A stretch of 64,000 bases of DNA, taken from contig KE159617.1 of NCBI GenBank assembly GCA_000403335.2, positions 671,757 to 735,756 on the forward strand. The letters run 5' to 3'. Shown here piece by piece: positions 1 to 64,000 of the stretch (position 1 is its first letter; each line of letters opens with the position of its first letter). A program made the translations under genes and the position numbers. This DNA comes from Lachnospiraceae bacterium MD335 (lineage in GTDB: Bacteria > Bacillota > Clostridia > Lachnospirales > Lachnospiraceae). The notes beneath the pieces are model-generated. The model was not told the DNA's origin. It searched no databases and worked only from the letters and a program-made list of their open reading frames with translations.

Positions 1-1
1 A

Positions 2-130
2 ACAGCAGATAAAGAAATTGATTTATTAGAACAAAAACTCGACCTAATCAAACAAGAAAAAAAAGCAATCATGCAACTCCTTCTTACAGGAATTGTACGC
101 GTCCCCCAAAATAAAAAAGGAGGATTCTAA
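2..130 (+). CDS. hsdS: Type I restriction specificity subunit, C-terminal end (partial)
   Basis: The window opens inside a reading frame whose last 42 residues are a charged coiled helix (LLEQKLDLIKQEKKAIMQ) followed by LLLTGIVRVP. This matches the usual HsdS ending, a helix and then a LLTGKxRV-like motif. HsdS provides DNA target recognition in the HsdRMS complex. Its TAA stop overlaps the ATG of the next gene (TAATG), so the two are translationally coupled. The rest of hsdS, and presumably hsdM, lies upstream of the window. The assignment rests on the C-terminal motif plus the adjacent hsdR. Confidence 0.8.
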   Translation, partial: TADKEIDLLEQKLDLIKQEKKAIMQLLLTGIVRVPQNKKGGF

Positions 131-3100
131 TGGACGGCAGTTTATACCTCGAAAAAAACATCAGCAAAAAACCCGCGCTGGAATTACTGCAAAAAATGGG
201 CTATACCTACCTGTCGCCAAAAGAATGTACCTTACAACGCGGCAGTAAATATCAAGTCCTATTGAAGGATATTCTGCGCAGTCAGCTCCGTGATTTAAAC
301 CATATTGCATTCGGCGGTATAGAGCAGGAGTTTTCGCCAGCAAATATTGAGCGTGCAATCGAAGATTTGGACGAGCCTTTAACAGATGGACTGTTAAAAA
401 CCAGTGAAAAAATATATAACGCTTTAATGCTTGGAAAAAGCTATCAGGAGACAGTCGGCGATGGAAAAGTTTTAAGCTTTGACTTAAAATACATTGACTG
501 GGAACATTTTGAAAACAATGTATTTCATGTAACAGAAGAATACCTCGTAGAAAGCAGTGACGGCGGTCATAAGGCAATTCCTGACATTGTTCTTTTTGTA
601 AACGGCATTCCCTTCGCTGTTATCGAATGCAAAGCGCCTTATGTCGCGGTAGAACAGGGCATAGACCAAATGCGGCGCAATCAGCAGAATATTTATATTC
701 CGCAGCTATTTAAATATGTGCAGATTGTAATGGCGACAAACAAAAATGCCGTTCAATATGCGACAGCCGGTACAGAAAAGAAGTATTGGAGCGTTTGGAT
801 GGAGGAGGATACATCATTCCTTGAGTGTGCAAAAGCAAAATGGATAACAGGCAGAACCGCCACAGTACAGGATGAAAATATCATATCGCTTTTTTCCCTG
901 CAACGGTTAAATGAAATCACAAAGTATTTTGTACTGTACGATGCAAATGTTAAAAAAATTTGCCGTTATCAGCAGTATTTTGCCGTGAAAGAAATTATTA
1001 AAACAATTAATATGGATGATACGCGGGGAAACAGACAGAGCGGCGTTGTGTGGCATACGCAGGGTTCCGGAAAATCACTTACAATGGTTATGCTGGCAAA
1101 ATACATTCTGTTGGAAATGGCACACGATGAACCCAAAGTCGTGATTGTCACTGACCGGAAAGAACTTGATAAGCAGATTGCCAAGACGTTTACACACACA
1201 AAATGCAAACCTGCAAGAGCAACGAGCGGCAAAAACCTGCTTGAATTGATTGATAAAGGAAAAGCGGACATTATTACAACCATTATCAATAAGTTTGAGA
1301 AAGTGGAAAGCAGCGGAATAAAAAATATGAGTCGCAATATTTTTGTGCTTGTAGATGAAAGCCATCGTTCCAATTATGGGGAACTTGCGACAAAAATGCG
1401 GGTCGTGTTTCCAAATGCCTGTTATATTGGATTTACGGGAACGCCTTTGATGAAAAAAGAGAAAAATACGATGACAAAGTTTGGAAAACTGATCCACAAG
1501 TATACGATTAAGGACGGTGTTGCGGATAAAGCGATTGTCCCGTTAATTTATGAAGGGAGATTTGTGGAGCAGTCCGTTGATGAAGAAAATATTGATTTAT
1601 GGTTTGAACAGACAACAAAGCGGCTTACGGATAGTCAAAAAAGGGATTTAAAAAGAAAGTGGAGCTGCATGAAACGTCTTTCCTCCACGCAGGCGCGTAT
1701 CAGGCGGATTGCATTGGACATTAATAACCATTTTATGGATGGGTATAAGAATACGGGCTTCAAGGCAATGCTTGCAACAAACAGAAAACGGGACGCAGTG
1801 TCGTATCTTGCGTGTTTTGAGCAGCTTGGCGATTTATCCTGCGAGGTGTGTATTTCCGCGCCGGATTTGCGCGAGGGTGTGGAGGAGATGGATGATGAAA
1901 CAGATAAGGGGGTCCTTACATATTGGAATAAAATGATGAAACGCTACGGTGATGCCGATTCCTATGAGGATTCCGTAAAAAACAGATTTGTGGATGGCGA
2001 CATTGATATTTTGATTGTGTGCAGCAAGTTACTTACAGGTTTTGACGCGCCGCGATGTCAGGTATTGTACATTGATAAAGAGCTAAAAGAGCATGGACTC
2101 TTGCAGGCAATTGCGAGAACCAATCGCTTATATGAAGGTAAAGAATATGGATTGATTGTTGATTATCGTGGTCTGATTCAAAAACTGGATGACGCGATGA
2201 ATATGTATATGGGCGCAGGTCTTGAAAATTTTGCGGACAGCGATTTAAAGGGAACGATGACAGACATCATCGGTGTTGTGGGGAGTATTCGTCAGTCTTA
2301 TAGCAGATTGACGGAGTTGTTTTATCCTGTAAATAATAAAAGTGATGTAAATGAAACGGAGCAGTTTTTGGCGGACGAGAAAGTAAGGGAGGAATTTTAC
2401 AAACTTTTATGCAGGTTTGGAAGGGATTTGGCAGTTGTTCTGAACTCCGTGGAATTATATGAAACCATCCCAAGGGAAGAACGGGTAAAATACCAAAACG
2501 CATTTGTGTTTTATTCGAAAGTAAGGCGTTCCGTAAAGATCTGCTATTGCGATGCGATTGACAATAAAGTGTTTGAACCGATTATGCAAAACCTTCTTGA
2601 TACACATTTGTCAGTGGCGGGACTAAAACAGATTACAGAGCCGGTTGATATTATGAATCAGGCAGAAGTGGAAAAGGAGCTGGAAACGCTTGGCTCCGTG
2701 AGGGCAAAGGCAGATGCGGTGCAGTCAAAGCTGGCAAAAAGTATCAGTCAGCGGCATGATGAAAATCCTGCATATTATGACAGTTTTTCAAACCGCATTA
2801 AAGAAACTCTGCAACAGTATAAAGAGCAGATTATTACAGAGGCACAGCGGTATGAAAAACTGCGTGCGATTATGCAGGATTATGTTTCGGGTGTATTTAA
2901 TTCTGTCTATCCTGGGAAATTGAAAAACAATGTCCATGCGCAGGCATTTTATGATAATATTTGTCCTATTTTGGAAGGAGAGTGGGATACGGCTGTGGCA
3001 GCAGTTTCGCAATCGGCTATTGTTGCGGACGGTGATACGTATGGCGGAAAACAGATTGCGGGTTCGTCTTTTGTGATGGGTGATGATATAAAACCATCCA

Positions 3101-3339
3101 AGGAAGTTGATAAACAGGATACCCTTGCAGATATTGCGATTGGGATAACAAAAATCATTGATAAGCACAGCCGTGTGGATTGGACGAATAACACAAGCAT
3201 TCATGGCAAAATTGCAACGGATATTGATAATCTGTTTTATGACTATGAGCGTGCAGGAACATGTAACTTTTCTTATGACACAATTGACAAGGTAATTGAA
3301 AACGTGATATTAATCGCAATAAGGAGATATAAGGGATAA
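130..3339 (+). CDS. hsdR: Type I restriction endonuclease subunit R
   Basis: This 1069-residue protein is the translocase/nuclease subunit of a type I restriction-modification system, which cuts foreign DNA far from the recognition site after ATP-driven translocation. An N-terminal PD-(D/E)xK nuclease is visible: Asp152 in the IPDIV segment and E166-x-K168 in AVIECKAP. The SF2 helicase core follows, with Walker A GSGKS (Lys315), a DESH Walker B box (Asp409) and a GFTGTP motif III. The C-terminal third is helical, as in HsdR proteins that contact the methylase. Length is normal for the family and no frameshift was seen. The start overlaps the hsdS stop and the stop overlaps the next ATG, both as TAATG, giving a tightly coupled operon. 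Confidence 0.95.
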   Translation: MDGSLYLEKNISKKPALELLQKMGYTYLSPKECTLQRGSKYQVLLKDILRSQLRDLNHIAFGGIEQEFSPANIERAIEDLDEPLTDGLLKTSEKIYNALMLGKSYQETVGDGKVLSFDLKYIDWEHFENNVFHVTEEYLVESSDGGHKAIPDIVLFVNGIPFAVIECKAPYVAVEQGIDQMRRNQQNIYIPQLFKYVQIVMATNKNAVQYATAGTEKKYWSVWMEEDTSFLECAKAKWITGRTATVQDENIISLFSLQRLNEITKYFVLYDANVKKICRYQQYFAVKEIIKTINMDDTRGNRQSGVVWHTQGSGKSLTMVMLAKYILLEMAHDEPKVVIVTDRKELDKQIAKTFTHTKCKPARATSGKNLLELIDKGKADIITTIINKFEKVESSGIKNMSRNIFVLVDESHRSNYGELATKMRVVFPNACYIGFTGTPLMKKEKNTMTKFGKLIHKYTIKDGVADKAIVPLIYEGRFVEQSVDEENIDLWFEQTTKRLTDSQKRDLKRKWSCMKRLSSTQARIRRIALDINNHFMDGYKNTGFKAMLATNRKRDAVSYLACFEQLGDLSCEVCISAPDLREGVEEMDDETDKGVLTYWNKMMKRYGDADSYEDSVKNRFVDGDIDILIVCSKLLTGFDAPRCQVLYIDKELKEHGLLQAIARTNRLYEGKEYGLIVDYRGLIQKLDDAMNMYMGAGLENFADSDLKGTMTDIIGVVGSIRQSYSRLTELFYPVNNKSDVNETEQFLADEKVREEFYKLLCRFGRDLAVVLNSVELYETIPREERVKYQNAFVFYSKVRRSVKICYCDAIDNKVFEPIMQNLLDTHLSVAGLKQITEPVDIMNQAEVEKELETLGSVRAKADAVQSKLAKSISQRHDENPAYYDSFSNRIKETLQQYKEQIITEAQRYEKLRAIMQDYVSGVFNSVYPGKLKNNVHAQAFYDNICPILEGEWDTAVAAVSQSAIVADGDTYGGKQIAGSSFVMGDDIKPSKEVDKQDTLADIAIGITKIIDKHSRVDWTNNTSIHGKIATDIDNLFYDYERAGTCNFSYDTIDKVIENVILIAIRRYKG

Positions 3340-4058
3340 TGACAGCAAAACCACAACAACGCCAAGTCCGCTGCGGACAGGGCGTGATTACCTATCTGCT
3401 TACAAGGAAAAAAGTCAAAAACGTTAATTTAAGAATTAAACAGGACGGCAGCGTGCTGGTATCGGCGTCCCCCCGCGTTCCGGTCACATTTATCGACGAT
3501 TTTATCCGGCAAAAGCAGGACTTTATTTTATCCGCGCTTGCAAAATACGAGGAGCAAAGAGCCTTACACCCGCAAATTCCAAAGCAATATGTCAGCGGTG
3601 AAAGCTATACGTTACTCGGAAAAAGCCTCAGACTAAAAGTGGAGGAGACGTCAAACGAGGGGGTCTGCTCAGACGGAGTTTACATAATTTTAAGAGTAAA
3701 GGACAAGCAAAATTTCCGCCGCAAAGAAATCCTGATGACAAGATGGCTAAAGGAATATCAGACGGCGCTATTTGAGAAATTGATTTTGCAAACGTATGCA
3801 GCATTCAAAAAATACGGCGTCCCATTTCCAACGCTCAAAATCAGAACCATGAAGTCAAGGTGGGGTTCCTGTCAGCCAAAGAAGGGCATTATTACATTAA
3901 ACAGCCGTCTGATTGAGGCGCCGAGAGCCGCCATTGAATATGTCGTGCTGCATGAGTTTGTGCATTTCATTCACCCCAATCATTCCAAAGAATTTTGGAA
4001 TTTCGTGACAATGATGATGCCGGACTGGAAAGAACGCAGGAAAGGATTGGAACCATAA
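3339..4058 (+). CDS. YgjP-like (DUF45) metallopeptidase-fold protein
   Basis: A 239-residue protein of the YgjP/SprT-like zinc metallopeptidase group. The signature is HEFVHFIHPNHSKEFW near the C-terminus: His205 and His209 of HExxH, with His215 a likely third zinc ligand. The preceding MKSRWGSC segment is also conserved in this family. Such genes are often found next to hsdR in type I restriction loci, and here the ATG overlaps the hsdR stop, so it is co-translated. The substrate is unknown; a maintenance or regulatory role for the restriction complex is only inferred from context. Confidence 0.88.
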   Translation: MTAKPQQRQVRCGQGVITYLLTRKKVKNVNLRIKQDGSVLVSASPRVPVTFIDDFIRQKQDFILSALAKYEEQRALHPQIPKQYVSGESYTLLGKSLRLKVEETSNEGVCSDGVYIILRVKDKQNFRRKEILMTRWLKEYQTALFEKLILQTYAAFKKYGVPFPTLKIRTMKSRWGSCQPKKGIITLNSRLIEAPRAAIEYVVLHEFVHFIHPNHSKEFWNFVTMMMPDWKERRKGLEP

Positions 4059-4083
4059 AAAACAGTAAAAATGGAGGATTGCG

Positions 4084-4758
4084 ATGCGGATTTTAATAGC
4101 CGAGGACGAGGTTGAGCTTGCAAAGGCGCTGCAGTTTCTGCTCGAAAAAAATAAGTTTTCCGTAGACATTGTCCATAACGGCGCGGATGCCTTGGATTGT
4201 TTTGCATGTGCGGCGTATGACGTGATTGTGCTGGATATTATGATGCCAAAGGTCAACGGTTTGGAGGTTTTGCGCCAGATCAGGAAAAGCAGGTCGGGTG
4301 TTCCGGTTCTGATGCTGACGGCAAAGGCGGAGATTGAGGACCGGGTAGCGGGGTTGGACGCAGGGGCGGACGACTATCTCCCGAAACCCTTTGCGAGCAA
4401 AGAATTTATTGCGCGGGTGAAGGCGCTTTCCCGCAGAAATGCGGACTATACGGACCTCATTTTATCCTTTGGGGATGTGGCGCTGGACTGTAACCGGTAT
4501 GAACTGCTTTGCAATTCGAAAAGCGTTCGTTTAAATAATAAGGAGTTTCAGCTTGCGGAACTGTTTTGGCGGCACCCGCATTTCGTCTTTTCCACAAATC
4601 ACCTGATGGACAAGATTTGGGGACAGGACTGCGAGGCGGACATCAGCGTTGTGTGGACGTACATTGGATTTGTGCGCAAAAAGCTGAAACAGATTCAGGG
4701 CAATGTTGAAATCCGCACGGTGCGCGGCGCCGGATATTCGTTAGAGACGTTGGGATAA
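4084..4758 (+). CDS. OmpR/PhoB-family response regulator
   Basis: A 224-residue two-component regulator. The receiver domain (about 1-115) has the acidic pair E7-D8, phospho-acceptor Asp51 in VLDIMMP and the conserved Lys in YLPKPF. A winged-helix DNA-binding domain (about 130-224) ends in VRGAGYSLE. A GGAGG ribosome binding site lies 7 bases before the ATG. The cognate kinase follows after 20 bases. The promoter target and signal cannot be read from the sequence. It is separated by only 25 bases from the restriction operon but is probably functionally unrelated. Confidence 0.93.
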   Translation: MRILIAEDEVELAKALQFLLEKNKFSVDIVHNGADALDCFACAAYDVIVLDIMMPKVNGLEVLRQIRKSRSGVPVLMLTAKAEIEDRVAGLDAGADDYLPKPFASKEFIARVKALSRRNADYTDLILSFGDVALDCNRYELLCNSKSVRLNNKEFQLAELFWRHPHFVFSTNHLMDKIWGQDCEADISVVWTYIGFVRKKLKQIQGNVEIRTVRGAGYSLETLG

Positions 4759-4778
4759 ACGGGGGAGGAAGGAATACT

Positions 4779-6059
4779 ATGCTCAAAAAAATGCAGCGGC
4801 GTTTCATTTTGGCGGCGATGGCGGCGTTTGGGACGGTTATGCTCGTTTTGGTGGTGGGAATTAATATTGCCAATTATCACCGGACGACGTCCATGCAAGA
4901 TGATTTGGCAGTCAGCCTTTTAGAATATGAACAGAATGCACATGCGCAGCGGGAACGCGCACATAGAGAGCACAAACGCGAACCGAGGGAACCGCAGCGT
5001 TTGGAACGGGAGTCCCCGCCGTTTGACAGAATGCCCGCGGGCGGACGCGGACCGGAAGCGCCATTTATGACGCGTTTTTTTGCCGTGTACTGCGATGTTA
5101 ACGGAAATTTTGAGATGATTTCAAAGGACTATATTTATTCCATAGACGAGGAAACCGCAAAAGCGTATGCGCAGGCGATTTTGTCAAAAGGAAAAGAGAA
5201 GGGATATTACGGTGATTACCGCTATCATGCCAGTACCAATGAAACCGGAAGCACCATTTTGTTTTTGAATGTGTCCCAACAGCTTCAGTTTATGAAAAAC
5301 CTGTTTCTGATTTCCGCCGCAATCGGATTTTTCAGTATTTTGGTGGTTTTTCTGCTGGTCGTATTTTTTTCGCGCTATGCAATCAGACCTTATGCAAAGA
5401 ACATCGAGCGGCAAAAACGGTTTATTACGGACGCGGGTCATGAGCTCAAGACGCCAATCACTTCCATTGCGGCAAGCGCCGATATTGCTGCGATGGAGCA
5501 TGAGGGTGATGCGTGGATTTCCAATATTCAAAAGCAGACGGCGCGTCTTACCCGCCTTGTGGGAGAGCTTGTGACGCTTTCAAGATTGGACGAGGAACTG
5601 CCGTTTCCCGAAAAGGGCACGTTTTCCCTAAGCGACGCGGCGTGGGAAACCGCGGAGCCGTTTGCAGTGCTTGCAAAAGCGGAGGGGAAAAGCTATCACC
5701 AGTCGATTGAAGAGAAGCTGACCTTGTACGGCGACTGCGCTTCGATACAACAGATGCTGTCCATTCTGCTCGACAATGCCGTGAAATATTCGGATGCGGA
5801 CGGAGAAATCCGTTTGGATATTTACCGCAAACGGCGGAAAGTGTGCATCGAAGTGTTTAACACCTGTGATCTGCCGGACGAGGTGGATTTGGACCGGCTG
5901 TTTGACCGCTTCTATCGTGTGGACGAATCCCGCTGCGCCTGCACAGGGGGAACTGGTATCGGTCTGTCAATGGCACAGGCAGTCGCGGAGGCACACGGCG
6001 GAAAAATCAAGGCGCAGCGCGCGGGCAAAAAAGCAATCCGTTTTCGTGTTACTTTATAG
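4779..6059 (+). CDS. Sensor histidine kinase
   Basis: A 426-residue membrane kinase paired with the upstream response regulator. Transmembrane helix 1 is at about residues 10-30. A short extracellular domain (about 31-170) begins with a strongly charged Arg/Glu/His/Pro-rich stretch (AHREHKREPREPQR). Transmembrane helix 2 is at about 170-195 (FFSILVVFLLVVFF). The HisKA box holds His221 (DAGHELKTP), and the HATPase domain shows LLDNAVKY and GGTGIGLSMA. No separate HAMP domain is obvious. The charged sensor segment might bind metals or cationic ligands, but that is speculation. Confidence 0.92.
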   Translation: MLKKMQRRFILAAMAAFGTVMLVLVVGINIANYHRTTSMQDDLAVSLLEYEQNAHAQRERAHREHKREPREPQRLERESPPFDRMPAGGRGPEAPFMTRFFAVYCDVNGNFEMISKDYIYSIDEETAKAYAQAILSKGKEKGYYGDYRYHASTNETGSTILFLNVSQQLQFMKNLFLISAAIGFFSILVVFLLVVFFSRYAIRPYAKNIERQKRFITDAGHELKTPITSIAASADIAAMEHEGDAWISNIQKQTARLTRLVGELVTLSRLDEELPFPEKGTFSLSDAAWETAEPFAVLAKAEGKSYHQSIEEKLTLYGDCASIQQMLSILLDNAVKYSDADGEIRLDIYRKRRKVCIEVFNTCDLPDEVDLDRLFDRFYRVDESRCACTGGTGIGLSMAQAVAEAHGGKIKAQRAGKKAIRFRVTL

Positions 6060-6189
6060 CCTGCGCCTTTCCCCGACCAAAAGAGCAACAACGGAAATCA
6101 TCAGGGGGTGTCGCTTTAACGAATGAAAATGGTTGCTTACAAAACAGACAGGGCAATAGCCGACAGAATGATTAAGGATGGAGAACGAT

Positions 6190-6681
6190 ATGAACCGCAA
6201 AAAACAAAGAGGACAAAAACGAAAAATAAAAGTATTATGTAATAGGATTGAGCAATGGGTACCGTTTCAAGAACAAACGCAGGAATTTGAACATTTTCAC
6301 GTTCCAAGTTCGCCTTGGATTGAATCGCCCAAAACTTCGCGGAAAATAAAGACGCTGTTTATCAAAAAATGGTTGGAGAAGACTGCCGAATTGGTGCAGA
6401 CCAAACCACAGGAACTGCCCTTTTGCAAGGTCGTTGCACTTGTTGCCTGTCCACATCTGTGGAATTCCCAAATCATAATTTTTTACAGTCAGGATTATTA
6501 TAAGGGATTTTGGGATAGAAAAGGACAAGAACAAAGATGGGATAATATCGAGAACAACGAAATATCATTGATGAAAAGCAGAAATATAGAAACGGATTTT
6601 GACGAAAAGGGATATTTAGAAACGATTATGGACAGGGGGACAGCGATAAAATCTGTGTTATGGTTTTATAGGGAATGGTAA
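6190..6681 (+). CDS. DUF3916-like protein of unknown function
   Basis: A 163-residue soluble protein. The pattern RGxKRKIKxLxxRI at the N-terminus, FHVPSSPWI, KTxxKIKxLFIxxWL and a central SQIIIFYSQDYY match my memory of DUF3916 proteins of Firmicutes, which have no known function. I chose ATG 6190 because GGAG sits 6 bases upstream; an in-frame ATG at 6178 would add four residues but has no such site. It stands alone between a two-component system and gene remnants, so context gives no functional clue. Confidence 0.6.
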   Translation: MNRKKQRGQKRKIKVLCNRIEQWVPFQEQTQEFEHFHVPSSPWIESPKTSRKIKTLFIKKWLEKTAELVQTKPQELPFCKVVALVACPHLWNSQIIIFYSQDYYKGFWDRKGQEQRWDNIENNEISLMKSRNIETDFDEKGYLETIMDRGTAIKSVLWFYREW

Positions 6682-7051
6682 ACAATAAAGGATCATATTT
6701 TAAAAAGTTACTTCCTTATGTGCAACAAGGCGGCATAGCGGATGCAATCCAAGTGGACGAGACAATACATGGACAAAACAATCTGCCCAGTAAACAAATG
6801 GAGCCGGCGAAATCGGTCAATAGTCCTGTTAGAAACATGGTAACAGCAGTATGGACAAATCTTTGGCTTGGATGGCTGGTGGTGGCACTCATTCTGTTTA
6901 TTCGGAAAATCACGGTTTATCAAGACTTTGTAAAATACATTCAAGCCGGTTGCGTGGAAGTGGCGGATATTGACTTGTTGGAACGGTTTGGGAAACTGGT
7001 GGAGCGAAAACGGATAAATACTACAGTGGAGTTATACACAAATAATCTAAT
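6675..7051 (+). pseudogene. Fragment of an M56 (BlaR1/MecR1-type) membrane peptidase
   Basis: The frame encodes a transmembrane stretch (WTNLWLGWLVVALILFIRKITVYQ) followed by a linker typical of M56 family peptidases (DLLERFGKLVE, TTVELYTNNLI). The first transmembrane segment and all of the HExxH catalytic region that should follow are missing. After LYTNNLI the frame runs into unrelated sequence belonging to an antisense XRE remnant and stops at 7121. This is an internal slice of a once larger gene rather than a functional protein. The apparent ATG at 6675 overlaps the previous stop and has no convincing ribosome binding site. Confidence 0.65.
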
Positions 7052-7204
7052 TTTTGAAAAGTTGGATTTTTCTTTATCTACAAATTTATATGCTTCTGGT
7101 CCTTTGATTCCTAATTCGTGAGCAATATTAAGAAGTAAATGGCTGTACCTACTAATTCCTTTTAATTTCATGTAATGGTCAATATTGTTTTTTAAATTTT
7201 CCAT
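7049..7204 (-). pseudogene. Truncated XRE-family regulator (5' part only)
   Basis: On the minus strand an ATG at 7204 follows a good GGAGG site with 8-base spacing and opens a protein beginning MENLKNNIDHYMKLKGISRYS and continuing to VDKEKSNFSKI. This is the start of a helix-turn-helix regulator. After about 52 residues the frame crosses at about 7049-7051 into the complement of the M56 fragment. The C-terminal half is gone. The intact start signals suggest a recent truncation. Confidence 0.6.
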
Positions 7205-7207
7205 ATC

Positions 7208-7544
7208 TGAACCTCCGCATTCATTGTATTTATATTGTACCACGAATTTTATTGTTGTAGTAGTCATTTATGACAACCTTTGTGGTCTATTTTGCCTTTT
7301 ATTAAAATTTATGTAAAAAGTACATAGTCAAATTTGACAACAAATATGTAATATTACTTGATATAGAAAATAAAAGAGGATGATATTTTTCACAATGCAA
7401 ATATTCACATTAAAGTCACGCAGATTAGCATGTAATGTTTGTTATAGGAAATGGATTCTAAATATCCATTACTACGGGTACATTCTCTAAGGCCGAAAAT
7501 AGATATAACAATCCATCTGTAGATTTACTGATTTGCCTGACTAA
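7208..7544. other. AT-rich gap without a recognisable gene
   Basis: About 340 bases of AT-rich sequence between two gene remnants. No open frame with a ribosome binding site, no clear terminator hairpin and no known RNA element was recognised. It may hold the old promoter of the truncated XRE gene and the lost 5' part of the MFS gene. Confidence 0.5.
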
Positions 7545-7931
7545 GATAGTACATTTTTAATCATATGCTCACTGGCGGCGTTTTTTATGGGAATTTCAGT
7601 TTTTGAAACAATACCGAAAAACATCGGATATTTCATAATAACCGCCGTAAGCTTCAGCTCAATGTGTGCTTCCACAACATTTGACGTGTCCATGATGACA
7701 GCCGCGCAGCAGCAAACTCCGACTAATCTTCTCGGCAAAATAATGGCTGTGATTATTGCTGTGTCAAGCTGCTCCCAGACAGTGGGACAGGCGGTTTACG
7801 GAGTGCTGTTTGATGTTTTTGCCGACAAGTCGTATTTGGTAATGATAGGCGCGGCGATTTTGGTTATGGCGGTTTCGCTGTACTCCAAAAAGGGTTTTGC
7901 GGTTCTTAAAAAGGAACCCGATGTAAAATAG
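7545..7931 (+). pseudogene. C-terminal fragment of an MFS transporter
   Basis: An open frame of about 128 residues starting right after a stop codon. It encodes four hydrophobic segments, including LIICSLAAFFMGISVFE, YFIITAVSFSSMCAS and MIGAAILVMAVSLYSKKGF, with the amphipathic QQQTPTNLLGKIMAVI loop common in drug-efflux MFS proteins. A complete MFS protein has about 400 residues, so only the last third remains. The first ATG (7587) lies within a transmembrane segment and has no ribosome binding site. Confidence 0.65.
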
Positions 7932-8077
7932 AACACTTTTATTAAGAGTTAATGACAAGAAGGACATCTTTATAGCAGTTGCAACGGGAGGTTGCCCAAA
8001 TATACAGTCCGCTTGCTAGTATGCAACCATGAAATTTGCTATCATCTATGTATCAGATATTACAAGGAGGGTACAAA

Positions 8078-8524
8078 ATGGATTTTTCAGAGAAACTATT
8101 AACGCTAAGAAAAAGCAGGGATTTGACACAGGAGCAGTTAGCGGAACGATTGGACGTTTCAAGGCAGTCCGTATCAAAATGGGAGTCAGGACAGGCGGTA
8201 CCGGAGCTGGATAAGATTGTCGCGTTGAGCAATATCTTTGATGTCACGACGGATTATTTGCTGAAACCGTCAGAGATAAACGAGCTTACCGTAAAAACGG
8301 AACTCTTGGCAAAGCAGCAGGAGCAGATGCTGATTCGGGAGAGAAGGCGTTCGCAAAGACTGCATTGTGCTTTGTATGCAGCGGGTGTGTATTTGCTATT
8401 TTTTGCAACATATTTTATCGGGCATTATTACTTTGAGATATGGAATGCATCAGTGATTTTTTCCGAGTTTTTAATTGCAACGGCAATTGTTATTTTTATT
8501 TGCGTAAAACATATGAATTCTTGA
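8078..8524 (+). CDS. Membrane-anchored XRE-family transcriptional regulator
   Basis: A 148-residue protein. An N-terminal helix-turn-helix (about 6-60, with [21 protein letters not shown]) is followed by a charged helix and two C-terminal hydrophobic helices ([15 protein letters not shown] and [13 protein letters not shown]). AAGGAGG lies about 8 bases before ATG 8078, which is preferred over the upstream in-frame ATG at 8036. This layout, DNA binding plus membrane helices without a sensor domain, is common in Clostridia, where such proteins usually regulate neighbouring transporters. The only transporter adjacent is the broken MFS gene upstream, which may once have been its target. Confidence 0.85.
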
Positions 8525-8617
8525 TTTTCTATTATATCTGTTTTTTGTCAAAAGAGGTAAAACCATAGGAACAAAAAGGTTTGCCTCTTTTTGTTTTTCC
8601 TTTCATTCCTGAAAAAT

Positions 8618-8640
8618 AGTCGTTTCGTTCCATTTGTCTG
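8618..8640 (+). promoter_or_regulatory. Putative LytTR-type operator (box shared with 57.77 kb)
   Basis: The sequence TAGTCGTTTCGT followed by TCCATTTGTCT recurs almost unchanged upstream of the pectate lyase gene at 57770-57791, with one gap and about 20 of 23 positions identical. It contains CGTTTCGTTC, which resembles the CCGTTCGTC site bound by the LytTR regulator AlgR. Here it sits about 60 bases before a LytTR gene, which suggests autoregulation. The binding assignment is an inference. Confidence 0.45.
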
Positions 8641-8666
8641 AAAAAAATTTTTTTTTAACCGATATA
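8638..8666 (+). promoter_or_regulatory. Candidate sigma-28 (flagellar) type promoter
   Basis: CTGAAA, then about 14 bases, then ACCGATAT gives a fair match to the motility sigma factor consensus (CTAAA, 14-16 bases, GCCGATAT). The same TTAACCGATATA string occurs at 37021-37031 before another unknown protein. A housekeeping -10 (TATAAT, 8663-8668) overlaps, so sigma-A use cannot be excluded. Confidence 0.4.
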
Positions 8667-8701
8667 ATAAACAACAGTCCATATGGGGGAGGTGATAAGC
8701 T

Positions 8702-9100
8702 TTGGACGGGATTGTCGGCGGCGACAAAAGAATGACAGAAAAAACCGACAAAAAGGACGAAAGGAGGAAGCTGTTTATCAGGACGAAAAAGCTCATGCTC
8801 GATCAGGCGGATATTCTGTATGTTGAGAGCAGGGCGAAAAAAGTAGAAATACACACTATGGGAGCACAGCAAAACATAGAAATTTATGCGACAATGGAAG
8901 AGCTTATGGAGCAGCTCGGAGAAGGCTTTTACCGGTGTCATCGGGCATATATTGTGAATATGGCGTATATTGCGGAATATGGCGAAGGCAGCGCAATCCT
9001 TACGAGCGGCGATAGGGTCTATGTTGCAAAGAAGAAATTTGGAGAGTTTGTGAAGGCGTATAAGCGTTATTTGGAAAATGGCGGGGTTTCCAGCGTGTAA
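8702..9100 (+). CDS. Stand-alone LytTR DNA-binding protein
   Basis: A 132-residue protein that is essentially one LytTR domain: DQADILYVESRAKKVEIHT, the GFYRCHRAYIVNMAYI core and a C-terminal VAKKKFGEFVKAYKRYL. There is no receiver or membrane domain. The TTG start at 8702 is chosen because a near-perfect GGAGGTGAT lies 6 bases before it; ATG 8732 is an alternative. It heads a run of four unknown genes, so it may control them or respond with them. A putative LytTR-type box lies just upstream. Confidence 0.88.
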   Translation: MDGIVGGDKRMTEKTDKKDERRKLFIRTKKLMLDQADILYVESRAKKVEIHTMGAQQNIEIYATMEELMEQLGEGFYRCHRAYIVNMAYIAEYGEGSAILTSGDRVYVAKKKFGEFVKAYKRYLENGGVSSV

Positions 9101-9245
9101 AACGATATGGTTTACCCAACATATGTCCGGACTTATTGCAAGAGGGCATAGGCGGCTCTGACTGACAGAGGAGCTGCCAACAAAAACAAGGACAAACGTT
9201 ATACAAAAAGCACAAATTCGCTCATTTTAGAAAGGAGCTTAAAAA

Positions 9246-9797
9246 GTGGGAATTAACGGAATTGGTGCGGCAGGTTATCCGGTGATGGGATATGGGAATA
9301 CAAGACAGGCAAGGAAAAACGAGGCAGAAACGGCATTTTCGGATATATTGAACAATACGGCAGCGGCGGCGCCGCATACGTCTATTGTTTATTTAAAGAC
9401 AGACGACATGCTGTATTCGGGCGGGAACGGTACAGGGCTGTCGTTCTATATCAAGTATGCCCCAAATTCGACAGACGAAGATCCGACGGTTGTCGCGAAA
9501 GGCGTTGACGAGAACGGGAAAGAGTTTGAGCAGACGATACATATCAACGACATTAATCCGCAGCACGCATCGGTAGTGGAAATGCACGCGCTGGAGGCGT
9601 ATTTGGACGTGGACAAAAACGGAGGACTGTCCTCTCTTCCAATGGAAACGGGAATGATGGGACTGCATGACAGGGCGGATTTTATGGGGTTGTTTGAAAA
9701 ACAGATTAGCGATATGACACTGCTTAAGCAGCAAAAAACAGCGGCGTATTATCGACAGAGTATGCAGGCATTTTGGGACTTTATGGACAGGAAGTAA
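9246..9797 (+). CDS. Unknown Lachnospiraceae-type protein A
   Basis: A 183-residue soluble protein with a GTG start 7 bases after AAAGGAG. It has no signal peptide and no membrane helix. The N-terminus is small-residue rich (MGINGIGAAGYPVMGYGN), followed by a beta-rich centre (YIKYAPNSTDEDPTVVAKGVDENGKEFE), a short HINDINPQHAS motif and a helical end finishing FWDFMDRK. It is a paralogue of the next gene, sharing the central DExGxxxE strand pair, the xDPxxxxxxxM block and the WDF ending. I recall such proteins as frequent but uncharacterised in Lachnospiraceae. First of four tandem unknown genes behind a LytTR regulator. Confidence 0.75.
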   Translation: MGINGIGAAGYPVMGYGNTRQARKNEAETAFSDILNNTAAAAPHTSIVYLKTDDMLYSGGNGTGLSFYIKYAPNSTDEDPTVVAKGVDENGKEFEQTIHINDINPQHASVVEMHALEAYLDVDKNGGLSSLPMETGMMGLHDRADFMGLFEKQISDMTLLKQQKTAAYYRQSMQAFWDFMDRK

Positions 9798-9868
9798 ACT
9801 GGTTTATGATAAGGAAGTTAGAAGGTGCTGACAGATAGCGAAACTGTTGGCAGAAATGGAGGATAAAA

Positions 9869-10459
9869 ATGAGTATGAATATTAATACAAACATGATGAC
9901 AGCGTATTTTCCCAAAGCGGGATACAAGATGGGGATAGAGAAGAAGAAATTAAGCGGAACAAAGGATGCAGAACATACATTCGCAGAGGCGCAGAAAACG
10001 CAGAACGCAGGCGGCGGTTTTGTTCTTCACATTTCCAATGAGCAGGACGGGGAGGCAATCGGCGCGATGTGCGGCGCGGATCATTCGGTGACGGTTTATA
10101 AGCCGAAGGATTTTGACGCGGCAAATCCTGTATATAAAGTGAAGATTTGGGACGAGGACGGAAACGCGACGGAGCGCATGGTGGACGTGTCGAAGGTTGA
10201 CCCGCGAAACAGCGATTATATTGATATGTTTGCGTATTCCAGCCATTTGACAGCGACTGGAAAATGCCCCAATGCGCAGTCTGCGTTCACGTCATCAGCG
10301 ATGAATCAGCATGGAATGGACGAAACAGGCTATCAGGATTTGTTTCAGCAGAGGAATTGGGTAAACCAGTTGGCAGATGCGATGCAGACACAGTATGCGG
10401 CAGGAAATATTGAAGGATACTTGCATTATAAGCCGTTTTGGGACTTTTTGACGAAATAA
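9869..10459 (+). CDS. Unknown Lachnospiraceae-type protein B, paralogue of A
   Basis: A 196-residue soluble protein; ATG 9869 follows GGAGG by 7 bases. It begins MSMNINTNMMTAYFPKAGY, with no signal peptide, and continues with a basic linker, a beta-rich region (VYKVKIWDEDGNATERMVDVSKVDP) and a helical end (YLHYKPFWDFLTK). It aligns by layout with the preceding protein, so the two are tandem duplicates that have diverged. The short Asn-rich, Tyr-containing N-terminus resembles unstructured flagellar export signals, but this is only a visual resemblance. Confidence 0.75.
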   Translation: MSMNINTNMMTAYFPKAGYKMGIEKKKLSGTKDAEHTFAEAQKTQNAGGGFVLHISNEQDGEAIGAMCGADHSVTVYKPKDFDAANPVYKVKIWDEDGNATERMVDVSKVDPRNSDYIDMFAYSSHLTATGKCPNAQSAFTSSAMNQHGMDETGYQDLFQQRNWVNQLADAMQTQYAAGNIEGYLHYKPFWDFLTK

Positions 10460-10480
10460 GACAGGGGGAGGCAGGAGGTA

Positions 10481-11218
10481 ATGCATATTACAGTAAATAA
10501 CTATTTTAATACAACGTCGGCTGCTTATCGGCAAAATTTCCCCCCAAAATTATGCAAAACAGATAGCGAGGGAACTCTTCGATTTAATCGGGAGCTGATT
10601 GAAGCAGAATCGGCAAATCTGTCGTCTTTTGTTGGAAAGGTTTATACAAAGGAAGAGCTGATGCAGTCCGTAGAACAGCAGGTGCAGAGAAATCAAGGCA
10701 AAAAGCTGCCTTTGGAGGAAATGAAAAAATGTTCAAGCAGTATAGATAACGGTGTTTCCGATGACGAAGAGCAGGTAACAATCTCAGCGGAAGAAGGTCT
10801 GCAAACATGGTATGAGGGCAGAACGCTGGCGGAATGGGCATTGACAGACCCGCAATATACGGATTCCGAAACAGGTTTTTCATGGTATGTCCGCGACGGA
10901 AAGCACCCTTATATGGTAGGAAAAGATGCGGAAAAGTTTAAGGAAATGTGTCAGGAAACAGGAGAATCCTGGTTAAAAAAATTTGCGGAAATGACGGGTA
11001 TGATACAGTATCTTGACGACAATACGGTTGCTTATGTGGGAACGAATGGCATTGCGGTGAAATCAAAGGACGGAAAAGAGTTGTCTGTCGATACATCGTC
11101 ATTAACCTATGACATGATTCAGAGCCTGCTTCAGAATATGCGCGGTGGAGGGAATTATTTTGACAGCCAACATTGGCAGGAAGCAATTCAAAAAATAAAA
11201 TACAATGCAGTATCGTGA
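10481..11218 (+). CDS. Unknown Lachnospiraceae-type protein C
   Basis: A 245-residue soluble protein. ATG 10481 is preceded by GGGGGAGG at 9 bases and AGGAGG at 2 bases. The N-terminus MHITVNNYFNTTSAAY is again short, Asn/Tyr/Thr-rich and lacks a hydrophobic core. Further on are a helix (YTKEELMQSVEQQVQR), an acidic middle (DNGVSDDEEQVTISAEEG) and a C-terminal region with TWYEGRTLAEWALTDPQY and DDNTVAYVGTNGIAV. I do not recognise the fold. It is third in the tandem run, 21 bases after the previous gene and 27 before the next, so the four are very likely co-transcribed. Confidence 0.72.
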   Translation: MHITVNNYFNTTSAAYRQNFPPKLCKTDSEGTLRFNRELIEAESANLSSFVGKVYTKEELMQSVEQQVQRNQGKKLPLEEMKKCSSSIDNGVSDDEEQVTISAEEGLQTWYEGRTLAEWALTDPQYTDSETGFSWYVRDGKHPYMVGKDAEKFKEMCQETGESWLKKFAEMTGMIQYLDDNTVAYVGTNGIAVKSKDGKELSVDTSSLTYDMIQSLLQNMRGGGNYFDSQHWQEAIQKIKYNAVS

Positions 11219-11245
11219 AAAACGGAAGGTTTGCGTGGAGGTGAC

Positions 11246-12286
11246 ATGGGCACAAGTATGAATGTTCAAATAAATCATTTTCAAAGCATTTACGGAAAAA
11301 TGGCAGTATCGCAAAAAAGACAGCAAAAGCAATCCGAAACGCTTTCGCAGAAAACAGATAGCCTGCAAGACAATGCATATTCGCCTGCAAAGACGGGAAA
11401 CACGCTTTCTCCGTATCACGCATTTGAAAGAATGAAAAATGCAGGTCCAAAGAGTAGGACATACAATCTCAAGATGCAGGCAAAAGGGACGCTTCGAGAG
11501 GTCGAAAATGACCGGTATTTGATTGAAAAGTCCGACGAAATCGAAGGATATTGGCGCATATACGACAAGCAGTTTGACAAAACGTTTATGTTTGATCCGA
11601 GTAACACAACGCTACAGACAGATAAAAATACGAAGCAATATTATCTGATGGCGGACGGTCCGATTGGCGGACTGATGGATGCGATACCCGCTGATGCTAA
11701 GTTAAGGAGTGCGTTATCGCAGTTCCTGAATGTGGAAAGCGCGGACAGTATTTTGCCGGTGTCTTTAAATGACAAATATACAATTACGGTTGACGCATTT
11801 ACGGGGATTGAGTGCCTGCAAGTCAAGGGAAACGAGGGGAATGGTTCTTGGCTTATGATTCGTGATGAACAGCAGTTGGAAAAGCTGCAGGAGCTGGCGG
11901 ATATTTATAAAAAGAAGTATCCCAATCTTGTAAAAACGGACGGTGTGGCGATGGGCTTTGCACAGTCAGAAGTGGCAGGATTTTCGGTTCGAACGGAAAA
12001 CGGCATTTTGTCGATTGCATGTAACGGAATGGAGTACATGGACGATGCCGATCCGTCAAAAAGCTGGGCTGTCCACTATTCGGGGACTGATGGAAATATG
12101 TATATGGAAATCATGAATGCGATGGCGGAAGGCTATATTGTCGGGAAGGATATCGAGGATTATTCGGCTTGGGAGAAGTACTTTGAAAAGAAGGGACTGG
12201 AGTTTGTCAAAGTTTTGTCAGATGAAGAGATAGAGGCGCTTGAAAACTCTTTGACAGCGGAGCAATTGGCGGCGCTTACAGGGTAA
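11246..12286 (+). CDS. Unknown Lachnospiraceae-type protein D
   Basis: A 346-residue soluble protein, last of the tandem run. GGAGG (11237-11241) precedes ATG 11246 by only 4 bases; ATG 11258 and an upstream TTG at 11231 are alternatives. The N-terminus (MNVQINHFQSIYGKMA) resembles the start of FlgM-like flagellar export substrates of Clostridia. The middle contains repeated beta segments (YWRIYDKQFDKTFMFD, YTITVDAFTGIECLQVKG). The C-terminus is helical and ends EEIEALENSLTAEQLAALTG. No catalytic motif is visible. A strong terminator follows. Confidence 0.72.
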   Translation: MGTSMNVQINHFQSIYGKMAVSQKRQQKQSETLSQKTDSLQDNAYSPAKTGNTLSPYHAFERMKNAGPKSRTYNLKMQAKGTLREVENDRYLIEKSDEIEGYWRIYDKQFDKTFMFDPSNTTLQTDKNTKQYYLMADGPIGGLMDAIPADAKLRSALSQFLNVESADSILPVSLNDKYTITVDAFTGIECLQVKGNEGNGSWLMIRDEQQLEKLQELADIYKKKYPNLVKTDGVAMGFAQSEVAGFSVRTENGILSIACNGMEYMDDADPSKSWAVHYSGTDGNMYMEIMNAMAEGYIVGKDIEDYSAWEKYFEKKGLEFVKVLSDEEIEALENSLTAEQLAALTG

Positions 12287-12335
12287 TATCCGGTTTCGGA
12301 GAGTGATTTGCCAAATCCATTAATACTACAGTCAG

Positions 12336-12381
12336 GCTGCCGCTTCACGAATTTTCCTTCGTTAAAGCGACAGCTTTTTTT
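12336..12381 (+). terminator. Rho-independent terminator of the unknown-protein operon
   Basis: GCTGCCGCTT-ACGAA pairs with TTCGT-AAGCGACAGC around a short loop and is followed by seven T residues. It lies 50 bases after the last gene of the LytTR-linked run and closes that operon. Confidence 0.85.
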
Positions 12382-12433
12382 CACAGGAAATACACAACTT
12401 ATTTTAAGTACATTTTAGGAAATCACAGTATAC

Positions 12434-12481
12434 TTGCCCTGTGCGAAGGTGATAAAACACACCGACGCACAGGGCAATTTT
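12434..12481 (+). promoter_or_regulatory. Leader hairpin (possible attenuator) before the efflux operon
   Basis: A perfect 12-bp stem (TTGCCCTGTGCG / CGCACAGGGCAA) with a 20-base loop is followed by TTTTATC. It lies 28 bases before the GTG of the first adaptor. It could terminate or attenuate transcription entering the efflux operon, or be the second terminator of the preceding operon. Confidence 0.5.
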
Positions 12482-12508
12482 ATCATTTGAGGCGAATGGG
12501 GGACTACG

Positions 12509-14380
12509 GTGGAACATCAATCGGAAACGCTCGTAAAAAGGCGGAAATGGAAAAACAGGCTGAGCATTGCGGCAGTCATTGCCGTGACAGCAGCCATTGC
12601 AATGATCAGCATCGGCAATTACATCAACACAAGAACAACAGACACAGGGCAAGCGGAGGATGAATTTGCGCCTCCGGAAGGCTTTGGCGGCGATAAGGGT
12701 GCGGTAATGGCAACCGGAACGACGTCTGTCGGTGTGAATGCCGTCACGTTTGACATTGATTTTTTAGAGGACGCCAATCTGTATGTGGAGGAAGTCTATC
12801 TGTCGAACGGCGACAGCGTTCAGGCAGGAGATAAGTATCTCAAATTTACAGATGCAAGCATCGCCGACGCAAGGACGGAGCTTGAGGAAGCGGCTTTGAG
12901 TGCGGAGCTTGCATACCGCAGCGGTATCCTGTCCGACGGCGAGAGCAAATTACAGGCAAAATATGAGTATGACACGGCAATGCTGGAAGCGCAGTATGCG
13001 CAGCAGGTTTATGAGGATACGCTTGCACAGCTCGAGGCGGATTATGCGCAGGCAAAAAAGGAGTATGACGCGGCACAGCAGGAATATGACGATTACCTTG
13101 AGAAGGTGCAGAATAACTCTTTTTATGAAGAATATGACATTGAAAATCTGAAAAAAGCGTATGAGGAGGCATACGATTTATACATAGACCGAAAAAAATA
13201 CTATGAAGTAACCGATGACGAACTGAAAAACAACAGTAATAACAATAATAATAACGGCAATAACAGCGGTGGCGGAAGTAACAGCGCCGAAAGCATGGAA
13301 CCGGCAGCCCTTATGACGCTGAGCGGCTCCGCAGGCGGGACGGGAGACGGCAAAGAATCAGAATCGCAGAAAACGGAAACAGAAGAACCCACAAAAACAG
13401 AAGACACTGCGCAAACAGAACCAACGACAGACACTGATACAACCGACAATCCGGAAACTGACACAGACACCGATGCAACCGATAATCCGGAAACAGAACA
13501 AAAACCGTCCGCGCCAAACGGCGGTGAAAGACCGAAGGGATTTGGCGACGCGGCACGGCAGGAGGAGCAAAATGCCAAAAAGGACAGGGAATGGATTGTA
13601 AAGACCGTCAGTCTTTTGGAACAGGAAACGCAGGACGCAAAGACCGCCTATACGACGGCGCTTGAGGAGTACGAAGACGAAATTTCATCAGCGGAATTAA
13701 ACCTTCAAAAGCTGCTCAACCAGCTTGAAACAGCGAGAGAGGACTACACGGACGCAGATGTATCCTATCAGAAACAAACGTTATCTGCCAAGACAGCTTA
13801 TGAGCTGTCCGTTGCAAAGGGGCAGACGGCGCAGAATGATTATCAGACGCAGCTTACGGGGCTTGCGGACAGTCTTGAAAGGCTGCAGGACGAAAAAGAG
13901 GAGGCAGCCGGTAATCTTGCCCTGTTTGAGGAGCTTGTGGGAGACGGATATTTATATACGCAGGAGGGCGGAACGGTACTGATGCTGATGGCGCAGGAGG
14001 GGCGAAGCCTTGCGGGAGGCAGCATGATATTTGCTTACAGTAATCCCAAGCAGCTATCCGTATCCGTGTCCGTAAGCCAAAATGACATCGCGAAGCTGTC
14101 TGTCGGGGAAAAAGCGACCGTTCTAATCGAAGAGCACGGCAGCTATAGCGGTATCATCGAAACGATTAATCCGGTATCCGCATCAAACAGCCGAACGTCG
14201 GTGACCTATACCGTGACTGTAAACCTGCAGGGAGATGTCAGCGGTTTAGAGGCAAATTTGACGGCAAATGTGATATTTGGAGAAGTGGCAAATAGGGACG
14301 GTGAACCATTCAACAAAAAGGAGGGGGAGCATGGACAGTCAGGAAAAGCAGACGAAAAAGCGCATGACAGGGAAAACTAA
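12509..14380 (+). CDS. HlyD/MacA-type efflux adaptor 1, with low-complexity insertion
   Basis: A 623-residue membrane-fusion-type adaptor. It has an N-terminal membrane anchor (about 13-32), a lipoyl/beta segment (NLYVEEVYLSNGDSVQAGDKYLKF), long coiled coils (about 115-235 and 360-470), a second half-lipoyl segment (VGDGYLYTQEGGTVLML) and a beta barrel. Between the coils lies a hydrophilic insertion: a run of Asn/Gly/Ser and then about 70 residues of Thr/Asp/Glu/Pro repeats (TDTDTTDNPETDTDT). The start is GTG 12509. The end is odd: after the barrel it has a charged tail and lacks the membrane-proximal domain present in the next two adaptors. It overlaps the following gene by 50 bases. Confidence 0.88.
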   Translation: MEHQSETLVKRRKWKNRLSIAAVIAVTAAIAMISIGNYINTRTTDTGQAEDEFAPPEGFGGDKGAVMATGTTSVGVNAVTFDIDFLEDANLYVEEVYLSNGDSVQAGDKYLKFTDASIADARTELEEAALSAELAYRSGILSDGESKLQAKYEYDTAMLEAQYAQQVYEDTLAQLEADYAQAKKEYDAAQQEYDDYLEKVQNNSFYEEYDIENLKKAYEEAYDLYIDRKKYYEVTDDELKNNSNNNNNNGNNSGGGSNSAESMEPAALMTLSGSAGGTGDGKESESQKTETEEPTKTEDTAQTEPTTDTDTTDNPETDTDTDATDNPETEQKPSAPNGGERPKGFGDAARQEEQNAKKDREWIVKTVSLLEQETQDAKTAYTTALEEYEDEISSAELNLQKLLNQLETAREDYTDADVSYQKQTLSAKTAYELSVAKGQTAQNDYQTQLTGLADSLERLQDEKEEAAGNLALFEELVGDGYLYTQEGGTVLMLMAQEGRSLAGGSMIFAYSNPKQLSVSVSVSQNDIAKLSVGEKATVLIEEHGSYSGIIETINPVSASNSRTSVTYTVTVNLQGDVSGLEANLTANVIFGEVANRDGEPFNKKEGEHGQSGKADEKAHDREN

Positions 14381-15965
14381 AAAAACGGCGGCGCTTCTGT
14401 CAGCGGTGATAGCAGTCGTCATTGCGGCTGCGTGTTACACACTTTTTATCAAGCCCACGCGCAATGCCCCACAGTGGAAATATGATGTGTATACCGTGCA
14501 GAAGGGTACCTTAAAAAACGGCGTGACAGAAAGCGGCACGGTAGAGCTTGGCATTACGTCGCAGGTCTATGACCTTGATGTATCGACCGAAAGCGATGAT
14601 GACGACGATGACGAGGAGGAAGAGGAAACCTATTTAAAAGTGGAGAAGGTTTATGCGGTTGTCGGGCAGCGGGTTCAAGAGGGCGACAAAGTATATCAAT
14701 TTACCAAGGACAGCATCAACTCGGTGCGTAAAGCCCTCACCTACGAGAAAACGCAGGCGCAGCTTGCCCTTGCTTCGGCGCAGACCGAATATGAAATCGG
14801 CGTGCTCGAGGCGGAGCTTTCCCGCACGGAAACACTGCTTGACACGTCACTGGCACAGACCTCATACGATACCGCAATTGCACGGCTTTCCAACAATCTG
14901 TCGGCAAAAAGCCTTGAGATACAACAGCTTTTAAAGGACATCTATAAGATGCAGTGCGACCTGACGGACGAGGATTATTTGGACGAAAAGTCGGACATCA
15001 TGGAGGCGTATGAGGACGCCATAGACGCGGTGGAAGACGCCAGTGAGGATTTTGTCACAAACAGGGTGGACGCGGCGCAGGCGCTGCAGTCAGCCAAGTC
15101 CTCCTATGACCGTTTTTTTGAGCAGTTTGACGAGACGAACCAACAGATACAGGATAACATCGACCGGATTTATGAAATCGAGGAGGAGATTGTATACAAT
15201 CAGCAGCTTCTTGAAAAAGAGCTTTTGAAGGCAAATCAGGAGTTAGAGACTTCCAATGTCAGCGGCGCCATTGCCGACGTGAAATATCAAAGCAGCCTTA
15301 CAGGCTACGAGAACGCCTTGTCTAAGGCGCAGCGGACGCTTGAGGAAGCGCAGGAAAAGCTGGACGCGTTTGAAGCGTTTGTGGGCGACGGAACGGTTTG
15401 TGCTGAGGGAAGCGGTATCGTCACGGAAATCGGGTATGAGGAAGGCGATTACCTAAAGAATACCGGAACGCTGATTGCGTTTGCAAAGGCGGAGGAAATG
15501 ACGGTTTCGGTAGATGTGTCGCAGGAGGACGTCGTTGACATCAAGGTGGGCGATACTGTGGAATTAAGCATGTCCGCATATGAAGGGGAGATTTATGAGG
15601 GCGTTGTCGCGTCCATAACCACGATTGCTACAAGCAGGAACGCAGCCACAATCAGCTATCCTGTCGTGATTTCCATATTGGGGGATACCTCCAAGCTCTA
15701 CGGAGGAATGACGGCAGATGTGAAATTTGTCACGCAGGAGGTGCAGGACGTTACATATGTGCTGCGCAAGGCGGTAGTCACGGAAAACGGCAAAAGCTGT
15801 CTGTATGTAAAATCAGGGGCGGATTATACGCTTGTGCCCATAACGACAGGATTTAACAACGGGGAGTATGTTGAGGTTTTGGAAGGCATTTGCGAGGGAG
15901 AGGAATATTATCTAAAAACGCAGGTGATTGAAGGAGGGGCAGATGAAAAATCACATGAAAAATAA
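14331..15965 (+). CDS. HlyD/MacA-type efflux adaptor 2
   Basis: A 544-residue adaptor. ATG 14331 is chosen because GGAGGGGG lies directly upstream; the frame also extends to a TTG at 14277 without a site. It has an N-terminal anchor (AALLSAVIAVVIAAACYTLFI), a lipoyl segment interrupted by an acidic run of Asp and Glu (SDDDDDDEEEEE), coiled coil at about 125-345, a second lipoyl half (VGDGTVCAEGSGIVTEIGYEEGDYL), a beta barrel and a membrane-proximal domain (VLRKAVVTENGKSCLYVK). In Gram-positive bacteria such adaptors link an ABC permease to substrates at the cell surface. Overlaps with both neighbours imply one operon. Confidence 0.9.
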   Translation: MDSQEKQTKKRMTGKTKKTAALLSAVIAVVIAAACYTLFIKPTRNAPQWKYDVYTVQKGTLKNGVTESGTVELGITSQVYDLDVSTESDDDDDDEEEEETYLKVEKVYAVVGQRVQEGDKVYQFTKDSINSVRKALTYEKTQAQLALASAQTEYEIGVLEAELSRTETLLDTSLAQTSYDTAIARLSNNLSAKSLEIQQLLKDIYKMQCDLTDEDYLDEKSDIMEAYEDAIDAVEDASEDFVTNRVDAAQALQSAKSSYDRFFEQFDETNQQIQDNIDRIYEIEEEIVYNQQLLEKELLKANQELETSNVSGAIADVKYQSSLTGYENALSKAQRTLEEAQEKLDAFEAFVGDGTVCAEGSGIVTEIGYEEGDYLKNTGTLIAFAKAEEMTVSVDVSQEDVVDIKVGDTVELSMSAYEGEIYEGVVASITTIATSRNAATISYPVVISILGDTSKLYGGMTADVKFVTQEVQDVTYVLRKAVVTENGKSCLYVKSGADYTLVPITTGFNNGEYVEVLEGICEGEEYYLKTQVIEGGADEKSHEK

Positions 15966-17622
15966 CAAAAAGCTTCTGATTGGCATTGGGACTGTCGCCG
16001 CGGCAGGCATCGTGATTATCTGCATCGGTCTGGCAGTGCGCCGCGGCGGGAAAGATTCGGTGGTGTACAGGGAAACGGCGGTGGAATACGGAAATCTGAC
16101 GGTCGGTATCACCGAGGAAGCGGCGGTGGAAATCGGCACCTTGGAGCAGACGTTTGACTTGGACATCAGTGCACTTGTGGACAGTGACACGTCATCGGAT
16201 AATCAGACGACTGGCGCGATGCCTTTTGGTGGAGACATGGGCGGAGGCGCTATGGGTGCAGGCATGATGTCTTTTGGCTCGTTTGATATGACGCAGCGTT
16301 CCCAAAGCCAGTCGCTCACAGTGGAGCAGGTAAACGCGGCGGTAGGACAGGAAATCAAGGAGGGCGATGCGCTTTATACGCTGACAGCGGAAAGTGTGGA
16401 GGAAATCAGGGATACGCTTTCCGAGGACATCGCGGATACCAAGTCGGATTATGAGGCGCTGCAGGTGGAACAGGAAGCGTCAAGAACGCAGGCGCGGCAA
16501 GGATATGACACCTATGTCACAAATGGAAAATACGCGCAGCTCATTTATGAGGAGGAGCTAAAGGCATATCAGGAGGCGGTGGAGGACGCGGCGGAAGCAG
16601 TCAACGACAAACAGGATACCTATAATGAAAAGTGTTTGGAGCTGACCGCGCTCTCCGAGGAGCTTGCGCAGGCACAGGATTTTCTGAAGGAGGCGCAGGC
16701 TGCGGTTTCGGAAAATTATGCGGGACGGTATGAAAATGCCTATTATTACACGGTGTATCTCAATACGCGGGATACGGCGCAAAAGTTAGCGGACCAGCTT
16801 GAGGAAGAATTTGACGATTTGAGTGAGGAAATTGAGCAGCTATCGGTTGAAATCCAAACGGCAGTCCGCACGATGAACCAGTCGCAGCGCGACTATGAAC
16901 AGGCAAAGCTTGATTTTGGAAAGACGTATGATACGGATACTTATTATGCCAATGCGGCGTCGGAATGGTACGGCATTCAGACGCAGAGTTTGGACAATGC
17001 GCTCTCGTCCGCAAAAAACAGCTATGATATGGCAGTCGAAAAGCTTGCGGAGTTTGACAGCGTCGTGCAGGATAACAGGATTGTTTCCGAATATAGCGGC
17101 GTTGTGACGCAGGTGGCGCTTAGCGAAGGGGATACGCTGTCAGGGGGCAGCAGTCTTTTGGTGATGAATGACTGGGAAAGCGTGACAATGGACGTGGCGC
17201 TTAGCGAGGAGGATTATAATACAATCGAAAAGGGGCGTGCAGTCAATATCGCCTTTACGGCATATCCTGACGCGGTGTATTCCGGCATCATAACGGACGT
17301 GTCGGACGCGGAATATGACAGCAGTACGGGGGCGGTTTATTACACGGTGACCGTGACGGTGCAAGGGGACGTGTCGGGATTGTATGCGGGAATGACAGGC
17401 GATGTGACATTTGTGACAAACGAAACGAAGGAGGTCTGCTATGTGTCCAACCGGGCGATTATCAGGGAGGGGGTAACCTCTTACGTCAAGGTGCGTGATG
17501 ACAGCGGGGCTGTCAGAAAACAGGAGGTTGTCACCGGATTTTCGGACGGCGTTTGTGTGGAAATCGTGGAGGGGCTTTCGGAAGGGGATACTGTTTTAAT
17601 CGAAAGCAAGGTTGAAAATTAA
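15943..17622 (+). CDS. HlyD/MacA-type efflux adaptor 3, with Gly/Met-rich insertion
   Basis: A 559-residue adaptor paralogous to adaptor 2 in order: anchor (about 10-30), first lipoyl half (TFDLDISALV), long coiled coil (about 145-375), second lipoyl half (SEYSGVVTQVALSEGDTL), beta barrel and membrane-proximal domain (NRAIIREGVTSYVKV). At the place where adaptor 2 carries its acidic run, this protein has a Gly/Met-rich insert (MPFGGDMGGGAMGAGMMSFG). ATG 15943 follows GGAGGGG and overlaps adaptor 2 by 23 bases. Three consecutive adaptors for one permease are unusual; they may form a mixed assembly. Confidence 0.9.
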   Translation: MKNHMKNNKKLLIGIGTVAAAGIVIICIGLAVRRGGKDSVVYRETAVEYGNLTVGITEEAAVEIGTLEQTFDLDISALVDSDTSSDNQTTGAMPFGGDMGGGAMGAGMMSFGSFDMTQRSQSQSLTVEQVNAAVGQEIKEGDALYTLTAESVEEIRDTLSEDIADTKSDYEALQVEQEASRTQARQGYDTYVTNGKYAQLIYEEELKAYQEAVEDAAEAVNDKQDTYNEKCLELTALSEELAQAQDFLKEAQAAVSENYAGRYENAYYYTVYLNTRDTAQKLADQLEEEFDDLSEEIEQLSVEIQTAVRTMNQSQRDYEQAKLDFGKTYDTDTYYANAASEWYGIQTQSLDNALSSAKNSYDMAVEKLAEFDSVVQDNRIVSEYSGVVTQVALSEGDTLSGGSSLLVMNDWESVTMDVALSEEDYNTIEKGRAVNIAFTAYPDAVYSGIITDVSDAEYDSSTGAVYYTVTVTVQGDVSGLYAGMTGDVTFVTNETKEVCYVSNRAIIREGVTSYVKVRDDSGAVRKQEVVTGFSDGVCVEIVEGLSEGDTVLIESKVEN

Positions 17623-17694
17623 CATTTTCAACCTGACAAGTTTGTGCTTAGCCGCACAAACTTGCAGGCTAAGAAAGGAGTACGGTTTATAATC

Positions 17695-19041
17695 ATGAAA
17701 ATCTCAGAATTATTAAGACTTGTTATCATAAACCTTTCCCAAAATAAATTTAAGGTGATTCTCACTTCGGTCGGAATTATTGTGGGCTCAGCGACAATTA
17801 TGATGGTGCTTGCCATAGGAACGGGCGGAAAGTTGGAGGTTGCTGAGCAGTTCAAAAACTTAAACGCGGGTGCGATTGACATTTCGTATGAATCCAATGC
17901 CGCCTCGTTTGGCGAACGGGGAGAGAGAATGTTTCAAGGCGGTGGGGGAATGCCCGGCGCAGGAATGTCCGGAGGGGGAGCAAGAGGCGGAATGCCCGGC
18001 GCAGGAATGCCGCCCTCAGGAGATTTTTTTGGCGGACGGGACAGAGACAATGAGCGCATGAATCAGGAAAAGATTGTGTTGTCCACGGACGATATGGAGG
18101 ATATTGCGGTATTTGTGCCGGATATTTCTGATGTGACCATATCGTATACGACGTCGTCTGAGGTGGAAGGCGGAGAGCTTGAGGAGGCGCAGGCGTATAC
18201 CATTGCGGGCGTTAAAGAAAATTATGGCACAATGAGCAATCTGTCAATGGCGGCGGGAACGTTTTTGACACAGGAAAACGATGAAAATAAGGAAAAATAC
18301 TGTGTGCTTGGCTATTCCGCGGCAAAGGAGATTTTCGGAAGCGTTTATGCCGCGTATGATGATGTAATTTATATTGATGCAAGACCCTATGTGGTGAGCG
18401 GCGTGCTGGAAGAAATGGGGAGTGTTTCATCGGGTATCAGTCCTGACACGACGGTATTTATCCCTTATGAGACGGGTGTAAAGTATATTACGGGGACGAA
18501 TATCAGTCCGACGGTTACGGTGATAGCCGCCGATGTCAATCAGGTGGATACGGTGATAAGCAATATTGAAACAGTTTTGGCTGACAGCTATGCCAATGCG
18601 GAATTTACGATTTCCGATGCGGGGACAAAAATGGAGGCGGCATCGAAGTCAAACGATACGCTGCAGCTCTTGCTGATTGCAATGGCGGTGATTGTGTTTC
18701 TTGTCGGCGGTATCGGCATTATGAACGTGCTGTTCGTGTCCGTCAAGGAGCGGACAAATGAAATCGGTATCCTCAAGGCGCTTGGCTGTTCGAAACGGGA
18801 TATTCTTTTGGAGTTTCTGTTTGAGGCGTGCTTTATGAGCTTTATCGGCTCCGTGCTCGGCGTGCTCGCCGCGTTTAGCATTACGCCGGTGATTGAGGGC
18901 TTTTCGGTCAGAGTGGAGCTGTCTGTTTTGGGGGCGGTTTTGTCGCTGGCGTTTGGCGTGGTTACGGGGACGGTTTTCGGATTTTATCCCGCGTATAAGG
19001 CAGCGTCGCTGATTCCTGTTGCGGCGTTAAATCAGGAATAG
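17695..19041 (+). CDS. MacB-type ABC transporter permease
   Basis: A 448-residue permease of the MacB/FtsX class. It has an N-terminal transmembrane helix (ILTSVGIIVGSATIMMVLAIG), a large extracellular MacB-core domain (about 50-315) and three C-terminal transmembrane helices (LLLIAMAVIVFLVGGIGIMNVLFV and following) with the conserved KERTNEIGILKALGCSKRDI coupling loop. The extracellular domain contains a Gly/Met-rich insertion in which GGMPGAGM-type units repeat (about residues 83-112), echoing the insert of adaptor 3. ATG 17695 with AAAGGAG 14 bases upstream is the likely start; the frame is open from 17644. MacB-type proteins transmit ATPase motion mechanically rather than forming a classical channel. 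Confidence 0.92.
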   Translation: MKISELLRLVIINLSQNKFKVILTSVGIIVGSATIMMVLAIGTGGKLEVAEQFKNLNAGAIDISYESNAASFGERGERMFQGGGGMPGAGMSGGGARGGMPGAGMPPSGDFFGGRDRDNERMNQEKIVLSTDDMEDIAVFVPDISDVTISYTTSSEVEGGELEEAQAYTIAGVKENYGTMSNLSMAAGTFLTQENDENKEKYCVLGYSAAKEIFGSVYAAYDDVIYIDARPYVVSGVLEEMGSVSSGISPDTTVFIPYETGVKYITGTNISPTVTVIAADVNQVDTVISNIETVLADSYANAEFTISDAGTKMEAASKSNDTLQLLLIAMAVIVFLVGGIGIMNVLFVSVKERTNEIGILKALGCSKRDILLEFLFEACFMSFIGSVLGVLAAFSITPVIEGFSVRVELSVLGAVLSLAFGVVTGTVFGFYPAYKAASLIPVAALNQE

Positions 19042-19059
19042 TCGGAAAGGAGTAGGGGT

Positions 19060-19464
19060 ATGGCGAAAAAGTATATTGTGCTCTTGGCGGTGGTCTTTCT
19101 TGCGGTGGCAGGAGTGGGAACGTGCGTTCTTCGGCAAAAACATGTTTTGGCGGCGCAGGAGAAGCAGGAGCCTGTTTTGGAGAACGGGCAGTCGCTTCGG
19201 TATGCAAAAATTACGTCCATTTCGGGCAATGAAATGCAGTATGCGGTATTGGAGCCGCAGACACAGACGCAGGATAAGACAGGCGCCTATGCGGAAACGG
19301 ACGAAACAGGACAAATGCAGATTCCCGTAGGGACGCAGGTAGAAACAAAGCTTGGGACGGTCACGACATTTTCGCGTCTTGCGGGCGGCGACCGTATCAA
19401 GATGCTTTTGCAAAAAGACGACAGCGGCAGCGACGTGCTGTTAAAAATATGGATTGTGGAATAG
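19060..19464 (+). CDS. Small anchored or secreted protein of the efflux operon
   Basis: A 134-residue protein with an N-terminal hydrophobic segment (YIVLLAVVFLAVAGVGTCV) that may be a signal anchor, followed by an extracellular beta-rich domain (RYAKITSISGNEMQYAVLE, IPVGTQVETKLGTVTTFSRLAGGDRIKMLL). It lies between permease and ATPase genes with short gaps, so it is co-expressed and probably an accessory part of the transporter. No family is recognised. The cysteine at the end of the hydrophobic segment is not in a good lipobox. Confidence 0.7.
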   Translation: MAKKYIVLLAVVFLAVAGVGTCVLRQKHVLAAQEKQEPVLENGQSLRYAKITSISGNEMQYAVLEPQTQTQDKTGAYAETDETGQMQIPVGTQVETKLGTVTTFSRLAGGDRIKMLLQKDDSGSDVLLKIWIVE

Positions 19465-19474
19465 GAGGCGTCCG

Positions 19475-20167
19475 GTGGAAGAAAAAATCATTGAAATCAA
19501 GGCGGTCAATAAGGGGTATCAACTCGGTGATGATACGGTTCCTGTTTTAAAGGATATTGATTTTACGGTGAAAAAGGGCGAGTTTGTAGCTATTTTGGGA
19601 CCGTCGGGTTCAGGAAAAACAACGCTTATGAACATTATCGGCTGCATGGACTTGCTGGATTCGGGCGAATATTATCTAAACGGCAGGGCAATCCATGAAA
19701 AGAAGGAAAGCGAACTGACACAGGTGCGCAATCAGGAGATTGGGTTTATTTTTCAAAATTATCAGCTCATACCGACGTATAACGTCATGCAGAATATTAT
19801 CATGCCCCTGCTGATACGCGGAATGGGGCACAGGGAGGCAAAAAAGAAATGCAGTGAGATTGTGAAGCTTTTGGGCATTGCGCACAGACTGGACCACAAG
19901 CCAAACGAACTTTCGGGTGGTCAGAAACAGCGGGTATCCATTGCGCGGGCTTTGGCGAGCGAGCCCGCAATCCTCCTTGCCGATGAGCCGACAGGCGCGC
20001 TTGACAGCGCAAGCGGACAGGAGGTATTAAAGCTGTTTGACAATCTCAACCGATTGGGCAATACGATTGTCATGATTACGCACGACTTAAAGGTGGCAAA
20101 GGCGGCGCAGCGCATTGTGCGGATTGAGGACGGGTGTCTGATTGAAAAACATCTAAACGCTCAATGA
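19475..20167 (+). CDS. ABC transporter ATP-binding protein (MacB/LolD type)
   Basis: A 230-residue ATPase with Walker A GPSGSGKTTL, Q-loop FQNYQLIPTYN, signature LSGGQKQRVSIARAL, Walker B ILLADEPTGALD and H-loop ITHDLKVA. This is the LolD/MacB-like group that pairs with FtsX-type permeases. GTG 19475 is chosen because AGGAGG lies 6 bases upstream; the frame extends to an ATG at 19454 that lies inside the previous gene. It is the last gene of the operon. It energises the three-adaptor transporter; the cargo (peptide, macrolide, lipid or metal) cannot be told. Confidence 0.94.
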   Translation: MEEKIIEIKAVNKGYQLGDDTVPVLKDIDFTVKKGEFVAILGPSGSGKTTLMNIIGCMDLLDSGEYYLNGRAIHEKKESELTQVRNQEIGFIFQNYQLIPTYNVMQNIIMPLLIRGMGHREAKKKCSEIVKLLGIAHRLDHKPNELSGGQKQRVSIARALASEPAILLADEPTGALDSASGQEVLKLFDNLNRLGNTIVMITHDLKVAKAAQRIVRIEDGCLIEKHLNAQ

Positions 20168-20275
20168 TTTGTTTTGCCCACAACAGAGAGCCTGTAGAGT
20201 TTGCAGTCATGAGGTTATCATCTGCTACACGGGGCAGCAGTCTGTCCCGGCTGATGCAGTATAAAAGAGTATGAG

Positions 20276-20671
20276 GTGCGATCAATATTGGATTCCTTAA
20301 TGGTAATCCGAGATTCCCGTCCAAGGGGAAAGACAGATACAAACAGAATAAAACAGAGGAGTGAAAATGACAAGCAGGAGGAATATGCGGAACGCTACCG
20401 CACCGAACTTGCACTGTATGACCGAGCGGAACGGTATCTGAAAGAGCATTTGGGGAGCGACACCAAGCTAAAACCGAAAGCATGGAAAGCCGAGGTTGCA
20501 GACCTAACCGCACAGAAAGACCGCCTTTATCGGGAAATGCGGAGTCTGAAAGGGGAAGTTGCTGAAGCTGAAACCGTCAAGCGTTGCATAGAAACTGTCT
20601 TGACAGACAGGGCAATACCGCCGACAGAACAGAGAAAGGAGAAGTCAAAAACGCATGATGTGTCGTTGTGA
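20276..20671 (+). pseudogene. C-terminal fragment of a MobA/MobL-type relaxase
   Basis: From about 20370 the frame reads ERYRTELALYDRAERYLKEH, LKPKAWKAEV and LTAQKDRLYREMRSLKGEV, the characteristic helical tail of MobA/MobL mobilization relaxases of Clostridia. The N-terminal relaxase domain is absent here, but matching N-terminal pieces occur at 23896-24478. The two are likely parts of one gene, separated by insertion or rearrangement of cargo genes. No independent start is convincing. Confidence 0.6.
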
Positions 20672-20717
20672 TCCAGTCGGTTGTGTGGTATAATCTCATT
20701 GTCGCAGACAGCGACAA
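20666..20717 (+). promoter_or_regulatory. Promoter with palindromic operator for the cysteine hydrolase
   Basis: TTGTGA, 17 bases, TATAAT (20666-20694) is a good sigma-A promoter. Just after it, at the expected transcription start, is TTGTCGC-AGACA-GCGACAA (20699-20717), a perfect 7-bp inverted repeat placed like a repressor operator. The promoter partly overlaps the end of the relaxase fragment. Confidence 0.6.
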
Positions 20718-20748
20718 ATCAGAATTTTGCTGTGCAAAGGAGAAACAA

Positions 20749-21267
20749 ATGAAATTGCTTGTCATAGATATACAAAAAGGAATAACAGATAGTCGACTTT
20801 TTAATTTTGATGCATTTATTGATAATACTATAAGAGTCATAAAAGCAGCTAGAGATAATCAAATAGAGGTTATCTATTTTCAACATGATGATGGACCAGG
20901 AACGGGATTTTCAATCGGTGATGAAGACTTCGAAATTGCAGAACAGGTGATTCCAAAGGAGGGGGAAAAGATATTTATAAAAAATATCAATAGTTGTTTT
21001 GGAAATAAAGATTTTGCAGATTATGTTAAAGATGATACTACATTAATGCTAGTTGGACTACAGACAAACTTCTGTATAGATGCAACTGTGAAGTCTGCTT
21101 TTGAAAGAGGATATAAAGTTATTGTTCCACAAGGGGCAAATTCAACGTTTGATAACGACTATATGACTGGAGAAATAACCTATAAGTATTACAATGATAT
21201 GATGTGGCCAAATAGATTTGCTACATGTGTATCTGTTGATGATGCAATTAAATTGATGGAAAGTTAA
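20749..21267 (+). CDS. Isochorismatase-family cysteine hydrolase
   Basis: A 172-residue cytosolic hydrolase of the nicotinamidase/isochorismatase fold. The likely catalytic residues are Asp7 (VIDIQKG), a Lys in EKIFIKNINSCF and Cys109 (GLQTNFCIDATVKSAFERG). The substrate, an amide or a vinyl ether, cannot be assigned. ATG 20749 follows AAAGGAG by 5 bases. The gene is markedly more AT-rich than the efflux operon and lies inside remnants of a mobilizable element, which suggests horizontal acquisition. A promoter with a palindromic operator lies directly upstream. Confidence 0.88.
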   Translation: MKLLVIDIQKGITDSRLFNFDAFIDNTIRVIKAARDNQIEVIYFQHDDGPGTGFSIGDEDFEIAEQVIPKEGEKIFIKNINSCFGNKDFADYVKDDTTLMLVGLQTNFCIDATVKSAFERGYKVIVPQGANSTFDNDYMTGEITYKYYNDMMWPNRFATCVSVDDAIKLMES

Positions 21268-21284
21268 GTCGGGATTTATCGATG

Positions 21285-21440
21285 AGGCGCCATTCGTATT
21301 TCGCTTCGCTGCATACTCATGACGCGCTGTCGCGCTATGCGTCTGTTCGCATAAATGTGCATTTGTGAGCAAGCTCCCATGCACATTATGCTTCATCCGC
21401 GCAAATTCCCGTTTGTCCATACCAAAACTAAATAATTGTA
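21285..21440. repeat. Nested palindromic intergenic element (copy E)
   Basis: After the hydrolase stop there are several consecutive small hairpins (for example TTCGCTTCGCTGCATACTCATGA and a GCGCTGTCGCGC core). They are followed by TGTGCAT...ATGCACA enclosing the 15-mer GTGAGCAAGCTCCCA (21365-21379). The same 15-mer sits in the loop of the element at 39445-39631. It ends near AATTGTAACAG, resembling the outer arms of the other copies. Confidence 0.5.
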
Positions 21441-21526
21441 ACAGACCAAACAGCGGTAAACTTATCACAGATTTACCGCTGTTTTTTTACCTAAAAGCAG
21501 ACAGCCAAGCCATAAATGACATATCA

Positions 21527-21841
21527 CTATCCCGCACTGTCGGGACTGAACTTGTACCCAATGCCTGACACAGTTTTGAGATAAGTCGGGTTTTTGCTGT
21601 CCGGCTCAATCTTTTTCCGCAAATTGTATATCATATTTGTAACGCTAGAATGACAGCTATTGCTTTCCATGCTCCAAACAGCTTCAAAAATATGCGACTG
21701 CGTAAATACCCTGTTCGGACTGGAAGCAAGAAAAATAAGCGTACCATACTCAAGACGGGTAAGGCGCACATCTCTCCTGTCCCGCAATACCCTGCGCTGA
21801 TGTTGCAGTATTTCTAAGCCTTGAAAGGATAATACAGACAA
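21527..21841 (-). pseudogene. DNA-binding domain remnant of an OmpR-type response regulator
   Basis: On the minus strand about 104 residues form a winged-helix effector domain (LTRLEYGTLIFLASSPNRVFTQSHIFEAVW, VTNMIYNLRKKIEPD, YLKTVSGIGYKF). The receiver domain is absent, and upstream the frame meets TnpW and recombinase sequence instead. Regulators of this type accompany Tn1549-like elements. Probably non-functional, though a free DNA-binding domain could in principle act alone. Confidence 0.6.
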
Positions 21842-21861
21842 GGAAACGGAGATTTATGTAT

Positions 21862-22136
21862 ATGTCAGAAAATAACGTGGAACAGCAGACAAAAGAACGC
21901 CGCCCGCACCTTGTAAAGACCATAGGCAAAACGACCTGCCTTGTATTGAGGACAGGCAGACCGTAGACTTTACCGAGCAGAAAAAACGCATGACAGTATG
22001 TGAAAAGCGTATAGGGAAACTGGAAATTCTGATTGCCAAGATTTATGAGGATAACGCATTGGGGAAACTTTCAGACAAGCGTTATACCATGCTCTATGTA
22101 ACAGCTTTCCTAAACATTTTGCTCAACAAGAAATAA
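21862..22136 (+). pseudogene. TnpW-like and serine recombinase remnants of a conjugative/mobilizable transposon
   Basis: ATG 21862 opens MSENNVEQQTKERRPHLVKTIG, which matches the start of the small TnpW-type protein found in Tn4451/Tn1549-like elements, but the frame breaks after about 34 residues. Directly after, in another frame (21933-22136), LPCIEDRQTVDFTEQ, EKRIGKLEILIAKIYEDNALGKLSDKRY resembles the helical region of a large serine recombinase and then stops. Both are fragments and together they mark a decayed element. Confidence 0.55.
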
Positions 22137-22150
22137 AAAATTTAAACCAA

Positions 22151-22178
22151 TGAGATTTTTTGCTGTTTTTTCCGTCTA
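22151..22178 (+). promoter_or_regulatory. ECF-type autoregulated promoter
   Basis: TGAGAT, exactly 16 bases, CGTCTA resembles the ECF sigma consensus (TGAAAC, 16 bases, CGTC). It lies about 75 bases upstream of the ECF sigma gene, as expected for a self-activating promoter. Confidence 0.55.
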
Positions 22179-22253
22179 ATATATGTAGGACGAAAGCAAA
22201 GGACGCTTTGAAAGAATCCTAATTTAACTGTGCGCACAGGAGGTACTGCTATA

Positions 22254-22775
22254 ATGCAGAAAAATAAAACAGAAGATTTAGTAAAAAAAGCAAAAAGAAA
22301 AGACCCAGATGCTTTTTCGCAGTTGATGCAGCTTTATAAGAAAGATATGTATCGAGTTGCCTTGGCTATTCTTATGAACGATGAGGATACCGCAGATGCA
22401 ATTCAGGATACAATGCTTACTTGTTGGGAAAAAGTACATAACCTACGACAAATAGAATATTTTAAAACATGGATGACAAGGATACTAATCAATAAGTGTT
22501 ATGATATTCGTAGAAAAAGGGAATTAACCATAAGCCTTGGAGAGTATGAAGAACCAGCAGAGGAAGATAAGTATAATCTTGAATTGAAAGAAGCATTGTC
22601 CACGTTAAATGATAAGTATCGTATCATTTTAACTCTCTTTTATAGTGAAGGATATCATATTGACGAGATAGCAAGAATCTTGAAACTTCCCAAAAGTACG
22701 GTTCAGACAAGACTTCAGCGCGGAAGAGAGAATCTTGCAAAAAACTATTATAGGGAGAAGGAAAGGAGAAAATGA
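22254..22775 (+). CDS. ECF-type RNA polymerase sigma factor
   Basis: A 173-residue sigma-70-family factor. Region 2 is at about 20-85 (FSQLMQLYKKDMYRVALAIL, DEDTADAIQDTMLTCWEKV, YFKTWMTRILINKCYD). Region 4 is at about 110-170 (LNDKYRIILTLFYSEGYHIDEIARILKLPKSTVQTRLQRGR). There is no region 3, so it is an extracytoplasmic-function type. ATG 22254 is preferred (AGGAGG 10 bases before) over the in-frame upstream start at 22230. It is followed after one base by a membrane protein likely to be its anti-sigma factor. The AT-rich composition and position inside element remnants suggest it was acquired. Confidence 0.93.
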   Translation: MQKNKTEDLVKKAKRKDPDAFSQLMQLYKKDMYRVALAILMNDEDTADAIQDTMLTCWEKVHNLRQIEYFKTWMTRILINKCYDIRRKRELTISLGEYEEPAEEDKYNLELKEALSTLNDKYRIILTLFYSEGYHIDEIARILKLPKSTVQTRLQRGRENLAKNYYREKERRK

Positions 22776-22776
22776 T

Positions 22777-23754
22777 ATGAAAAAAAGTGAAGAAAACATT
22801 TTTTTGGAAGATATAGAAATGCCAAGAATAGTGGAGGAAAAAATAACCGAGACATTATTAAAAATTAAAATGGAGGAAATTAATGTTATGAGAGAAAAAG
22901 AAAGCACAGATACAAAGAGGAAGAATAAATTAAAAAAACTTTTAAAGCCACTGATTGCAGTAGCGGCTTGTGCAATATTAGTTGTGACATTTTTAACTAA
23001 CGGAAATGTTGGCAGTAAGACCCCAAATGTATCCATGACGACAGATAGTGATAAACCTGATTTACAGTGGGAGGACAAATCGAAGATATCATTTCCTGAC
23101 TTTTCTATTACGGCTTATGCAAAAGAACTTGACATTGCTGAACCGAGTGAAGGAAACGTTATTTTTGTTGATGCCGGTATAGGTGAAAACGGATATACAG
23201 GGATAATGTTCAGCATAAAGGGGAATGAAATTTCAAATATTGACATTTCGATAGATAAAGGAGAATTATATTCAGCGATAATTGATGATACTACAGAGGA
23301 AACTCTATATGATTGGATGGCGCAGGGAATGCCGGATATGGATGGCGATCCAAATACATACACCATAGTTGAAACAGATGGTTTGGAACAAAGAGAAGAA
23401 GAACAAGATATTCGAAATATAAGAATTTATCATTGTACAAAGCGTGGAACAAATTTTATGGAACAATATGACAGTGAAACATATTATGGATTTTATATTC
23501 CAGATCATATCATATCAACAATGGATGATGAAACGGATTTAGCAGTTGCTTCTCATAATATGCTGAATATATTCGATGGCGCAGTGCTTACTGTTACGGT
23601 TACCTATTCGGATGGAAGCAGTTTTAGAAAGGAATATGAATTATCGACAGCAAAGCTTGCCCAAGATGAAAATGGTACAATAACACAAGAAGAATGGACT
23701 GGGGGAGATGAAGGAGCTTTTGTCTATGGAATAGTTGCCAGAGAGAAAAAATAA
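22777..23754 (+). CDS. Probable membrane anti-sigma protein
   Basis: A 325-residue single-pass protein. A charged cytoplasmic N-terminal domain (about 1-60) comes first, then a transmembrane helix (PLIAVAACAILVVTFLT, about 61-77), then a 245-residue extracellular domain with acidic beta-rich sequence. Encoded immediately after the ECF sigma gene, it has the size and topology of anti-sigma regulators in Clostridia, where the N-terminus holds sigma and the outer domain senses a signal. ATG 22777 follows AAAGGAGA. No recognised ZAS zinc motif is visible, so the assignment rests on context and topology. Confidence 0.75.
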   Translation: MKKSEENIFLEDIEMPRIVEEKITETLLKIKMEEINVMREKESTDTKRKNKLKKLLKPLIAVAACAILVVTFLTNGNVGSKTPNVSMTTDSDKPDLQWEDKSKISFPDFSITAYAKELDIAEPSEGNVIFVDAGIGENGYTGIMFSIKGNEISNIDISIDKGELYSAIIDDTTEETLYDWMAQGMPDMDGDPNTYTIVETDGLEQREEEQDIRNIRIYHCTKRGTNFMEQYDSETYYGFYIPDHIISTMDDETDLAVASHNMLNIFDGAVLTVTVTYSDGSSFRKEYELSTAKLAQDENGTITQEEWTGGDEGAFVYGIVAREKK

Positions 23755-23895
23755 GCTTTATAGCATCAAGGCGAAAGAAGTATATAAAAATTGAATATTG
23801 TTTACCTTTAGGTAGCGATTATCTTAACAGACAATCAGCTACCTTTTCTATTTTAGAAACTATTAACACAGCGCCGAAAGAATGGAGTATCAGAA

Positions 23896-24478
23896 ATGAT
23901 TGAGAGAAAAAATGACACAAGCAGAAATTTAGAAAAAGCATTGCAGGCATTGGAACAGGCAAAACAGCGTGTAGCCAACGAAAAGAAAAAGCAGAACGAA
24001 AAGAAACGGAAAGCCGATTGGGCAATCCATGACAGCGAGAATGACAAGGGACAGCGCAATCTCCATGTCCATGTCCATGTATTGCTTACCATGCGCCCTA
24101 TCACTGAAAACGGGGAGTGGGTAGCAAAAAAGCATCAACTGGAACAGCCAAGAAAACGCCAAGATGTGGCGGAAAGATTTAGCCGACACAATCAATGCCG
24201 CCAATGAGAGGTTGGGGATAGATGTCCATTGGGAACACCGTTCTTTTAAGGAACAGGGAATTGATAAAGAGCCGACGATCCATATCGGTGCAACTGCCAA
24301 TGCTTTAGGGCGCAGGGGCATACAGACCGAGAGGGGAAACATCAATCGGGAAATCATCAAGCGCAATATGATGTTGGAACAGGCAAAGGAAATGCTTGAC
24401 TTGCCAAGCAGGAACTTCACAGCGCACGGTACGCAACGTACAAAAGTACGCAGATTAAAAATACGGCAGTCAGCGTGA
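23896..24478 (+). pseudogene. N-terminal part of a MobA/MobL relaxase, frameshifted
   Basis: Two overlapping frames encode successive parts of a MobA/MobL relaxase. The first (23896-24207) has WAIHDSEND and NLHVHVHVLLTMRPI, containing the HxH metal-binding motif of the relaxase active site. The second (24164-24478) has WRKDLADTINAANERLGIDVHWEHRSFKEQGID and IHIGATANALGRRG. A shift near 24160 separates them, and the tail is missing here but present at 20276-20671. The gene is broken and probably inactive. Confidence 0.65.
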
Positions 24479-24664
24479 AGAATGAAGTCATGGAGATGAT
24501 TGCAAGAATTGTTCTTCCTGTTTTTATCCTATCAGCTATGGTTGTTTTTTTATTGGATAAAATTGCGGAATGTAAAATGTGCTTGTTAATTTATGATACC
24601 TTTCATATAATAGGAATATAAGGGGATTTGAGGGCTAAAGCAGGTGAATTTGGATGTATAAGAC

Positions 24665-25081
24665 ATGGGTATTTATTTAAATCCGGATAATGACGGTTTC
24701 TAGGAAAGTGTGCGTTCCAAAATATATGTGGATAAGACGGGGTTGCCGAACGAACTTCTCGGCAAAGATTGGGCTGCAGCAGTCGGACTTGCATATTACA
24801 GTGCGAGAAAAAACTATAAGCTAATCAGGGAATTTCCCACAGGGCGCGGTTTTGCGGATATTGTCTTTTTTCCATTGCCGCACACAAAAAGCCCTGCAAT
24901 CGTGATTGAATTGAAATATGATAAGACTGCCGACACGGCGATTGCGCAGATTAAGGAGAAACATTACACGCAGGCGCTTGAAGGGTACAGCGGGGAAATT
25001 GTGCTTGTGGGAATTAATTATCAGAAGGAAAGCAAGTCGCACAGTTGTGTGATAGAGCGTATAAACAAAGAAAATGATTGA
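24665..25081 (+). pseudogene. AAA-ATPase/PD-(D/E)xK nuclease gene with internal deletion and stop
   Basis: ATG 24665 opens MGIYLNPDNDGF, a TAG stop, then ESVRSKIYVDKTGL in the same frame. This is the N-terminus of the common AAA-ATPase-like family with a C-terminal PD-(D/E)xK nuclease (DUF1703 group). After KTGL the sequence jumps directly to the nuclease end (RGFADIVFFPLPHTKSPAIVIELKYDK). Roughly 400 residues including the Walker ATPase are missing. The D-(x)n-ExK nuclease residues are intact, so a short C-terminal product from GTG 24710 cannot be fully excluded, but no ribosome binding site supports it. Confidence 0.7.
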
Positions 25082-25097
25082 AAGGAAGGAAATGCCT

Positions 25098-26768
25098 ATG
25101 AACAGGGTATGGTGGAAAGAAGCGGTTGTTTATCAGATTTATCCGCGCAGCTTTATGGACAGCAACGGGGACGGGATTGGAGATTTGCAGGGAATTATCA
25201 GCAGACTGGATTATTTAAAAAACTTAGGAGTCGACGTGATTTGGCTTTCCCCGATATACAAGTCCCCAAACGACGATAACGGATATGACATCAGTGATTA
25301 TCAGGACATTATGGACGAGTTTGGAACAATGAAGGATTTTGATGATCTGCTGACAGCAGCCCATGAGCGTGGGATTAAAATTGTAATGGATTTGGTGGTC
25401 AATCATACGTCTGACGAGCATCCGTGGTTTATGGAGAGCCGCAAATCGAAAGAGAATGCATACCGTGACTACTATATTTGGCGCGAGGGCAAAGACGCGC
25501 AGACGCCGCCGAATAACTGGGGTTCCTGCTTTGGCGGTTCGGCATGGCAGTATGACGAGGCAACCGGAATGTATTACCTGCACCTCTTTTCCAAAAAACA
25601 GCCGGACTTGAACTGGGATAATCCCAAAGTGCGCGAGGAAGTGTTCCGTATGATGACATGGTGGTGCGACAAGGGGATAGACGGGTTCCGCATGGATGTC
25701 ATCAACTTGATTTCCAAGCCAAGAGAGCTGCCGGACGGCGAGGTGCATGGTCTGTACGGCAGCTTTGAGCCTTATTGCGCAAATGGACCCAATGTCCATA
25801 ACTATATACAGGAAATGAATGATAAAGTTTTGTCAAAGTACGATATTATGACGGTCGGTGAAACAGGCGGCGTAACGACTGAGCTGGCAAAGCAATACGC
25901 CGGTGAGAATACGCATGAGCTGAATATGGTATTCCAGTTTGAGCATGTGGAGGGGGACGGGAAATACGGAAAGTGGACGGATGAGAGGATGCCGCTTGTC
26001 ACGTTGAAGAACATTCTGTCACGCTGGCAGACGCAGCTTTACGGCAAGGCATGGAACAGCCTCTATTGGGATAACCATGACCAGCCGCGCGCTGTTTCGC
26101 GTTTTGGCGACGACCGCCCCCAATATTGGGAAATGTCCGCCAAGATGCTTGCAACCTGTCTGCATATGATGCAGGGCACGCCTTATATTTATCAGGGTGA
26201 GGAGCTTGGCATGACGAACTATCCGTTCCAAAGCGTTGACGAGTTCCGCGATATTGAGAGCATCAATGCGTATAAAGAATGGTGCGGTGAGGGCGCGGTA
26301 CCCCATGAAGCATTTTGGCCCTGCATTACCTTTAAAAGCCGCGACAATGCCAGAACGCCGATGCAGTGGGATGATTCAATACATGGGGGATTTACTGCAG
26401 CAACGCCGTGGATTGCGGTGAATCCCAATTTCACAAAGATTAATGCAAAAGCGCAGACCGCAGACCCCAATTCCGTGTTCCACTATTATAAAAAGCTGAT
26501 CGCACTCAGAAAAGAAAATCCGATTATCGTTTACGGAAAGTACGAAGCAATGTTAGAAGACAGTGAAGAGCTGTTTGTTTATACAAGGACAATGAATGAT
26601 GAGAAGCTGTTAATTGTCTGCAGCTTTTGCGATTGTGAAACCAATTTTACCATGCCGGAAGACTTCGTGGGAGCGGCATGTCTGATTTCAAATACCGAGA
26701 ATTCGTATGACAGCGCGGAGCTGACGCTAAAGCCTTATGAGGCTTTTGTGTTGCATTGCCGTCCTTAA
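25098..26768 (+). CDS. malL: Oligo-1,6-glucosidase / alpha-glucosidase (GH13)
   Basis: A 556-residue cytosolic glycoside hydrolase that splits alpha-1,6 (and often alpha-1,4) glucosidic bonds of isomaltose-type oligosaccharides. The GH13 catalytic triad is complete: nucleophile Asp200 (GFRMDVIN), acid/base Glu255 (TVGETGG) and Asp328 (DNHDQPR). These positions agree with the well-studied Bacillus oligo-1,6-glucosidases. The N-terminus (WWKEAVVYQIYPRSFMDSNGDGIGDL) is also typical. ATG 25098 with AAGG 8 bases before is chosen; ATG 25092 is possible. No sugar transporter is adjacent, so it acts as a stand-alone gene with its own terminator. Confidence 0.93.
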   Translation: MNRVWWKEAVVYQIYPRSFMDSNGDGIGDLQGIISRLDYLKNLGVDVIWLSPIYKSPNDDNGYDISDYQDIMDEFGTMKDFDDLLTAAHERGIKIVMDLVVNHTSDEHPWFMESRKSKENAYRDYYIWREGKDAQTPPNNWGSCFGGSAWQYDEATGMYYLHLFSKKQPDLNWDNPKVREEVFRMMTWWCDKGIDGFRMDVINLISKPRELPDGEVHGLYGSFEPYCANGPNVHNYIQEMNDKVLSKYDIMTVGETGGVTTELAKQYAGENTHELNMVFQFEHVEGDGKYGKWTDERMPLVTLKNILSRWQTQLYGKAWNSLYWDNHDQPRAVSRFGDDRPQYWEMSAKMLATCLHMMQGTPYIYQGEELGMTNYPFQSVDEFRDIESINAYKEWCGEGAVPHEAFWPCITFKSRDNARTPMQWDDSIHGGFTAATPWIAVNPNFTKINAKAQTADPNSVFHYYKKLIALRKENPIIVYGKYEAMLEDSEELFVYTRTMNDEKLLIVCSFCDCETNFTMPEDFVGAACLISNTENSYDSAELTLKPYEAFVLHCRP

Positions 26769-26805
26769 ACAGTGTGTGAAAATAGAGAAAAACATAGGTA
26801 AAAAA

Positions 26806-26840
26806 GAACCGGCGCATCAAAAACGCCGGTTCCTTTATCG
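26806..26840 (+). terminator. Terminator after the glucosidase gene
   Basis: GAACCGGCG and CGCCGGTTC form a perfect 9-bp stem with a 9-base loop, followed by CTTTATCGTT. It is preceded by A residues, so it may also serve the convergent riboflavin transporter gene. Confidence 0.8.
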
Positions 26841-26971
26841 TTATTTTTATACTGTATTCAAAGTGTGTCCTATTTTTTGCGTTTTTGTCGTTTGGGTACG
26901 GTATCAATCTTATCAAATTCCAAGTTTACATTCTGGCAGGCAGACAGTATAATTGGGGAAGATTTAGCCGG

Positions 26972-27535
26972 TCATTTATCTGATTGCTGCTTTGTCTCAA
27001 TGAAATTAGAGCGGCGCAAAGCGGTAACGACAGGCTTATACACTAGCATTGTAATTGCCGCATTCAGTCCTCCTTTAATTACATTAAATGGCAAAAAAGC
27101 CGAAAATAACAATTCCATAATCGCTTCTCTAGGATAATTCATGTAAAGAGGCGCAATCAGATAGTTCCAAATCATCATGACGACAACCTGACATCCCCAA
27201 CCGCAGCAAAGTCCCAGTATGGCACCGGACAGCGAATGTTTCTTTTTGTAGAAGAATGCGGCAGGACACGAAAAGGCGCAGCTTGAAATAATATTCATTA
27301 TGCAGCCCCAAATTCCCGTTGCGCTTGTCGTGAACATTTGTATTATGGAAACAATTATTGTAATGGAAAAGGAAGTTAGCGGACCGAAAATAAATCCTCC
27401 GATGACAATGATAATGTCTTTGGGATCATACTTTAGAAAAAGTACGAGCGGGATGCGCCCGACTACTGCTGCGACATAAGCAAATGCGCATAGCATACTA
27501 ATTGTAGTGAGTTTTTTTGTTTTTTTGATATTCAT
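26972..27535 (-). CDS. ribU: Riboflavin ECF transporter, substrate-binding subunit RibU
   Basis: A 187-residue hydrophobic protein with about five to six transmembrane helices. The KYDPKDIIIVIGGFIFGP motif is typical of RibU S-components of energy-coupling-factor transporters, which bind riboflavin and work with a shared EcfAAT module encoded elsewhere. The decisive context is the FMN riboswitch in its leader on the same strand. ATG 27535 is preceded by AGGAGG at 7 bases, and that ribosome binding site lies directly behind a terminator hairpin, so both transcription and ribosome access could be controlled by FMN. Confidence 0.92.
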   Translation of the reverse strand: MNIKKTKKLTTISMLCAFAYVAAVVGRIPLVLFLKYDPKDIIIVIGGFIFGPLTSFSITIIVSIIQMFTTSATGIWGCIMNIISSCAFSCPAAFFYKKKHSLSGAILGLCCGWGCQVVVMMIWNYLIAPLYMNYPREAIMELLFSAFLPFNVIKGGLNAAITMLVYKPVVTALRRSNFIETKQQSDK

Positions 27536-27550
27536 TGGAATACCTCCTCG

Positions 27551-27596
27551 TAAAAAAATTAACACTTGAAAGACCGCAGTGCCTCTCAGGTGTTAA
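27551..27596 (-). terminator. Riboswitch-controlled terminator before ribU
   Basis: On the minus strand AACACCTGA...TCAAGTGTT forms a stem followed by AATTTTTTTA, ending 3 bases before the AGGAGG of ribU. Position and shape fit the expression platform of the upstream FMN riboswitch. Confidence 0.75.
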
Positions 27597-27683
27597 AAAC
27601 GGAAGGTATATTGATAATGCCAACAGAGCTGTTAGACAAAAAAAGAGTGCAAAAATCATTGTCAGACTATTCCTGACAAATCC

Positions 27684-27803
27684 AATACACCTTCTTTAAT
27701 CCGGACTATACCGTCGGTTTTGGAATTTCACCAAACCCCGCGCTTTCGCGCCCGCGGACTATAACCGCCGATCGGGAATTTCACCCTGCCCTGAAGACAT
27801 TAC
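27684..27803 (-). promoter_or_regulatory. FMN riboswitch (RFN element)
   Basis: Read on the minus strand, the leader contains the conserved RFN blocks in order: CTTCAGGGCAGGGTGAAATTC, CCGATCGGCGGTTATAGTCC, GCG...CGC stem, GGTGAAATTCC, AACCGACGGTATAGTCCGGAT and a closing GAAGG. All six-helix landmarks are present. In bacteria FMN binding shuts off riboflavin transport or synthesis genes; here it governs ribU. Confidence 0.97.
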
Positions 27804-28158
27804 TGATATTCAATTGTTTCAAAAATTATAACATGTGAGAAAGGGGGAAGTCAATACTTGGACTTCTTTTTGGTAGGTTGACAAAATGGGATATTTTTTA
27901 CTCCACAATTTTGTCCAGTCAATTTCTTTTTGTTTTTCCTCGCTCACCGATTCAATCACGTGCCCGATTTCGCCTGCCACGCATGACTTTCAATCCTCTA
28001 AATGTTCACGCCGGTGGAGTTAGCTTGAAACCGGAAACAGCAAAGCAAGACACAGCGGGAAGGATTCGGTAAAGCTATTGCATTTTGATTTTAATATCAT
28101 ATAATAGAGTATGAACCGGTAATTTATAATTGGATAAATATAATTTGGGAGTGATAAA
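27804..28158. other. Divergent intergenic region without a recognised gene
   Basis: About 350 bases between the riboswitch and the next plus-strand gene. It must hold the ribU promoter (minus strand) and the promoter of the RibD-C-like gene. A short open frame at 27878-28072 has no ribosome binding site and no recognisable product. Nothing else stands out. Confidence 0.5.
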
Positions 28159-28839
28159 ATGGACAGACCTGTTACAACATTATATATGCTGATGTCAGTT
28201 GACGGAAAAATAAGCACTGGCGCAACGGATGATTTAGATGTAGACAAAGACTTTCCTCAAATTCCAGGGGTTAGCGAAGGCTTACACCAGTATTATGAAA
28301 TAGAGCAGACAACAGATTTATGGACGCTCAATTCTGGACGGGTTCAAGCCAAAATCGGTGTTAATACGAAGAAAATTCCAAACAGAACGCCCGTATCTTT
28401 TGTAATAATAGATAACAGGCATTTGAATGAAAATGGTATTCGGTATTTTTGCGCTTTATCAAAAAAGTTTGTGCTAATTACGTCAAATGCAAAACACCCG
28501 GCATTTAACATTCAGGAAGGTAATTTTCATATTATATATCAAAAAGAATTATCGTTAAAAGATGCACTTATAAAGCTCAAATCAGAATATGGTTGTGAGA
28601 GAATAACGATACAAACGGGTGGGACACTAAATGGCTTATTTCTTCGTGAAAAACTATTCGATTATGTTGATGTTGTTGTTGCTCCGGTTTTAATTGGCGG
28701 CAAAGATACATCTACTTTAATTGATGGGAAATCCTTGCTTTCACAAAAAGAATTGTCAAGTTTAGGTGTTCTGAAACTGCAAGAATGTGAGGTTTTGGAG
28801 AACTCATATTTACGATTGCGTTATGAGGTGATTCACTGA
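28159..28839 (+). CDS. RibD C-terminal / dihydrofolate reductase-family protein
   Basis: A 226-residue NADPH-dependent reductase-fold protein of the RibD_C family: LYMLMSVDGKISTG at the N-terminus, ITIQTGGTLNGLFLREKLFDYVDVVVAPVLIGGKDT near the C-terminus. In riboflavin synthesis the RibD reductase acts on a pyrimidine; stand-alone relatives have various or unknown substrates. No deaminase domain is present. GGGAGTGAT precedes ATG 28159. Its closeness to the FMN-controlled ribU gene is suggestive, but it is on the opposite strand and not under that riboswitch. Confidence 0.85.
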   Translation: MDRPVTTLYMLMSVDGKISTGATDDLDVDKDFPQIPGVSEGLHQYYEIEQTTDLWTLNSGRVQAKIGVNTKKIPNRTPVSFVIIDNRHLNENGIRYFCALSKKFVLITSNAKHPAFNIQEGNFHIIYQKELSLKDALIKLKSEYGCERITIQTGGTLNGLFLREKLFDYVDVVVAPVLIGGKDTSTLIDGKSLLSQKELSSLGVLKLQECEVLENSYLRLRYEVIH

Positions 28840-28914
28840 TAAATTGGGATTACAAAATTTTTTTGCTCATTTCTTTTCGCAGGGCTGTCGTCCTTGTCAG
28901 TGTGAATATAAAAT

Positions 28915-29457
28915 ATGTACAAAGAATTATATGGCAAAAATCCACCGCATGAAACTTCCGTTTCCGGAAAACAGTACACGACATCGGACAGGCGTATACG
29001 GGAAAACGACATTATCACGATTGACCTGAGTCCGCAATGCGGTCAGATATGGGGCGATTACGCAAGGACAATCATTGTCGAAAACAGACAGGTAACGGAC
29101 AAAATTGCCGCCATAAAAAACGAGGAGTGGAGGCAGGGATTGGAAATGGAAGAACTGCTGCACGCAGAGCTTAGACGCTTTGTAACGCCTGATACAAGTT
29201 TTGAGGAATTGTATTTTCACATTAACGAAGTAATTTGTCAAGACGGTTTTGTCAACCTTGATTTTATGGGAAACTTAGGGCATTCCATTGTGAAGAAAAA
29301 AGAGGACAGAATTTATATCGAGAAAGGAAATACGGCGAAATTATCGGACGTTTCATTTTTCACGTTTGAACCGCATATTTGTAAGAAAAATTCCGTATAT
29401 GGGTTTAAGAAAGAAAATATTTATTACTTTGAAAACGGTGCATTGCGTGAATTATAA
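28915..29457 (+). CDS. M24-family (aminopeptidase P-like) protein, N-terminally short
   Basis: A 180-residue protein covering most of an M24 pita-bread domain: metal ligands Asp in IITIDLSP, Asp in WGDYARTI, His in GNLGHSI and Glu in FTFEPHI; the end KKENIYYFENGALREL fits the usual closing strand. M24 proteins normally have 220 or more residues, and the region carrying the first substrate-binding His is missing. A TGA precedes the start and no good ribosome binding site is seen. It may therefore be a 5'-truncated gene. It is followed closely by a reductase gene. Confidence 0.6.
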   Translation: MYKELYGKNPPHETSVSGKQYTTSDRRIRENDIITIDLSPQCGQIWGDYARTIIVENRQVTDKIAAIKNEEWRQGLEMEELLHAELRRFVTPDTSFEELYFHINEVICQDGFVNLDFMGNLGHSIVKKKEDRIYIEKGNTAKLSDVSFFTFEPHICKKNSVYGFKKENIYYFENGALREL

Positions 29458-29470
29458 GGAGAAAACGGAT

Positions 29471-30001
29471 ATGAGAACAGTTGTTTTATATATTGCCATA
29501 AGCCTTGACGGATACATTGCGGACGTAAACGGCGGTGTGGACTGGCTTGACGCGCAGCAGGAACAGACGGAGGAGACAAATTCTTACGACGCATTTATAA
29601 AAGATGTCGATACCGTACTGATGGGGTGGAATACGTATAACCAAGTGGTGACGGAATTGTCGCCGACGCAGTGGGTTTATGCAGGGCTGACAAGTTATGT
29701 GATTACGCACCGCAAGCTTCCTGCGACGGATAATATTTTCTTTACCGACGAAAATCCATGTACGTTGGTAAAGCGGCTTGCACAAGAGCAGGGAAAAGCA
29801 ATATGGATTTGCGGCGGTGCAAAAATTGCGCAGCAGCTTATGCGGGAAAATCTGATTGACCGGTATCATATCTGTGTCATCCCGACTATTTTGGGAAACG
29901 GTATTCCGCTTTTTGTCCCAACGGAGAATCGGATTGATTTGCGACTAGTGAACACGCGGACGGAGAACAGGATTACAGAACTGGTGTATGAGCGGCGATA
30001 G
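29471..30001 (+). CDS. Dihydrofolate reductase / RibD-C family protein
   Basis: A 176-residue protein beginning VVLYIAISLDGYIADVNGGVDWL and carrying VLMGWNTYNQV, IWICGGAKIAQQLM and HICVIPTILGNGIPLF. These are the hallmarks of small DHFR-like RibD_C proteins (YwjB/YyaP type). ATG 29471 with AAGGAGAAAA upstream is used; the longer open frame to 29366 overlaps the M24 gene. It is a distinct subfamily from the 28159 protein, so the region holds two unrelated-length reductase homologues. The physiological substrate is unknown. Confidence 0.88.
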   Translation: MRTVVLYIAISLDGYIADVNGGVDWLDAQQEQTEETNSYDAFIKDVDTVLMGWNTYNQVVTELSPTQWVYAGLTSYVITHRKLPATDNIFFTDENPCTLVKRLAQEQGKAIWICGGAKIAQQLMRENLIDRYHICVIPTILGNGIPLFVPTENRIDLRLVNTRTENRITELVYERR

Positions 30002-30013
30002 GGGGTGGAAAAT

Positions 30014-30340
30014 ATGATTTGCTTTATAATTTATTTATTGGCTGCACTAATTATGGTTGGCATCGGCGTTTTACAGCGAAAGAGCAAAACACCGGTCGGT
30101 TTTTATACAGGTGAAAAGCCGCCGGCTGCGCAGGAACTGTCAGACGTGTCTTCGTGGAACAAAAAGCATGGCGCGATGTGGATTTTGTACGGAATTGTTA
30201 TAGCAGTTTCCGGTGCGGTGGGTACATTGGGCGGAATGAGTTCTGTGTGGTGTATGGTTTGGCTGATTGGCGGCGTGGCAGTGCCGATTGTCCTGATGGC
30301 TTGGGTTCATCATCGATTGCTCAGAATGTATAAGCGGTAA
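30014..30340 (+). CDS. Small three-helix membrane protein
   Basis: A 108-residue protein with three hydrophobic segments (ICFIIYLLAALIMVGIGVL, MWILYGIVIAVSGAVGTLGG, CMVWLIGGVAVPIVLMAWV). A cytoplasmic loop between the first two reads KTPVGFYTGEKPPAAQELSDVSSWNKKHG. ATG 30014 is chosen, with AGGGGGTG 6 bases upstream; a GTG at 30005 is possible. It starts 12 bases after the reductase gene, so it is likely co-transcribed. Similar small proteins are common in Clostridia without assigned function. Confidence 0.72.
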   Translation: MICFIIYLLAALIMVGIGVLQRKSKTPVGFYTGEKPPAAQELSDVSSWNKKHGAMWILYGIVIAVSGAVGTLGGMSSVWCMVWLIGGVAVPIVLMAWVHHRLLRMYKR

Positions 30341-30588
30341 TGGAAAAGAAATTCAGAGGAGCTTGGGAAAAAGCGCGGCGCTGTCAAATCCGATTGAATA
30401 TCCCAACCCCTCTTCCACATGGGCAAGGCATCCGGCATGGAAATTGCAAGGCGTACCAGGGAACGGGAAGAGAGCGGCAGTTGAGGGGGCTTCGGCATGA
30501 TATGAGAAACCATTTATCCAGTATCGCATCGCTTGTCCGCACTCGAACGTTCACGCCCAAAATGGAGCATTTCGCGCCATATTTATAA
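30340..30588 (+). pseudogene. Remnant of a GHKL-type sensor kinase
   Basis: Within a short frame the sequence RERQLRGLRHDMRNHLSSIASLV is the H-box of AgrC/YcbB-like GHKL histidine kinases (RHDMxNHL). The membrane domain before it and the ATPase domain after it are missing; flanking codons look shifted. It is probably a relic of a larger deleted gene. Confidence 0.5.
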
Positions 30589-30659
30589 AATATTTGTGCA
30601 GATTGACGATAAAACAAATGAAAACTTTTTTGATAACAAAGAAAGGTCAGGTGTTTTAT

Positions 30660-31766
30660 ATGTCAATGGAAATCACAAACAATTACAGGAACTATGCAGC
30701 GAATTACGCTGATACCGCGAAAAAGACGGACAGCAAGGCGCAGGTAAAGGAAAACATATCAACAAACAGCAAAGACAAGGTGCAGGCATACTATGAACAG
30801 TTATGCAAGAAATTTCCACAGATAAAGATTAACGCAACTGGAGGAATTGTAAGCGGCAGTAAAAATAATATTGTTTTGAATCTTTCCAATGACTGCCTAA
30901 AAAAGATGGCAAGCGATCCGGATTTTGCAAAAAAAATAGAAAGTGACATTGCGGGTATACCAAAGGCGCATGAACAGATGTTTGCAAAAGCAAAAAGTGA
31001 CGGCATTGAAATACAAGGTTTTGCGGTAAGAATCAATGCGGACGGGAGTATGCAATGCTCATGCAGCGGTTCAACAAGAACCAGCGGCACAACACAAAAA
31101 ACAAGCGGCAAGAAAGATAAACAAAAAGAGCTTTTAGAAGAATCTTTTGAAAAATGGGTGCAGGTAAAAAAACAGCAGCAGGAAAGGTTGAATGAAAAGG
31201 TTGCGAAGCAGGAGAGAAACCGATTATCGAAAAACAGAGAAACTATAATAGACAGGATTGCGCATACGGTTATACCTTCTGTTACATCATTTAGCGACAC
31301 GAGGGCTGGAATATTGAAGGAAGTCGCAGAAGAAAAAGGGCAATATGATTACTCAGATGTTGTCAATGCCTGTGGTTTGAGCTATGCAAGGCTTTATTCC
31401 GCAATTGAGGAACGCTATAAAAATGAAAATGAGCAGTATTATAAGGCAGATGGGACCTTTCTGACAATGGAAGAAGAAATTGACTGGCTGAATATGCAAT
31501 ATGAGCAGGAAGTAAAGTGGCAGAAGTCTTGTGCCAAAATAGCAGCCGAAGGACAGGTTTTCACAGGACGTATCCCCAAAGTGCCAGTAAAGGAAATCGA
31601 GGAATTGGAAGACAGCTTGTATCAGGCGAAAGATGGATATATGAAGCTGCATCAGGAAAATAAGCAGTCAGGGAAACCGTCTGTTCTGCAAAGTTATATG
31701 TTTGGCAGTAAGCAAATGTATGAAATACTGAACAGATTAGGAAATTTACAGAGAAGTGTGAAATAA
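30660..31766 (+). CDS. DUF6033-like protein
   Basis: A 368-residue soluble protein. The N-terminus MSMEITNNYRNYAANYADTA, then VQAYYEQLCKKFPQIKINATGG, NNIVLNLSNDCLKKMASDPDFA, and a mid region AKSDGIEIQGFAVRINADGSMQ followed by a long basic coiled coil, correspond to what I recall as DUF6033, frequent and uncharacterised in Lachnospiraceae. There is no signal peptide. The Asn/Tyr-rich start is like those of the tandem unknown proteins at 9.2-12.3 kb. ATG 30660 has AAAGG about 13 bases upstream, slightly far. It is a single-gene unit with its own terminator. Confidence 0.7.
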   Translation: MSMEITNNYRNYAANYADTAKKTDSKAQVKENISTNSKDKVQAYYEQLCKKFPQIKINATGGIVSGSKNNIVLNLSNDCLKKMASDPDFAKKIESDIAGIPKAHEQMFAKAKSDGIEIQGFAVRINADGSMQCSCSGSTRTSGTTQKTSGKKDKQKELLEESFEKWVQVKKQQQERLNEKVAKQERNRLSKNRETIIDRIAHTVIPSVTSFSDTRAGILKEVAEEKGQYDYSDVVNACGLSYARLYSAIEERYKNENEQYYKADGTFLTMEEEIDWLNMQYEQEVKWQKSCAKIAAEGQVFTGRIPKVPVKEIEELEDSLYQAKDGYMKLHQENKQSGKPSVLQSYMFGSKQMYEILNRLGNLQRSVK

Positions 31767-31785
31767 TGCAGGTTAATTCGTCCAG

Positions 31786-31881
31786 CATTGGGGGCAGATT
31801 ATCTGCGGCTATTTGTCGTAGATGAGAACCTCCCCGCGATTCGTTTGTATGAAAAAGGCGGCTTTTCGTGGGCGCAGGGCA
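31786..31881 (+). pseudogene. C-terminal scrap of a GNAT acetyltransferase
   Basis: One frame reads GADYLRLFVVDENLPAIRLY followed by EKGGFSWAQG, the final strands of a GNAT acetyltransferase. No upstream portion or start exists, since the preceding gene ends at 31766. A different complete GNAT gene lies 170 bases downstream on the other strand. Confidence 0.5.
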
Positions 31882-31966
31882 TTACAGCCCGCGCCTCATG
31901 TCGGTCGCCTCCAACGCAATTTGGGAAACGCCTTGTCCGGTCGCCTCCGTAAGGTCTTCTGCCGTT

Positions 31967-31995
31967 GCCCTTTTATAGGTAAAAGGGCTGTTTTG
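31967..31995 (+). terminator. Terminator downstream of the DUF6033 gene
   Basis: GCCCTTTT and AAAAGGGC form an 8-bp stem with the loop ATAGGT, followed by TGTTTTG. Distance to the gene end is about 200 bases. Confidence 0.6.
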
Positions 31996-32052
31996 TCTAT
32001 CTTGTGTATGCTTCAACTGCTTCATAATATACGCCTCTTTCCCGAAAATAGC

Positions 32053-32493
32053 TTATTGTGTTATCCACTGAATAAACGCTGTCTTATCGGAACTATTATA
32101 CCCTGCCTTTTGGTAAAAATCCAAGGTTCCCGCTTCCTTTGCCCCCGTCAGCAGCATTATTTTGTAACAATTGTTACGCTCCGCAATCTGCTTTGCGTAA
32201 TCCAGACATGCGGCAGCATATCCTTTTCGGCGGTAATCTCCATGCGTCACCACATTTTCAATAAACGCATATGGTCTGACATTTCTTGTCAGGTTCGGAA
32301 TAATCACGCAAACACACGATGCCACGATTTTCCCACCTGCATCGTAAACGATAAGATGATGATTTTTGTCGCGGATAATCTGTTCCCAAGTCTGCCGAAG
32401 GTGCTCTGAGCTGTCTGGTACGGACGTTTCATGAAGATACAGATATAGTGCTAAAATTTCCTGTAAATCGCTTTCAACGGCTTCCCGAATCAT
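32053..32493 (-). CDS. GNAT-family N-acetyltransferase
   Basis: A 146-residue acetyl-CoA-dependent acetyltransferase on the minus strand. The core shows IVYDAGGKIVASCVCVIIPN, IENVVTHGDYRRKGYAAACLDYA (acetyl-CoA pyrophosphate loop RRKGYA) and NCYKIMLLTGAKEAGTLDFYQKAGY. Length is normal. The substrate is not predictable. It stands alone with AT-rich sequence upstream. Confidence 0.88.
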   Translation of the reverse strand: MIREAVESDLQEILALYLYLHETSVPDSSEHLRQTWEQIIRDKNHHLIVYDAGGKIVASCVCVIIPNLTRNVRPYAFIENVVTHGDYRRKGYAAACLDYAKQIAERNNCYKIMLLTGAKEAGTLDFYQKAGYNSSDKTAFIQWITQ

Positions 32494-32857
32494 AATAACC
32501 TCCCAATTGAAATGTGAAATTCGTTTTATAACTTCTATTAAATTGTAGCATAAAAAGCCATACGCGCAAAGAATCCTTTGATAAAAACAGTCGAAACAGA
32601 TATGATCAAACCGTTTCCTCCTATATAACCATAGCTCGAATATCTAGACATTTAAGCTGTTTTCTGCATCCTCTGCGTCTGCCGCACTGACCGTATCCCC
32701 CGCCTGCCGCCGGTTCTGCATGCGCCGCCTGCTGCAAAATTGTCGCAAATGCCGTCGCCGTCTTCGTCAATAAAAGGGCAATCAGTTTGCAGTAATCGCA
32801 TATCCCGTCAAATAATCTTTTTGACTGTATGGCAGGATACACAGTATTATCAGGTGC
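32494..32857. other. Intergenic stretch, no supported gene
   Basis: About 360 bases between the GNAT gene and an XRE gene, both on the minus strand. A 73-codon minus-strand frame (32621-32842) has low-complexity Ala/Gly/Arg content and no good start signal; I see no known domain in it. No clear terminator or RNA element was recognised. Confidence 0.45.
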
Positions 32858-33196
32858 TTAACGATAAATCGCTTTCGCGTCTGATAATAGTAAAATGTCA
32901 ACAGCCTTTTGCAGCTCTTCTCGTTCACGGTAGTGGCAGATAAGTTTTTTTTCGTGTTCCGAAAGTACAATCTGTGTATTAGCGGAATCTGCCTCCAGAA
33001 CGTTCTGCAGATTTTGAATGGTAATGTTTAACCCTCTGCATATTTTAATTACGTTATCAACTGACGCATTTCCGATTTTTTCCTCGTTTAACATTGTAAG
33101 CAATGTGGAATAAGGCATATGAATTTTTTTGGCGAAATCTTTGATTGTAAGTCCGTTCTCTTTGATGAGCTTTTTTAAATAGCTTTCTCTCGTCAT
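32858..33196 (-). CDS. XRE-family helix-turn-helix regulator
   Basis: A 112-residue DNA-binding protein on the minus strand. The helix-turn-helix spans about 5-65 (LIKENGLTIKDFAKKIHMPYSTLLTMLNEEKIGNASVDNVIKICRG), followed by a charged helical tail with SEHEKKLICHYREREELQKAVDILL. GGAGAGAAACGG lies upstream of the ATG. It is divergent from a second small HTH protein with a related recognition helix, and paired repeats lie in between, suggesting mutual control. Confidence 0.85.
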   Translation of the reverse strand: MTRESYLKKLIKENGLTIKDFAKKIHMPYSTLLTMLNEEKIGNASVDNVIKICRGLNITIQNLQNVLEADSANTQIVLSEHEKKLICHYREREELQKAVDILLLSDAKAIYR

Positions 33197-33265
33197 ATCC
33201 GTTTCTCTCCTTTAACGTTTTAATAATATCATGCGAAAAGTAATAAAACAATGTGAAAACATGGT

Positions 33266-33323
33266 ATATCGTGTTGATACAACAAATATTTATTGAAAAA
33301 TAATATTAAATCGTGTTAATATT
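33266..33323. promoter_or_regulatory. Paired direct repeats between divergent HTH genes
   Basis: ATATCGTGTTGATAC (33266-33280) and AATCGTGTTAATATT (33309-33323) share ATCGTGTTRATA in the same orientation, 43 bases apart, about four helical turns. The intergenic region is very AT-rich and must hold both promoters. These are good operator candidates for one or both flanking regulators. Confidence 0.5.
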
Positions 33324-33447
33324 AATTATATAAAACGACAAAACGTTTCAAAAGGACAGATACCGCTTGCGGATTTGTGTCGAAGCGTCACAAATTCGGA
33401 TATTACAGTGCGCCTTTTGTAATAAACCGATTCGGAATGGAGAGAAA

Positions 33448-33663
33448 ATGTATCAGGAACTGAAAAATCATATTTTATATAGGGGAATAAGTAAAAGAAA
33501 GATGGCTGATGACCTTAATATGAGTTACAGTACGTTGTTATCCAAGCTGAGGGGACAATCGCATTTTACATTGGATGAGGCTGTTGCGATTCAATCATAT
33601 TTTGCGGAGGATATTACAGTAGAGGAATTGTTTAAAACGGAGTCAGATTCCCCGCAAAAATAA
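33448..33663 (+). CDS. Small helix-turn-helix protein
   Basis: A 71-residue protein that is essentially one HTH domain (RGISKRKMADDLNMSYSTLLSKLRGQSHFTLDEAVAIQSYF). Its recognition helix MSYSTLLSKL is close to MPYSTLLTML of the divergent 112-residue regulator. GGAG lies 5 bases before ATG 33448; the longer frame from 33367 lacks a site. It is followed after 21 bases by a glycosyltransferase gene, so it probably regulates that gene or is co-expressed with it. Confidence 0.8.
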   Translation: MYQELKNHILYRGISKRKMADDLNMSYSTLLSKLRGQSHFTLDEAVAIQSYFAEDITVEELFKTESDSPQK

Positions 33664-33684
33664 AAAACGAAAGGAAGAGCAGAC

Positions 33685-35346
33685 ATGAATGTATCAATTA
33701 TTGTATTTTCGAGAGGAAGATCATTGCAGCTCCATGCATATTTAGAAAGCCTGCTGAAATTTTCTGATGCAAAGCAGAATATGATTCATGTGCTATATTC
33801 ACCAATGGAACAGATAGGCTATGAAAAAGTGATGAAATGTTATCCAAACGTACAGTGGAAAAAAGAGAATGATTTTTCGCGGGATTTAAGAAAGATGATT
33901 GAAGATGCCGGGACATATGTGATGTTTGGGTGTGATGATGTTGTTTTTCGAAACTATTTTTCGATGGATAAGGCAATTACCTATTTGGAATTATATCCTG
34001 ATTTGTTTGGGTTTAGCATGCGGCTTGGAGAAAATATAAAGCCCTGTCCAAAAGACATGGAACGAATGCAGGATATTCTGATATGGAACTGGCAAAACAG
34101 CAAGGAGGCACATTACAATTATCCGTGGGAACTTGACTGTACGCTTTATCGGAAAGAGGATGTGAAAAAGCTCATTTTAGAAGAAGAAACCACAATAAAA
34201 AATCCGAATTTTCTTGAAGCAATGATTACTGCAGAAAATAAAAAAGAACGGATTGTACGGACAAAAATGGCTGCATGGAAGGAAAGCTGTGCGGTTGTTA
34301 TAACCGTAAACAGGGTGCAGGATACCCACCCGAATGATTTTGACGCCTGCATGGCGACGGATATTTACTCTTTGGACAGACTGTATAATGATAAAGGCAA
34401 TACCTTAAATATAGAACGAATCGCTAAAAAAGAAACAAATAAAGTACATGTCGGAGCGGAATATTTTATCCTGAGGAAATATGAAAAAGGATTTTCAAAA
34501 GGAAACATTCTCAAAAAAAGAATAAAGCGCATATTTAAAAAAATTCCATTGTTTTGCAAACGTATTTACCGTTTTGCAGAGCGCAGATATTACCTGGCAG
34601 GAGGTTATCAGGGGAGATTAAGGATATTGACGCCAGAGGAAACACTGACTTTACTGGAAACAAAAAAGATAAGCTTTTTAAGGTATGGCGATGGAGAGAT
34701 TGCGATAATGCAGGGAAAGTCAATTCCCTTTCAGAAATATGATGCGCAATTGTCCAAGCGTTTAAACCAGATTTTAAGAATGGGAGATAAGAATCTGAAA
34801 ATAGGGATTCCTTATTATTATATCAATCCGCCAGGAAACCTTAACAGCTATGTGAAATGCTTTGCGGGAGGATTGGCGCAGCAAAGACGCTTTTTATTGA
34901 AAATGTGCAAAAGCAATGAAGAATACATTGATACGTGTATTACACAAATGTATCAAACATATGAAACATATGATTTTACGGCGTTCTTTCAGAGAATGCA
35001 ATCCCTTTTGCGTGATAAGGACGTAACAGTCATATGCGGCGGGGGCATACTGGACAAACTGCGCTATAATGCGCTAGATGTGTGTAAATCAGTGGAATAT
35101 CTGTATGCTGCAAAAAAGAATGCGTTTGCGGAATACGACAAGCTTTTAGAACGCGCACTGAAGACGGATAAGAGCAGACTGATATGTATTTCACTTGGAC
35201 CGACGGCAAAGGCGCTGGTATATGATTTATGCAAAAACGGGTATCAGGCATGGGATATGGGACATTATTTTAAGGATTATGATGCGTACAGGAAAAATGC
35301 CGAAAGAACAAAGGAGGAGATTGTCGGGTTTTATAAACCGGATTGA
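33685..35346 (+). CDS. Two-domain glycosyltransferase (GT2-like plus GT-D fold)
   Basis: A 553-residue protein. The N-terminal part (about 1-275) begins MNVSIIVFSRGRSLQLHAYLESLL and has an acidic GCDDVVF motif, as in GT-A type glycosyltransferases. The C-terminal part (about 310-545) contains LTPEETLTLLETKKISFLRYGDGEIAIMQGKSIPFQ, the signature of the GT-D fold (DUF1792) family first described in streptococcal adhesin glycosylation. No signal or membrane segment is present, so it acts in the cytosol, probably on a surface glycan or glycoprotein. AT-rich composition and lone position with HTH regulators suggest a transferred module. Confidence 0.82.
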   Translation: MNVSIIVFSRGRSLQLHAYLESLLKFSDAKQNMIHVLYSPMEQIGYEKVMKCYPNVQWKKENDFSRDLRKMIEDAGTYVMFGCDDVVFRNYFSMDKAITYLELYPDLFGFSMRLGENIKPCPKDMERMQDILIWNWQNSKEAHYNYPWELDCTLYRKEDVKKLILEEETTIKNPNFLEAMITAENKKERIVRTKMAAWKESCAVVITVNRVQDTHPNDFDACMATDIYSLDRLYNDKGNTLNIERIAKKETNKVHVGAEYFILRKYEKGFSKGNILKKRIKRIFKKIPLFCKRIYRFAERRYYLAGGYQGRLRILTPEETLTLLETKKISFLRYGDGEIAIMQGKSIPFQKYDAQLSKRLNQILRMGDKNLKIGIPYYYINPPGNLNSYVKCFAGGLAQQRRFLLKMCKSNEEYIDTCITQMYQTYETYDFTAFFQRMQSLLRDKDVTVICGGGILDKLRYNALDVCKSVEYLYAAKKNAFAEYDKLLERALKTDKSRLICISLGPTAKALVYDLCKNGYQAWDMGHYFKDYDAYRKNAERTKEEIVGFYKPD

Positions 35347-35448
35347 CAATAAGATTTGAGGGTACCTTTGAGGGGCTGTATATCGCAGCGCCTGATACAT
35401 GTTGATGATAACGACAGATTGTCGGATGGTTTATTCGACTGTTTTTGC

Positions 35449-35478
35449 TTGCGGACTGTTTTACACATGTGCTATACT
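35449..35478 (+). promoter_or_regulatory. Sigma-A promoter in front of an inverted-repeat element
   Basis: TTGCGG, 18 bases, TATACT. The expected start point (about 35485) coincides with the first base of the long inverted repeat at 35485-35631. No coding frame with a start site follows before 35682. Confidence 0.5.
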
Positions 35479-35484
35479 TAGAAT

Positions 35485-35631
35485 CTGTAGAAAAATAACT
35501 GACACATCTTGACTTGCCTGTTTCTCCGATTGTGCATGTCAAAAAGCCTCGCCGCCCGTTACGCCTACGTTTTTTAACATACACCCTTGAAGAAATATCC
35601 TGCGCAGTCTGCATCAGTTATTTTCCTACAG
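35485..35631. repeat. 147-bp element bounded by 18-bp inverted repeats
   Basis: CTGTAGAAAAATAACTGA (35485-35502) pairs with TCAGTTATTTTCCTACAG (35614-35631), 17 of 18 positions. The interior is C/T-rich and holds further short repeats (GCCTCGCCGCCCG, TTACGCCTACG). It could be a small non-autonomous mobile element or the closed stem of a structured RNA. An overlapping minus-strand frame (35270-35614) has no ribosome binding site. Confidence 0.55.
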
Positions 35632-35681
35632 CTCCTTACGCAAGTATGAAATAATAGGAAAGAAAGCAAGAGGGAACGGAT

Positions 35682-36860
35682 TTGAATTATCGCAAAGACC
35701 GGTACGGAAATGAAATTTCAATATTAGGTTACGGCTGTATGCGCTTTACGCAGAGCGGCGGAAAAATCAATATGGAAAAGGCGGAAGCGGAGCTGATGGA
35801 GGCGTACCGCGCAGGTGTCAATTATTATGATACTGCATACGTCTATCCCGGAAGCGAGGCGGCGCTTGGAGAAATCCTTGCCAAAAACGGCATCCGCGAC
35901 AAGGTAAGCATCGCAACAAAGCTTCCGCATTATCTGATTAAGAACGGCGGAAGCATGGAAAAATACTTTGCGGAGCAGTTAAGCCGGCTTAAAACCGACC
36001 ATGTAGAATATTATCTGATGCATATGCTCACGGACGTAAAAACATGGGAGCGCTTAAAGACATTGGGCATTTTGGAGTGGCTTGCTGAAAAGAAAGCGAG
36101 CGGCGCAATCAAACAAATCGGGTTTTCTTATCACGGAAATGCAGACATGTTCTGTCGCCTGATTGATGTTTACGACTGGGATTTTTGCCAAATACAGTAT
36201 AATTATATGGACGAAAATACGCAGGCGGGCAGGAAAGGCTTGCTTTATGCAAATCAAAAAGGCATTCCCGTGATTATCATGGAGCCGCTGCGGGGCGGAA
36301 AGCTTGTCAGCCGTCTTCCGGAGAAAGCCGTCGAAATTTTTTCCGACTATCCAATCAAGCAGACTCCTGCACAGTGGGCGTTTAAGTGGCTTTGGAGCCA
36401 GCCGGAGGTGACCTGTGTGCTTTCGGGAATGAATTCGCTGGAAATGGTTCGGGATAATGTTGCCACGGCGTCCAACGTGAAAATCGGCGAGGTGGGTGAA
36501 CGCGAAGAGGCAATGCTCAGGCAGGTCGTGCAGGCAATCAATGCAAAAATGAAAGTCGGCTGTACCGGCTGCGGCTACTGTATGCCGTGTCCGCAAAATG
36601 TGGACATTCCTGCTGCCTTCTCTGCCTATAATCACAAATATTCCGAGGGAAGTTTTTCCGCGCTTCAGGAGTATTTTATGTGTACGGCGCTGCGCAAGGA
36701 TTATTCCGGTGCGTCAAACTGCATTGAATGCGGGAAATGCGAGATGCACTGTCCACAGCATATTGAAATCAGAAAAGAACTGAAAAACGCGAAAAGACAT
36801 CTTGAAACGTCGGTATATAAATTGGGCAGATGGCTTGTAAAGCGTTTGAAAGCGTATTAA
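35682..36860 (+). CDS. Aldo/keto reductase with C-terminal 4Fe-4S ferredoxin domain
   Basis: A 392-residue oxidoreductase. The AKR TIM barrel (about 1-290) starts NYRKDRYGNEISILGYGCMRF and has the catalytic Tyr region YYDTAYVYPGSEAALGEIL. The C-terminal 90 residues carry two cysteine clusters, CTGCGYCMPCPQNVDIP and CIECGKCEMHCPQHIEI, which would hold two 4Fe-4S clusters. This AKR-ferredoxin architecture is common in strict anaerobes. The start is TTG 35682 with AGAGGGA 7 bases before. It is a single-gene unit with a terminator. Substrate unknown. Confidence 0.92.
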   Translation: MNYRKDRYGNEISILGYGCMRFTQSGGKINMEKAEAELMEAYRAGVNYYDTAYVYPGSEAALGEILAKNGIRDKVSIATKLPHYLIKNGGSMEKYFAEQLSRLKTDHVEYYLMHMLTDVKTWERLKTLGILEWLAEKKASGAIKQIGFSYHGNADMFCRLIDVYDWDFCQIQYNYMDENTQAGRKGLLYANQKGIPVIIMEPLRGGKLVSRLPEKAVEIFSDYPIKQTPAQWAFKWLWSQPEVTCVLSGMNSLEMVRDNVATASNVKIGEVGEREEAMLRQVVQAINAKMKVGCTGCGYCMPCPQNVDIPAAFSAYNHKYSEGSFSALQEYFMCTALRKDYSGASNCIECGKCEMHCPQHIEIRKELKNAKRHLETSVYKLGRWLVKRLKAY

Positions 36861-36882
36861 AAGAATGATAAATAGATAGATA

Positions 36883-36915
36883 AAATCTCCTTGATGATTC
36901 AGGGGGATTTTTTTG
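36883..36915 (+). terminator. Terminator of the aldo/keto reductase gene
   Basis: AAATCTCCTTGA and TCAGGGGGATTT pair around TGAT, with a T-rich tail, 23 bases after the gene stop. Confidence 0.82.
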
Positions 36916-37002
36916 TGTAAAAAGAAATTATCTGCAAATTAATGCAGCAAAGCCTGAATTGATTAAAGTGAAGAAAATTTTTGAAAAATATATAAAATTA
37001 AG

Positions 37003-37031
37003 TTAATTTTGGAAAAACATTAACCGATATA
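37003..37031 (+). promoter_or_regulatory. Candidate sigma-28 (flagellar) type promoter
   Basis: GTTAA, 16 bases, ACCGATAT. The -10 block TTAACCGATATA is identical to that at 8655-8666 before the LytTR gene cluster. No competing sigma-A -10 box is visible here, which strengthens the reading. The leader to the gene at 37204 is about 165 bases and includes a small GCGCAC/GTGCGC hairpin. Confidence 0.5.
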
Positions 37032-37203
37032 GATAACAAGGGGAGTAGTTTACATATGTAACTACCATAAGACATCAACAAATTATATTCTTATGTTGAC
37101 TGGAACAAAGCGCACAAAAACGCGTGCGCTGCCCGAAGGGACTTTACCAGTATACGGAAAAGGGGTAGTTCACAGCCATATATATAAGGGAAAGGAGTAT
37201 CAT

Positions 37204-37758
37204 ATGCAGGTAAAAGGTACAAACACCGCACTCCTAAACAGAGCTGCAACCGCAATCGAGAATTCCTATTCCGATTCGCAGGAAAAGCAGGAAGCAATCA
37301 GAGTGAACGCCGGCGCATTGGAGGAGAATGCGGAAAATGAAGAACAGTCGGTAATGTTGTCCATTTCGGCTGCCGGAAGAAAACGGAGCGAACTTTTAGC
37401 CAGTCAGCCGGAAAACGAAGGGGAAAAGAATGAATTTTCGAGCGAAGCAGAGCTGGAAGGGATGCTCAAGAAGATGGAAGGACTGTCAAGCCAAATCATC
37501 AACGGATATTTTTCAATTTCCGACAGACTGAATTTTAACAACGAGATACAAAGACTGAACACAGAGCTGAACAGATTAAACGGCGATGCCGTATCTGCCA
37601 CGAAGGATGACTGCGCGCAGCTGTCGAAGAGGATTTCGGATCTTACCAAGATTATCAGTGACGCGGCGGTTTACCGTCAGAGCGCAAGAAACGTGTTTAT
37701 GGTAAACTCAAAACAGCCCGCAAAGGCTGTGCGCACACAGCTTGATATTGCAATTTAG
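37204..37758 (+). CDS. Unknown coiled-coil protein with sigma-28-like promoter
   Basis: A 184-residue soluble helical protein. ATG 37204 follows AAAGGAG by 6 bases; the frame from 37093 lacks a site. The N-terminus MQVKGTNTALLNRAATAIENSYSD is short, polar and without a signal peptide. The C-terminal half is a coiled coil: SDRLNFNNEIQRLNTELNRLNGDAVSA, which faintly echoes the flagellin segment with repeated Leu-Asn and Ile-Asp helices. No family is recognised. The likely flagellar-type promoter and these features make an exported flagellar accessory protein possible; this is inference. Confidence 0.7.
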   Translation: MQVKGTNTALLNRAATAIENSYSDSQEKQEAIRVNAGALEENAENEEQSVMLSISAAGRKRSELLASQPENEGEKNEFSSEAELEGMLKKMEGLSSQIINGYFSISDRLNFNNEIQRLNTELNRLNGDAVSATKDDCAQLSKRISDLTKIISDAAVYRQSARNVFMVNSKQPAKAVRTQLDIAI

Positions 37759-37766
37759 AGGACAGG

Positions 37767-37792
37767 CGCTTTGCGAAGCGCCTTCCTTTGTC
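37767..37792 (+). terminator. Weak terminator-like hairpin
   Basis: GGCGCTT-TGCG-AAGCGCC followed by TTCCTTTG, eight bases after the previous gene stop. The T tract is imperfect, so read-through to the next small gene is possible. Confidence 0.5.
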
Positions 37793-37837
37793 TGCCATAT
37801 ACAATCAACCATAGTTTGGCAGAAAATGGGGAACAGT

Positions 37838-38086
37838 ATGAGACAAATGGATTTTAAAATGGAGCGTCCGGGACAGGTAAAGGAAGGCGATGTTGTTACT
37901 GTCACAGAGGGCGTTCTTCCAAGCAATTATTATTATACGATTAATCCGGCAGTGGCAATGTCCGGAAACATTCCGTTCAATGAACGGCTGCAATCGCAAA
38001 GCGGCACGGTTGTCTCGATTGAGGAGAATGAAAGAGGCTACTACGTCATTGTCGAGTTTGATGAGCCGCCGGTCAAGCCGGATTGA
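37838..38086 (+). CDS. Small conserved-looking protein of unknown function
   Basis: An 82-residue protein, MRQMDFKMERPGQVKEGDVV followed by beta-rich sequence with YYYTINPAVAMSGNIPFNERLQ and GTVVSIEENERGYYVIVEFDE. The pattern suggests a small SH3-like barrel. ATG 37838 is preceded by GGGGA at 7 bases; the long frame from 37742 begins within the preceding gene. It is followed after 33 bases by ridA, so possibly co-transcribed. I recall similar proteins in Lachnospiraceae but no function. Confidence 0.65.
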   Translation: MRQMDFKMERPGQVKEGDVVTVTEGVLPSNYYYTINPAVAMSGNIPFNERLQSQSGTVVSIEENERGYYVIVEFDEPPVKPD

Positions 38087-38119
38087 CATAAATATATCGA
38101 AAGGAGCTAAGATACCAGT

Positions 38120-38497
38120 ATGAAAAAAATAAGTACAGATAAGGCGCCGGCAGCAATCGGGCCGTATTCACAGGCAATTATTGCAGGAGATGTTCTCTAT
38201 GCATCGGGACAGATTCCCATTAACCCTGCTACGGGAACCGTGGAGGCAGAAGGCATCACGCAGCAGGCAGAGCAATCAATGAAAAACGTCGGAGAAATTT
38301 TAAAGGCGGCAGGCGCAGCATATGACAATGTGGTAAAGACAACCTGTTTTTTGGCAGACATTGCGGATTTTGCGGCGTTTAACGAAGTGTATGCAAAATA
38401 TTTTACACAGAATCCCGCAAGAAGCTGCGTTGCGGTAAAGGACTTGCCAAAGGGCGTGCTCTGTGAGGTGGAAGTCATCGCATATTTAGGCGCGTAA
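38120..38497 (+). CDS. ridA: RidA-family enamine/imine deaminase
   Basis: A 125-residue protein with the full RidA pattern: ISTDKAPAAIGPYSQAI, LYASGQIPINPATG, VVKTTCFLADIADFAAFNEVY and the substrate-binding Arg in NPARSCVAVKDLPKG. RidA hydrolyses reactive 2-aminoacrylate-type intermediates released by PLP enzymes, protecting cellular metabolism. It forms homotrimers in the cytosol. AAAGGAG lies upstream of ATG 38120. It is linked to a kinase gene 18 bases downstream. Confidence 0.95.
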   Translation: MKKISTDKAPAAIGPYSQAIIAGDVLYASGQIPINPATGTVEAEGITQQAEQSMKNVGEILKAAGAAYDNVVKTTCFLADIADFAAFNEVYAKYFTQNPARSCVAVKDLPKGVLCEVEVIAYLGA

Positions 38498-38515
38498 GAC
38501 AGTAGGAGTGATACA

Positions 38516-39019
38516 TTGAGAAAGAAAAGCATTGTACTAATCGGAATGCCCGGAGTCGGCAAGAGCACGATCGGCGTGGTGCTTGCAAAGAATTTGGGCA
38601 TTTCGTTTATTGATTCCGACTTAGTGATACAGGAGCGTGAGGAGAAAAAGCTCCACGAGATTATAGAAGAGCGCGGTTTGGAGGGCTTTTTGGATATAGA
38701 AGGAGCCGTCAATGCTTCGCTGAATCCGAAGGCGGCAGTGATTGCCACGGGCGGAAGCGCAGTTTACAGAGAGGAAGCAATGCGGCATCTGTCAGGGTTT
38801 GCCACAATCTGCTATCTTAGGCTTTCCTATGAGAGCATTTCCGAAAGACTGGGAAATTTTGAAGAGCGCGGCGTGGCGCTTAAAGAGAGCCAAAGCCTTC
38901 GGGAGCTGTACGATGAGCGTGTGCCTTTGTATGAACAGTATGCCCATATGACGGTTGACTGCGAAGGGAAAAACATCCGCGAAATTGTTTTTGAAATTGC
39001 AAAGCGCATAAAATCATAA
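38516..39019 (+). CDS. Shikimate kinase-family P-loop kinase
   Basis: A 167-residue kinase with Walker A GMPGVGKSTIG, the DSD metal/substrate motif (FIDSDLVIQ) and the ATGGS loop, the layout of shikimate kinase (chorismate pathway step 5). However, the family motif FRxxE, whose Arg grips shikimate, reads FLDIE here, and the lid region RGVALKE differs from the usual RPLL. It could therefore be a diverged AroK or a kinase for another substrate. The start is TTG 38516 with TAGGAGTG before it. No other aro gene is in the window. Confidence 0.75.
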   Translation: MRKKSIVLIGMPGVGKSTIGVVLAKNLGISFIDSDLVIQEREEKKLHEIIEERGLEGFLDIEGAVNASLNPKAAVIATGGSAVYREEAMRHLSGFATICYLRLSYESISERLGNFEERGVALKESQSLRELYDERVPLYEQYAHMTVDCEGKNIREIVFEIAKRIKS

Positions 39020-39070
39020 AAAATCCGCATACTGTTTTTAAAAAGATAGAGGACAGTAGTGGAGGAAAAT

Positions 39071-39430
39071 ATGGATTATATCAATGCATTTTGGGTTGGC
39101 GGTCTGATTTGCGCTTTATCACAAATCCTTCTTGACCGCACAAAGATGCTGCCGGGACGTGTTATGGTGCTTTTGGTATGCTTAGGGGCAGTAATTAGTT
39201 TTTTCGGACTTTATGAACCGTTTGCAGAGTATGCCGGAGCCGGGGCAAATGTTCCGCTTTTAGGGTATGGCAATATATTGATGAAGGGAATCAAGGAAGC
39301 CGTTGATACGGATGGGTTTATAGGACTTTTTAAGGGCGGATTTACAAACGGAGCCGTAGGCTGCAGTGCGGCGCTGATTTTTGGATACCTTGCAAGCCTG
39401 ATTTTTCAATCCAAGACAACAAAGGCATAA
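39071..39430 (+). CDS. spoVAE: Stage V sporulation protein AE
   Basis: A 119-residue membrane protein with three to four helices and the SpoVAE/SpoVAEb pattern: AFWVGGLICALSQILLDRTKMLPGRVMVLLV, FGLYEPFAEYAGAGANVPLLGYGN and GFIGLFKGGFTNGAVGCSAALIFGYLASL. SpoVA proteins form the channel for dipicolinic acid uptake into the forming spore and release on germination. GGAGG lies 5 bases before ATG 39071. The partners spoVAC and spoVAD are not adjacent, which is unusual. Confidence 0.9.
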   Translation: MDYINAFWVGGLICALSQILLDRTKMLPGRVMVLLVCLGAVISFFGLYEPFAEYAGAGANVPLLGYGNILMKGIKEAVDTDGFIGLFKGGFTNGAVGCSAALIFGYLASLIFQSKTTKA

Positions 39431-39444
39431 GGTATTTCAAAATT

Positions 39445-39631
39445 GCAACCGTTCAGCCATGCCATTCATAAGTCGCTAGAATGTACATTTTCACCAATAA
39501 TCTTTAGTATTTGCCAGCGACTTATTTCATGACGGGCGTCTGCCCTATAGAATTGATTGTACAAATTGCCCTTAGTGAGCAAGCTCCCACGTACAATTTG
39601 TACAATCAATTCTGCATGGCTGAACTGTTAC
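39445..39631. repeat. Nested palindromic intergenic element (copy D)
   Basis: Outer arms GTTCAGCCATGC (39451-39462) and GCATGGCTGAAC (39614-39625) enclose two inner hairpins: ATAAGTCGCT/AGCGACTTAT and a perfect 19-bp stem at 39550-39568 and 39594-39612. The loop contains GTGAGCAAGCTCCCA, identical to 21365-21379. The right arm ends CTGAACTGTTAC as in copy B and overlaps the stop of the next minus-strand gene. Confidence 0.65.
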
Positions 39632-40116
39632 TCAAAATCAATATTCAGCCCGCTAAACATACGGCGGACATATGCATCCCAAAGCTTTTCGGCGCTTTTG
39701 TCCATGAGAAAAGTGCTGTAAGCGCATCCTGTCACGCACGCGACATGTCCGTTGTCGTAACGGATATTAAGCGCAAGGGCACGTATCAGATTAGCGGCGA
39801 CTCCGCATTCGGGGTCTGCTGCTATTTTTTCTACAAGTGCGTCGGGAGCGTGAAGCACGACCTTAAAGGAGACAGGCGTCTTTTTTCCTTTGATGACCTG
39901 AAAGCAAAAAGGACGGATGTCCTTCCAAAGCGAAAATGCGCTGGAATGCTCACAACGCTCGTCTGCCGTATAAAAATCCTCTACGATATGACCGTCAATA
40001 TGGAAGGTGTTGAACGTGGTAACAGTCGCCTCCTCCAGCATAAACGTATCAAAACACTCCGATGCAAGCAGCGCGTTCATTATCTGTTTCGTAACCTTTA
40101 TCTGCAATGAAATCAT
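39628..40116 (-). CDS. DUF5721-like protein
   Basis: A 162-residue protein on the minus strand. MISLQIKVTKQIMNALLASECFDTFMLEEATVTTFNTFHIDGHI and KTPVSFKVVLHAPDALVEK match my memory of DUF5721, a small family of Lachnospiraceae and relatives with no known function. ATG 40116 is preferred; the frame extends to a TTG at 40128 that sits too close to the AAAGG site. The protein is soluble. It lies between sporulation and DegV genes without obvious operon partners. Confidence 0.75.
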   Translation of the reverse strand: MISLQIKVTKQIMNALLASECFDTFMLEEATVTTFNTFHIDGHIVEDFYTADERCEHSSAFSLWKDIRPFCFQVIKGKKTPVSFKVVLHAPDALVEKIAADPECGVAANLIRALALNIRYDNGHVACVTGCAYSTFLMDKSAEKLWDAYVRRMFSGLNIDFE

Positions 40117-40335
40117 GAAAATAACCAAACCTTTCTATTATAATTCTAAATAAAAATAAAATTAAAGATCTCATAATATTTTCGTACACAATTTCCAGTA
40201 TACATATTTTTATAAAAAACTTCAATAAAACAGAAAAAACTCTTTTCAAACAAACATATCTATGATAACATGATACATAGTTATTAAAACTACATTAAAT
40301 GGTGAGAAATAAAACAAGAAATGGCGAGGTATCAT

Positions 40336-41175
40336 ATGAGTTATAAAATCGTAGTGGACAGCTGTTGTGAATTACCGGAGGAATTAAAAAAGGACCCGCG
40401 TTTTGAGAGTGTTCCGCTGACATTAATTGTAGGAGACAGTTACGAACAACCCGATGATGAAACGTTTAATCAAAGAGTGTTTTTGGATGCCGTTGCGGCT
40501 TGCCCGACATGCCCGAAGTCGGCATGCCCATCGCCGGAGCGCTATTTGGAGGCATATAAAACGCAGGCGGAGCATGTCTATGCAGTAACACTTTCTTCGC
40601 AGCTAAGCGGCAGCTATAACAGCGCGGTGCTGGGAAAAAACCTGTATCATGATGCATACGGGGAAAAGGATATTTATGTGGTGGACTCGCGTTCCGCATC
40701 CTGCGGCGAGACACAGCTTGCTTATAAAATTATGGAGTACGAGGAGGCAGGGCTTTCTTTTTCTGAAATTACGGAAAAAATTGAGCAGTACGTCAAGGAA
40801 ATGAACACGTATTTTGTGCTTGAAAATTTGGAAACCCTGCGCAAGAATGGCAGACTCTCGAAAGTAAAGGCGTTTGTGGCTTCAACGCTCAACATCAAGC
40901 CGCTTATGGGCGCGGACAACGGCAATATTGTGCAGTTAGGGCAGGGAATCGGGATGAAAAAAGCGCTCGCAAAGCTTGCCGACGCGGTGGTAAGTAATGC
41001 AAAAAACGCTGAGACAAAGCGCCTTATGATTACGCATTGCAATAATCCTTCGAGTGCGGAGAGCGTGCGCAGAGATATTATGGAAAGGTTAGAGGTCAAG
41101 GAAGCCGTGATTATGGACACCGCCGGCATCAGCAGTATGTATGCAAACGACGGCGGCGTTATTGTCACGCTTTGA
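40336..41175 (+). CDS. DegV-family fatty-acid-binding protein
   Basis: A 279-residue two-domain DegV protein. KIVVDSCCELPEEL at the N-terminus, VYAVTLSSQLSGSYNSAVLG, IYVVDSRSASCGETQL and a second domain with LRKNGRLSKVKAFVASTLNIKPLM are family hallmarks. DegV/FakB proteins bind a fatty acid and present it to the kinase FakA for incorporation into phospholipids; which paralogue this is cannot be said. ATG 40336 with GAGG 8 bases before is chosen over ATG 40321. Single gene, followed by repeat copy A. Confidence 0.92.
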   Translation: MSYKIVVDSCCELPEELKKDPRFESVPLTLIVGDSYEQPDDETFNQRVFLDAVAACPTCPKSACPSPERYLEAYKTQAEHVYAVTLSSQLSGSYNSAVLGKNLYHDAYGEKDIYVVDSRSASCGETQLAYKIMEYEEAGLSFSEITEKIEQYVKEMNTYFVLENLETLRKNGRLSKVKAFVASTLNIKPLMGADNGNIVQLGQGIGMKKALAKLADAVVSNAKNAETKRLMITHCNNPSSAESVRRDIMERLEVKEAVIMDTAGISSMYANDGGVIVTL

Positions 41176-41199
41176 GTGTATTAGCTGGTATCTGTTTAG

Positions 41200-41322
41200 T
41201 ACAGCACTGCGCACTTGCTGCGAAGTGCGTGAGAAAGCGTAAATTATGCCATGCATCAAGCCTCCACGAAGTGGATTTGCATGGCTTGATGCTCGTAACT
41301 ATGAAGGTACTGAATAGTTACG
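41200..41322. repeat. Nested palindromic intergenic element (copy A)
   Basis: Three consecutive hairpins: CGCACTT-GCTGCG-AAGTGCG; GCATCAAGCC (41253-41262) with GGCTTGATGC (41283-41292) around an inner TCCAC-GAA-GTGGA; and CGTAACTA/TAGTTACG. Modules are almost the same as in copy B at 49811-49947. It separates convergent genes and could end transcription from both sides. Confidence 0.7.
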
Positions 41323-42036
41323 TTAGCTGAATTTATCCATGTCTTCCTTCAGGAACTTAAACTCACGGTACCGCAGAGGGGAGATATGGAGCTGTGCATA
41401 GCTCTGCATAACGACACTCAGCGGCATAACGGCAGAAACAAACTTAAAGTTTGCGATGCCGTTTTTATTAACGCGTTCAAATTCTTCATACGGTTCAAGA
41501 AGCTGCTTTAGCGCCATGATGTCCTCATCAATATCAATACGCGTACTGTCAAGCAGGTGGAGCGTGGTTTTGCCTTTCTCTGCATTCGCATACTCAATTT
41601 CGTCCTTTGGCACATCAATCGGCATACCGTTTTGACAAACCGTGACAGTCGGGACATAGCCCCGCACATTTTCGTCTCCAAGCTTTAGGAATTGCGGAAG
41701 CGGCTCCGGAATGTAGGGTTTTTTGGCATGTACCACAAAATCGGGAAGATTTGGTATTGCGGTATAGTCGATTTTGGAAGAATAGAGGATAAGCGGCGCG
41801 CAGTATCCGACCGCCACAAGTTCTTTGATTATTGTTTCCACCGTCCCGTGTTCAAGGCACATGTCCATAAAAATAAGATTGTATTTCAAGGGGTTGATAA
41901 GAAAATGCTCCTGGTCTCCATAGGAATCCACATACAAAATATTCGGCGTGCCCCTGCGCTTGTCCGATTCGCGCGATAATAAACGTTCAAGATGTTTTCT
42001 GTCAGCTACATTATCATCACATATTGCAACATGCAT
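41323..42036 (-). CDS. LytTR-type response regulator
   Basis: A 237-residue regulator on the minus strand. The receiver domain (about 1-125) has D7-D8 and the phospho-acceptor Asp58 (LIFMDMCLEH). The C-terminal domain (about 130-237) is a weak LytTR type (VPKDEIEYANAEKGKTTLHLLDSTRIDID, EPYEEFERVNKNGIANF). Such regulators usually pair with a GHKL sensor kinase; none is adjacent. The kinase remnant at 30.5 kb is too far away to be a clear partner. Target genes unknown. Confidence 0.82.
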   Translation of the reverse strand: MHVAICDDNVADRKHLERLLSRESDKRRGTPNILYVDSYGDQEHFLINPLKYNLIFMDMCLEHGTVETIIKELVAVGYCAPLILYSSKIDYTAIPNLPDFVVHAKKPYIPEPLPQFLKLGDENVRGYVPTVTVCQNGMPIDVPKDEIEYANAEKGKTTLHLLDSTRIDIDEDIMALKQLLEPYEEFERVNKNGIANFKFVSAVMPLSVVMQSYAQLHISPLRYREFKFLKEDMDKFS

Positions 42037-42132
42037 AACAATTCTCCTTACTTACATAAATGCATACAACTATCATGGCAACCACTGTTATTTTATCACA
42101 ATATGAAAAAAAAGAACAGAAAAAAGTCTCCG

Positions 42133-42426
42133 TTACATAATCGAAAACTGTAACGGAGACTTTGCAATGCATACTACCAATGCCACCTGCAAAATAAGGA
42201 TAAACGGCATCCCATAGACAAAGTACCAGTGTCTTGTCTTATGGTGAAATACCCGCATTCCGATAATCGAGCCGACACTGCCGCCAATCAGGGCAATGAC
42301 AAAAAAGGTATACTCCGGAATGCGCCAAAGCTTTTTCACTGCCTTGTGCTTGTCAATGCCCATCATAGCAAAGCCAATCAGGTTCATCAGCGCCAAATAA
42401 CCTGCAATAATACTGATCACAACCAT
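42133..42426 (-). CDS. DUF1294 membrane protein
   Basis: A 97-residue protein with three hydrophobic segments and the DUF1294 motifs MNLIGFAMMGIDKHKAVKKLWRIPE and ALIGGSVGSIIGMRVFHHKTRHWYF. The function of this widespread family is unknown. It starts 5 bases after the argG stop on the same strand and is likely co-transcribed with it. Confidence 0.88.
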   Translation of the reverse strand: MVVISIIAGYLALMNLIGFAMMGIDKHKAVKKLWRIPEYTFFVIALIGGSVGSIIGMRVFHHKTRHWYFVYGMPFILILQVALVVCIAKSPLQFSIM

Positions 42427-42431
42427 AGCAA

Positions 42432-43649
42432 TTAAAGTTCCTTCTGCTCCTGCATTTTCATCGCGCGTACCTTGCAGGAAAGTCCGAAGAGATTGATAAA
42501 GCCTTCCGCGTCATGGTGGTCATACAAATCACCTGTCTTAAACGAAGCAATGCTCTCGTTATAAAGGGAATACGGGCTTGTCTCGCCTGCTTTAATGATA
42601 TTTCCTTTGTAAAGCTTAAACTTCACCTCGCCTGTCACATATTCCTGCGTTTTCTCAACAAATGCCTGAATCGCCTCACGCTTCGGTGTAAACCACTTTC
42701 CTTCGTAAACGGTATCGGCAAGTTTATTGCCCATTTCCTTCTTCAGCGTATATGTATCACGGTCCAAAATCAGCTCCTCAAGCTGCTGATGTGCTTCCAT
42801 AAGGATTGTTCCGCCCGGTGTCTCGTAAACGCCGCGCGACTTCATGCCGACAACACGGTTTTCCACAATATCGACAATGCCGATGCCGTGTTTTCCGCCA
42901 AGTCTGTTTAACTCCCGGATAATATCGGAAACCTTCATTGATTTTCCGTTTACCGTCTTGGGAACGCCCTTTTCAAACGTCATGGTGACATACTCGCCTT
43001 CCTCAGGCGCTTTCTCCGGCGTCGTGCCAAGTACGAGCAAATGTTCAAAATTCGGCTCGTTTGCAGGGTCCTCCAGCTCCAGTCCCTCATGGCTGATATG
43101 CCAAATGTTCCTGTCGCGGCTGTAAGATGAATCTGCCGAGAATGGAAGGTGAATCCCGTGTGCCTTGCAGTATTCGATTTCCGACTCGCGCGAATCCATT
43201 GTCCACTTGTCGTTTCTCCAAGCGGCAATAATTTTCAGGTCGGGCGCAAGCGCCTTGATGCCAAGCTCAAAACGGATTTGGTCGTTGCCTTTACCGGTTG
43301 CACCGTGGCAGATTGCCGTTGCGCCTTCTTTTCTTGCAATCTCAACAAGCTTTTTTGCAATCAGGGGACGCGCCATGGAAGTTCCTAAGAGATATTTATT
43401 CTCATAAACCGCGTTTGCCTGTACGCAGGGAACGATATACTCGTCACAGAACTCGTCCACAACGTTTTCAATGTAAAGCTTTTCTGCACCGCACGATTTT
43501 GCGCGCTCCTCAAGCCCGTCAAGTTCCTCCTCCTGTCCGCAGTCCACGCACACACAGATAACCTCGTAATCGAAGTTTTCCTTTAGCCAGGGAATAATCG
43601 CAGTCGTATCAAGACCGCCGGAATAAGCAAGTACAACCTTTTCTTTCAT
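42432..43649 (-). CDS. argG: Argininosuccinate synthase
   Basis: A 405-residue enzyme that joins citrulline and aspartate using ATP, the next-to-last step of arginine synthesis. The ATP pyrophosphatase loop [17 protein letters not shown] is at the N-terminus; [12 protein letters not shown] and [13 protein letters not shown] are further family motifs. Length is normal. AAAAAGGAG lies upstream of the ATG. It is divergent from the argJBD genes with a candidate ARG box between. argH is not next to it. Confidence 0.97.
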
Positions 43650-43793
43650 ATTAAAAATCTCCTTTTTATGTTATATTTGGATTTGTTTTTTGCATTAAAT
43701 CTAATATACATCATTACACTGGAGAAATCAAGTGAAAAAATATACATTTTATCTTGACAAAAACAAATAAAAGCGTAAAATATAAACAATATA

Positions 43794-43831
43794 AATGTAT
43801 AATATTCATAAATTAATGCATAAAAATACAT
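43794..43831. promoter_or_regulatory. Candidate ARG box(es) between argG and the argJBD group
   Basis: ATGCATAAAAATACAT (43816-43831) fits the TGNATWWWWATNCA arrangement recognised by ArgR/AhrC. A less perfect partner, TGTATAATATTCA, lies 20 bases away at 43796-43808. Two neighbouring boxes are usual for these hexameric repressors. Both divergent transcription units could be controlled. Confidence 0.5.
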
Positions 43832-43930
43832 TATGCAAAATTGGGCGCAGCAAAATAAAAGGGTTGTAATTTCACCCCGAATAAACTATCATATAAAATA
43901 GTGCAAAATGAAGAGAGGACGATACACCAA

Positions 43931-44374
43931 ATGATAAGGGCGATGACAATAGACGATTATGAACAGGTACGGAATTTGTGGATGCAGATTAAAGGCTTTG
44001 CAATCCGCAGCATTGACGATTCCCGGGAGGGCGTGCTGCGCTTTTTGGAGCGAAATCCAAATACCAGTGTAGTGGCGGAGGAGAATGGCGTCATTGTAGG
44101 TGCAATCCTTTGCGGTCATGACGGCAGACGCGGCTGTCTGTATCACGTGTGTGTGGCGCCCGATTACAGAAGACGCGGCATCGGTAAGGCGATGGTCGTT
44201 TTTTGCATGGACGCGCTGAAAAGAGAGCATATCAATAAAGTCAGCCTCATTGCATTCACCAAAAACGACATCGGAAACGCGTTTTGGCATAATGTCGGGT
44301 GGGTACAGAGAGAAGATTTAAATTATTATGACTTCGTATTAAATAGAGAAAATATAGAGGCGTTTAATCAATAG
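43931..44374 (+). CDS. YpeA-like GNAT acetyltransferase in the arginine cluster
   Basis: A 147-residue acetyltransferase: IRAMTIDDYEQVRNLWMQI, VVAEENGVIVGAILCGHDGRRGCLYHVCVAPDYRRRGIGKAMV (acetyl-CoA loop RRRGIG) and the AFWHNVGW end. It resembles YpeA-type proteins. ATG 43931 has GAGAGG 12 bases upstream; the frame opens at 43901. It precedes argJ by 51 bases. Some short GNAT proteins act as N-acetylglutamate synthases, so a role in priming the acetyl cycle is conceivable, but no specific evidence is in the sequence. Confidence 0.82.
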   Translation: MIRAMTIDDYEQVRNLWMQIKGFAIRSIDDSREGVLRFLERNPNTSVVAEENGVIVGAILCGHDGRRGCLYHVCVAPDYRRRGIGKAMVVFCMDALKREHINKVSLIAFTKNDIGNAFWHNVGWVQREDLNYYDFVLNRENIEAFNQ

Positions 44375-44425
44375 AAAAGTAGTAAGATATGGCACGCGAA
44401 AGCGGAAAGGAGCAAGGTTATTTAT

Positions 44426-45649
44426 ATGGAACGGATGAAAGGCGGCGTGACTGCGGCGCACGGTTTTGAGGCGGCAGGCACGGAGGCAAATATCAAATAT
44501 CAGGGAAGAATGGACATGGCGCTCATATACAGCAGCGCACCGTGTACTGTGGCAGGGACATTTACGACAAACGTGGTGAAGGCGGCTCCCGTGCTTTGGG
44601 ATAAGCAGATTGTGGAGAACAGCCCGTATGCGCAGGCGGTCGTTGTGAACGCGGGCATTGCGAATGCATGTACGGGAAAGCAGGGCATGGATTACTGCGC
44701 CAAGGAGGCAAAAAAAGCGGCGGCGCTTTTGAATATACCAGAAAATGCCGTGCTTGTAGGCTCTACGGGCGTTATCGGAAAACAGCTTCCGATGGACAGG
44801 ATTTGCGCCGGCATTGAAAAGCTTGCGGCGGCAAAGGACGGTTCGATTGAGGCGGGAACGACGGCATCAAAGGCGATTATGACCACAGATACAATCAATA
44901 AGGAAATTGCGGTGACAATAGAGCTTGACGGCAAAACCGTGACGGTAGGCGGAATGAGCAAGGGGTCGGGAATGATACATCCAAACATGTGTACGATGCT
45001 TGCGTATATCACGACGGACGCGGCAATCAGCAAAAAAATGCTGCAGGAGGCGCTTAGTACAAGCGTTGTTGATACGTTTAACATGATTTCCGTTGACGGC
45101 GACACTTCGACAAACGACACCTGTCTTGTGCTTGCAAACGGGCTTGCGGGAAATGAGGAAATTACGGCAAAAGGTGAGGCGTACGGCAAGTTTTTGGAGG
45201 CGTTGAATTATGTAAACACATATCTTGCGCGGACAATGGCAGGCGACGGTGAGGGCGCAACGGCGCTTTTTGAGACGGTGGTTTACAATGCGGATACAAA
45301 GCAAAATGCCCGCACGCTTGCAAAGTCCGTTATCTGTTCGAGCCTTACAAAGGCTGCAATATACGGACACGACGCAAATTGGGGCAGAATTTTGTGTGCG
45401 CTTGGCTATTCGGGCGTACAGTTTGACCCGGAAAATGTAACGCTTTATTTTGAAAGCAAGGCAGGAAAACTGAAGATTTATGAAAACGGTTTGGATGTCG
45501 GATACAGTGAGGAGGAGGCAACGAAAATTTTGTCGGAGCCTGAAGTAACCGTGCTTGTTGATATGAATATGGGAGATGAAACAGCGACGGCATGGGGCTG
45601 CGATTTGACTTATGACTATGTGAAAATTAATGCGGATTACAGGAGCTAG
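44426..45649 (+). CDS. argJ: Glutamate N-acetyltransferase / amino-acid acetyltransferase
   Basis: A 407-residue enzyme that moves the acetyl group from acetylornithine to glutamate, closing the cyclic arginine pathway. The precursor cleaves itself before the nucleophilic Thr; here the site reads SGMIHPNMCTMLAY with Thr190. Most relatives have Ala-Thr at this point, so Cys-Thr is a mild deviation. KGGVTAAHGFEAAG, VNAGIANACTGKQG and the C-terminal DPENVTLY stretch are family-like. Bifunctionality (acetyl-CoA use) cannot be judged. No argC lies upstream. Confidence 0.95.
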   Translation: MERMKGGVTAAHGFEAAGTEANIKYQGRMDMALIYSSAPCTVAGTFTTNVVKAAPVLWDKQIVENSPYAQAVVVNAGIANACTGKQGMDYCAKEAKKAAALLNIPENAVLVGSTGVIGKQLPMDRICAGIEKLAAAKDGSIEAGTTASKAIMTTDTINKEIAVTIELDGKTVTVGGMSKGSGMIHPNMCTMLAYITTDAAISKKMLQEALSTSVVDTFNMISVDGDTSTNDTCLVLANGLAGNEEITAKGEAYGKFLEALNYVNTYLARTMAGDGEGATALFETVVYNADTKQNARTLAKSVICSSLTKAAIYGHDANWGRILCALGYSGVQFDPENVTLYFESKAGKLKIYENGLDVGYSEEEATKILSEPEVTVLVDMNMGDETATAWGCDLTYDYVKINADYRS

Positions 45650-45673
45650 AACGCCAAGGTCAGGCGTTCTTTG
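45648..45673 (+). terminator. Intra-operon hairpin between argJ and argB
   Basis: AGAACGCC and GGCGTTCT form an 8-bp stem around AAGGTCA, followed by only a few T residues (TTTGC). It begins at the argJ stop codon. It may partly terminate transcription or protect the argJ end from decay. Confidence 0.55.
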
Positions 45674-45709
45674 CAAAATGCGTAATATATTGGAAAGGAA
45701 ATAGTAAGA

Positions 45710-46618
45710 ATGAACGAAAAGGACATGAACAAAATTCTGTCAAAAGCGGAAGTGCTGATTGAGGCGCTTCCCTACATACAGAAATTCAACAGAAAGTATA
45801 TTGTCGTAAAATACGGCGGCAGCGCGATGAGCAACGAGGAGCTGCAAAGAAACGTGATAAAGGACGCAACGCTTTTAAAGCTTGTCGGCTTTAAGCCGAT
45901 TATCGTACACGGCGGCGGCAAGGAAATCAGCCGCTGGGTGGAAAAGACCGGAAAAGAGGCAAAGTTTGTGAACGGTTTGCGCGTGACGGACGCGGAGACG
46001 ATGGAAATTGCCGAAATGGTTTTAAATAAGGTAAACAAAAGTTTGGTGACAATGGTTCAGGAGCTTGGCGTGAAAGCGGTCGGCATCAGCGGCAAGGACG
46101 GCGGACTGTTAAAGGTTGACCGCAAATATCCCGATGGTCAGGACATCGGCTTTGTCGGGGATATTAAAGAAGTCAATCCAAAGGTGCTGTTTGATTTAAT
46201 TGAAAAGGATTTTCTTCCAATCGTAGCGCCAATCGGGCTTGACGACCATTTTCAGACCTACAATATCAATGCGGACGACGCAGCGTGCGCCATTGCAAAG
46301 GCGGTCGGTGCGGAGAAGCTGGCATTCCTGACGGATATTGAAGGGCTTTACAAGGACATCAACGATAAGAGTTCGTTTATTTCAAGGATTTCCGCATCAC
46401 AGGCGGATACGCTGATTGAAGAAGGATTTATCGGCGGCGGAATGCTGCCGAAGCTGGGCAACTGCACAAGTGCGATTAAAAACGGCGTAAACCGCGTGCA
46501 TATTTTGGACGGACGCATTCCTCACTGTCTGCTTTTGGAAATCTTTACAAGAAACGGTATCGGAACGGCAATCGTGCAGGACGGCGATCTTGAGAAAATG
46601 GAAATGGGATATTATTAG
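45710..46618 (+). CDS. argB: Acetylglutamate kinase
   Basis: A 302-residue kinase of the amino-acid-kinase fold, second step of arginine synthesis. [32 protein letters not shown] and [11 protein letters not shown] are visible. The roughly 25-residue helix before the first strand ([18 protein letters not shown]) is the feature found in arginine-inhibited hexameric enzymes, so feedback control is likely. TGGAAAGGAAA precedes the ATG. It lies 60 bases after argJ and 11 before argD. Confidence 0.96.
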
Positions 46619-46629
46619 GAGGTTTAACC

Positions 46630-47814
46630 ATGAACATGAAAGAATACATCGACGAAGCGGAGGCGGCGCTGCTGCACACCTATAACCGTTATCAGATTGT
46701 GTGGGACAGGGGCGACGGCATGTACCTCTATGATATAGAGGGTAAAAAATACCTTGATTTCGTGGCAGGGATTGCGGTGTTCGCGCTCGGATATAATCAT
46801 AAAGCGTACAATGATGCATTAAAAGCACAGATTGACAAGGTGATTCATACATCAAATTATTACTATAATATTCCGGCAATTGAGGCGGCAAAAAAGCTGA
46901 AAAAGGTTTCGGGCATGGACAGAGTGTTTTTTACCAACAGCGGCGCGGAGGCAGTCGAGGGTGCGATTAAGGCGGCGAGAAAATATGCCTTTTTGCGCGA
47001 CGGACACACGGACCATGAAATCATCGCGATGAACCATTCGTTCCACGGAAGAACAATGGGCGCGCTTGCCGTAACGGGAAATCCGCATTACAGAGAAGCG
47101 TTTGAGCCGCTGATCGGAAATATAAGGTTTGCGGATTTTAATGATTTTGAGAGCGTAAAGGCACAGGTTACCGAAAAAACGTGCGCGATTATTTTTGAGA
47201 CGATACAGGGCGAGGGCGGCATTTATCCTGCCGCGGAGGAATTTATGAAAAACATCCGCGCCCTCTGCGACGAGAAGGATATTCTGCTTATCTTAGATGA
47301 AATCCAGTGCGGTATGGGCAGAACCGGAACAATGTATGCATGGCAGAGGTACGGCGTAAAGCCGGATATTATGACAACCGCAAAAGCGGTCGGATGCGGC
47401 ATTCCGGTGGGCGCATTTCTCATGACGGAAAATGTGGCAAAACAGTCGCTCACAAGCGGGGATCACGGTACGACCTACGGCGGAAATCCGCTTGCGTGTA
47501 CTGCAATTTCCAAAGTGATTGATTTGTTTGAGGAGATGGATCTGTTGAAAAACGTAGAAGAAACAGGTGCATATCTGTATGAAAAGCTTGAGGAAATTAC
47601 CGCAAGGCATGACTGTATTAAGGCACACAGAGGTGTTGGCCTGATGCAGGGCTTGGAGTGCGATTGTCCTGTCGGTGACATTATCAATCGTGCAGTTGAA
47701 AAAGGCTTGCTGTTAATTAACGCAGGGACGAACATTATTCGTTTTATTCCGCCGTTGATTGTGTCAAAACAGGATATTGATGACATGACAGCGATACTGG
47801 ACACCTGCTTTTAA
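46630..47814 (+). CDS. argD: Acetylornithine aminotransferase
   Basis: A 394-residue class III PLP aminotransferase converting acetylglutamate semialdehyde to acetylornithine. The cofactor Lys is Lys252 in TTAKAVGCGIPVGAF; FTNSGAEAVEGAIKAARKY, DEIQCGMGRTG and HGTTYGGNPLAC are family motifs. GGAGG precedes the ATG, 11 bases after argB. Last arginine gene of the run; the reductase step (argC) must be encoded elsewhere. Confidence 0.95.
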   Translation: MNMKEYIDEAEAALLHTYNRYQIVWDRGDGMYLYDIEGKKYLDFVAGIAVFALGYNHKAYNDALKAQIDKVIHTSNYYYNIPAIEAAKKLKKVSGMDRVFFTNSGAEAVEGAIKAARKYAFLRDGHTDHEIIAMNHSFHGRTMGALAVTGNPHYREAFEPLIGNIRFADFNDFESVKAQVTEKTCAIIFETIQGEGGIYPAAEEFMKNIRALCDEKDILLILDEIQCGMGRTGTMYAWQRYGVKPDIMTTAKAVGCGIPVGAFLMTENVAKQSLTSGDHGTTYGGNPLACTAISKVIDLFEEMDLLKNVEETGAYLYEKLEEITARHDCIKAHRGVGLMQGLECDCPVGDIINRAVEKGLLLINAGTNIIRFIPPLIVSKQDIDDMTAILDTCF

Positions 47815-47841
47815 GCAAACAATGAAAAATGGAGAAATTGA

Positions 47842-49299
47842 ATGAAACACGGTAAAATAAAAGGACGAATTCTGATTGCAGCAGCAATTCTTATTTTGAC
47901 GGCGCTTGGGCTTATCGCAGCGTTGGTATTCGATTCAGAACTGCCCGAGAAAACGGATTCTTCCAAAAAGGAGACGATTCATCTTTGGTATACGGATGAC
48001 GCAATTACGGATTATTTAAGCAGAAAAACACTTGATTTTTATAATCAAACTGATATTCGTGTTGAATTGAAGCTTGTATCAGGATTGGAATATCTTGAGA
48101 CAATCAACAAGGCGAGTCTCAATGATGAGGAAGAGACGCCGGATGCATATATCGTAAGCAATGATTCTTTGGAGAAAGCATATTTATCAGGTCTTGCGGT
48201 GGAATTGGATGAATCGGTGCCGGTTTATAAGACTTCCGAGTACAATCAGGCGGCAAGAAATGCGGTTACTTATGACAATAAGTATGTGGGCTGTCCCTTC
48301 TATTTTGAGACAAGTGCGCTGCTCTATAACCGCACGTATCTTGAACAGATAGCAGCGCAGGCAAATGAAAGCGCAGCGGATGCGGAAAACAGTGAGCAGG
48401 TTCAGGAGAACATTGAAGCGGAGGACTTAATACCGACTTCCATTGCGGATATTTTGAATTTTGCGGATATGTATTCGGCTCCGGAGAATGTAGAGTATTT
48501 CTTCCGGTGGGATGTGTCAGATATTTTTTACAATTACTTTTTCATTGGAAATTATATTTCCGTGGGCGGAGATGCGGGCGACAACAAAAATGACATTAAT
48601 ATTTATAATACAGAATCCATATCCACGTTAAAGGTTTATCAGGAGCTGAACCAATTCTTCTCAATTGACACAAAGGAGACGAATTACGATAAGATTATGC
48701 AGGAGTTTCTCGAGGGAAAAACCATCTATACGATTGCGACGAGCGACTGTATCAAGCGGCTTGACGATGCCGCGCAAAACGGCGAATTTGCGTATGAGTA
48801 TGGGATTGCGCAGCTTCCCGACATCAATGTGGAGCTGAGCACCCGGGGAATGTCCGTGACGAATGCGCTTGTCATAAACGGCTATTCGGCGCACAAAGCA
48901 TCGGCGGCATCATTGATTAGCTTTCTTGCAAACGAGTCCCAGCATGATCTTTATGAAAATACAGGAAAAATTGCAGCCATGACAAAGCAGGAGTACGATA
49001 ATCCGCATGTCGAAGGCTTTGTGCAGAGTTATGCGGATTCGGTGCCAATCCCTAAAATGCTGGAGACGAGCAATTTTTGGGTGGAGCTTGAAATCTGCTT
49101 TGCAAGAGTTTGGTCGGGTGAAGATGCAAATACACAGATCCGCCGGCTTTCCGAGCAGATTAAAACACAGATTAGCGGCGCTGGCATAACGGAGGAGGAG
49201 CTTGAGGACCCTGAGGTGGAGCTGCTTCCTGCGGTAGAGTACGAGGATGTTCCGACGGAGGAGCAAACGGACACGCCGCAGACAACACAACAAGAATAA
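47842..49299 (+). CDS. Orphan extracellular solute-binding protein (family 1)
   Basis: A 485-residue protein with an N-terminal hydrophobic anchor (ILIAAAILILTALGLIAALVF) and an extracellular binding-protein fold: IHLWYTDDAITDYLSRKTLDFYNQ, LETINKASLNDEEETPDAYIVSND and VGCPFYFETSALLYNRTYLEQIA, as in sugar-binding lipoproteins. Unlike most, it has no lipobox cysteine, so it would stay tethered by its transmembrane helix. The C-terminus has a long Glu/Asp/Thr/Gln-rich tail. No permease or ATPase genes are adjacent. It may serve a transporter elsewhere or a sensory role. Confidence 0.85.
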   Translation: MKHGKIKGRILIAAAILILTALGLIAALVFDSELPEKTDSSKKETIHLWYTDDAITDYLSRKTLDFYNQTDIRVELKLVSGLEYLETINKASLNDEEETPDAYIVSNDSLEKAYLSGLAVELDESVPVYKTSEYNQAARNAVTYDNKYVGCPFYFETSALLYNRTYLEQIAAQANESAADAENSEQVQENIEAEDLIPTSIADILNFADMYSAPENVEYFFRWDVSDIFYNYFFIGNYISVGGDAGDNKNDINIYNTESISTLKVYQELNQFFSIDTKETNYDKIMQEFLEGKTIYTIATSDCIKRLDDAAQNGEFAYEYGIAQLPDINVELSTRGMSVTNALVINGYSAHKASAASLISFLANESQHDLYENTGKIAAMTKQEYDNPHVEGFVQSYADSVPIPKMLETSNFWVELEICFARVWSGEDANTQIRRLSEQIKTQISGAGITEEELEDPEVELLPAVEYEDVPTEEQTDTPQTTQQE

Positions 49300-49358
49300 A
49301 AAGCGTAAAATCCAATCATAATAACATGTAAGAGATTAAGGAAAGGCATGGTAATACT

Positions 49359-49787
49359 ATGATTGGATTTTTAATTGCCCTTTTATCGGGTGCTTTGATG
49401 AGTGTGCAGGGTGTTTTTAACACGAAGGTTACGGAAGGCTCCAGTCTTTGGGCAGCAAATGTGTTTGTGCAGTTCACGGCATTTTTGGTCTGTATAGCTG
49501 CATGGCTCTTCGTTGACAGAACTTCATTTAAAGAGGTTCTTTCCGTTGAGCCGAAATATGTCCTGCTGGGTGGTGCAATCGGAGCATTTATCACATTGAC
49601 TGTAATTAAGAGCATGGATTCGCTAGGACCTGCAAAAGCGGTTATGCTTATTGTAATCGCGCAGCTTATTGTCGCGTATCTGATAGAGTTGTTCGGACTT
49701 TTTGGCGTGGAGAAGGAACCGTTTAGCTGGAAAAAAGTAATTGGCGCGCTTATGGCGATTGCAGGATTTATTGTCTTTAAAATTTGA
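49359..49787 (+). CDS. DMT-family transporter (DUF606/YdcZ-like)
   Basis: A 142-residue membrane protein with five hydrophobic segments. It starts MIGFLIALLSGALMSVQGVFNTKVTEGSSLWAANVFVQ, typical of YdcZ/DUF606 half-size drug/metabolite transporters, which function as dimers or pairs. AAAGG is found upstream. It is a single gene, followed by repeat copy B. The substrate is unknown. Confidence 0.88.
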   Translation: MIGFLIALLSGALMSVQGVFNTKVTEGSSLWAANVFVQFTAFLVCIAAWLFVDRTSFKEVLSVEPKYVLLGGAIGAFITLTVIKSMDSLGPAKAVMLIVIAQLIVAYLIELFGLFGVEKEPFSWKKVIGALMAIAGFIVFKI

Positions 49788-49810
49788 CTAAAATAGTTCG
49801 GGAAAATTTG

Positions 49811-49947
49811 GTGACAGTTCTGCTCAGGACTTTGCACTTGCTGCAAAGCCCGTGAAACAACGTAGTGGAAGAGATGCATCAAGCCACCACGAAGTGGTTT
49901 TGCATGGCTTGATGCCTGTAACAGGAAGCCGGAGGCTGAACTGTTAC
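49811..49947. repeat. Nested palindromic intergenic element (copy B)
   Basis: Outer arms GACAGTTCTGCTCAG (49813-49827) and a matching CTGAACTGTTAC (49936-49947) enclose a GACTTTGCACTTGCTGCAAAGCC hairpin. A central stem GCATCAAGCC/GGCTTGATGC surrounds ACCAC-GAA-GTGGT. Most of the inner sequence repeats copy A at 41200-41322. Confidence 0.7.
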
Positions 49948-50079
49948 AAAATGTGTGTGAAATGTCAAAAATAGCACTTGTATTGGTTTGGATATTATCA
50001 TAAAATAAGAATAGATATGCTAATCATAAATATGATTAGAGGGGGCTTTACCGCGAATACGGTAAAGGAGCTATAAATA

Positions 50080-50739
50080 TTGAAGAGAAAACGAAATAAC
50101 GGACTGGGAAATTTGCGGGTGTATGCGGCGGCAGGCATTTTTGCGCTTGCGCTTTTCATGCCTGTACTTTTGTGCGGCTGTAAAGATACATCAGACGAGG
50201 ACGCGCTGCTTTTGTCTTTCGATGAGGAAACGCATGTGCAGATGTCCTGCACTGAGAAGGAAGAGACAATGCAGGACGTCGGGCAGAGTGAAGAAACGCA
50301 GCAGGTTTATGTATACGTCTGCGGTGCCGTGAACTGTCCGGGCGTGTATCAGGCACAGGCGGGAGTCAGGCTTTTTGAACTGATTGAGATGGCAGGCGGT
50401 TTTATGCCAGAAGCGGATCGGTCGCATTTAAATCTTGCCCGCACAGTTGCGGACGGGGAACAGATTGTAGTGCTGACGCGGGAAGAGATTGCACAGGGAA
50501 TGACAGCCGTGTCAGAAAACAGCGCGGCGCGGACCGGTGCAGACAATGGTCTTGTCAATATTAACACCGCATCGGTTTCGGAGCTTACGGGCGTTTCAGG
50601 CATCGGGGAGAGCCGTGCACAGGCAATTATTGATTATCGTGAGAAAAACGGCGCTTTTAAGTCTGTTGAGGAGATTAAGAAGGTGGACGGTATCAAAGAC
50701 GGGCTTTTTGCAAAAATAAAGGATTATATTACAGTGTAA
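50080..50739 (+). CDS. comEA: ComEA-like DNA-binding competence protein
   Basis: A 219-residue surface protein. A hydrophobic segment ends in VLLCGCKD, so it might be a lipoprotein rather than the usual transmembrane anchor. It is followed by a SLBB domain (VYVYVCGAVNCPGVYQAQAGVRLFELIEMAGG) and a C-terminal helix-hairpin-helix pair (VNINTASVSELTGVSGIGESRAQAIIDYREKNGAF, KVDGIKDGLFAKIKDYI). ComEA binds double-stranded DNA outside the cell and passes it to ComEC. The start is TTG 50080, with AAAGGAG 10 bases before. comEC lies 3.2 kb downstream with three genes between. Confidence 0.9.
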   Translation: MKRKRNNGLGNLRVYAAAGIFALALFMPVLLCGCKDTSDEDALLLSFDEETHVQMSCTEKEETMQDVGQSEETQQVYVYVCGAVNCPGVYQAQAGVRLFELIEMAGGFMPEADRSHLNLARTVADGEQIVVLTREEIAQGMTAVSENSAARTGADNGLVNINTASVSELTGVSGIGESRAQAIIDYREKNGAFKSVEEIKKVDGIKDGLFAKIKDYITV

Positions 50740-50792
50740 AATATGACACACGTGTCATAAAATAGGGTATTGGAAAGGCATGGTTATCGAAA

Positions 50793-51479
50793 ATGGCAAA
50801 AAAAGTTTTGGTAGTAGACGACGAAAAGCTCATTGTAAAGGGGATTCGGTTTAGTCTTGAGCAGGATGATATGGAAGTAGACTGCGCATACGACGGAGAG
50901 GAAGCGCTTGAAAAGGTACGTGCAAATAAATATGATATTGTATTGCTGGATATTATGCTTCCGAAGCTTACAGGACTTGAGGTCTGCCAGCAGATACGGG
51001 AATTTTCCAATGTTCCCGTGATTATGCTTACGGCAAAGGGCGATGATATGGATAAGATCCTTGGTCTTGAGTACGGAGCGGACGATTATATTACCAAGCC
51101 GTTTAATATTCTTGAAGTGAAGGCACGAATCAAGGCAATCATGCGAAGAACCGTGGGAAAGCCGCAGCCGGAGAAAAAGACGCAGCTTATTGAGGCGGGA
51201 GATTTGAAGCTTGACTGTGAAGGAAGACGCCTATACATAGCAGGCAGGGAGGTCAATTTGACTGCAAAGGAATTTGATGTGCTTGAGCTTTTGGTTCTGA
51301 ATCCGAATAAGGTATATAGCCGTGAAAATCTCCTTAGACTTGTATGGGGGGCGGATTACCCCGGGGATGTACGGACGGTTGACGTGCATATCAGAAGACT
51401 GCGCGAGAAGGTGGAATCGAACCCAAGCGAGCCAAAATATGTGCACACAAAATGGGGTGTGGGATATTATTATAAATAG
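50793..51479 (+). CDS. OmpR/PhoB-family response regulator
   Basis: A 228-residue regulator. The receiver has D9-D10, phospho-acceptor Asp53 (VLLDIMLPKLTG) and Lys in YITKPFN; the winged helix ends HTKWGVGYYYK. The sequence is of the WalR/PhoP-like branch. It is separated by 54 bases from comEA and 14 bases from its kinase. The downstream GerMN lipoprotein is likely in the same operon. Confidence 0.94.
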   Translation: MAKKVLVVDDEKLIVKGIRFSLEQDDMEVDCAYDGEEALEKVRANKYDIVLLDIMLPKLTGLEVCQQIREFSNVPVIMLTAKGDDMDKILGLEYGADDYITKPFNILEVKARIKAIMRRTVGKPQPEKKTQLIEAGDLKLDCEGRRLYIAGREVNLTAKEFDVLELLVLNPNKVYSRENLLRLVWGADYPGDVRTVDVHIRRLREKVESNPSEPKYVHTKWGVGYYYK

Positions 51480-51493
51480 GAGAACAAAAAAGA

Positions 51494-52930
51494 GTGGGAA
51501 AGGCAAAGCTTTTAAAAACCTTTAAGAGCCTGAAAACAAGGATTTTTTGCATTGTGATACTGGCAGGTATGATTCCGTGCATCATACTTCACATCGGTAT
51601 TTTGGAGCGGTATATGGACAATGCCGTATCAGTGCGGACAAATGAGGTGCAGACACAGATTAAGATTATCGCGGATCATCTGTTAACATATAACTACCTG
51701 TTTGACAATACCAACGGGGTGGTAAATGCGGAGCTGTCGCAGTTATCGAATCTTTATGACGGGCGTGTATTGGTAGTGGACGAAAATCTAAAGATTATCA
51801 AGGACACTTATGCGATCAGCGAAGGCAAAACGATTATTTCGGAGGACATCGTCAAGTGTCTCAAGAGCGGCGCCGCGGTGAATCAGCTGGAAGGCAGGAA
51901 ATATATTGAGATTATTGTACCGATTGAGGAAAAGCTTGCGGACAGCACATCGCGCATTGCAGGCGTCATGCTCACAAGCGTGTCGACGGACAGCATTATC
52001 AGCAGCTATGAATACATAAAAAGCAGGGCGTATCTGTTGGAAATGTGTGCGCTTGTAGTGGTGTTTGGAATGGCGTATTTCCTGAGCCGAAAGCTGTTAA
52101 AACCGTTTGAGCGGATTACGGAATCTATTAATGAGGTAAAGAATGGTTTTACGGACGAGGAAATTGATGTGCGCGATTACACGGAGACGGAGCGCATTGG
52201 TGACGCGTTCAATCAGATGCTCGGCAGAATGAAGGTTTTGGATGATTCAAGGCAGGAATTTGTGTCAAATGTCTCACATGAGCTCAAGACACCGCTTGCG
52301 TCGATGAAGGTACTTGCCGATTCGCTGCTTGCGCAGGAGGACGTGCCTGCTGAACTTTACCGCGAATTTATGACGGACATTGCGACAGAGATTGACCGTG
52401 AAAACAAGATTATTACGGACCTTTTGTCGCTTGTAAAGATGACGCGGACTTCAGAAGATATGAACGTGGAGACGATGGACATCAATTCCATACTGGAGCT
52501 TTTGCTAAAGCGTTTAGGACCGATTGCGGCGCGTGCCGGCGTAAAAATAATTTTTGAGAGCAGAAGACCGGTGAGCGCGGAGGTGGACGAGGTAAAACTG
52601 ACATTGGCGTTGTCAAACCTCGTTGAGAATGCGATTAAATATAATATTGAGGACGGTTGGGTGAAAGTGGTACTGGATGCGGATCATCGGTATTTTACGG
52701 TGGAGGTGTCGGATTCGGGTATTGGCATTCCGCAGGAGTCAATCGAACATATTTACGAACGATTTTACCGTGTTGACAAATCGCACTCAAAAGAAATCGG
52801 CGGTACGGGACTTGGACTGGCGATTACAAGAAGCGCGGTGCTGATGCACAGAGGTTCCATCAATGTGAGCAGCGCGGAGGGCGTGGGTACGGTATTCACG
52901 GTGAAGATACCGCTCACGTACATTGTGTAA
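51494..52930 (+). CDS. Sensor histidine kinase with HAMP domain
   Basis: A 478-residue kinase. Transmembrane helix 1 is at about 16-36 (IFCIVILAGMIPCIILHIGI). An extracellular sensor domain (about 37-175) contains NLYDGRVLVVDENLKIIKDTYAI, a PAS/CACHE-like strand pattern. Transmembrane helix 2 is at about 177-195. HAMP is at about 196-250, and the HisKA box has His262 (NVSHELKTPLASMK). The HATPase has LVENAIKYN, SDSGIGIP and GGTGLGLAI. The GTG start at 51494 is close behind the regulator. The ligand is unknown. Confidence 0.93.
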   Translation: MGKAKLLKTFKSLKTRIFCIVILAGMIPCIILHIGILERYMDNAVSVRTNEVQTQIKIIADHLLTYNYLFDNTNGVVNAELSQLSNLYDGRVLVVDENLKIIKDTYAISEGKTIISEDIVKCLKSGAAVNQLEGRKYIEIIVPIEEKLADSTSRIAGVMLTSVSTDSIISSYEYIKSRAYLLEMCALVVVFGMAYFLSRKLLKPFERITESINEVKNGFTDEEIDVRDYTETERIGDAFNQMLGRMKVLDDSRQEFVSNVSHELKTPLASMKVLADSLLAQEDVPAELYREFMTDIATEIDRENKIITDLLSLVKMTRTSEDMNVETMDINSILELLLKRLGPIAARAGVKIIFESRRPVSAEVDEVKLTLALSNLVENAIKYNIEDGWVKVVLDADHRYFTVEVSDSGIGIPQESIEHIYERFYRVDKSHSKEIGGTGLGLAITRSAVLMHRGSINVSSAEGVGTVFTVKIPLTYIV

Positions 52931-52966
52931 CGGTCAGATAATACGCGCAGATGGAGGCGGATATTT

Positions 52967-53905
52967 GTGAAAAGAAAAAAGGTTTGGCATGCGGCGCTTT
53001 GGCTGTGTATACTGCTTTTTTCAGCCGTAAGTTTTACGGGCTGTAAAAAGGAGGCGCAGCAGGGAACGCCGATTGATATATCCTACATCAATAAAAATGA
53101 GACAAAGCTGGTGAAGGAGAAACATTTCCTTGAGGGGAGTGATACGAAGGAGCAGATTGTGGAGGTACTGACACTTTTATGCTCCGTACCCGACAATAAG
53201 GAGCTGCGCGCGACACTTACAAGCGGGATCAATGTAGTTACTTATGCGCTTGAGGGAGAGCAGGTGACGGTATCGTTGGGCGAGAAGTATAAGGAATTGC
53301 CGCGGACGACGGAGGTGCTCACAAGGGCTGCAGTTGTGCGCAGTCTTACTGCAATTGAGGGTGTTAACTGCGTGATGATTACCATTAACGGCGAGCCGCT
53401 TGCGGATGTGTCGGGAAATGCCGTGGGGGTTATGACAGCAGATATGTTTGTGGACAACGCAGGTACGAAGATTAAGGAGGAGGACACAAAGGTCACTTTG
53501 CGCCTGTATTTTGCAAATGAACAGGGCGATGGACTGATTGCCGTTAACAGGGAGCTTTCCCATAATGCGGACATATCCAATGTGTCAATGGAAAAAGTGG
53601 TTTTGGAGCAGCTTATCAAGGGACCGGCAAATGACGAGACGTTTCCGACCATTAATCCTGACACAAAGATTGTAAGCGTGACGGTAAAGGACGGTGTTTG
53701 TTACATTAATTTTGACAGCGCGTTTGAGACGGCAATCAATAATGTGACGACAGATGTCACGATCTATTCGATTGTCAATTCACTCTCGGAGCTTAGCAAT
53801 ATTAATAAGGTGCAGTTTTCGATTGAAGGTGACGGTGATAGCCGTTTTCGGGATAAATATGACTTATCGACGGTTTTTGAGAGGAACTTGTCATTGGCGG
53901 ATTAA
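52967..53905 (+). CDS. GerMN-domain lipoprotein
   Basis: A 312-residue exported lipoprotein. The signal ends in the lipobox VSFTGCKK, and two GerMN-type repeats follow (about 60-165 and 180-300: VLTLLCSVPDNKELRATLTSGI, LEQLIKGPANDETFPTINPDTKIVSVTVKDGVCYINF). GerMN domains occur in the spore germination protein GerM and in lipoproteins linked to cell-wall two-component systems such as LpqB. The start is GTG 52967 with GGAGG 10 bases before. Position after the kinase suggests a sensory or envelope-assembly partner. Confidence 0.9.
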   Translation: MKRKKVWHAALWLCILLFSAVSFTGCKKEAQQGTPIDISYINKNETKLVKEKHFLEGSDTKEQIVEVLTLLCSVPDNKELRATLTSGINVVTYALEGEQVTVSLGEKYKELPRTTEVLTRAAVVRSLTAIEGVNCVMITINGEPLADVSGNAVGVMTADMFVDNAGTKIKEEDTKVTLRLYFANEQGDGLIAVNRELSHNADISNVSMEKVVLEQLIKGPANDETFPTINPDTKIVSVTVKDGVCYINFDSAFETAINNVTTDVTIYSIVNSLSELSNINKVQFSIEGDGDSRFRDKYDLSTVFERNLSLAD

Positions 53906-53932
53906 AGATATGGAGGAGGTATCAGGAAAAGT

Positions 53933-56248
53933 ATGAAAAGACCGCTGTGCAGCGTATGTCTGGCATTTGTGGCGGCAGTGTTTGTGTATGTTTTTTCGGG
54001 GCTGCCACCCTTAAGCTTTGGCGGGGAAGCAGAGGGCAGCAGGCTCGCAGTTACAGGCGAGCTCTACAACAAGGAATATAAAAATGACAGTCTCGTGCTT
54101 TCTTTAAAGCATGTCAAAATAATCAGTTCTGAGATCAACAGTTTTTCCAAACAAACAGAAGAATTACAAATGGGAGACGATTTGCGTATTATATGCTATT
54201 TGGATGATGATGCATGTTTGGCTCCTGATGCGGTAAAGCTTGGTATGCGCATTGCCGTGGAAGGGGAGGTGTCGCTGTTTCAAAAGGCAAGAAATCCGGG
54301 CGCGTTTGACGCGGCAGACTATTACCGTGCGCTTGGTATTTCTTTTCGTCTATTTGACGCGCAGGTGACGGCAAAAGGGAGTTCGTACAGTGCATATCAT
54401 GAAGGTCTGTATCAATTGCGCAGATACTTTGAGGGTGTATATGACGCGGTGCTTTCGGAGGAGGATGCGGCAGTACTAAAGGCAATGGTGCTTGGAAATA
54501 AGGCTGAACTTGATCCGAAGAGTAAACAGTTGTTTCAAAGAAGCGGTATTTCCCATATTTTGGCTATATCGGGACTTCATATATCTTTGATCGGGATGAT
54601 GATTTACGGTATATTTCAAAAATTAAATGTACCGCGTATTCCGTCGGCATTTTTTTGCATTGTACTTATGACGGCGTACGGTGATCTGATTGGAATGTCA
54701 GGAAGTGCGTATCGGGCAGTGTTTATGTTTGGAATGAAGCTTTTAGCGGATATGCTGAGGCGCACGTACGATATGCTGACGGCGCTGTCTTTGGCGGCGG
54801 TGCTGCTGCTTTTAGAACAGCCGTTGTATCTTCGTCAGTCAGGCTTCTTGCTTTCGTTTGGGGCAGTGCTGGGTATCGGTCTGTTCTCGGAGATGGTCTG
54901 TCCGGATTTAGACCGCATCAGGAGTAAAGTTTTGCGAAAAACCGCCGCTGCCCTTTGCGGGAGTTTGTCAATATTTTTAGTGCATTTTCCGATTTTGCTT
55001 TGTTGTTATTACGAATTTCCCCTATATTCTTTTTTTCTGAATTTAATAATTATTCCTGCAATGGGGGTTTTGCTGGTGATGGGACTGATTTGTCTTGCCT
55101 GCGGCTGTGCGGGCGGTTTGCTTTTTGGGGCGGCAAAGCTTGCGGGAGTTGTCTGTCATGTGATTTTGGCAGGGTTTGAGACGGCAGGCAGCAGTTCTTT
55201 ACGGATCCCGCTTTCACAGTGGATTGTGGGAAAACCGGATAGCTGGAGGATTTTTGTTTTTTATGCGGCAGCGCTTATGCTATACGCAATGTATGTATAT
55301 GCAGGGAAAGTGTCCAAAACGCCGCGTGCGTCGGCACGCGGTATTCGCATTGGCGTGCCGTATTGGTATAAGATGACAGGAATTATTTTGGCAGTCAGCT
55401 TTTTAAGCTTTCACGGAATTTATGACACATGTGTCACTTTTTTGGACGTGGGACAAGGGGATGGAATCTGGGTAGAGAGTATCAGCGGAAAACATTACCT
55501 GATTGACTGTGGAAGCACTTCAGAAAGTCAGCTTGGGCAATACACGTTATTGCCGTTTCTTAAATTTACGGGCACGTCGAGACTGGACGCCGTGTTTTTG
55601 ACGCATTTGGATGAGGACCATATTTCGGGTGTGCGTGAGCTTTTGGAGGATTACGGGGATAGCGGTGCGTCGGGTATCCGAATCGGCAGAATTGTGATTG
55701 CAAAATCAGCAATTAAGGATGAACCGTATCATGAGCTGAAAGCGCTTTGTGAGGAAAAAGGCATACCGCTTTTGCATGTGAAGGCAGGGGATGTTATTGG
55801 GGATGAGACGCTTTCTTTTGAGGTGCTTCACCCGGATGAAAATTATCTGCCAAATTCGCGAAATGCCTATTCGCTGGTGCTGCGGCTTTCGGTAAATGAT
55901 AACGGGACACTGTTTCATGCGCTTCTTACGGGGGATGTTGAGGCAGACGGAGAGGAGCGGGCGGCAGAATATTTGGAAGAGCATTGTAAAGACATACACA
56001 TGGATTTGTATAAGGCAGCGCATCATGGCTCGAAGTATTCGAACACGCAGACACTTGTCGACAAGGTTCATCCGGCATTAACGATTATTTCCTGCGGTGA
56101 AAAAAACAGATATGGACACCCGCACGCGGAAGCAGTCAGGTGTTTTGAACAAACAGGCAGTAAAATCGCGGTTACAAAGGATACCGGAGCCGTTACAGTG
56201 CGGATACGGGACGGGAGGTGCCGTGTGGAGTTTCAAAAGCAAGAGTAA
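53933..56248 (+). CDS. comEC: ComEC/Rec2 DNA uptake channel protein
   Basis: A 771-residue competence protein. An N-terminal DUF4131 region is followed by the multi-helix competence domain (about 180-500, with GISHILAISGLHISLIGMMIYG) and a C-terminal metallo-beta-lactamase-type domain (about 510-760, with FLDVGQGDGIWVE, FLTHLDEDHISGV, LLTGDVE and KAAHHGSKYS). ComEC carries one DNA strand across the membrane and the nuclease-like domain may degrade the other. Full length. The stop codon lies inside repeat copy C. holA follows, a common Firmicutes order. Confidence 0.95.
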   Translation: MKRPLCSVCLAFVAAVFVYVFSGLPPLSFGGEAEGSRLAVTGELYNKEYKNDSLVLSLKHVKIISSEINSFSKQTEELQMGDDLRIICYLDDDACLAPDAVKLGMRIAVEGEVSLFQKARNPGAFDAADYYRALGISFRLFDAQVTAKGSSYSAYHEGLYQLRRYFEGVYDAVLSEEDAAVLKAMVLGNKAELDPKSKQLFQRSGISHILAISGLHISLIGMMIYGIFQKLNVPRIPSAFFCIVLMTAYGDLIGMSGSAYRAVFMFGMKLLADMLRRTYDMLTALSLAAVLLLLEQPLYLRQSGFLLSFGAVLGIGLFSEMVCPDLDRIRSKVLRKTAAALCGSLSIFLVHFPILLCCYYEFPLYSFFLNLIIIPAMGVLLVMGLICLACGCAGGLLFGAAKLAGVVCHVILAGFETAGSSSLRIPLSQWIVGKPDSWRIFVFYAAALMLYAMYVYAGKVSKTPRASARGIRIGVPYWYKMTGIILAVSFLSFHGIYDTCVTFLDVGQGDGIWVESISGKHYLIDCGSTSESQLGQYTLLPFLKFTGTSRLDAVFLTHLDEDHISGVRELLEDYGDSGASGIRIGRIVIAKSAIKDEPYHELKALCEEKGIPLLHVKAGDVIGDETLSFEVLHPDENYLPNSRNAYSLVLRLSVNDNGTLFHALLTGDVEADGEERAAEYLEEHCKDIHMDLYKAAHHGSKYSNTQTLVDKVHPALTIISCGEKNRYGHPHAEAVRCFEQTGSKIAVTKDTGAVTVRIRDGRCRVEFQKQE

Positions 56249-56301
56249 CAGTTCAGTCCCAAACTTTGCAGCAAGTTTAAAGTCTCGGGCTGAACTGTAA
56301 C
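56245..56301. repeat. Short palindromic intergenic element (copy C)
   Basis: GTAACAGTTCAG (56245-56256) and CTGAACTGTAAC (56290-56301) pair with one mismatch. The inner AAACTTTGCAGCAAGTTTAAAG relates to the ACTTGCTGCAAAG module of copy B in reverse. The left arm includes the comEC stop codon. It looks like a reduced form of the larger elements. Confidence 0.65.
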
Positions 56302-56350
56302 AAACAAGAAACAAATTTGCGTACTTTTGGTATCGGAAATACTAAAAATA

Positions 56351-56359
56351 TGGTATAAT
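56351..56359 (+). promoter_or_regulatory. Extended -10 promoter for holA
   Basis: TGGTATAAT is a perfect extended -10 element 30 bases before the holA start. No good -35 box is placed at 16-18 bases, as often in extended -10 promoters. Confidence 0.6.
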
Positions 56360-56389
56360 AAAAAAACGCGGCAGAGAGGAGAAAACCTT

Positions 56390-57376
56390 ATGAAACGCAT
56401 TGTGCAGGATATTAAGAACGGAACATTTGGCAACATATATTTGTTATACGGTGAAGAGGCATATCTTCGCAGGCAGTACCGGGATAATTTAAAAAAAGCG
56501 CTTGTGCCGGAAGATGACACTATGAACTGCAGTGTCTATTCCGGAAAAGACATCAATGTCAACGAGGTAATCGATTTGGCGGGTACAATGCCGTTCTTTG
56601 CCGAGCGGCGCGTGATTATCGTGGAAAACAGCGGATTTTTTAAATCAGCAGTTAACGAAAGGCTGCTTGAACTGATAAAACAGATGCCGGAGACGACGTA
56701 TTTCCTTTTTGTTGAGGAGGAGGTTGACAAACGCGGAAAGCTTTATAAGGCGGTTACGGCAAACGGTTACGCCGCGCTGTGTGAGGTTCAGGATGAGGCA
56801 ACGCTTAAAAAGTGGATTATGAGTCTGCTCAAGAAGGAAAATAAAATGATAACAGCAGATGCACTGAATCTTTTGTTGGATAAAACCGGCGCAAATATGG
56901 AAACGATAAGACGAGAGGTTGAAAAGCTGGTCTGCTATAAATACTATGACGAAGGCATTACGGCGCAGGATGTTGAGGCGCTTTGCACGGTGCAGATTCA
57001 AAACAGAATATTCGAGATGGTGGAGGCAGTGGCGGCAAAGAACCAAAAGGCGGCGCTGGCGCTCTACTATGATTTGCTTGCCCTCAAGGAGGCGCCAATG
57101 AAGATTTTGGCGTTGATTGCAAGACAGTTCAATATGCTTTTTCAGGTAAAGGAAATGAAGAAGATAGGTTATCCTGAAAATGAGATTGCGCAGCAGACAG
57201 GACTGAATGCGTATTTCCTAAAAAAGAAATACATTCCTCAGGCAGCGCAGTTTAAACTGCATCAGCTTGAGGCAGCGCTTCGGGAATGCGTTGCGGCAGA
57301 GGAACGTGTGAAGACCGGAAAAATGCCTGATATTTTAAGTGTGGAGCTGATTATTGTGGGATTAAGTGCAAAGTAG
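56390..57376 (+). CDS. holA: DNA polymerase III delta subunit
   Basis: A 328-residue clamp-loader subunit: RIVQDIKNGTFGNIYLLYGEEAYLRRQYRDNLKKAL at the start, ITADALNLLLDKTGANMETIRREVEKL in domain 2 and ILALIARQFNMLFQVKEMKK with KKKYIPQAAQFKLHQLEAALRECVAAE in domain 3. Delta opens the sliding clamp during replication. ATG 56390 has AGAGGAGA 8 bases upstream; the open frame reaches back to 56327. Adjacent to comEC as in many Firmicutes. Confidence 0.95.
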   Translation: MKRIVQDIKNGTFGNIYLLYGEEAYLRRQYRDNLKKALVPEDDTMNCSVYSGKDINVNEVIDLAGTMPFFAERRVIIVENSGFFKSAVNERLLELIKQMPETTYFLFVEEEVDKRGKLYKAVTANGYAALCEVQDEATLKKWIMSLLKKENKMITADALNLLLDKTGANMETIRREVEKLVCYKYYDEGITAQDVEALCTVQIQNRIFEMVEAVAAKNQKAALALYYDLLALKEAPMKILALIARQFNMLFQVKEMKKIGYPENEIAQQTGLNAYFLKKKYIPQAAQFKLHQLEAALRECVAAEERVKTGKMPDILSVELIIVGLSAK

Positions 57377-57401
57377 GCAGTAAAGCGAGGGAGGTGACGC
57401 T

Positions 57402-57575
57402 ATGATACCTAAAGACGCAGCGATGTTATTGAGCTTTATTAATTTAAAGCTTCGTGACTATTATCCGAGCCTTGACGCATTTTGCGAGGACACGGGAGAG
57501 GATAAACAAGACATAGAGGAGCGGCTTGCAGCGATTGATTATCATTATGATGAAGAAAAAAATCAATTTCATTAA
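57402..57575 (+). CDS. DUF4250 small protein
   Basis: A 57-residue protein, MIPKDAAMLLSFINLKLRDY, then YPSLDAFCEDTGEDKQDIEE and RLAAIDYHYDEEKNQFH. This agrees with what I know as DUF4250, found in Lachnospiraceae and other Clostridia, with no known function. An excellent GGAGGTGA site precedes ATG 57402. It lies 25 bases after holA and shares its transcript, ending at a strong terminator. Confidence 0.85.
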   Translation: MIPKDAAMLLSFINLKLRDYYPSLDAFCEDTGEDKQDIEERLAAIDYHYDEEKNQFH

Positions 57576-57591
57576 AAAGTGTATTGGTAAA

Positions 57592-57645
57592 AACTGCCAA
57601 TTTGTGCAAAATGTATTTAAAATTGCGACAAATTGGCAGTTCCTT
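57592..57645 (+). terminator. Terminator of the holA transcript
   Basis: AACTGCCAATTTGT and ACAAATTGGCAGTT form a perfect 14-bp stem with a 22-base loop, followed by CCTTTT. It closes the comEC-holA-DUF4250 region. Confidence 0.82.
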
Positions 57646-57769
57646 TTGTTATACGGAAAAACAAAAAAATCAGGTAATGCGCGGAGAAACAATAATTGTT
57701 AAGTTTGCATAAAAAACCAAAAATAATGTGAAATTATTATTCAAAATGTATAAAAATAGTGCAAAAACT

Positions 57770-57815
57770 TAGTCGTTTCGTCCTATTGTCTAATTGATAA
57801 AATGTGTGTTATAAA
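57770..57815 (+). promoter_or_regulatory. Pectate lyase promoter with LytTR-like box
   Basis: TAGTCGTTTCGT followed by CCTATTGTCT (57770-57791) repeats the box at 8618-8640. Its last six bases, TTGTCT (57786-57791), also form a -35 hexamer with TATAAA at 57810-57815 after 18 bases. A regulator binding the box would touch the -35 region directly, as activators of weak promoters do. Confidence 0.5.
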
Positions 57816-57893
57816 ATATTTGTAGAAAGTTGGCGCATAACGAAAAGCGCCGGTATCATAAGTTATTATATTCAAAATGGAGGAAAGAAAAAC

Positions 57894-59405
57894 GTGAAAA
57901 CAAATCTGAAAAACAAACTCAAAACGCTTTTAACAATTCTCTTAACGGTATGCATGGTTTTTACCGTAACACTCAATACGGGAATGTCCGTTGTACAGGC
58001 GGCGTCAACTTCATGGAACTTTAAAAACACGGAATTTAAAAGTCTTGGCACAATCACTTCCAACGTGACAGTCAGCGGACTTGGACTGCTTGCAAACAGT
58101 TCAAAGCCTATGTCTGTAATTGCAGACAGTCAGACAGTTTCCGGTACGGTTTACACACATGCGCTTGCACTTGGCGGCAGCGGTTCTCCAAGCTATCGTG
58201 CAATCAAGGTTCCGGTAAGCTCAGATGCGACGGTTAAGGTTATTTTGAGAAGCTCAGGAAGCGCGGCGAGAACACTTGTTGTAGCGGACGCAGGCGGAAA
58301 GCAGCTTGGCACTATGAATGCGGCTGTGGCAGCGGAGCAGGCTTCTTATACATACAAGGGTGCAGCGGGATTTGTTTATCTTTATTCATCTAACAGCGGT
58401 ATCAATGTTTATAAAATACAGGTAGATGACAGAGGCGCTACATCGGGCGGTTCGACATCAGGCGGTGACAATTCGGGAACGACAACTCCTTCAGGAACAA
58501 CAATCACCGTTAAAAATGGCGGCACAACACTTGCGGAAGCAGTAAAAAGCGCTAAGAGCGGTACGACAATTGTCATTGACGGCACGATTAAATCGGACAA
58601 GATTGTACTTCCGGCAGGCGTACATATTTCCGGCAAGAATAATGCGACCATTGATTTTTCACAGACGACAGGAAGCTCGGGAAGAGGTATTACAATTAAG
58701 GGTAATGGAAGTATAATACAGAATATTACAGTAAAGAATGCGTCAGATAACGGCATCTATATTTCCGGCTCAAACAATACGTTAAAGTATGTAGTATGCT
58801 GCTACAATCATGATGCAGGTTTCCAGGTATCGGACGGCGGTGCAAACAATAAGTTCTATAACTGTACGGCACATCACAATGCGGATGCAACAGGTGAGAA
58901 CGCAGACGGTTTTGCAGTAAAGCTTCATTCCGGCGAGGGCAACTATTTTGAGAACTGCGTGGCAGAGTATAACAGTGATGACGGCTGGGACTGCTATGCG
59001 GCACACGGCGCGGTAAAATTAGTAAATTGTCAGGCAAACTATAACGGATACTGTGACGGAATCTACGGAGACGGAAACGGCTTTAAGATGGGCGGCGTAG
59101 ATAACAAGACTCCCGGTGTGGCAGCACATCTTGATCCTTTAAACCATTATCTTGAAGGATGTGTTGCAAAAGGAAATTATGCATCAGGCTTTGACAGAAA
59201 TAATCAGAGCGGTGTGGTGACGATGAAGAACTGCATTGGTGATTCAAACAAGAAATATAACTATAATTGGCCGCTTACGGGAACACCTTCCGCACTTGGA
59301 TATAAAGTGACATTCGGAAAGGCGCTTATTCAGAGCTGTACTTCAAAGAACGGCACGAACAACATTAAGGGTGCAACCCTTAGCGGTACGTGCGTTGGTT
59401 TCTAA
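57894..59405 (+). CDS. Secreted pectate lyase (PL9-type beta helix)
   Basis: A 503-residue secreted enzyme. It has a signal peptide (about 1-38, ending VVQAA), an N-terminal beta-sandwich-like domain (about 40-180), a Gly/Ser/Thr linker (SGGSTSGGDNSGTTTPSG) and a right-handed beta-helix catalytic domain (about 200-503). ADGFAVKLHSGEGNYFENC and NSDDGWDCY are signatures of PL9 pectate lyases, with Lys343 the likely catalytic base and the Asp residues nearby binding calcium. It would cleave polygalacturonate of plant cell walls by beta-elimination. The start is GTG 57894 with TGGAGGAAAG upstream. No sorting signal, so it is released. Confidence 0.9.
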   Translation: MKTNLKNKLKTLLTILLTVCMVFTVTLNTGMSVVQAASTSWNFKNTEFKSLGTITSNVTVSGLGLLANSSKPMSVIADSQTVSGTVYTHALALGGSGSPSYRAIKVPVSSDATVKVILRSSGSAARTLVVADAGGKQLGTMNAAVAAEQASYTYKGAAGFVYLYSSNSGINVYKIQVDDRGATSGGSTSGGDNSGTTTPSGTTITVKNGGTTLAEAVKSAKSGTTIVIDGTIKSDKIVLPAGVHISGKNNATIDFSQTTGSSGRGITIKGNGSIIQNITVKNASDNGIYISGSNNTLKYVVCCYNHDAGFQVSDGGANNKFYNCTAHHNADATGENADGFAVKLHSGEGNYFENCVAEYNSDDGWDCYAAHGAVKLVNCQANYNGYCDGIYGDGNGFKMGGVDNKTPGVAAHLDPLNHYLEGCVAKGNYASGFDRNNQSGVVTMKNCIGDSNKKYNYNWPLTGTPSALGYKVTFGKALIQSCTSKNGTNNIKGATLSGTCVGF

Positions 59406-59423
59406 ATAATAAATAGAAATGTC

Positions 59424-59457
59424 AAACCGCAGACTTATTGGAAGTCTGCGGTTTTTA
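59424..59457 (+). terminator. Terminator of the pectate lyase gene
   Basis: AAACCGCAGACTT and AAGTCTGCGGTTT form a 13-bp stem with a short loop and a T run, 18 bases after the stop. Confidence 0.9.
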
Positions 59458-59463
59458 TGCACA

Positions 59464-59543
59464 GCCCCATGCAAAGGAAGTATGCCGCTAAAGCGGCGCA
59501 TGGGGCGCGCGGCGAGTAGTGGAGAAGGTCATTCCCCTACTCG
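59464..59543. repeat. Two further consecutive hairpins (palindromic element F)
   Basis: GCCCCATGC (59464-59472) and GCATGGGGC (59498-59506) enclose GCCGC-TAAA-GCGGC. CGAGTAG (59513-59519) and CTACTCG (59537-59543) follow. This nested architecture resembles the other intergenic elements, though the sequence modules differ. It lies between convergent genes. Confidence 0.55.
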
Positions 59544-59556
59544 ATTTAAAATTGTA

Positions 59557-60261
59557 TCAATCAAACAACAATTTATCAACTGTCACGAATTCATATCCCT
59601 GCTTTTGCAGCTCATCTACTACCATAAGCGCCGCTTCCACGGATGTTTTATAGTAATCATGCATTAAAATAATGTCATTTTCCCCGACCTTTTTGAGCAC
59701 TGCCTGCGCGACACAGGTGGCGTTTGATGTACACCAGTCAAGTGGATCAATATTCCACAAAATCGGAAACATATTCAATTCATTTTCAAGCTTTTTATCC
59801 CACGCGCCGTAAGGCGGACGCACATATTGGACTTCCTCGCCTGTAATTTTTTGCAGCAGTTCGTTTGTTTTTACTAACTCCTGTTTGAATTTTTCACGGT
59901 TTGTTTTGGTGAGCTCGATATGGGTATAGGTGTGGTTGCCAATCAGATGTCCCTCGTCATGCATGCGTTTGATAATGTCGGGATGAATTGAGGCGTTTTC
60001 ACCAGTGACAAAAAATGTTGCTTTGACACCGCGCTTCTTTAATCCGTCGAGCAGCGGCTCCGTGTAGACTGGATGCGGACCGTCGTCAAAGGTAAGTGCG
60101 ACACGCCTGACGTCGGAGGACATCTGTGGTTCCGCAATGGTCAAAATGGCGTTATTATAAAAAGCAAGCTGGCGGTTTAGGGCAAGCGCCGTAAGGCACA
60201 AAGCCACACCGTATAAGAGTTTAAACAGAAAGTGAAAGTCCGTAGACGGAAGTTTTTTCAT
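59557..60261 (-). CDS. Polysaccharide deacetylase (NodB domain)
   Basis: A 234-residue membrane-anchored protein: N-terminal hydrophobic segment (FLFKLLYGVALCLTALAL), then a NodB carbohydrate esterase 4 domain with RVALTFDDGPHPVYTEPLLDGL (catalytic Asp and metal Asp), HLIGNHTYTHIEL (HxxxH metal site), VRPPYGAWDKKL and WNIDPLDW. It probably removes acetyl groups from peptidoglycan or another surface sugar. ATG 60261 follows GGGGGATT; the open frame extends to 60345 without a site. Convergent to the pectate lyase gene. Confidence 0.92.
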   Translation of the reverse strand: MKKLPSTDFHFLFKLLYGVALCLTALALNRQLAFYNNAILTIAEPQMSSDVRRVALTFDDGPHPVYTEPLLDGLKKRGVKATFFVTGENASIHPDIIKRMHDEGHLIGNHTYTHIELTKTNREKFKQELVKTNELLQKITGEEVQYVRPPYGAWDKKLENELNMFPILWNIDPLDWCTSNATCVAQAVLKKVGENDIILMHDYYKTSVEAALMVVDELQKQGYEFVTVDKLLFD

Positions 60262-60430
60262 TATGGAATCCCCCACAGTGCGGAGTTCTATTACTCTATC
60301 AATAATATATGGCGCAGGGCATGTCATCATTCTGCAAATTGACAAATTGAGCAGGGGAAAAGTTTTTTCTTATTTGCCATGTCCTTATGCGCTGCTTCGG
60401 CGGTATCGTTCTCCAGCATGGAGCTGTGCA

Positions 60431-60467
60431 TAAAAAACAGGCTTCCGTCAGGAAACGAAAGCCTGTG
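60431..60467 (-). terminator. Terminator of the chemotaxis receptor gene
   Basis: On the minus strand ACAGGCTTTCG and CGGAAGCCTGT form a stem with a short loop followed by TTTTTTAT, 17 bases after the receptor stop codon. Confidence 0.85.
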
Positions 60468-60484
60468 ATATTGTTTAACTGATT

Positions 60485-62182
60485 TTACCGTTTTAATGTA
60501 AACTGTCCAATCAGACCGTCTAAGATGGAAGCCTGTGCAGATAATTCCTGGCTGGTTGCCGAAGACTCCTCAGCGGTCGCTGCGTTTGTCTGTACAACTT
60601 CCGAAATCTGATTGATGCCGCTTTCTGCTCTGCGCATTGCTTCTGCCTGATCCTCAACCATTGTTTTCAGATCCTTAGAGAAGTTTGCAATCTGATTAAT
60701 GCCGTCCACAACGGATTCAATTGCGCTTGCCGCATTCTCTGCCGCACGGTTGCCTTCCGTAACCTCACGGATAGAGCTTTCAATCAATTCACGGGTGTCT
60801 ACAGCAGCCTGTGCGCTTTGATTTGCCAAAACTCTGATTTCGTCTGCTACAACGGAGAAACCGCGTCCGGACTCACCTGCCCTTGCAGCCTCAATGGATG
60901 CGTTGAGAGATAGCAGGTTGGTTTGTGAGGCAATTGACTCTATCTCGGAGATAATGTTGCCGATTCTTGTGGAAGCCTCGTTGATTCGTTTCATAGCGGC
61001 GATCATGTTGTTCATTTCGCCGCGGCTGTTGTCTGCTTCGTCTGCATAGCGCTGTGCTTTTATGTAAGATTCGTCCGCACTTTCCGCACTTTTTTCCATT
61101 GTTGCGGTAATGTCGGAAATCGTGGTATGCAAGTCCATAACGGCATTGGTCTGTTCGGTTGCGCCTTCTGCAAGATTTTGAGATGCTTCTGCCAAGTCGT
61201 TGGAGCCGCTGGATACCTGGTTGGAAACTTCGCCGATGGACAGCAGCGTTTCGGTCATTTGGTCTCTCAATCCGCGCAATGCGATAAACAGTTTCTGGAA
61301 ATCGCCATTATATTTGTCGGAACAGTTTGACTGAATATCATAATTTCCGTTTGCCATTTCCCCTAAAATTTCGCCGATGTCGTGGATAATCATGTTCAGA
61401 TTGGTCGCCATTTCATTGGCATCCTTTACCATTTCCTCAACTTCATCACCGGTTTCGATAACAGGGAACGGTGATGAAAGGTCGCCGCCTGCAAAAGTTT
61501 TGAGACGTTCGCCAAGCGCTCCCAAAGGGGATGCGATTCCTTTGGCAATGGTTCTTCCGATTTTGGTTGATGCCACCATTGAGGCGGCAATTACAATAAC
61601 AATCAGCACTGAAATTATGATACATATAACGATTAGCGTTGTGGACAGGCGGTTACCGCTCTCAACTTTTACTGTTAAAAGTTCCATTAACTTACTATAG
61701 ATACTGTCATAAGCAGGCGCAAGTTCCGCCAAAGCGATGTCCTGTGCCTGTTTGCAAAGTTCCCTGTCAGTTGTTGCGCCTAAATCCATAATTTGGGCGT
61801 CCAATGCCCAGTAAGCATCCAATTCTGCGCTGATGGCATCGTATGTAGCTCTGCCGTCTGCGGATACGACTGTCTTTTCAACATCTGCAAAATATTCCAT
61901 AAAATCCTGCTTGTTTTGATCATGCTCTGCCGTCACTTTTGCAATGGTATCTGCGTCGTCATAGCCGATTGCAGCGCGAAGGGAAGAGCGCGCATCTGCG
62001 AACTCAAACATCGCTTTTCCGATGTCACCCTGTGCAAAACCAAAATTCTTTAATGCATAAGAATACCGGTTTGATAAAATAATCAGCGCAAGAAGCGCAA
62101 CAAACGCTACTGCCGCTGTGATTGCCGCTACCTTGACAAAGGATCTTGTTAATTTTTTCTCAATACTTTCCGTTCCGTTCAT
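60485..62182 (-). CDS. Methyl-accepting chemotaxis protein
   Basis: A 565-residue receptor. Transmembrane helix 1 ([19 protein letters not shown]) is followed by a four-helix-bundle-like sensor (about 45-210), transmembrane helix 2 ([26 protein letters not shown]), HAMP (about 235-300) and a long signalling coiled coil with the conserved tip [26 protein letters not shown] 62182 (AAAGGAG 10 bases before) is chosen over far upstream in-frame starts. The receptor would couple to CheA/CheW encoded elsewhere, so the organism is motile. The C-terminus ends [12 protein letters not shown], with no CheR-binding tail. Ligand unknown. Confidence 0.95.
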
Positions 62183-62356
62183 TGTTAGAAATCTCCTTTC
62201 TGCTGCTTCAAAATCACTGACGTATTCCCCCCTGATAATGGAACCCTGACATTTATCGTATGTAACCAACAATGAAAGTACGGATGTATAGTTACGTAAA
62301 ATTTTTATGAAAAGAAAGAGTTTTTTGTTTTTTACCAAGATATTACGTCTTGCTCT

Positions 62357-62385
62357 ATTATAACGCTTTAATATCAAAAATTCAA
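62357..62385 (-). promoter_or_regulatory. Sigma-A promoter of the chemotaxis receptor
   Basis: On the minus strand TTGAAT, 17 bases, TATAAT. The leader to the start codon is about 165 bases. No riboswitch was recognised in it. The promoter is a housekeeping type rather than flagellar sigma-28. Confidence 0.75.
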
Positions 62386-62502
62386 TACTTAAATAGGCAT
62401 AATTACCAATTGTGTGACAAAAAAATTATCATATTTGGAGAAAATGAATAATGAAACGTGTAATATTTGTAAGGACTTTACGGGAAAATTACACAAAACA
62501 GC

Positions 62503-62531
62503 TTGCGTTATTTTACGGACGATACTATAAT
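62503..62531 (+). promoter_or_regulatory. Sigma-A promoter of the 62590 gene
   Basis: TTGCGT, 17 bases, TATAAT, followed by a leader of about 50 bases to ATG 62590. It runs through a small open frame (62451-62645) that is therefore unlikely to be a gene. Confidence 0.75.
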
Positions 62532-62589
62532 CTAGTTGAGTTATTTAATTTTGCCGGATATATTATTTGGCAAGAAAGGGAGTTTGGGT

Positions 62590-63069
62590 ATGGGGAGAGA
62601 CCCGAAATGGAAAAAGTTTGCAGAGCTTACGGCGCGTTGTTATAAAGAAGCGGAAAACGGAAATACTTTAAATGCATGCTGGAATGATGCATTTAATGCA
62701 TTAATGGATGTGATCATGCAGGAGCGGGCGGCGGACAGTGGTTTTGCGAGGGAGCTTGGTGATTTGGAACAGCTTACGGACTTTAAATTTAACATTGTAG
62801 GAGTGGTTTTGGATTATTTTGACCGGCTTTGGCAGGTGGGAGATTATCAGACCATATGTACGAATGGAGATCGGATTATCAGCGCTTTTGACTGGCGTGT
62901 GGAGTCGTCATCGGCAATTCGGTTGAGAGTTGTAAATGCACTGATGAAACTTGGTAGAAGGGATGCGGCAGTCGCGTATTGTATGGAATGGATGAAGGCG
63001 GAACCGGAGGACGTAAATGCGGTGATGACCAAAGAAGCGCTTTTAACGGACACGGAGGAAGACAGTTGA
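62590..63069 (+). CDS. Unknown helical (TPR-like) protein
   Basis: A 159-residue soluble, all-helical protein: GRDPKWKKFAELTARCYKEAENGNTLNACWNDAFNALMDVI, VGVVLDYFDRLWQVGDYQTICTNGDRIISAF and a TPR-like end LRVVNALMKLGRRDAAVAYCMEWMKAEPEDVNAV. The pattern suggests helical repeats used for protein contacts. ATG 62590 with AAAGGGAG 6 bases before is chosen; the frame opens at 62536. It is 41 bases upstream of the epimerase gene, so they may form an operon. No family name is recognised. Confidence 0.78.
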   Translation: MGRDPKWKKFAELTARCYKEAENGNTLNACWNDAFNALMDVIMQERAADSGFARELGDLEQLTDFKFNIVGVVLDYFDRLWQVGDYQTICTNGDRIISAFDWRVESSSAIRLRVVNALMKLGRRDAAVAYCMEWMKAEPEDVNAVMTKEALLTDTEEDS

Positions 63070-63110
63070 GAATTTTTATTTTTGACCTGCGAAGGGAGTA
63101 GAGTTATAAA

Positions 63111-64000
63111 ATGTTGGAAAAAAACGTAAATTTATGCGGAAAGACGGTACTGATAACAGGAGCAGCAGGCTTTATCGGCGCAAACCTTGCGCTTGTGCTC
63201 TTACAAGAGGTTGAAAATGTAAAAATTGTAGGCATTGATAATATGAATGACTACTACGACGTATCATTAAAGGAATTTCGGCTGAAACAGATTGAGGAGT
63301 TGACAAAAAAGGTAAGCGGCACGTTTTCGTTTGTTAAGGGCAGCATTGCAGACCGCAAATGTATTGATGATATTTTTGCGGCAGAGCGGCCTGATGTGGT
63401 GGTAAACCTTGCGGCACAGGCGGGGGTGCGCTACAGTATTGAAAATCCTGATTCCTATGTTGAGTCAAACCTCATTGGTTTTTATAATATTTTAGAAGCA
63501 TGCCGTCACAGTTATGACAACGGGCAGAAAGGTGTAGCGCATTTGGTGTATGCAAGCTCTTCCTCTGTATATGGAAGCAACAAAAAAATTCCGTATGCTA
63601 CGGAAGATAAGGTTGATAATCCTGTGTCCTTATATGCAGCAACAAAAAAGTCAAATGAGCTGCTTGCGCATGCATACTCAAAGCTTTACGGGATACCGTC
63701 TACAGGACTTCGGTTTTTTACGGTATACGGTCCGGCAGGACGGCCGGATATGGCATATTTCGGATTTACGGACAAGCTTGTTAAAAATGAGACAATCAAG
63801 ATTTTTAATTATGGTAACTGCAAGCGCGACTTTACCTATATTGATGATATTGTGACAGGGGTGCAGGCGGTGATGCAGTGCGCGCCGCTTCCAAATGAGG
63901 AGGGTGTAAAATATAAGATTTATAATATCGGAAACAACAAGCCGGAAAATCTTTTGGATTTCGTGGAGATTTTGCAGGATGAGTTAAAGGCGGCGAAGGT
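63111..64000 (+). CDS. UDP-glucuronate 4-epimerase-like NAD-dependent epimerase (partial)
   Basis: The first 296 residues of a short-chain nucleotide-sugar epimerase, cut by the window end. The NAD-binding motif is VLITGAAGFIGANLA; DNMNDYYDVSLKEFRLKQI is typical of UDP-glucuronate 4-epimerases, which make UDP-galacturonate. The catalytic set is Ser in YASSSSVYG and YxxxK in YAATKKSN; RFFTVYGPAGRPDMAYFGF and FNYGNCKRDFTYIDDIV support this subgroup. A full protein would have about 350 residues. GAAGGGAG lies about 12 bases before ATG 63111. The product would feed capsule or surface polysaccharide synthesis. Confidence 0.9.
   Translation, partial: MLEKNVNLCGKTVLITGAAGFIGANLALVLLQEVENVKIVGIDNMNDYYDVSLKEFRLKQIEELTKKVSGTFSFVKGSIADRKCIDDIFAAERPDVVVNLAAQAGVRYSIENPDSYVESNLIGFYNILEACRHSYDNGQKGVAHLVYASSSSVYGSNKKIPYATEDKVDNPVSLYAATKKSNELLAHAYSKLYGIPSTGLRFFTVYGPAGRPDMAYFGFTDKLVKNETIKIFNYGNCKRDFTYIDDIVTGVQAVMQCAPLPNEEGVKYKIYNIGNNKPENLLDFVEILQDELKAAK

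What the first reader, a model, noticed from the sequence alone, without database searches (positions are those of the whole stretch)
8618..12286. LytTR regulator heading four tandem unknown proteins with flagellar-export-like N-termini
Seen: a stand-alone LytTR protein followed by four close-spaced genes for soluble proteins of 183, 196, 245 and 346 residues. The first two are diverged paralogues. None has a signal peptide. All start with a short polar stretch rich in Asn, Tyr, Met, Thr or Gly (for example MNVQINHFQSIYG), which resembles disordered export signals of flagellar substrates and FlgM-type starts. Two more proteins in the window (30660, 37204) begin similarly. Inference: this could be a regulated set of proteins exported through the flagellar type III route, or cytosolic partners of it.
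Basis: partly seen in the sequence, partly recalled or inferred. Interest (0 to 1): 0.68.

Follow-up and report, generated by a model that had tools for sequence, protein, structure and literature searches.

The report
Flagellum-linked protein operon in gut bacterium
A gut Lachnospiraceae bacterium carries an operon of unknown proteins that appears to be switched on together with its flagella and whose protein starts look like an interchangeable address tag, so these bacteria may send a whole repertoire of non-flagellar proteins out through the flagellum.

Summary
Observation confirmed: LytTR (8702-9100) plus four soluble proteins with polar, low-confidence starts, in no Pfam or NCBIfam family. 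Related loci are islands where one N-terminal module (MxVNGIG...Y) sits on mutually unrelated bodies. Flagellar co-regulation is well supported. Export is likely but inferred: no secretion was tested, FlgM-specific similarity failed, the FxxxPhi motif is inconclusive, and ORF2 and ORF5 matched no solved fold.

The parts
8639..8665 (+). sigma-28 (FliA)-type promoter TGAA-N15-ACCGATAT, 36 nt before the LytTR TTG start
   Evidence: 10 of 11 scored positions; 5 of 500 shuffles of the upstream 250 nt do as well; reverse strand 8
8702..9100 (+). stand-alone LytTR DNA-binding protein, no receiver domain
   Evidence: PF04397 70.2 bits and no other family; best-scoring relatives in the fetched loci are LytTR response regulators, e.g. 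L112 E 4e-50
9101..9245 (+). leader between LytTR and ORF2 with a stable hairpin
   Evidence: MFE -31 kcal/mol, z -2.15 (folded from 9100)
9246..9797 (+). ORF2, 183 aa, GTG start, N-terminal module MGINGIGAAGYP..., FSDIL at residues 31-35 (by eye)
   Evidence: no Pfam or NCBIfam family; relatives in the 80 loci kept; model pLDDT 76, start of low confidence
9869..10459 (+). ORF3, 196 aa, distant paralogue of ORF2
   Evidence: E 1e-06
10481..11218 (+). ORF4, 245 aa; 53-56% identical in alignment to island proteins that start MxVNGIGQNYYQNN or MSISGIGQNYYQNN, but with its own start; FNREL at 35-39 (by eye)
11246..12286 (+). ORF5, 346 aa (342 aa from ATG 11258)
   Evidence: model pLDDT 70, residues 1-75 under 50
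12334..12381 (+). terminator-like hairpin followed by a T run
   Evidence: z -3.31; not in the list of the simple terminator scan
30586..30612 (+). sigma-28-type promoter TAAA-N15-GACGATAA before the DUF6033 gene
   Evidence: 10 of 11; 9 of 500 shuffles
30660..31766 (+). DUF6033 protein, 368 aa, polar start MSMEITNNYRNYAANY
   Evidence: PF19498 89.3 bits
37004..37030 (+). sigma-28-type promoter TAAT-N15-ACCGATAT before the 37204 gene
   Evidence: 10 of 11; 9 of 500 shuffles
37204..37758 (+). 184-aa protein with polar start and an LSISAAGR stretch
   Evidence: no Pfam family at E <= 0.1

Best explanation
The operon is a late (sigma-28, FliA-dependent) flagellar-regulon unit of a motile Lachnospiraceae bacterium. 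When the hook-basal body is complete and FlgM has left the cell (established for other bacteria, recalled), free sigma-28 transcribes the LytTR gene and the four genes behind it from the promoter at 8639-8665. The LytTR protein then tunes the unit (inferred; in related islands the place is often held by a LytTR response regulator beside a membrane kinase-like gene). The four products have loosely structured starts and carry variants of an N-terminal module that, in related islands, sits on unrelated bodies. I read this module as an export address for the flagellar type III apparatus, so that the proteins leave the cell through the flagellum, mainly as released rather than structural proteins. 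Shown: the gene run, sigma-28-type promoter sequences, strict co-occurrence with FlhA in the samples, the shared N-terminal module. Inferred: that sigma-28 really drives them, that they are exported, and what the bodies do outside.
For: Co-occurrence: 150 genomes, 150 genera, FlhA in 82. Positive genomes that have FlhA: DUF6033 45 of 45, ORF2 9 of 9, ORF5 6 of 6, DUF3879 6 of 6; without the window's own genome Fisher p 1.2e-15 for DUF6033 and 2.2e-4 for ORF2 or ORF5. Class-wide sample of 291: 12 of 12 genomes with DUF6033 over the cut-off have FlhA. Promoters: pattern TAAA-N15/16-NCCGATAW 55 in the genome against 11 for the reversed control; of 30 places fetched 12 are intergenic, among them those before FlgM, flagellins and DUF6033 genes; in the window 4 of 57 genes score 10 or more and 3 of these are the named loci; DUF6033 in other genera 20 of 40 against 1 of 40 reverse and 0.2 of 40 shuffled; LytTR genes 22 of 41 against 41 of 1394 other genes with NCCGATA within 120 nt, 12 of 22 after removing similar upstreams. 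Module: near ORF2/3 relatives 131 of 374 genes have the polar start against 30 of 515 farther away; strict M-x(1,2)-[IV]-x-G-[IV] 194 of 336 polar-start proteins against 15 of 1115 others; a similar start on nine hand-picked bodies of which only one pair is related at E 0.01. FxxxPhi at residues 20-50 in 17 of 39, shuffles 5.7 +/- 2.2 and none of 500 as many, which resembles the two-signal scheme of early flagellar substrates (PMC8983047, passages).
Against: No secretion evidence of any kind. FlgM-matrix test negative for the window proteins and for 39 of 39 polar-start proteins against their own shuffles, positive for only 9 of 34 DUF6033 starts. FxxxPhi occurs in 60 of 191 control proteins too (31% against 44%) and, by eye, in only two of the four ORFs. 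AgrB also leans to FlhA-positive genomes (44 of 65; p 0.005 without the own genome), so part of the signal is phylogeny or genome content. One weak class-wide DUF6033 match (G414, below the cut-off) is in a genome without FlhA. The N-terminal expression was written after seeing examples. The window promoters score 10 of 11, not 11. The strict full promoter pattern is found on the same strand for only 1 of 41 LytTR genes, the window's own, and on the opposite strand for 11 of 41; the -10 core is enriched on the reverse strand too (9 of 41 against 36 of 1394). A LytTR relative was found in only 28 of the 80 related loci, many of them cut by contig ends. ORF2-5 have no detected functional domain.
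Confidence: 0.57

Rival explanations
1. The proteins belong to the sigma-28 regulon but stay in the cytosol, as modulators, chaperones or anti-sigma-like partners of the flagellar machine; the shared start binds a common cytosolic partner.
For: Co-regulation and co-occurrence fit this equally well; FlgM-matrix test negative; FxxxPhi inconclusive.
Against: A similar N-terminal module on unrelated bodies, low-confidence starts and many paralogues in one genome (7 ORF2-like, 18 DUF6033 matches in the own genome) look like a targeting tag rather than a chaperone family.
Confidence: 0.27
2. They are exported but structural: accessory parts of the filament, hook or cap that coat the flagellum, not released proteins.
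For: All the evidence for export applies.
Against: ORF2 and ORF5 models show no match at E <= 0.001 in the PDB (a weak or missing match does not exclude a fold), and the families vary between genomes: ORF2 and ORF5 hits share only the own genome in the 150-genus sample.
Confidence: 0.1
3. The link with flagella is indirect: mobile islands with LytTR/kinase regulators that happen to live in the motile branch of the family.
For: Recombinase- and transposase-like genes (recognised by eye from their sequences) lie around the own-genome islands; AgrB also leans to FlhA-positive genomes.
Against: 45 of 45 is far beyond the AgrB lean, 12 of 12 over the cut-off holds class-wide, and sigma-28-type promoters before DUF6033 in many genera are not explained by host ancestry alone.
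Confidence: 0.06

Closest known systems
Campylobacter flagellar co-expressed determinants (Feds, Cia-type proteins)
   Same: Non-flagellar proteins expressed with sigma-28 genes and secreted by the flagellar apparatus (recalled; papers seen only in listings with abstract starts, e.g. PMC12445086, PMC2764114).
   Different: Gram-positive host, many paralogues in LytTR/kinase islands, a recurring N-terminal module on unrelated bodies; export untested; sequence relation to Feds was not tested.
FlgM (PF04316)
   Same: Short polar start, and behind a sigma-28-type promoter in the same genome; FlgM is an exported flagellar protein (recalled).
   Different: ORF2-5 do not match PF04316 at E <= 1, and their starts do not score as FlgM starts.
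DUF6033, DUF3879 and DUF4885 (PF19498, PF12995, PF16226)
   Same: DUF6033 is in this window; DUF6033 and DUF3879 proteins are in the own-genome islands and a DUF4885 protein is in a related island, L088. All are families of unknown function.
   Different: ORF2-5 do not match these families.
Early flagellar substrates with N-terminal hydrophobic signal plus gate recognition motif (FlgD 2SIAV5 and 36FLTLL40, PMC8983047, passages)
   Same: Small non-polar residues at about 3-7 and FxxxPhi about 30 residues in, in ORF2, ORF4 and a number of island proteins (by eye).
   Different: Motif not seen in ORF3 and ORF5; present in many control proteins; no functional test.

Membership tests
sigma-28 (FliA) regulon | Promoter TAAA-N15/16-(N)CCGATAW upstream of the unit | tested here: met
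   10 of 11 scored positions at 8639-8665; 4 of 57 window genes reach this, 3 of them the named loci
sigma-28 (FliA) regulon | Loss of transcription without fliA | not testable with these tools
   needs a mutant
sigma-28 (FliA) regulon | Found only where flagellar export genes are | tested here: met
   ORF2 9 of 9 and ORF5 6 of 6 genomes FlhA-positive, FlhA in 82 of 150; ORF3 and ORF4 were not searched on their own
flagellar type III substrate | Secretion that depends on FlhA/FliI | not testable with these tools
   no experiment
flagellar type III substrate | Unstructured N-terminus without Sec signal | tested here: met
   low-confidence starts of ORF2 and ORF5 (ORF3 and ORF4 not modelled); hydropathy filter for all four
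flagellar type III substrate | FxxxPhi gate recognition motif near residue 30-40 | tested here: inconclusive
   17 of 39 polar-start proteins, shuffles 5.7, but 60 of 191 controls; by eye in two of four ORFs
FlgM family | PF04316 match | tested here: not met
   no match at E <= 1 for ORF2-5
FlgM family | FlgM-like start residue by residue | tested here: not met
   p 0.09-0.90 against own shuffles
DUF6033 | PF19498 match of ORF2-5 | tested here: not met
   the 30660 protein does match
LytTR regulators | PF04397 domain | tested here: met
   70.2 bits
agr-type quorum sensing | AgrB gene beside the regulator | tested here: not met
   the only AgrB match of the genome lies at C1:626744, about 53 kb from the LytTR domain at C1:680548

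The most novel reading that the evidence does not exclude
Motile gut Lachnospiraceae use the flagellum as a general secretion route for a large, fast-changing repertoire of non-flagellar proteins, each built from an interchangeable N-terminal export module and a variable body, made in LytTR/kinase- or BlaI-controlled islands under sigma-28.
Probability: 0.42. Interest if true: 0.9.

Novelty: new variant of a known kind. Interest (0 to 1): 0.7.

Why it matters
Secretion of non-flagellar proteins by the flagellum is, to my recollection, described mainly for Gram-negative pathogens, with some discussion for Bacillus cereus (reviews seen only in the listing). Here unnamed families in Gram-positive gut commensals are tied to the flagellar regulon by promoter sequence and by strict co-occurrence, in many genera. 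If they are exported, motile commensals have an unrecognised set of proteins facing host and neighbours. The recurring start would also give a natural set of signals for learning what a Gram-positive flagellar exporter reads, and Pfam families of unknown function get a testable context.

Tried and rejected
FlgM homology of the starts: tested with a position matrix and rejected for the window proteins. Known family: Pfam, NCBIfam and PHROGs gave no credible match for ORF2-5; in Pfam at E <= 1 only sub-threshold hits appeared (best: ORF5, Tsc35, E 0.0096, 16 bits against a cut-off of 27.7); one of 15 ORF2-family members had a Spore_III_AF hit at E 0.005. Fold: no PDB match at E <= 0.001 for ORF2 or ORF5; the second look gave best Z 4.5 for ORF2 (Pur-alpha, 42 residues) and 3.1 for ORF5, which I do not use; ORF3 and ORF4 were not modelled. 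Agr-type quorum sensing at the locus: the AgrB match is elsewhere. Riboswitch control: at gathering scores Rfam found only an FMN riboswitch at 27685-27802 in the window and three island stretches. Sigma-70 control: the simple scan listed no plus-strand site before the LytTR gene, but one of 10 of 12 at 11173-11201 before ORF5. Single-linkage clustering of bodies gave two very large groups (172 and 101 of 331), probably over-merged, so I rely on nine hand-picked bodies instead. Papers: DUF6033 and DUF3879 are in no held paper; the listings showed me nothing on these families (listings only, most of them cut to the best few of many). PMC8983047 and PMC3720852 were seen as passages only.

Rows dropped or selected before counts: in the DUF6033 promoter test 40 of the 44 other genomes were used, four with weak matches (G013, G015, G045, G144) left out. 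Of 55 sigma-28-pattern places only 30 were fetched; 18 of those lay inside genes over 120 aa. In one search one of 30 FlgM starts was left out and two were trimmed to their MR- start, and only 34 of the 40 DUF6033 starts were typed in (G029, G047, G052, G096, G104, G113 left out), which favours DUF6033. The 39 polar-start proteins (54 before removing similar ones, of 393 genes) include two evident strangers (a recombinase-like and a PEBP-like protein) and two proteins of the flagellar cluster. Gene lists use a home-made gene caller with a ribosome-site filter. One search kept the best 80 of 144 relatives. The sigma-28 consensus was first recalled from E. coli and Bacillus subtilis; the Butyrivibrio form came from PMC3720852.
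Full report
What is there. The unit runs from a promoter-like site at 8639 to a terminator-like hairpin ending near 12380 on the plus strand. It codes for a LytTR protein without receiver domain and for proteins of 183, 196, 245 and 346 aa, none in Pfam or NCBIfam. ORF2 and ORF3 are distant paralogues (E 1e-06). The genome (4.96 Mb, 19 contigs) has 28 LytTR matches, one FlhA match, one FlgM match and 18 DUF6033 matches, the 30660 protein among them.

Flagellar co-occurrence. In 150 genomes of the family, each a different genus and including the window's own, FlhA is in 82. Genomes with an ORF2 relative: 9, all FlhA-positive. ORF5: 6, all positive. DUF6033: 45, all positive. DUF3879, found in islands and then tested as a prediction: 6, all positive. 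Leaving out the own genome: DUF6033 44 of 44, p 1.2e-15; ORF2 8 of 8, p 0.0065; ORF5 5 of 5, p 0.045; ORF2 or ORF5 13 of 13, p 2.2e-4. The control AgrB is FlhA-positive in 44 of 65 (p 0.005 without the own genome), so there is some background lean. In 291 genomes of the class FlhA is in 113; DUF6033 over its cut-off is in 12, all FlhA-positive; of 15 at E <= 0.001 one, a weak match in G414, has no FlhA. Genomes are related, so these p values are too small. ORF3 and ORF4 were not searched in this way.

Promoters. The pattern TAAA-N15/16-NCCGATAW occurs 55 times in the genome against 11 for the reversed control. Of 30 fetched places 18 lie inside genes and 12 do not; these 12 precede FlgM, two flagellins, a FlaG-like gene (named by eye), two DUF6033 genes, a 403-aa protein with a polar start, and five other genes. 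The reference used in print for Butyrivibrio fibrisolvens, a motile species of the same cluster, is -35 TAAA, -10 MCGATAa (PMC3720852, passage). With 11 scored positions, the best site within 250 nt reaches 10 for four of 57 window genes, three of them the LytTR unit, 30660 and 37204; shuffles reach it in 5, 9 and 9 of 500. In the fetched own-genome loci 9 of 342 genes reach 10. In 40 other genera the region before DUF6033 reaches 10 or more in 20, the reverse strand in 1, shuffles in 0.2. Of 41 LytTR genes in the window, its genome and related loci, 22 have NCCGATA within 120 nt upstream against 41 of 1394 other genes; on the reverse strand 9 of 41 against 36 of 1394; after removing similar upstreams 12 of 22. 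The full strict pattern, however, is on the same strand for the window's LytTR gene only, and on the opposite strand for 11 of 41.

Islands and the N-terminal module. A scan of genome contigs with an ORF2 alignment found 144 relatives and kept 80 loci, many titled Lachnospiraceae bacterium (also E. plexicaudatum ASF492, Lachnospiraceae 28-4, 10-1, 3-1 and A4, Sporofaciens musculi, Petralouisia muris; that many of these are mouse-gut isolates is recalled or taken from the names). In the own genome and several of these loci the order is LytTR response regulator, membrane kinase-like gene, then several polar-start proteins; a LytTR relative was detected in 28 of the 80. L156 holds ORF2, ORF3 and ORF5 relatives in one run. 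Near ORF2/3 relatives 131 of 374 other genes have the polar start, farther away 30 of 515 (the expression was written after seeing examples). The strict form M-x(1,2)-[IV]-x-G-[IV] is in 194 of 336 polar-start proteins and 15 of 1115 others, the 15 being by eye again island-type proteins. Nine hand-picked proteins with such starts have bodies of which only one pair is related at E 0.01. ORF4 is telling: it is 53-56% identical in alignment to island proteins that start MxVNGIGQNYYQNN, while its own start differs. Similar starts on different bodies and different starts on the same body are what an interchangeable address tag looks like.

Export signals. Early flagellar subunits carry a small hydrophobic N-terminal signal and a gate recognition motif, in FlgD 2SIAV5 and 36FLTLL40, at least 19 residues apart (PMC8983047, passages). 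FxxxPhi at residues 20-50 occurs in 17 of 39 polar-start proteins against 5.7 +/- 2.2 in shuffles, but also in 60 of 191 control proteins. By eye ORF2 (FSDIL) and ORF4 (FNREL) have it, ORF3 and ORF5 do not. FlgM starts of Lachnospiraceae are uniform (mostly MRIDAYNQI.Q.Y). The window proteins do not score as such; as sets, polar-start proteins and DUF6033 starts score above control proteins (AUC 0.74 and 0.90), but 0 of 39 and 9 of 34 beat their own shuffles at 0.05. So 'FlgM-type' is mainly a likeness of composition.

Bodies. AlphaFold models of ORF2 (pLDDT 76) and ORF5 (pLDDT 70) have low-confidence starts and alpha/beta bodies, from shallow alignments of 15 and 7 sequences. No PDB match reached E 0.001. 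What the bodies do is open.

Mechanism and likelihood. I put flagellar co-regulation at about 0.87 and export given that at about 0.65. The LytTR protein of the window may be a reduced form of the island response regulators, its best-scoring relatives among the loci.

Noticed in passing
L034:18186, L035:7629, L037:7099, L040:784, L043:14934, L044:12293 and L044:3111: A nearly invariant 27-nt sigma-28 consensus element (TAAAGTTTTTCGCC[AT]TTCGTCCGATAT and close variants; 8 places in the genome, seven of them read) generally points away from the neighbouring response-regulator sequence and is followed by a conserved block without an evident ORF: candidate sigma-28-driven small RNA. Campylobacter has sigma-28-dependent small RNAs (PMC4626219, listing with abstract start).
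   Followed up: partly
L041:11451-11867 (-) and L050:1517-1921 (+): BlaI-like regulator genes (named by eye) also stand behind sigma-28-type sites (score 10) ahead of runs with polar-start proteins.
   Followed up: no
window 32858-33196 (-): Fourth window gene with a sigma-28-like score of 10; a small protein that looks like an HTH regulator by eye; may be chance.
   Followed up: no
window 27685-27802 (-): FMN riboswitch upstream of the membrane protein gene 26972-27565, ordinary.
   Followed up: yes
window 12509-20167: Three HlyD/MacA-like proteins in a row (the first matched HlyD_3; the others by eye), then a MacB-like permease and an ATPase (by eye) directly behind the unit; a separate efflux-type cluster.
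   Followed up: no
G000 contigs C16, C14, C13: Several closely similar islands with recombinase- and transposase-like genes nearby (by eye), suggesting that the repertoire spreads by duplication and mobile elements.
   Followed up: partly
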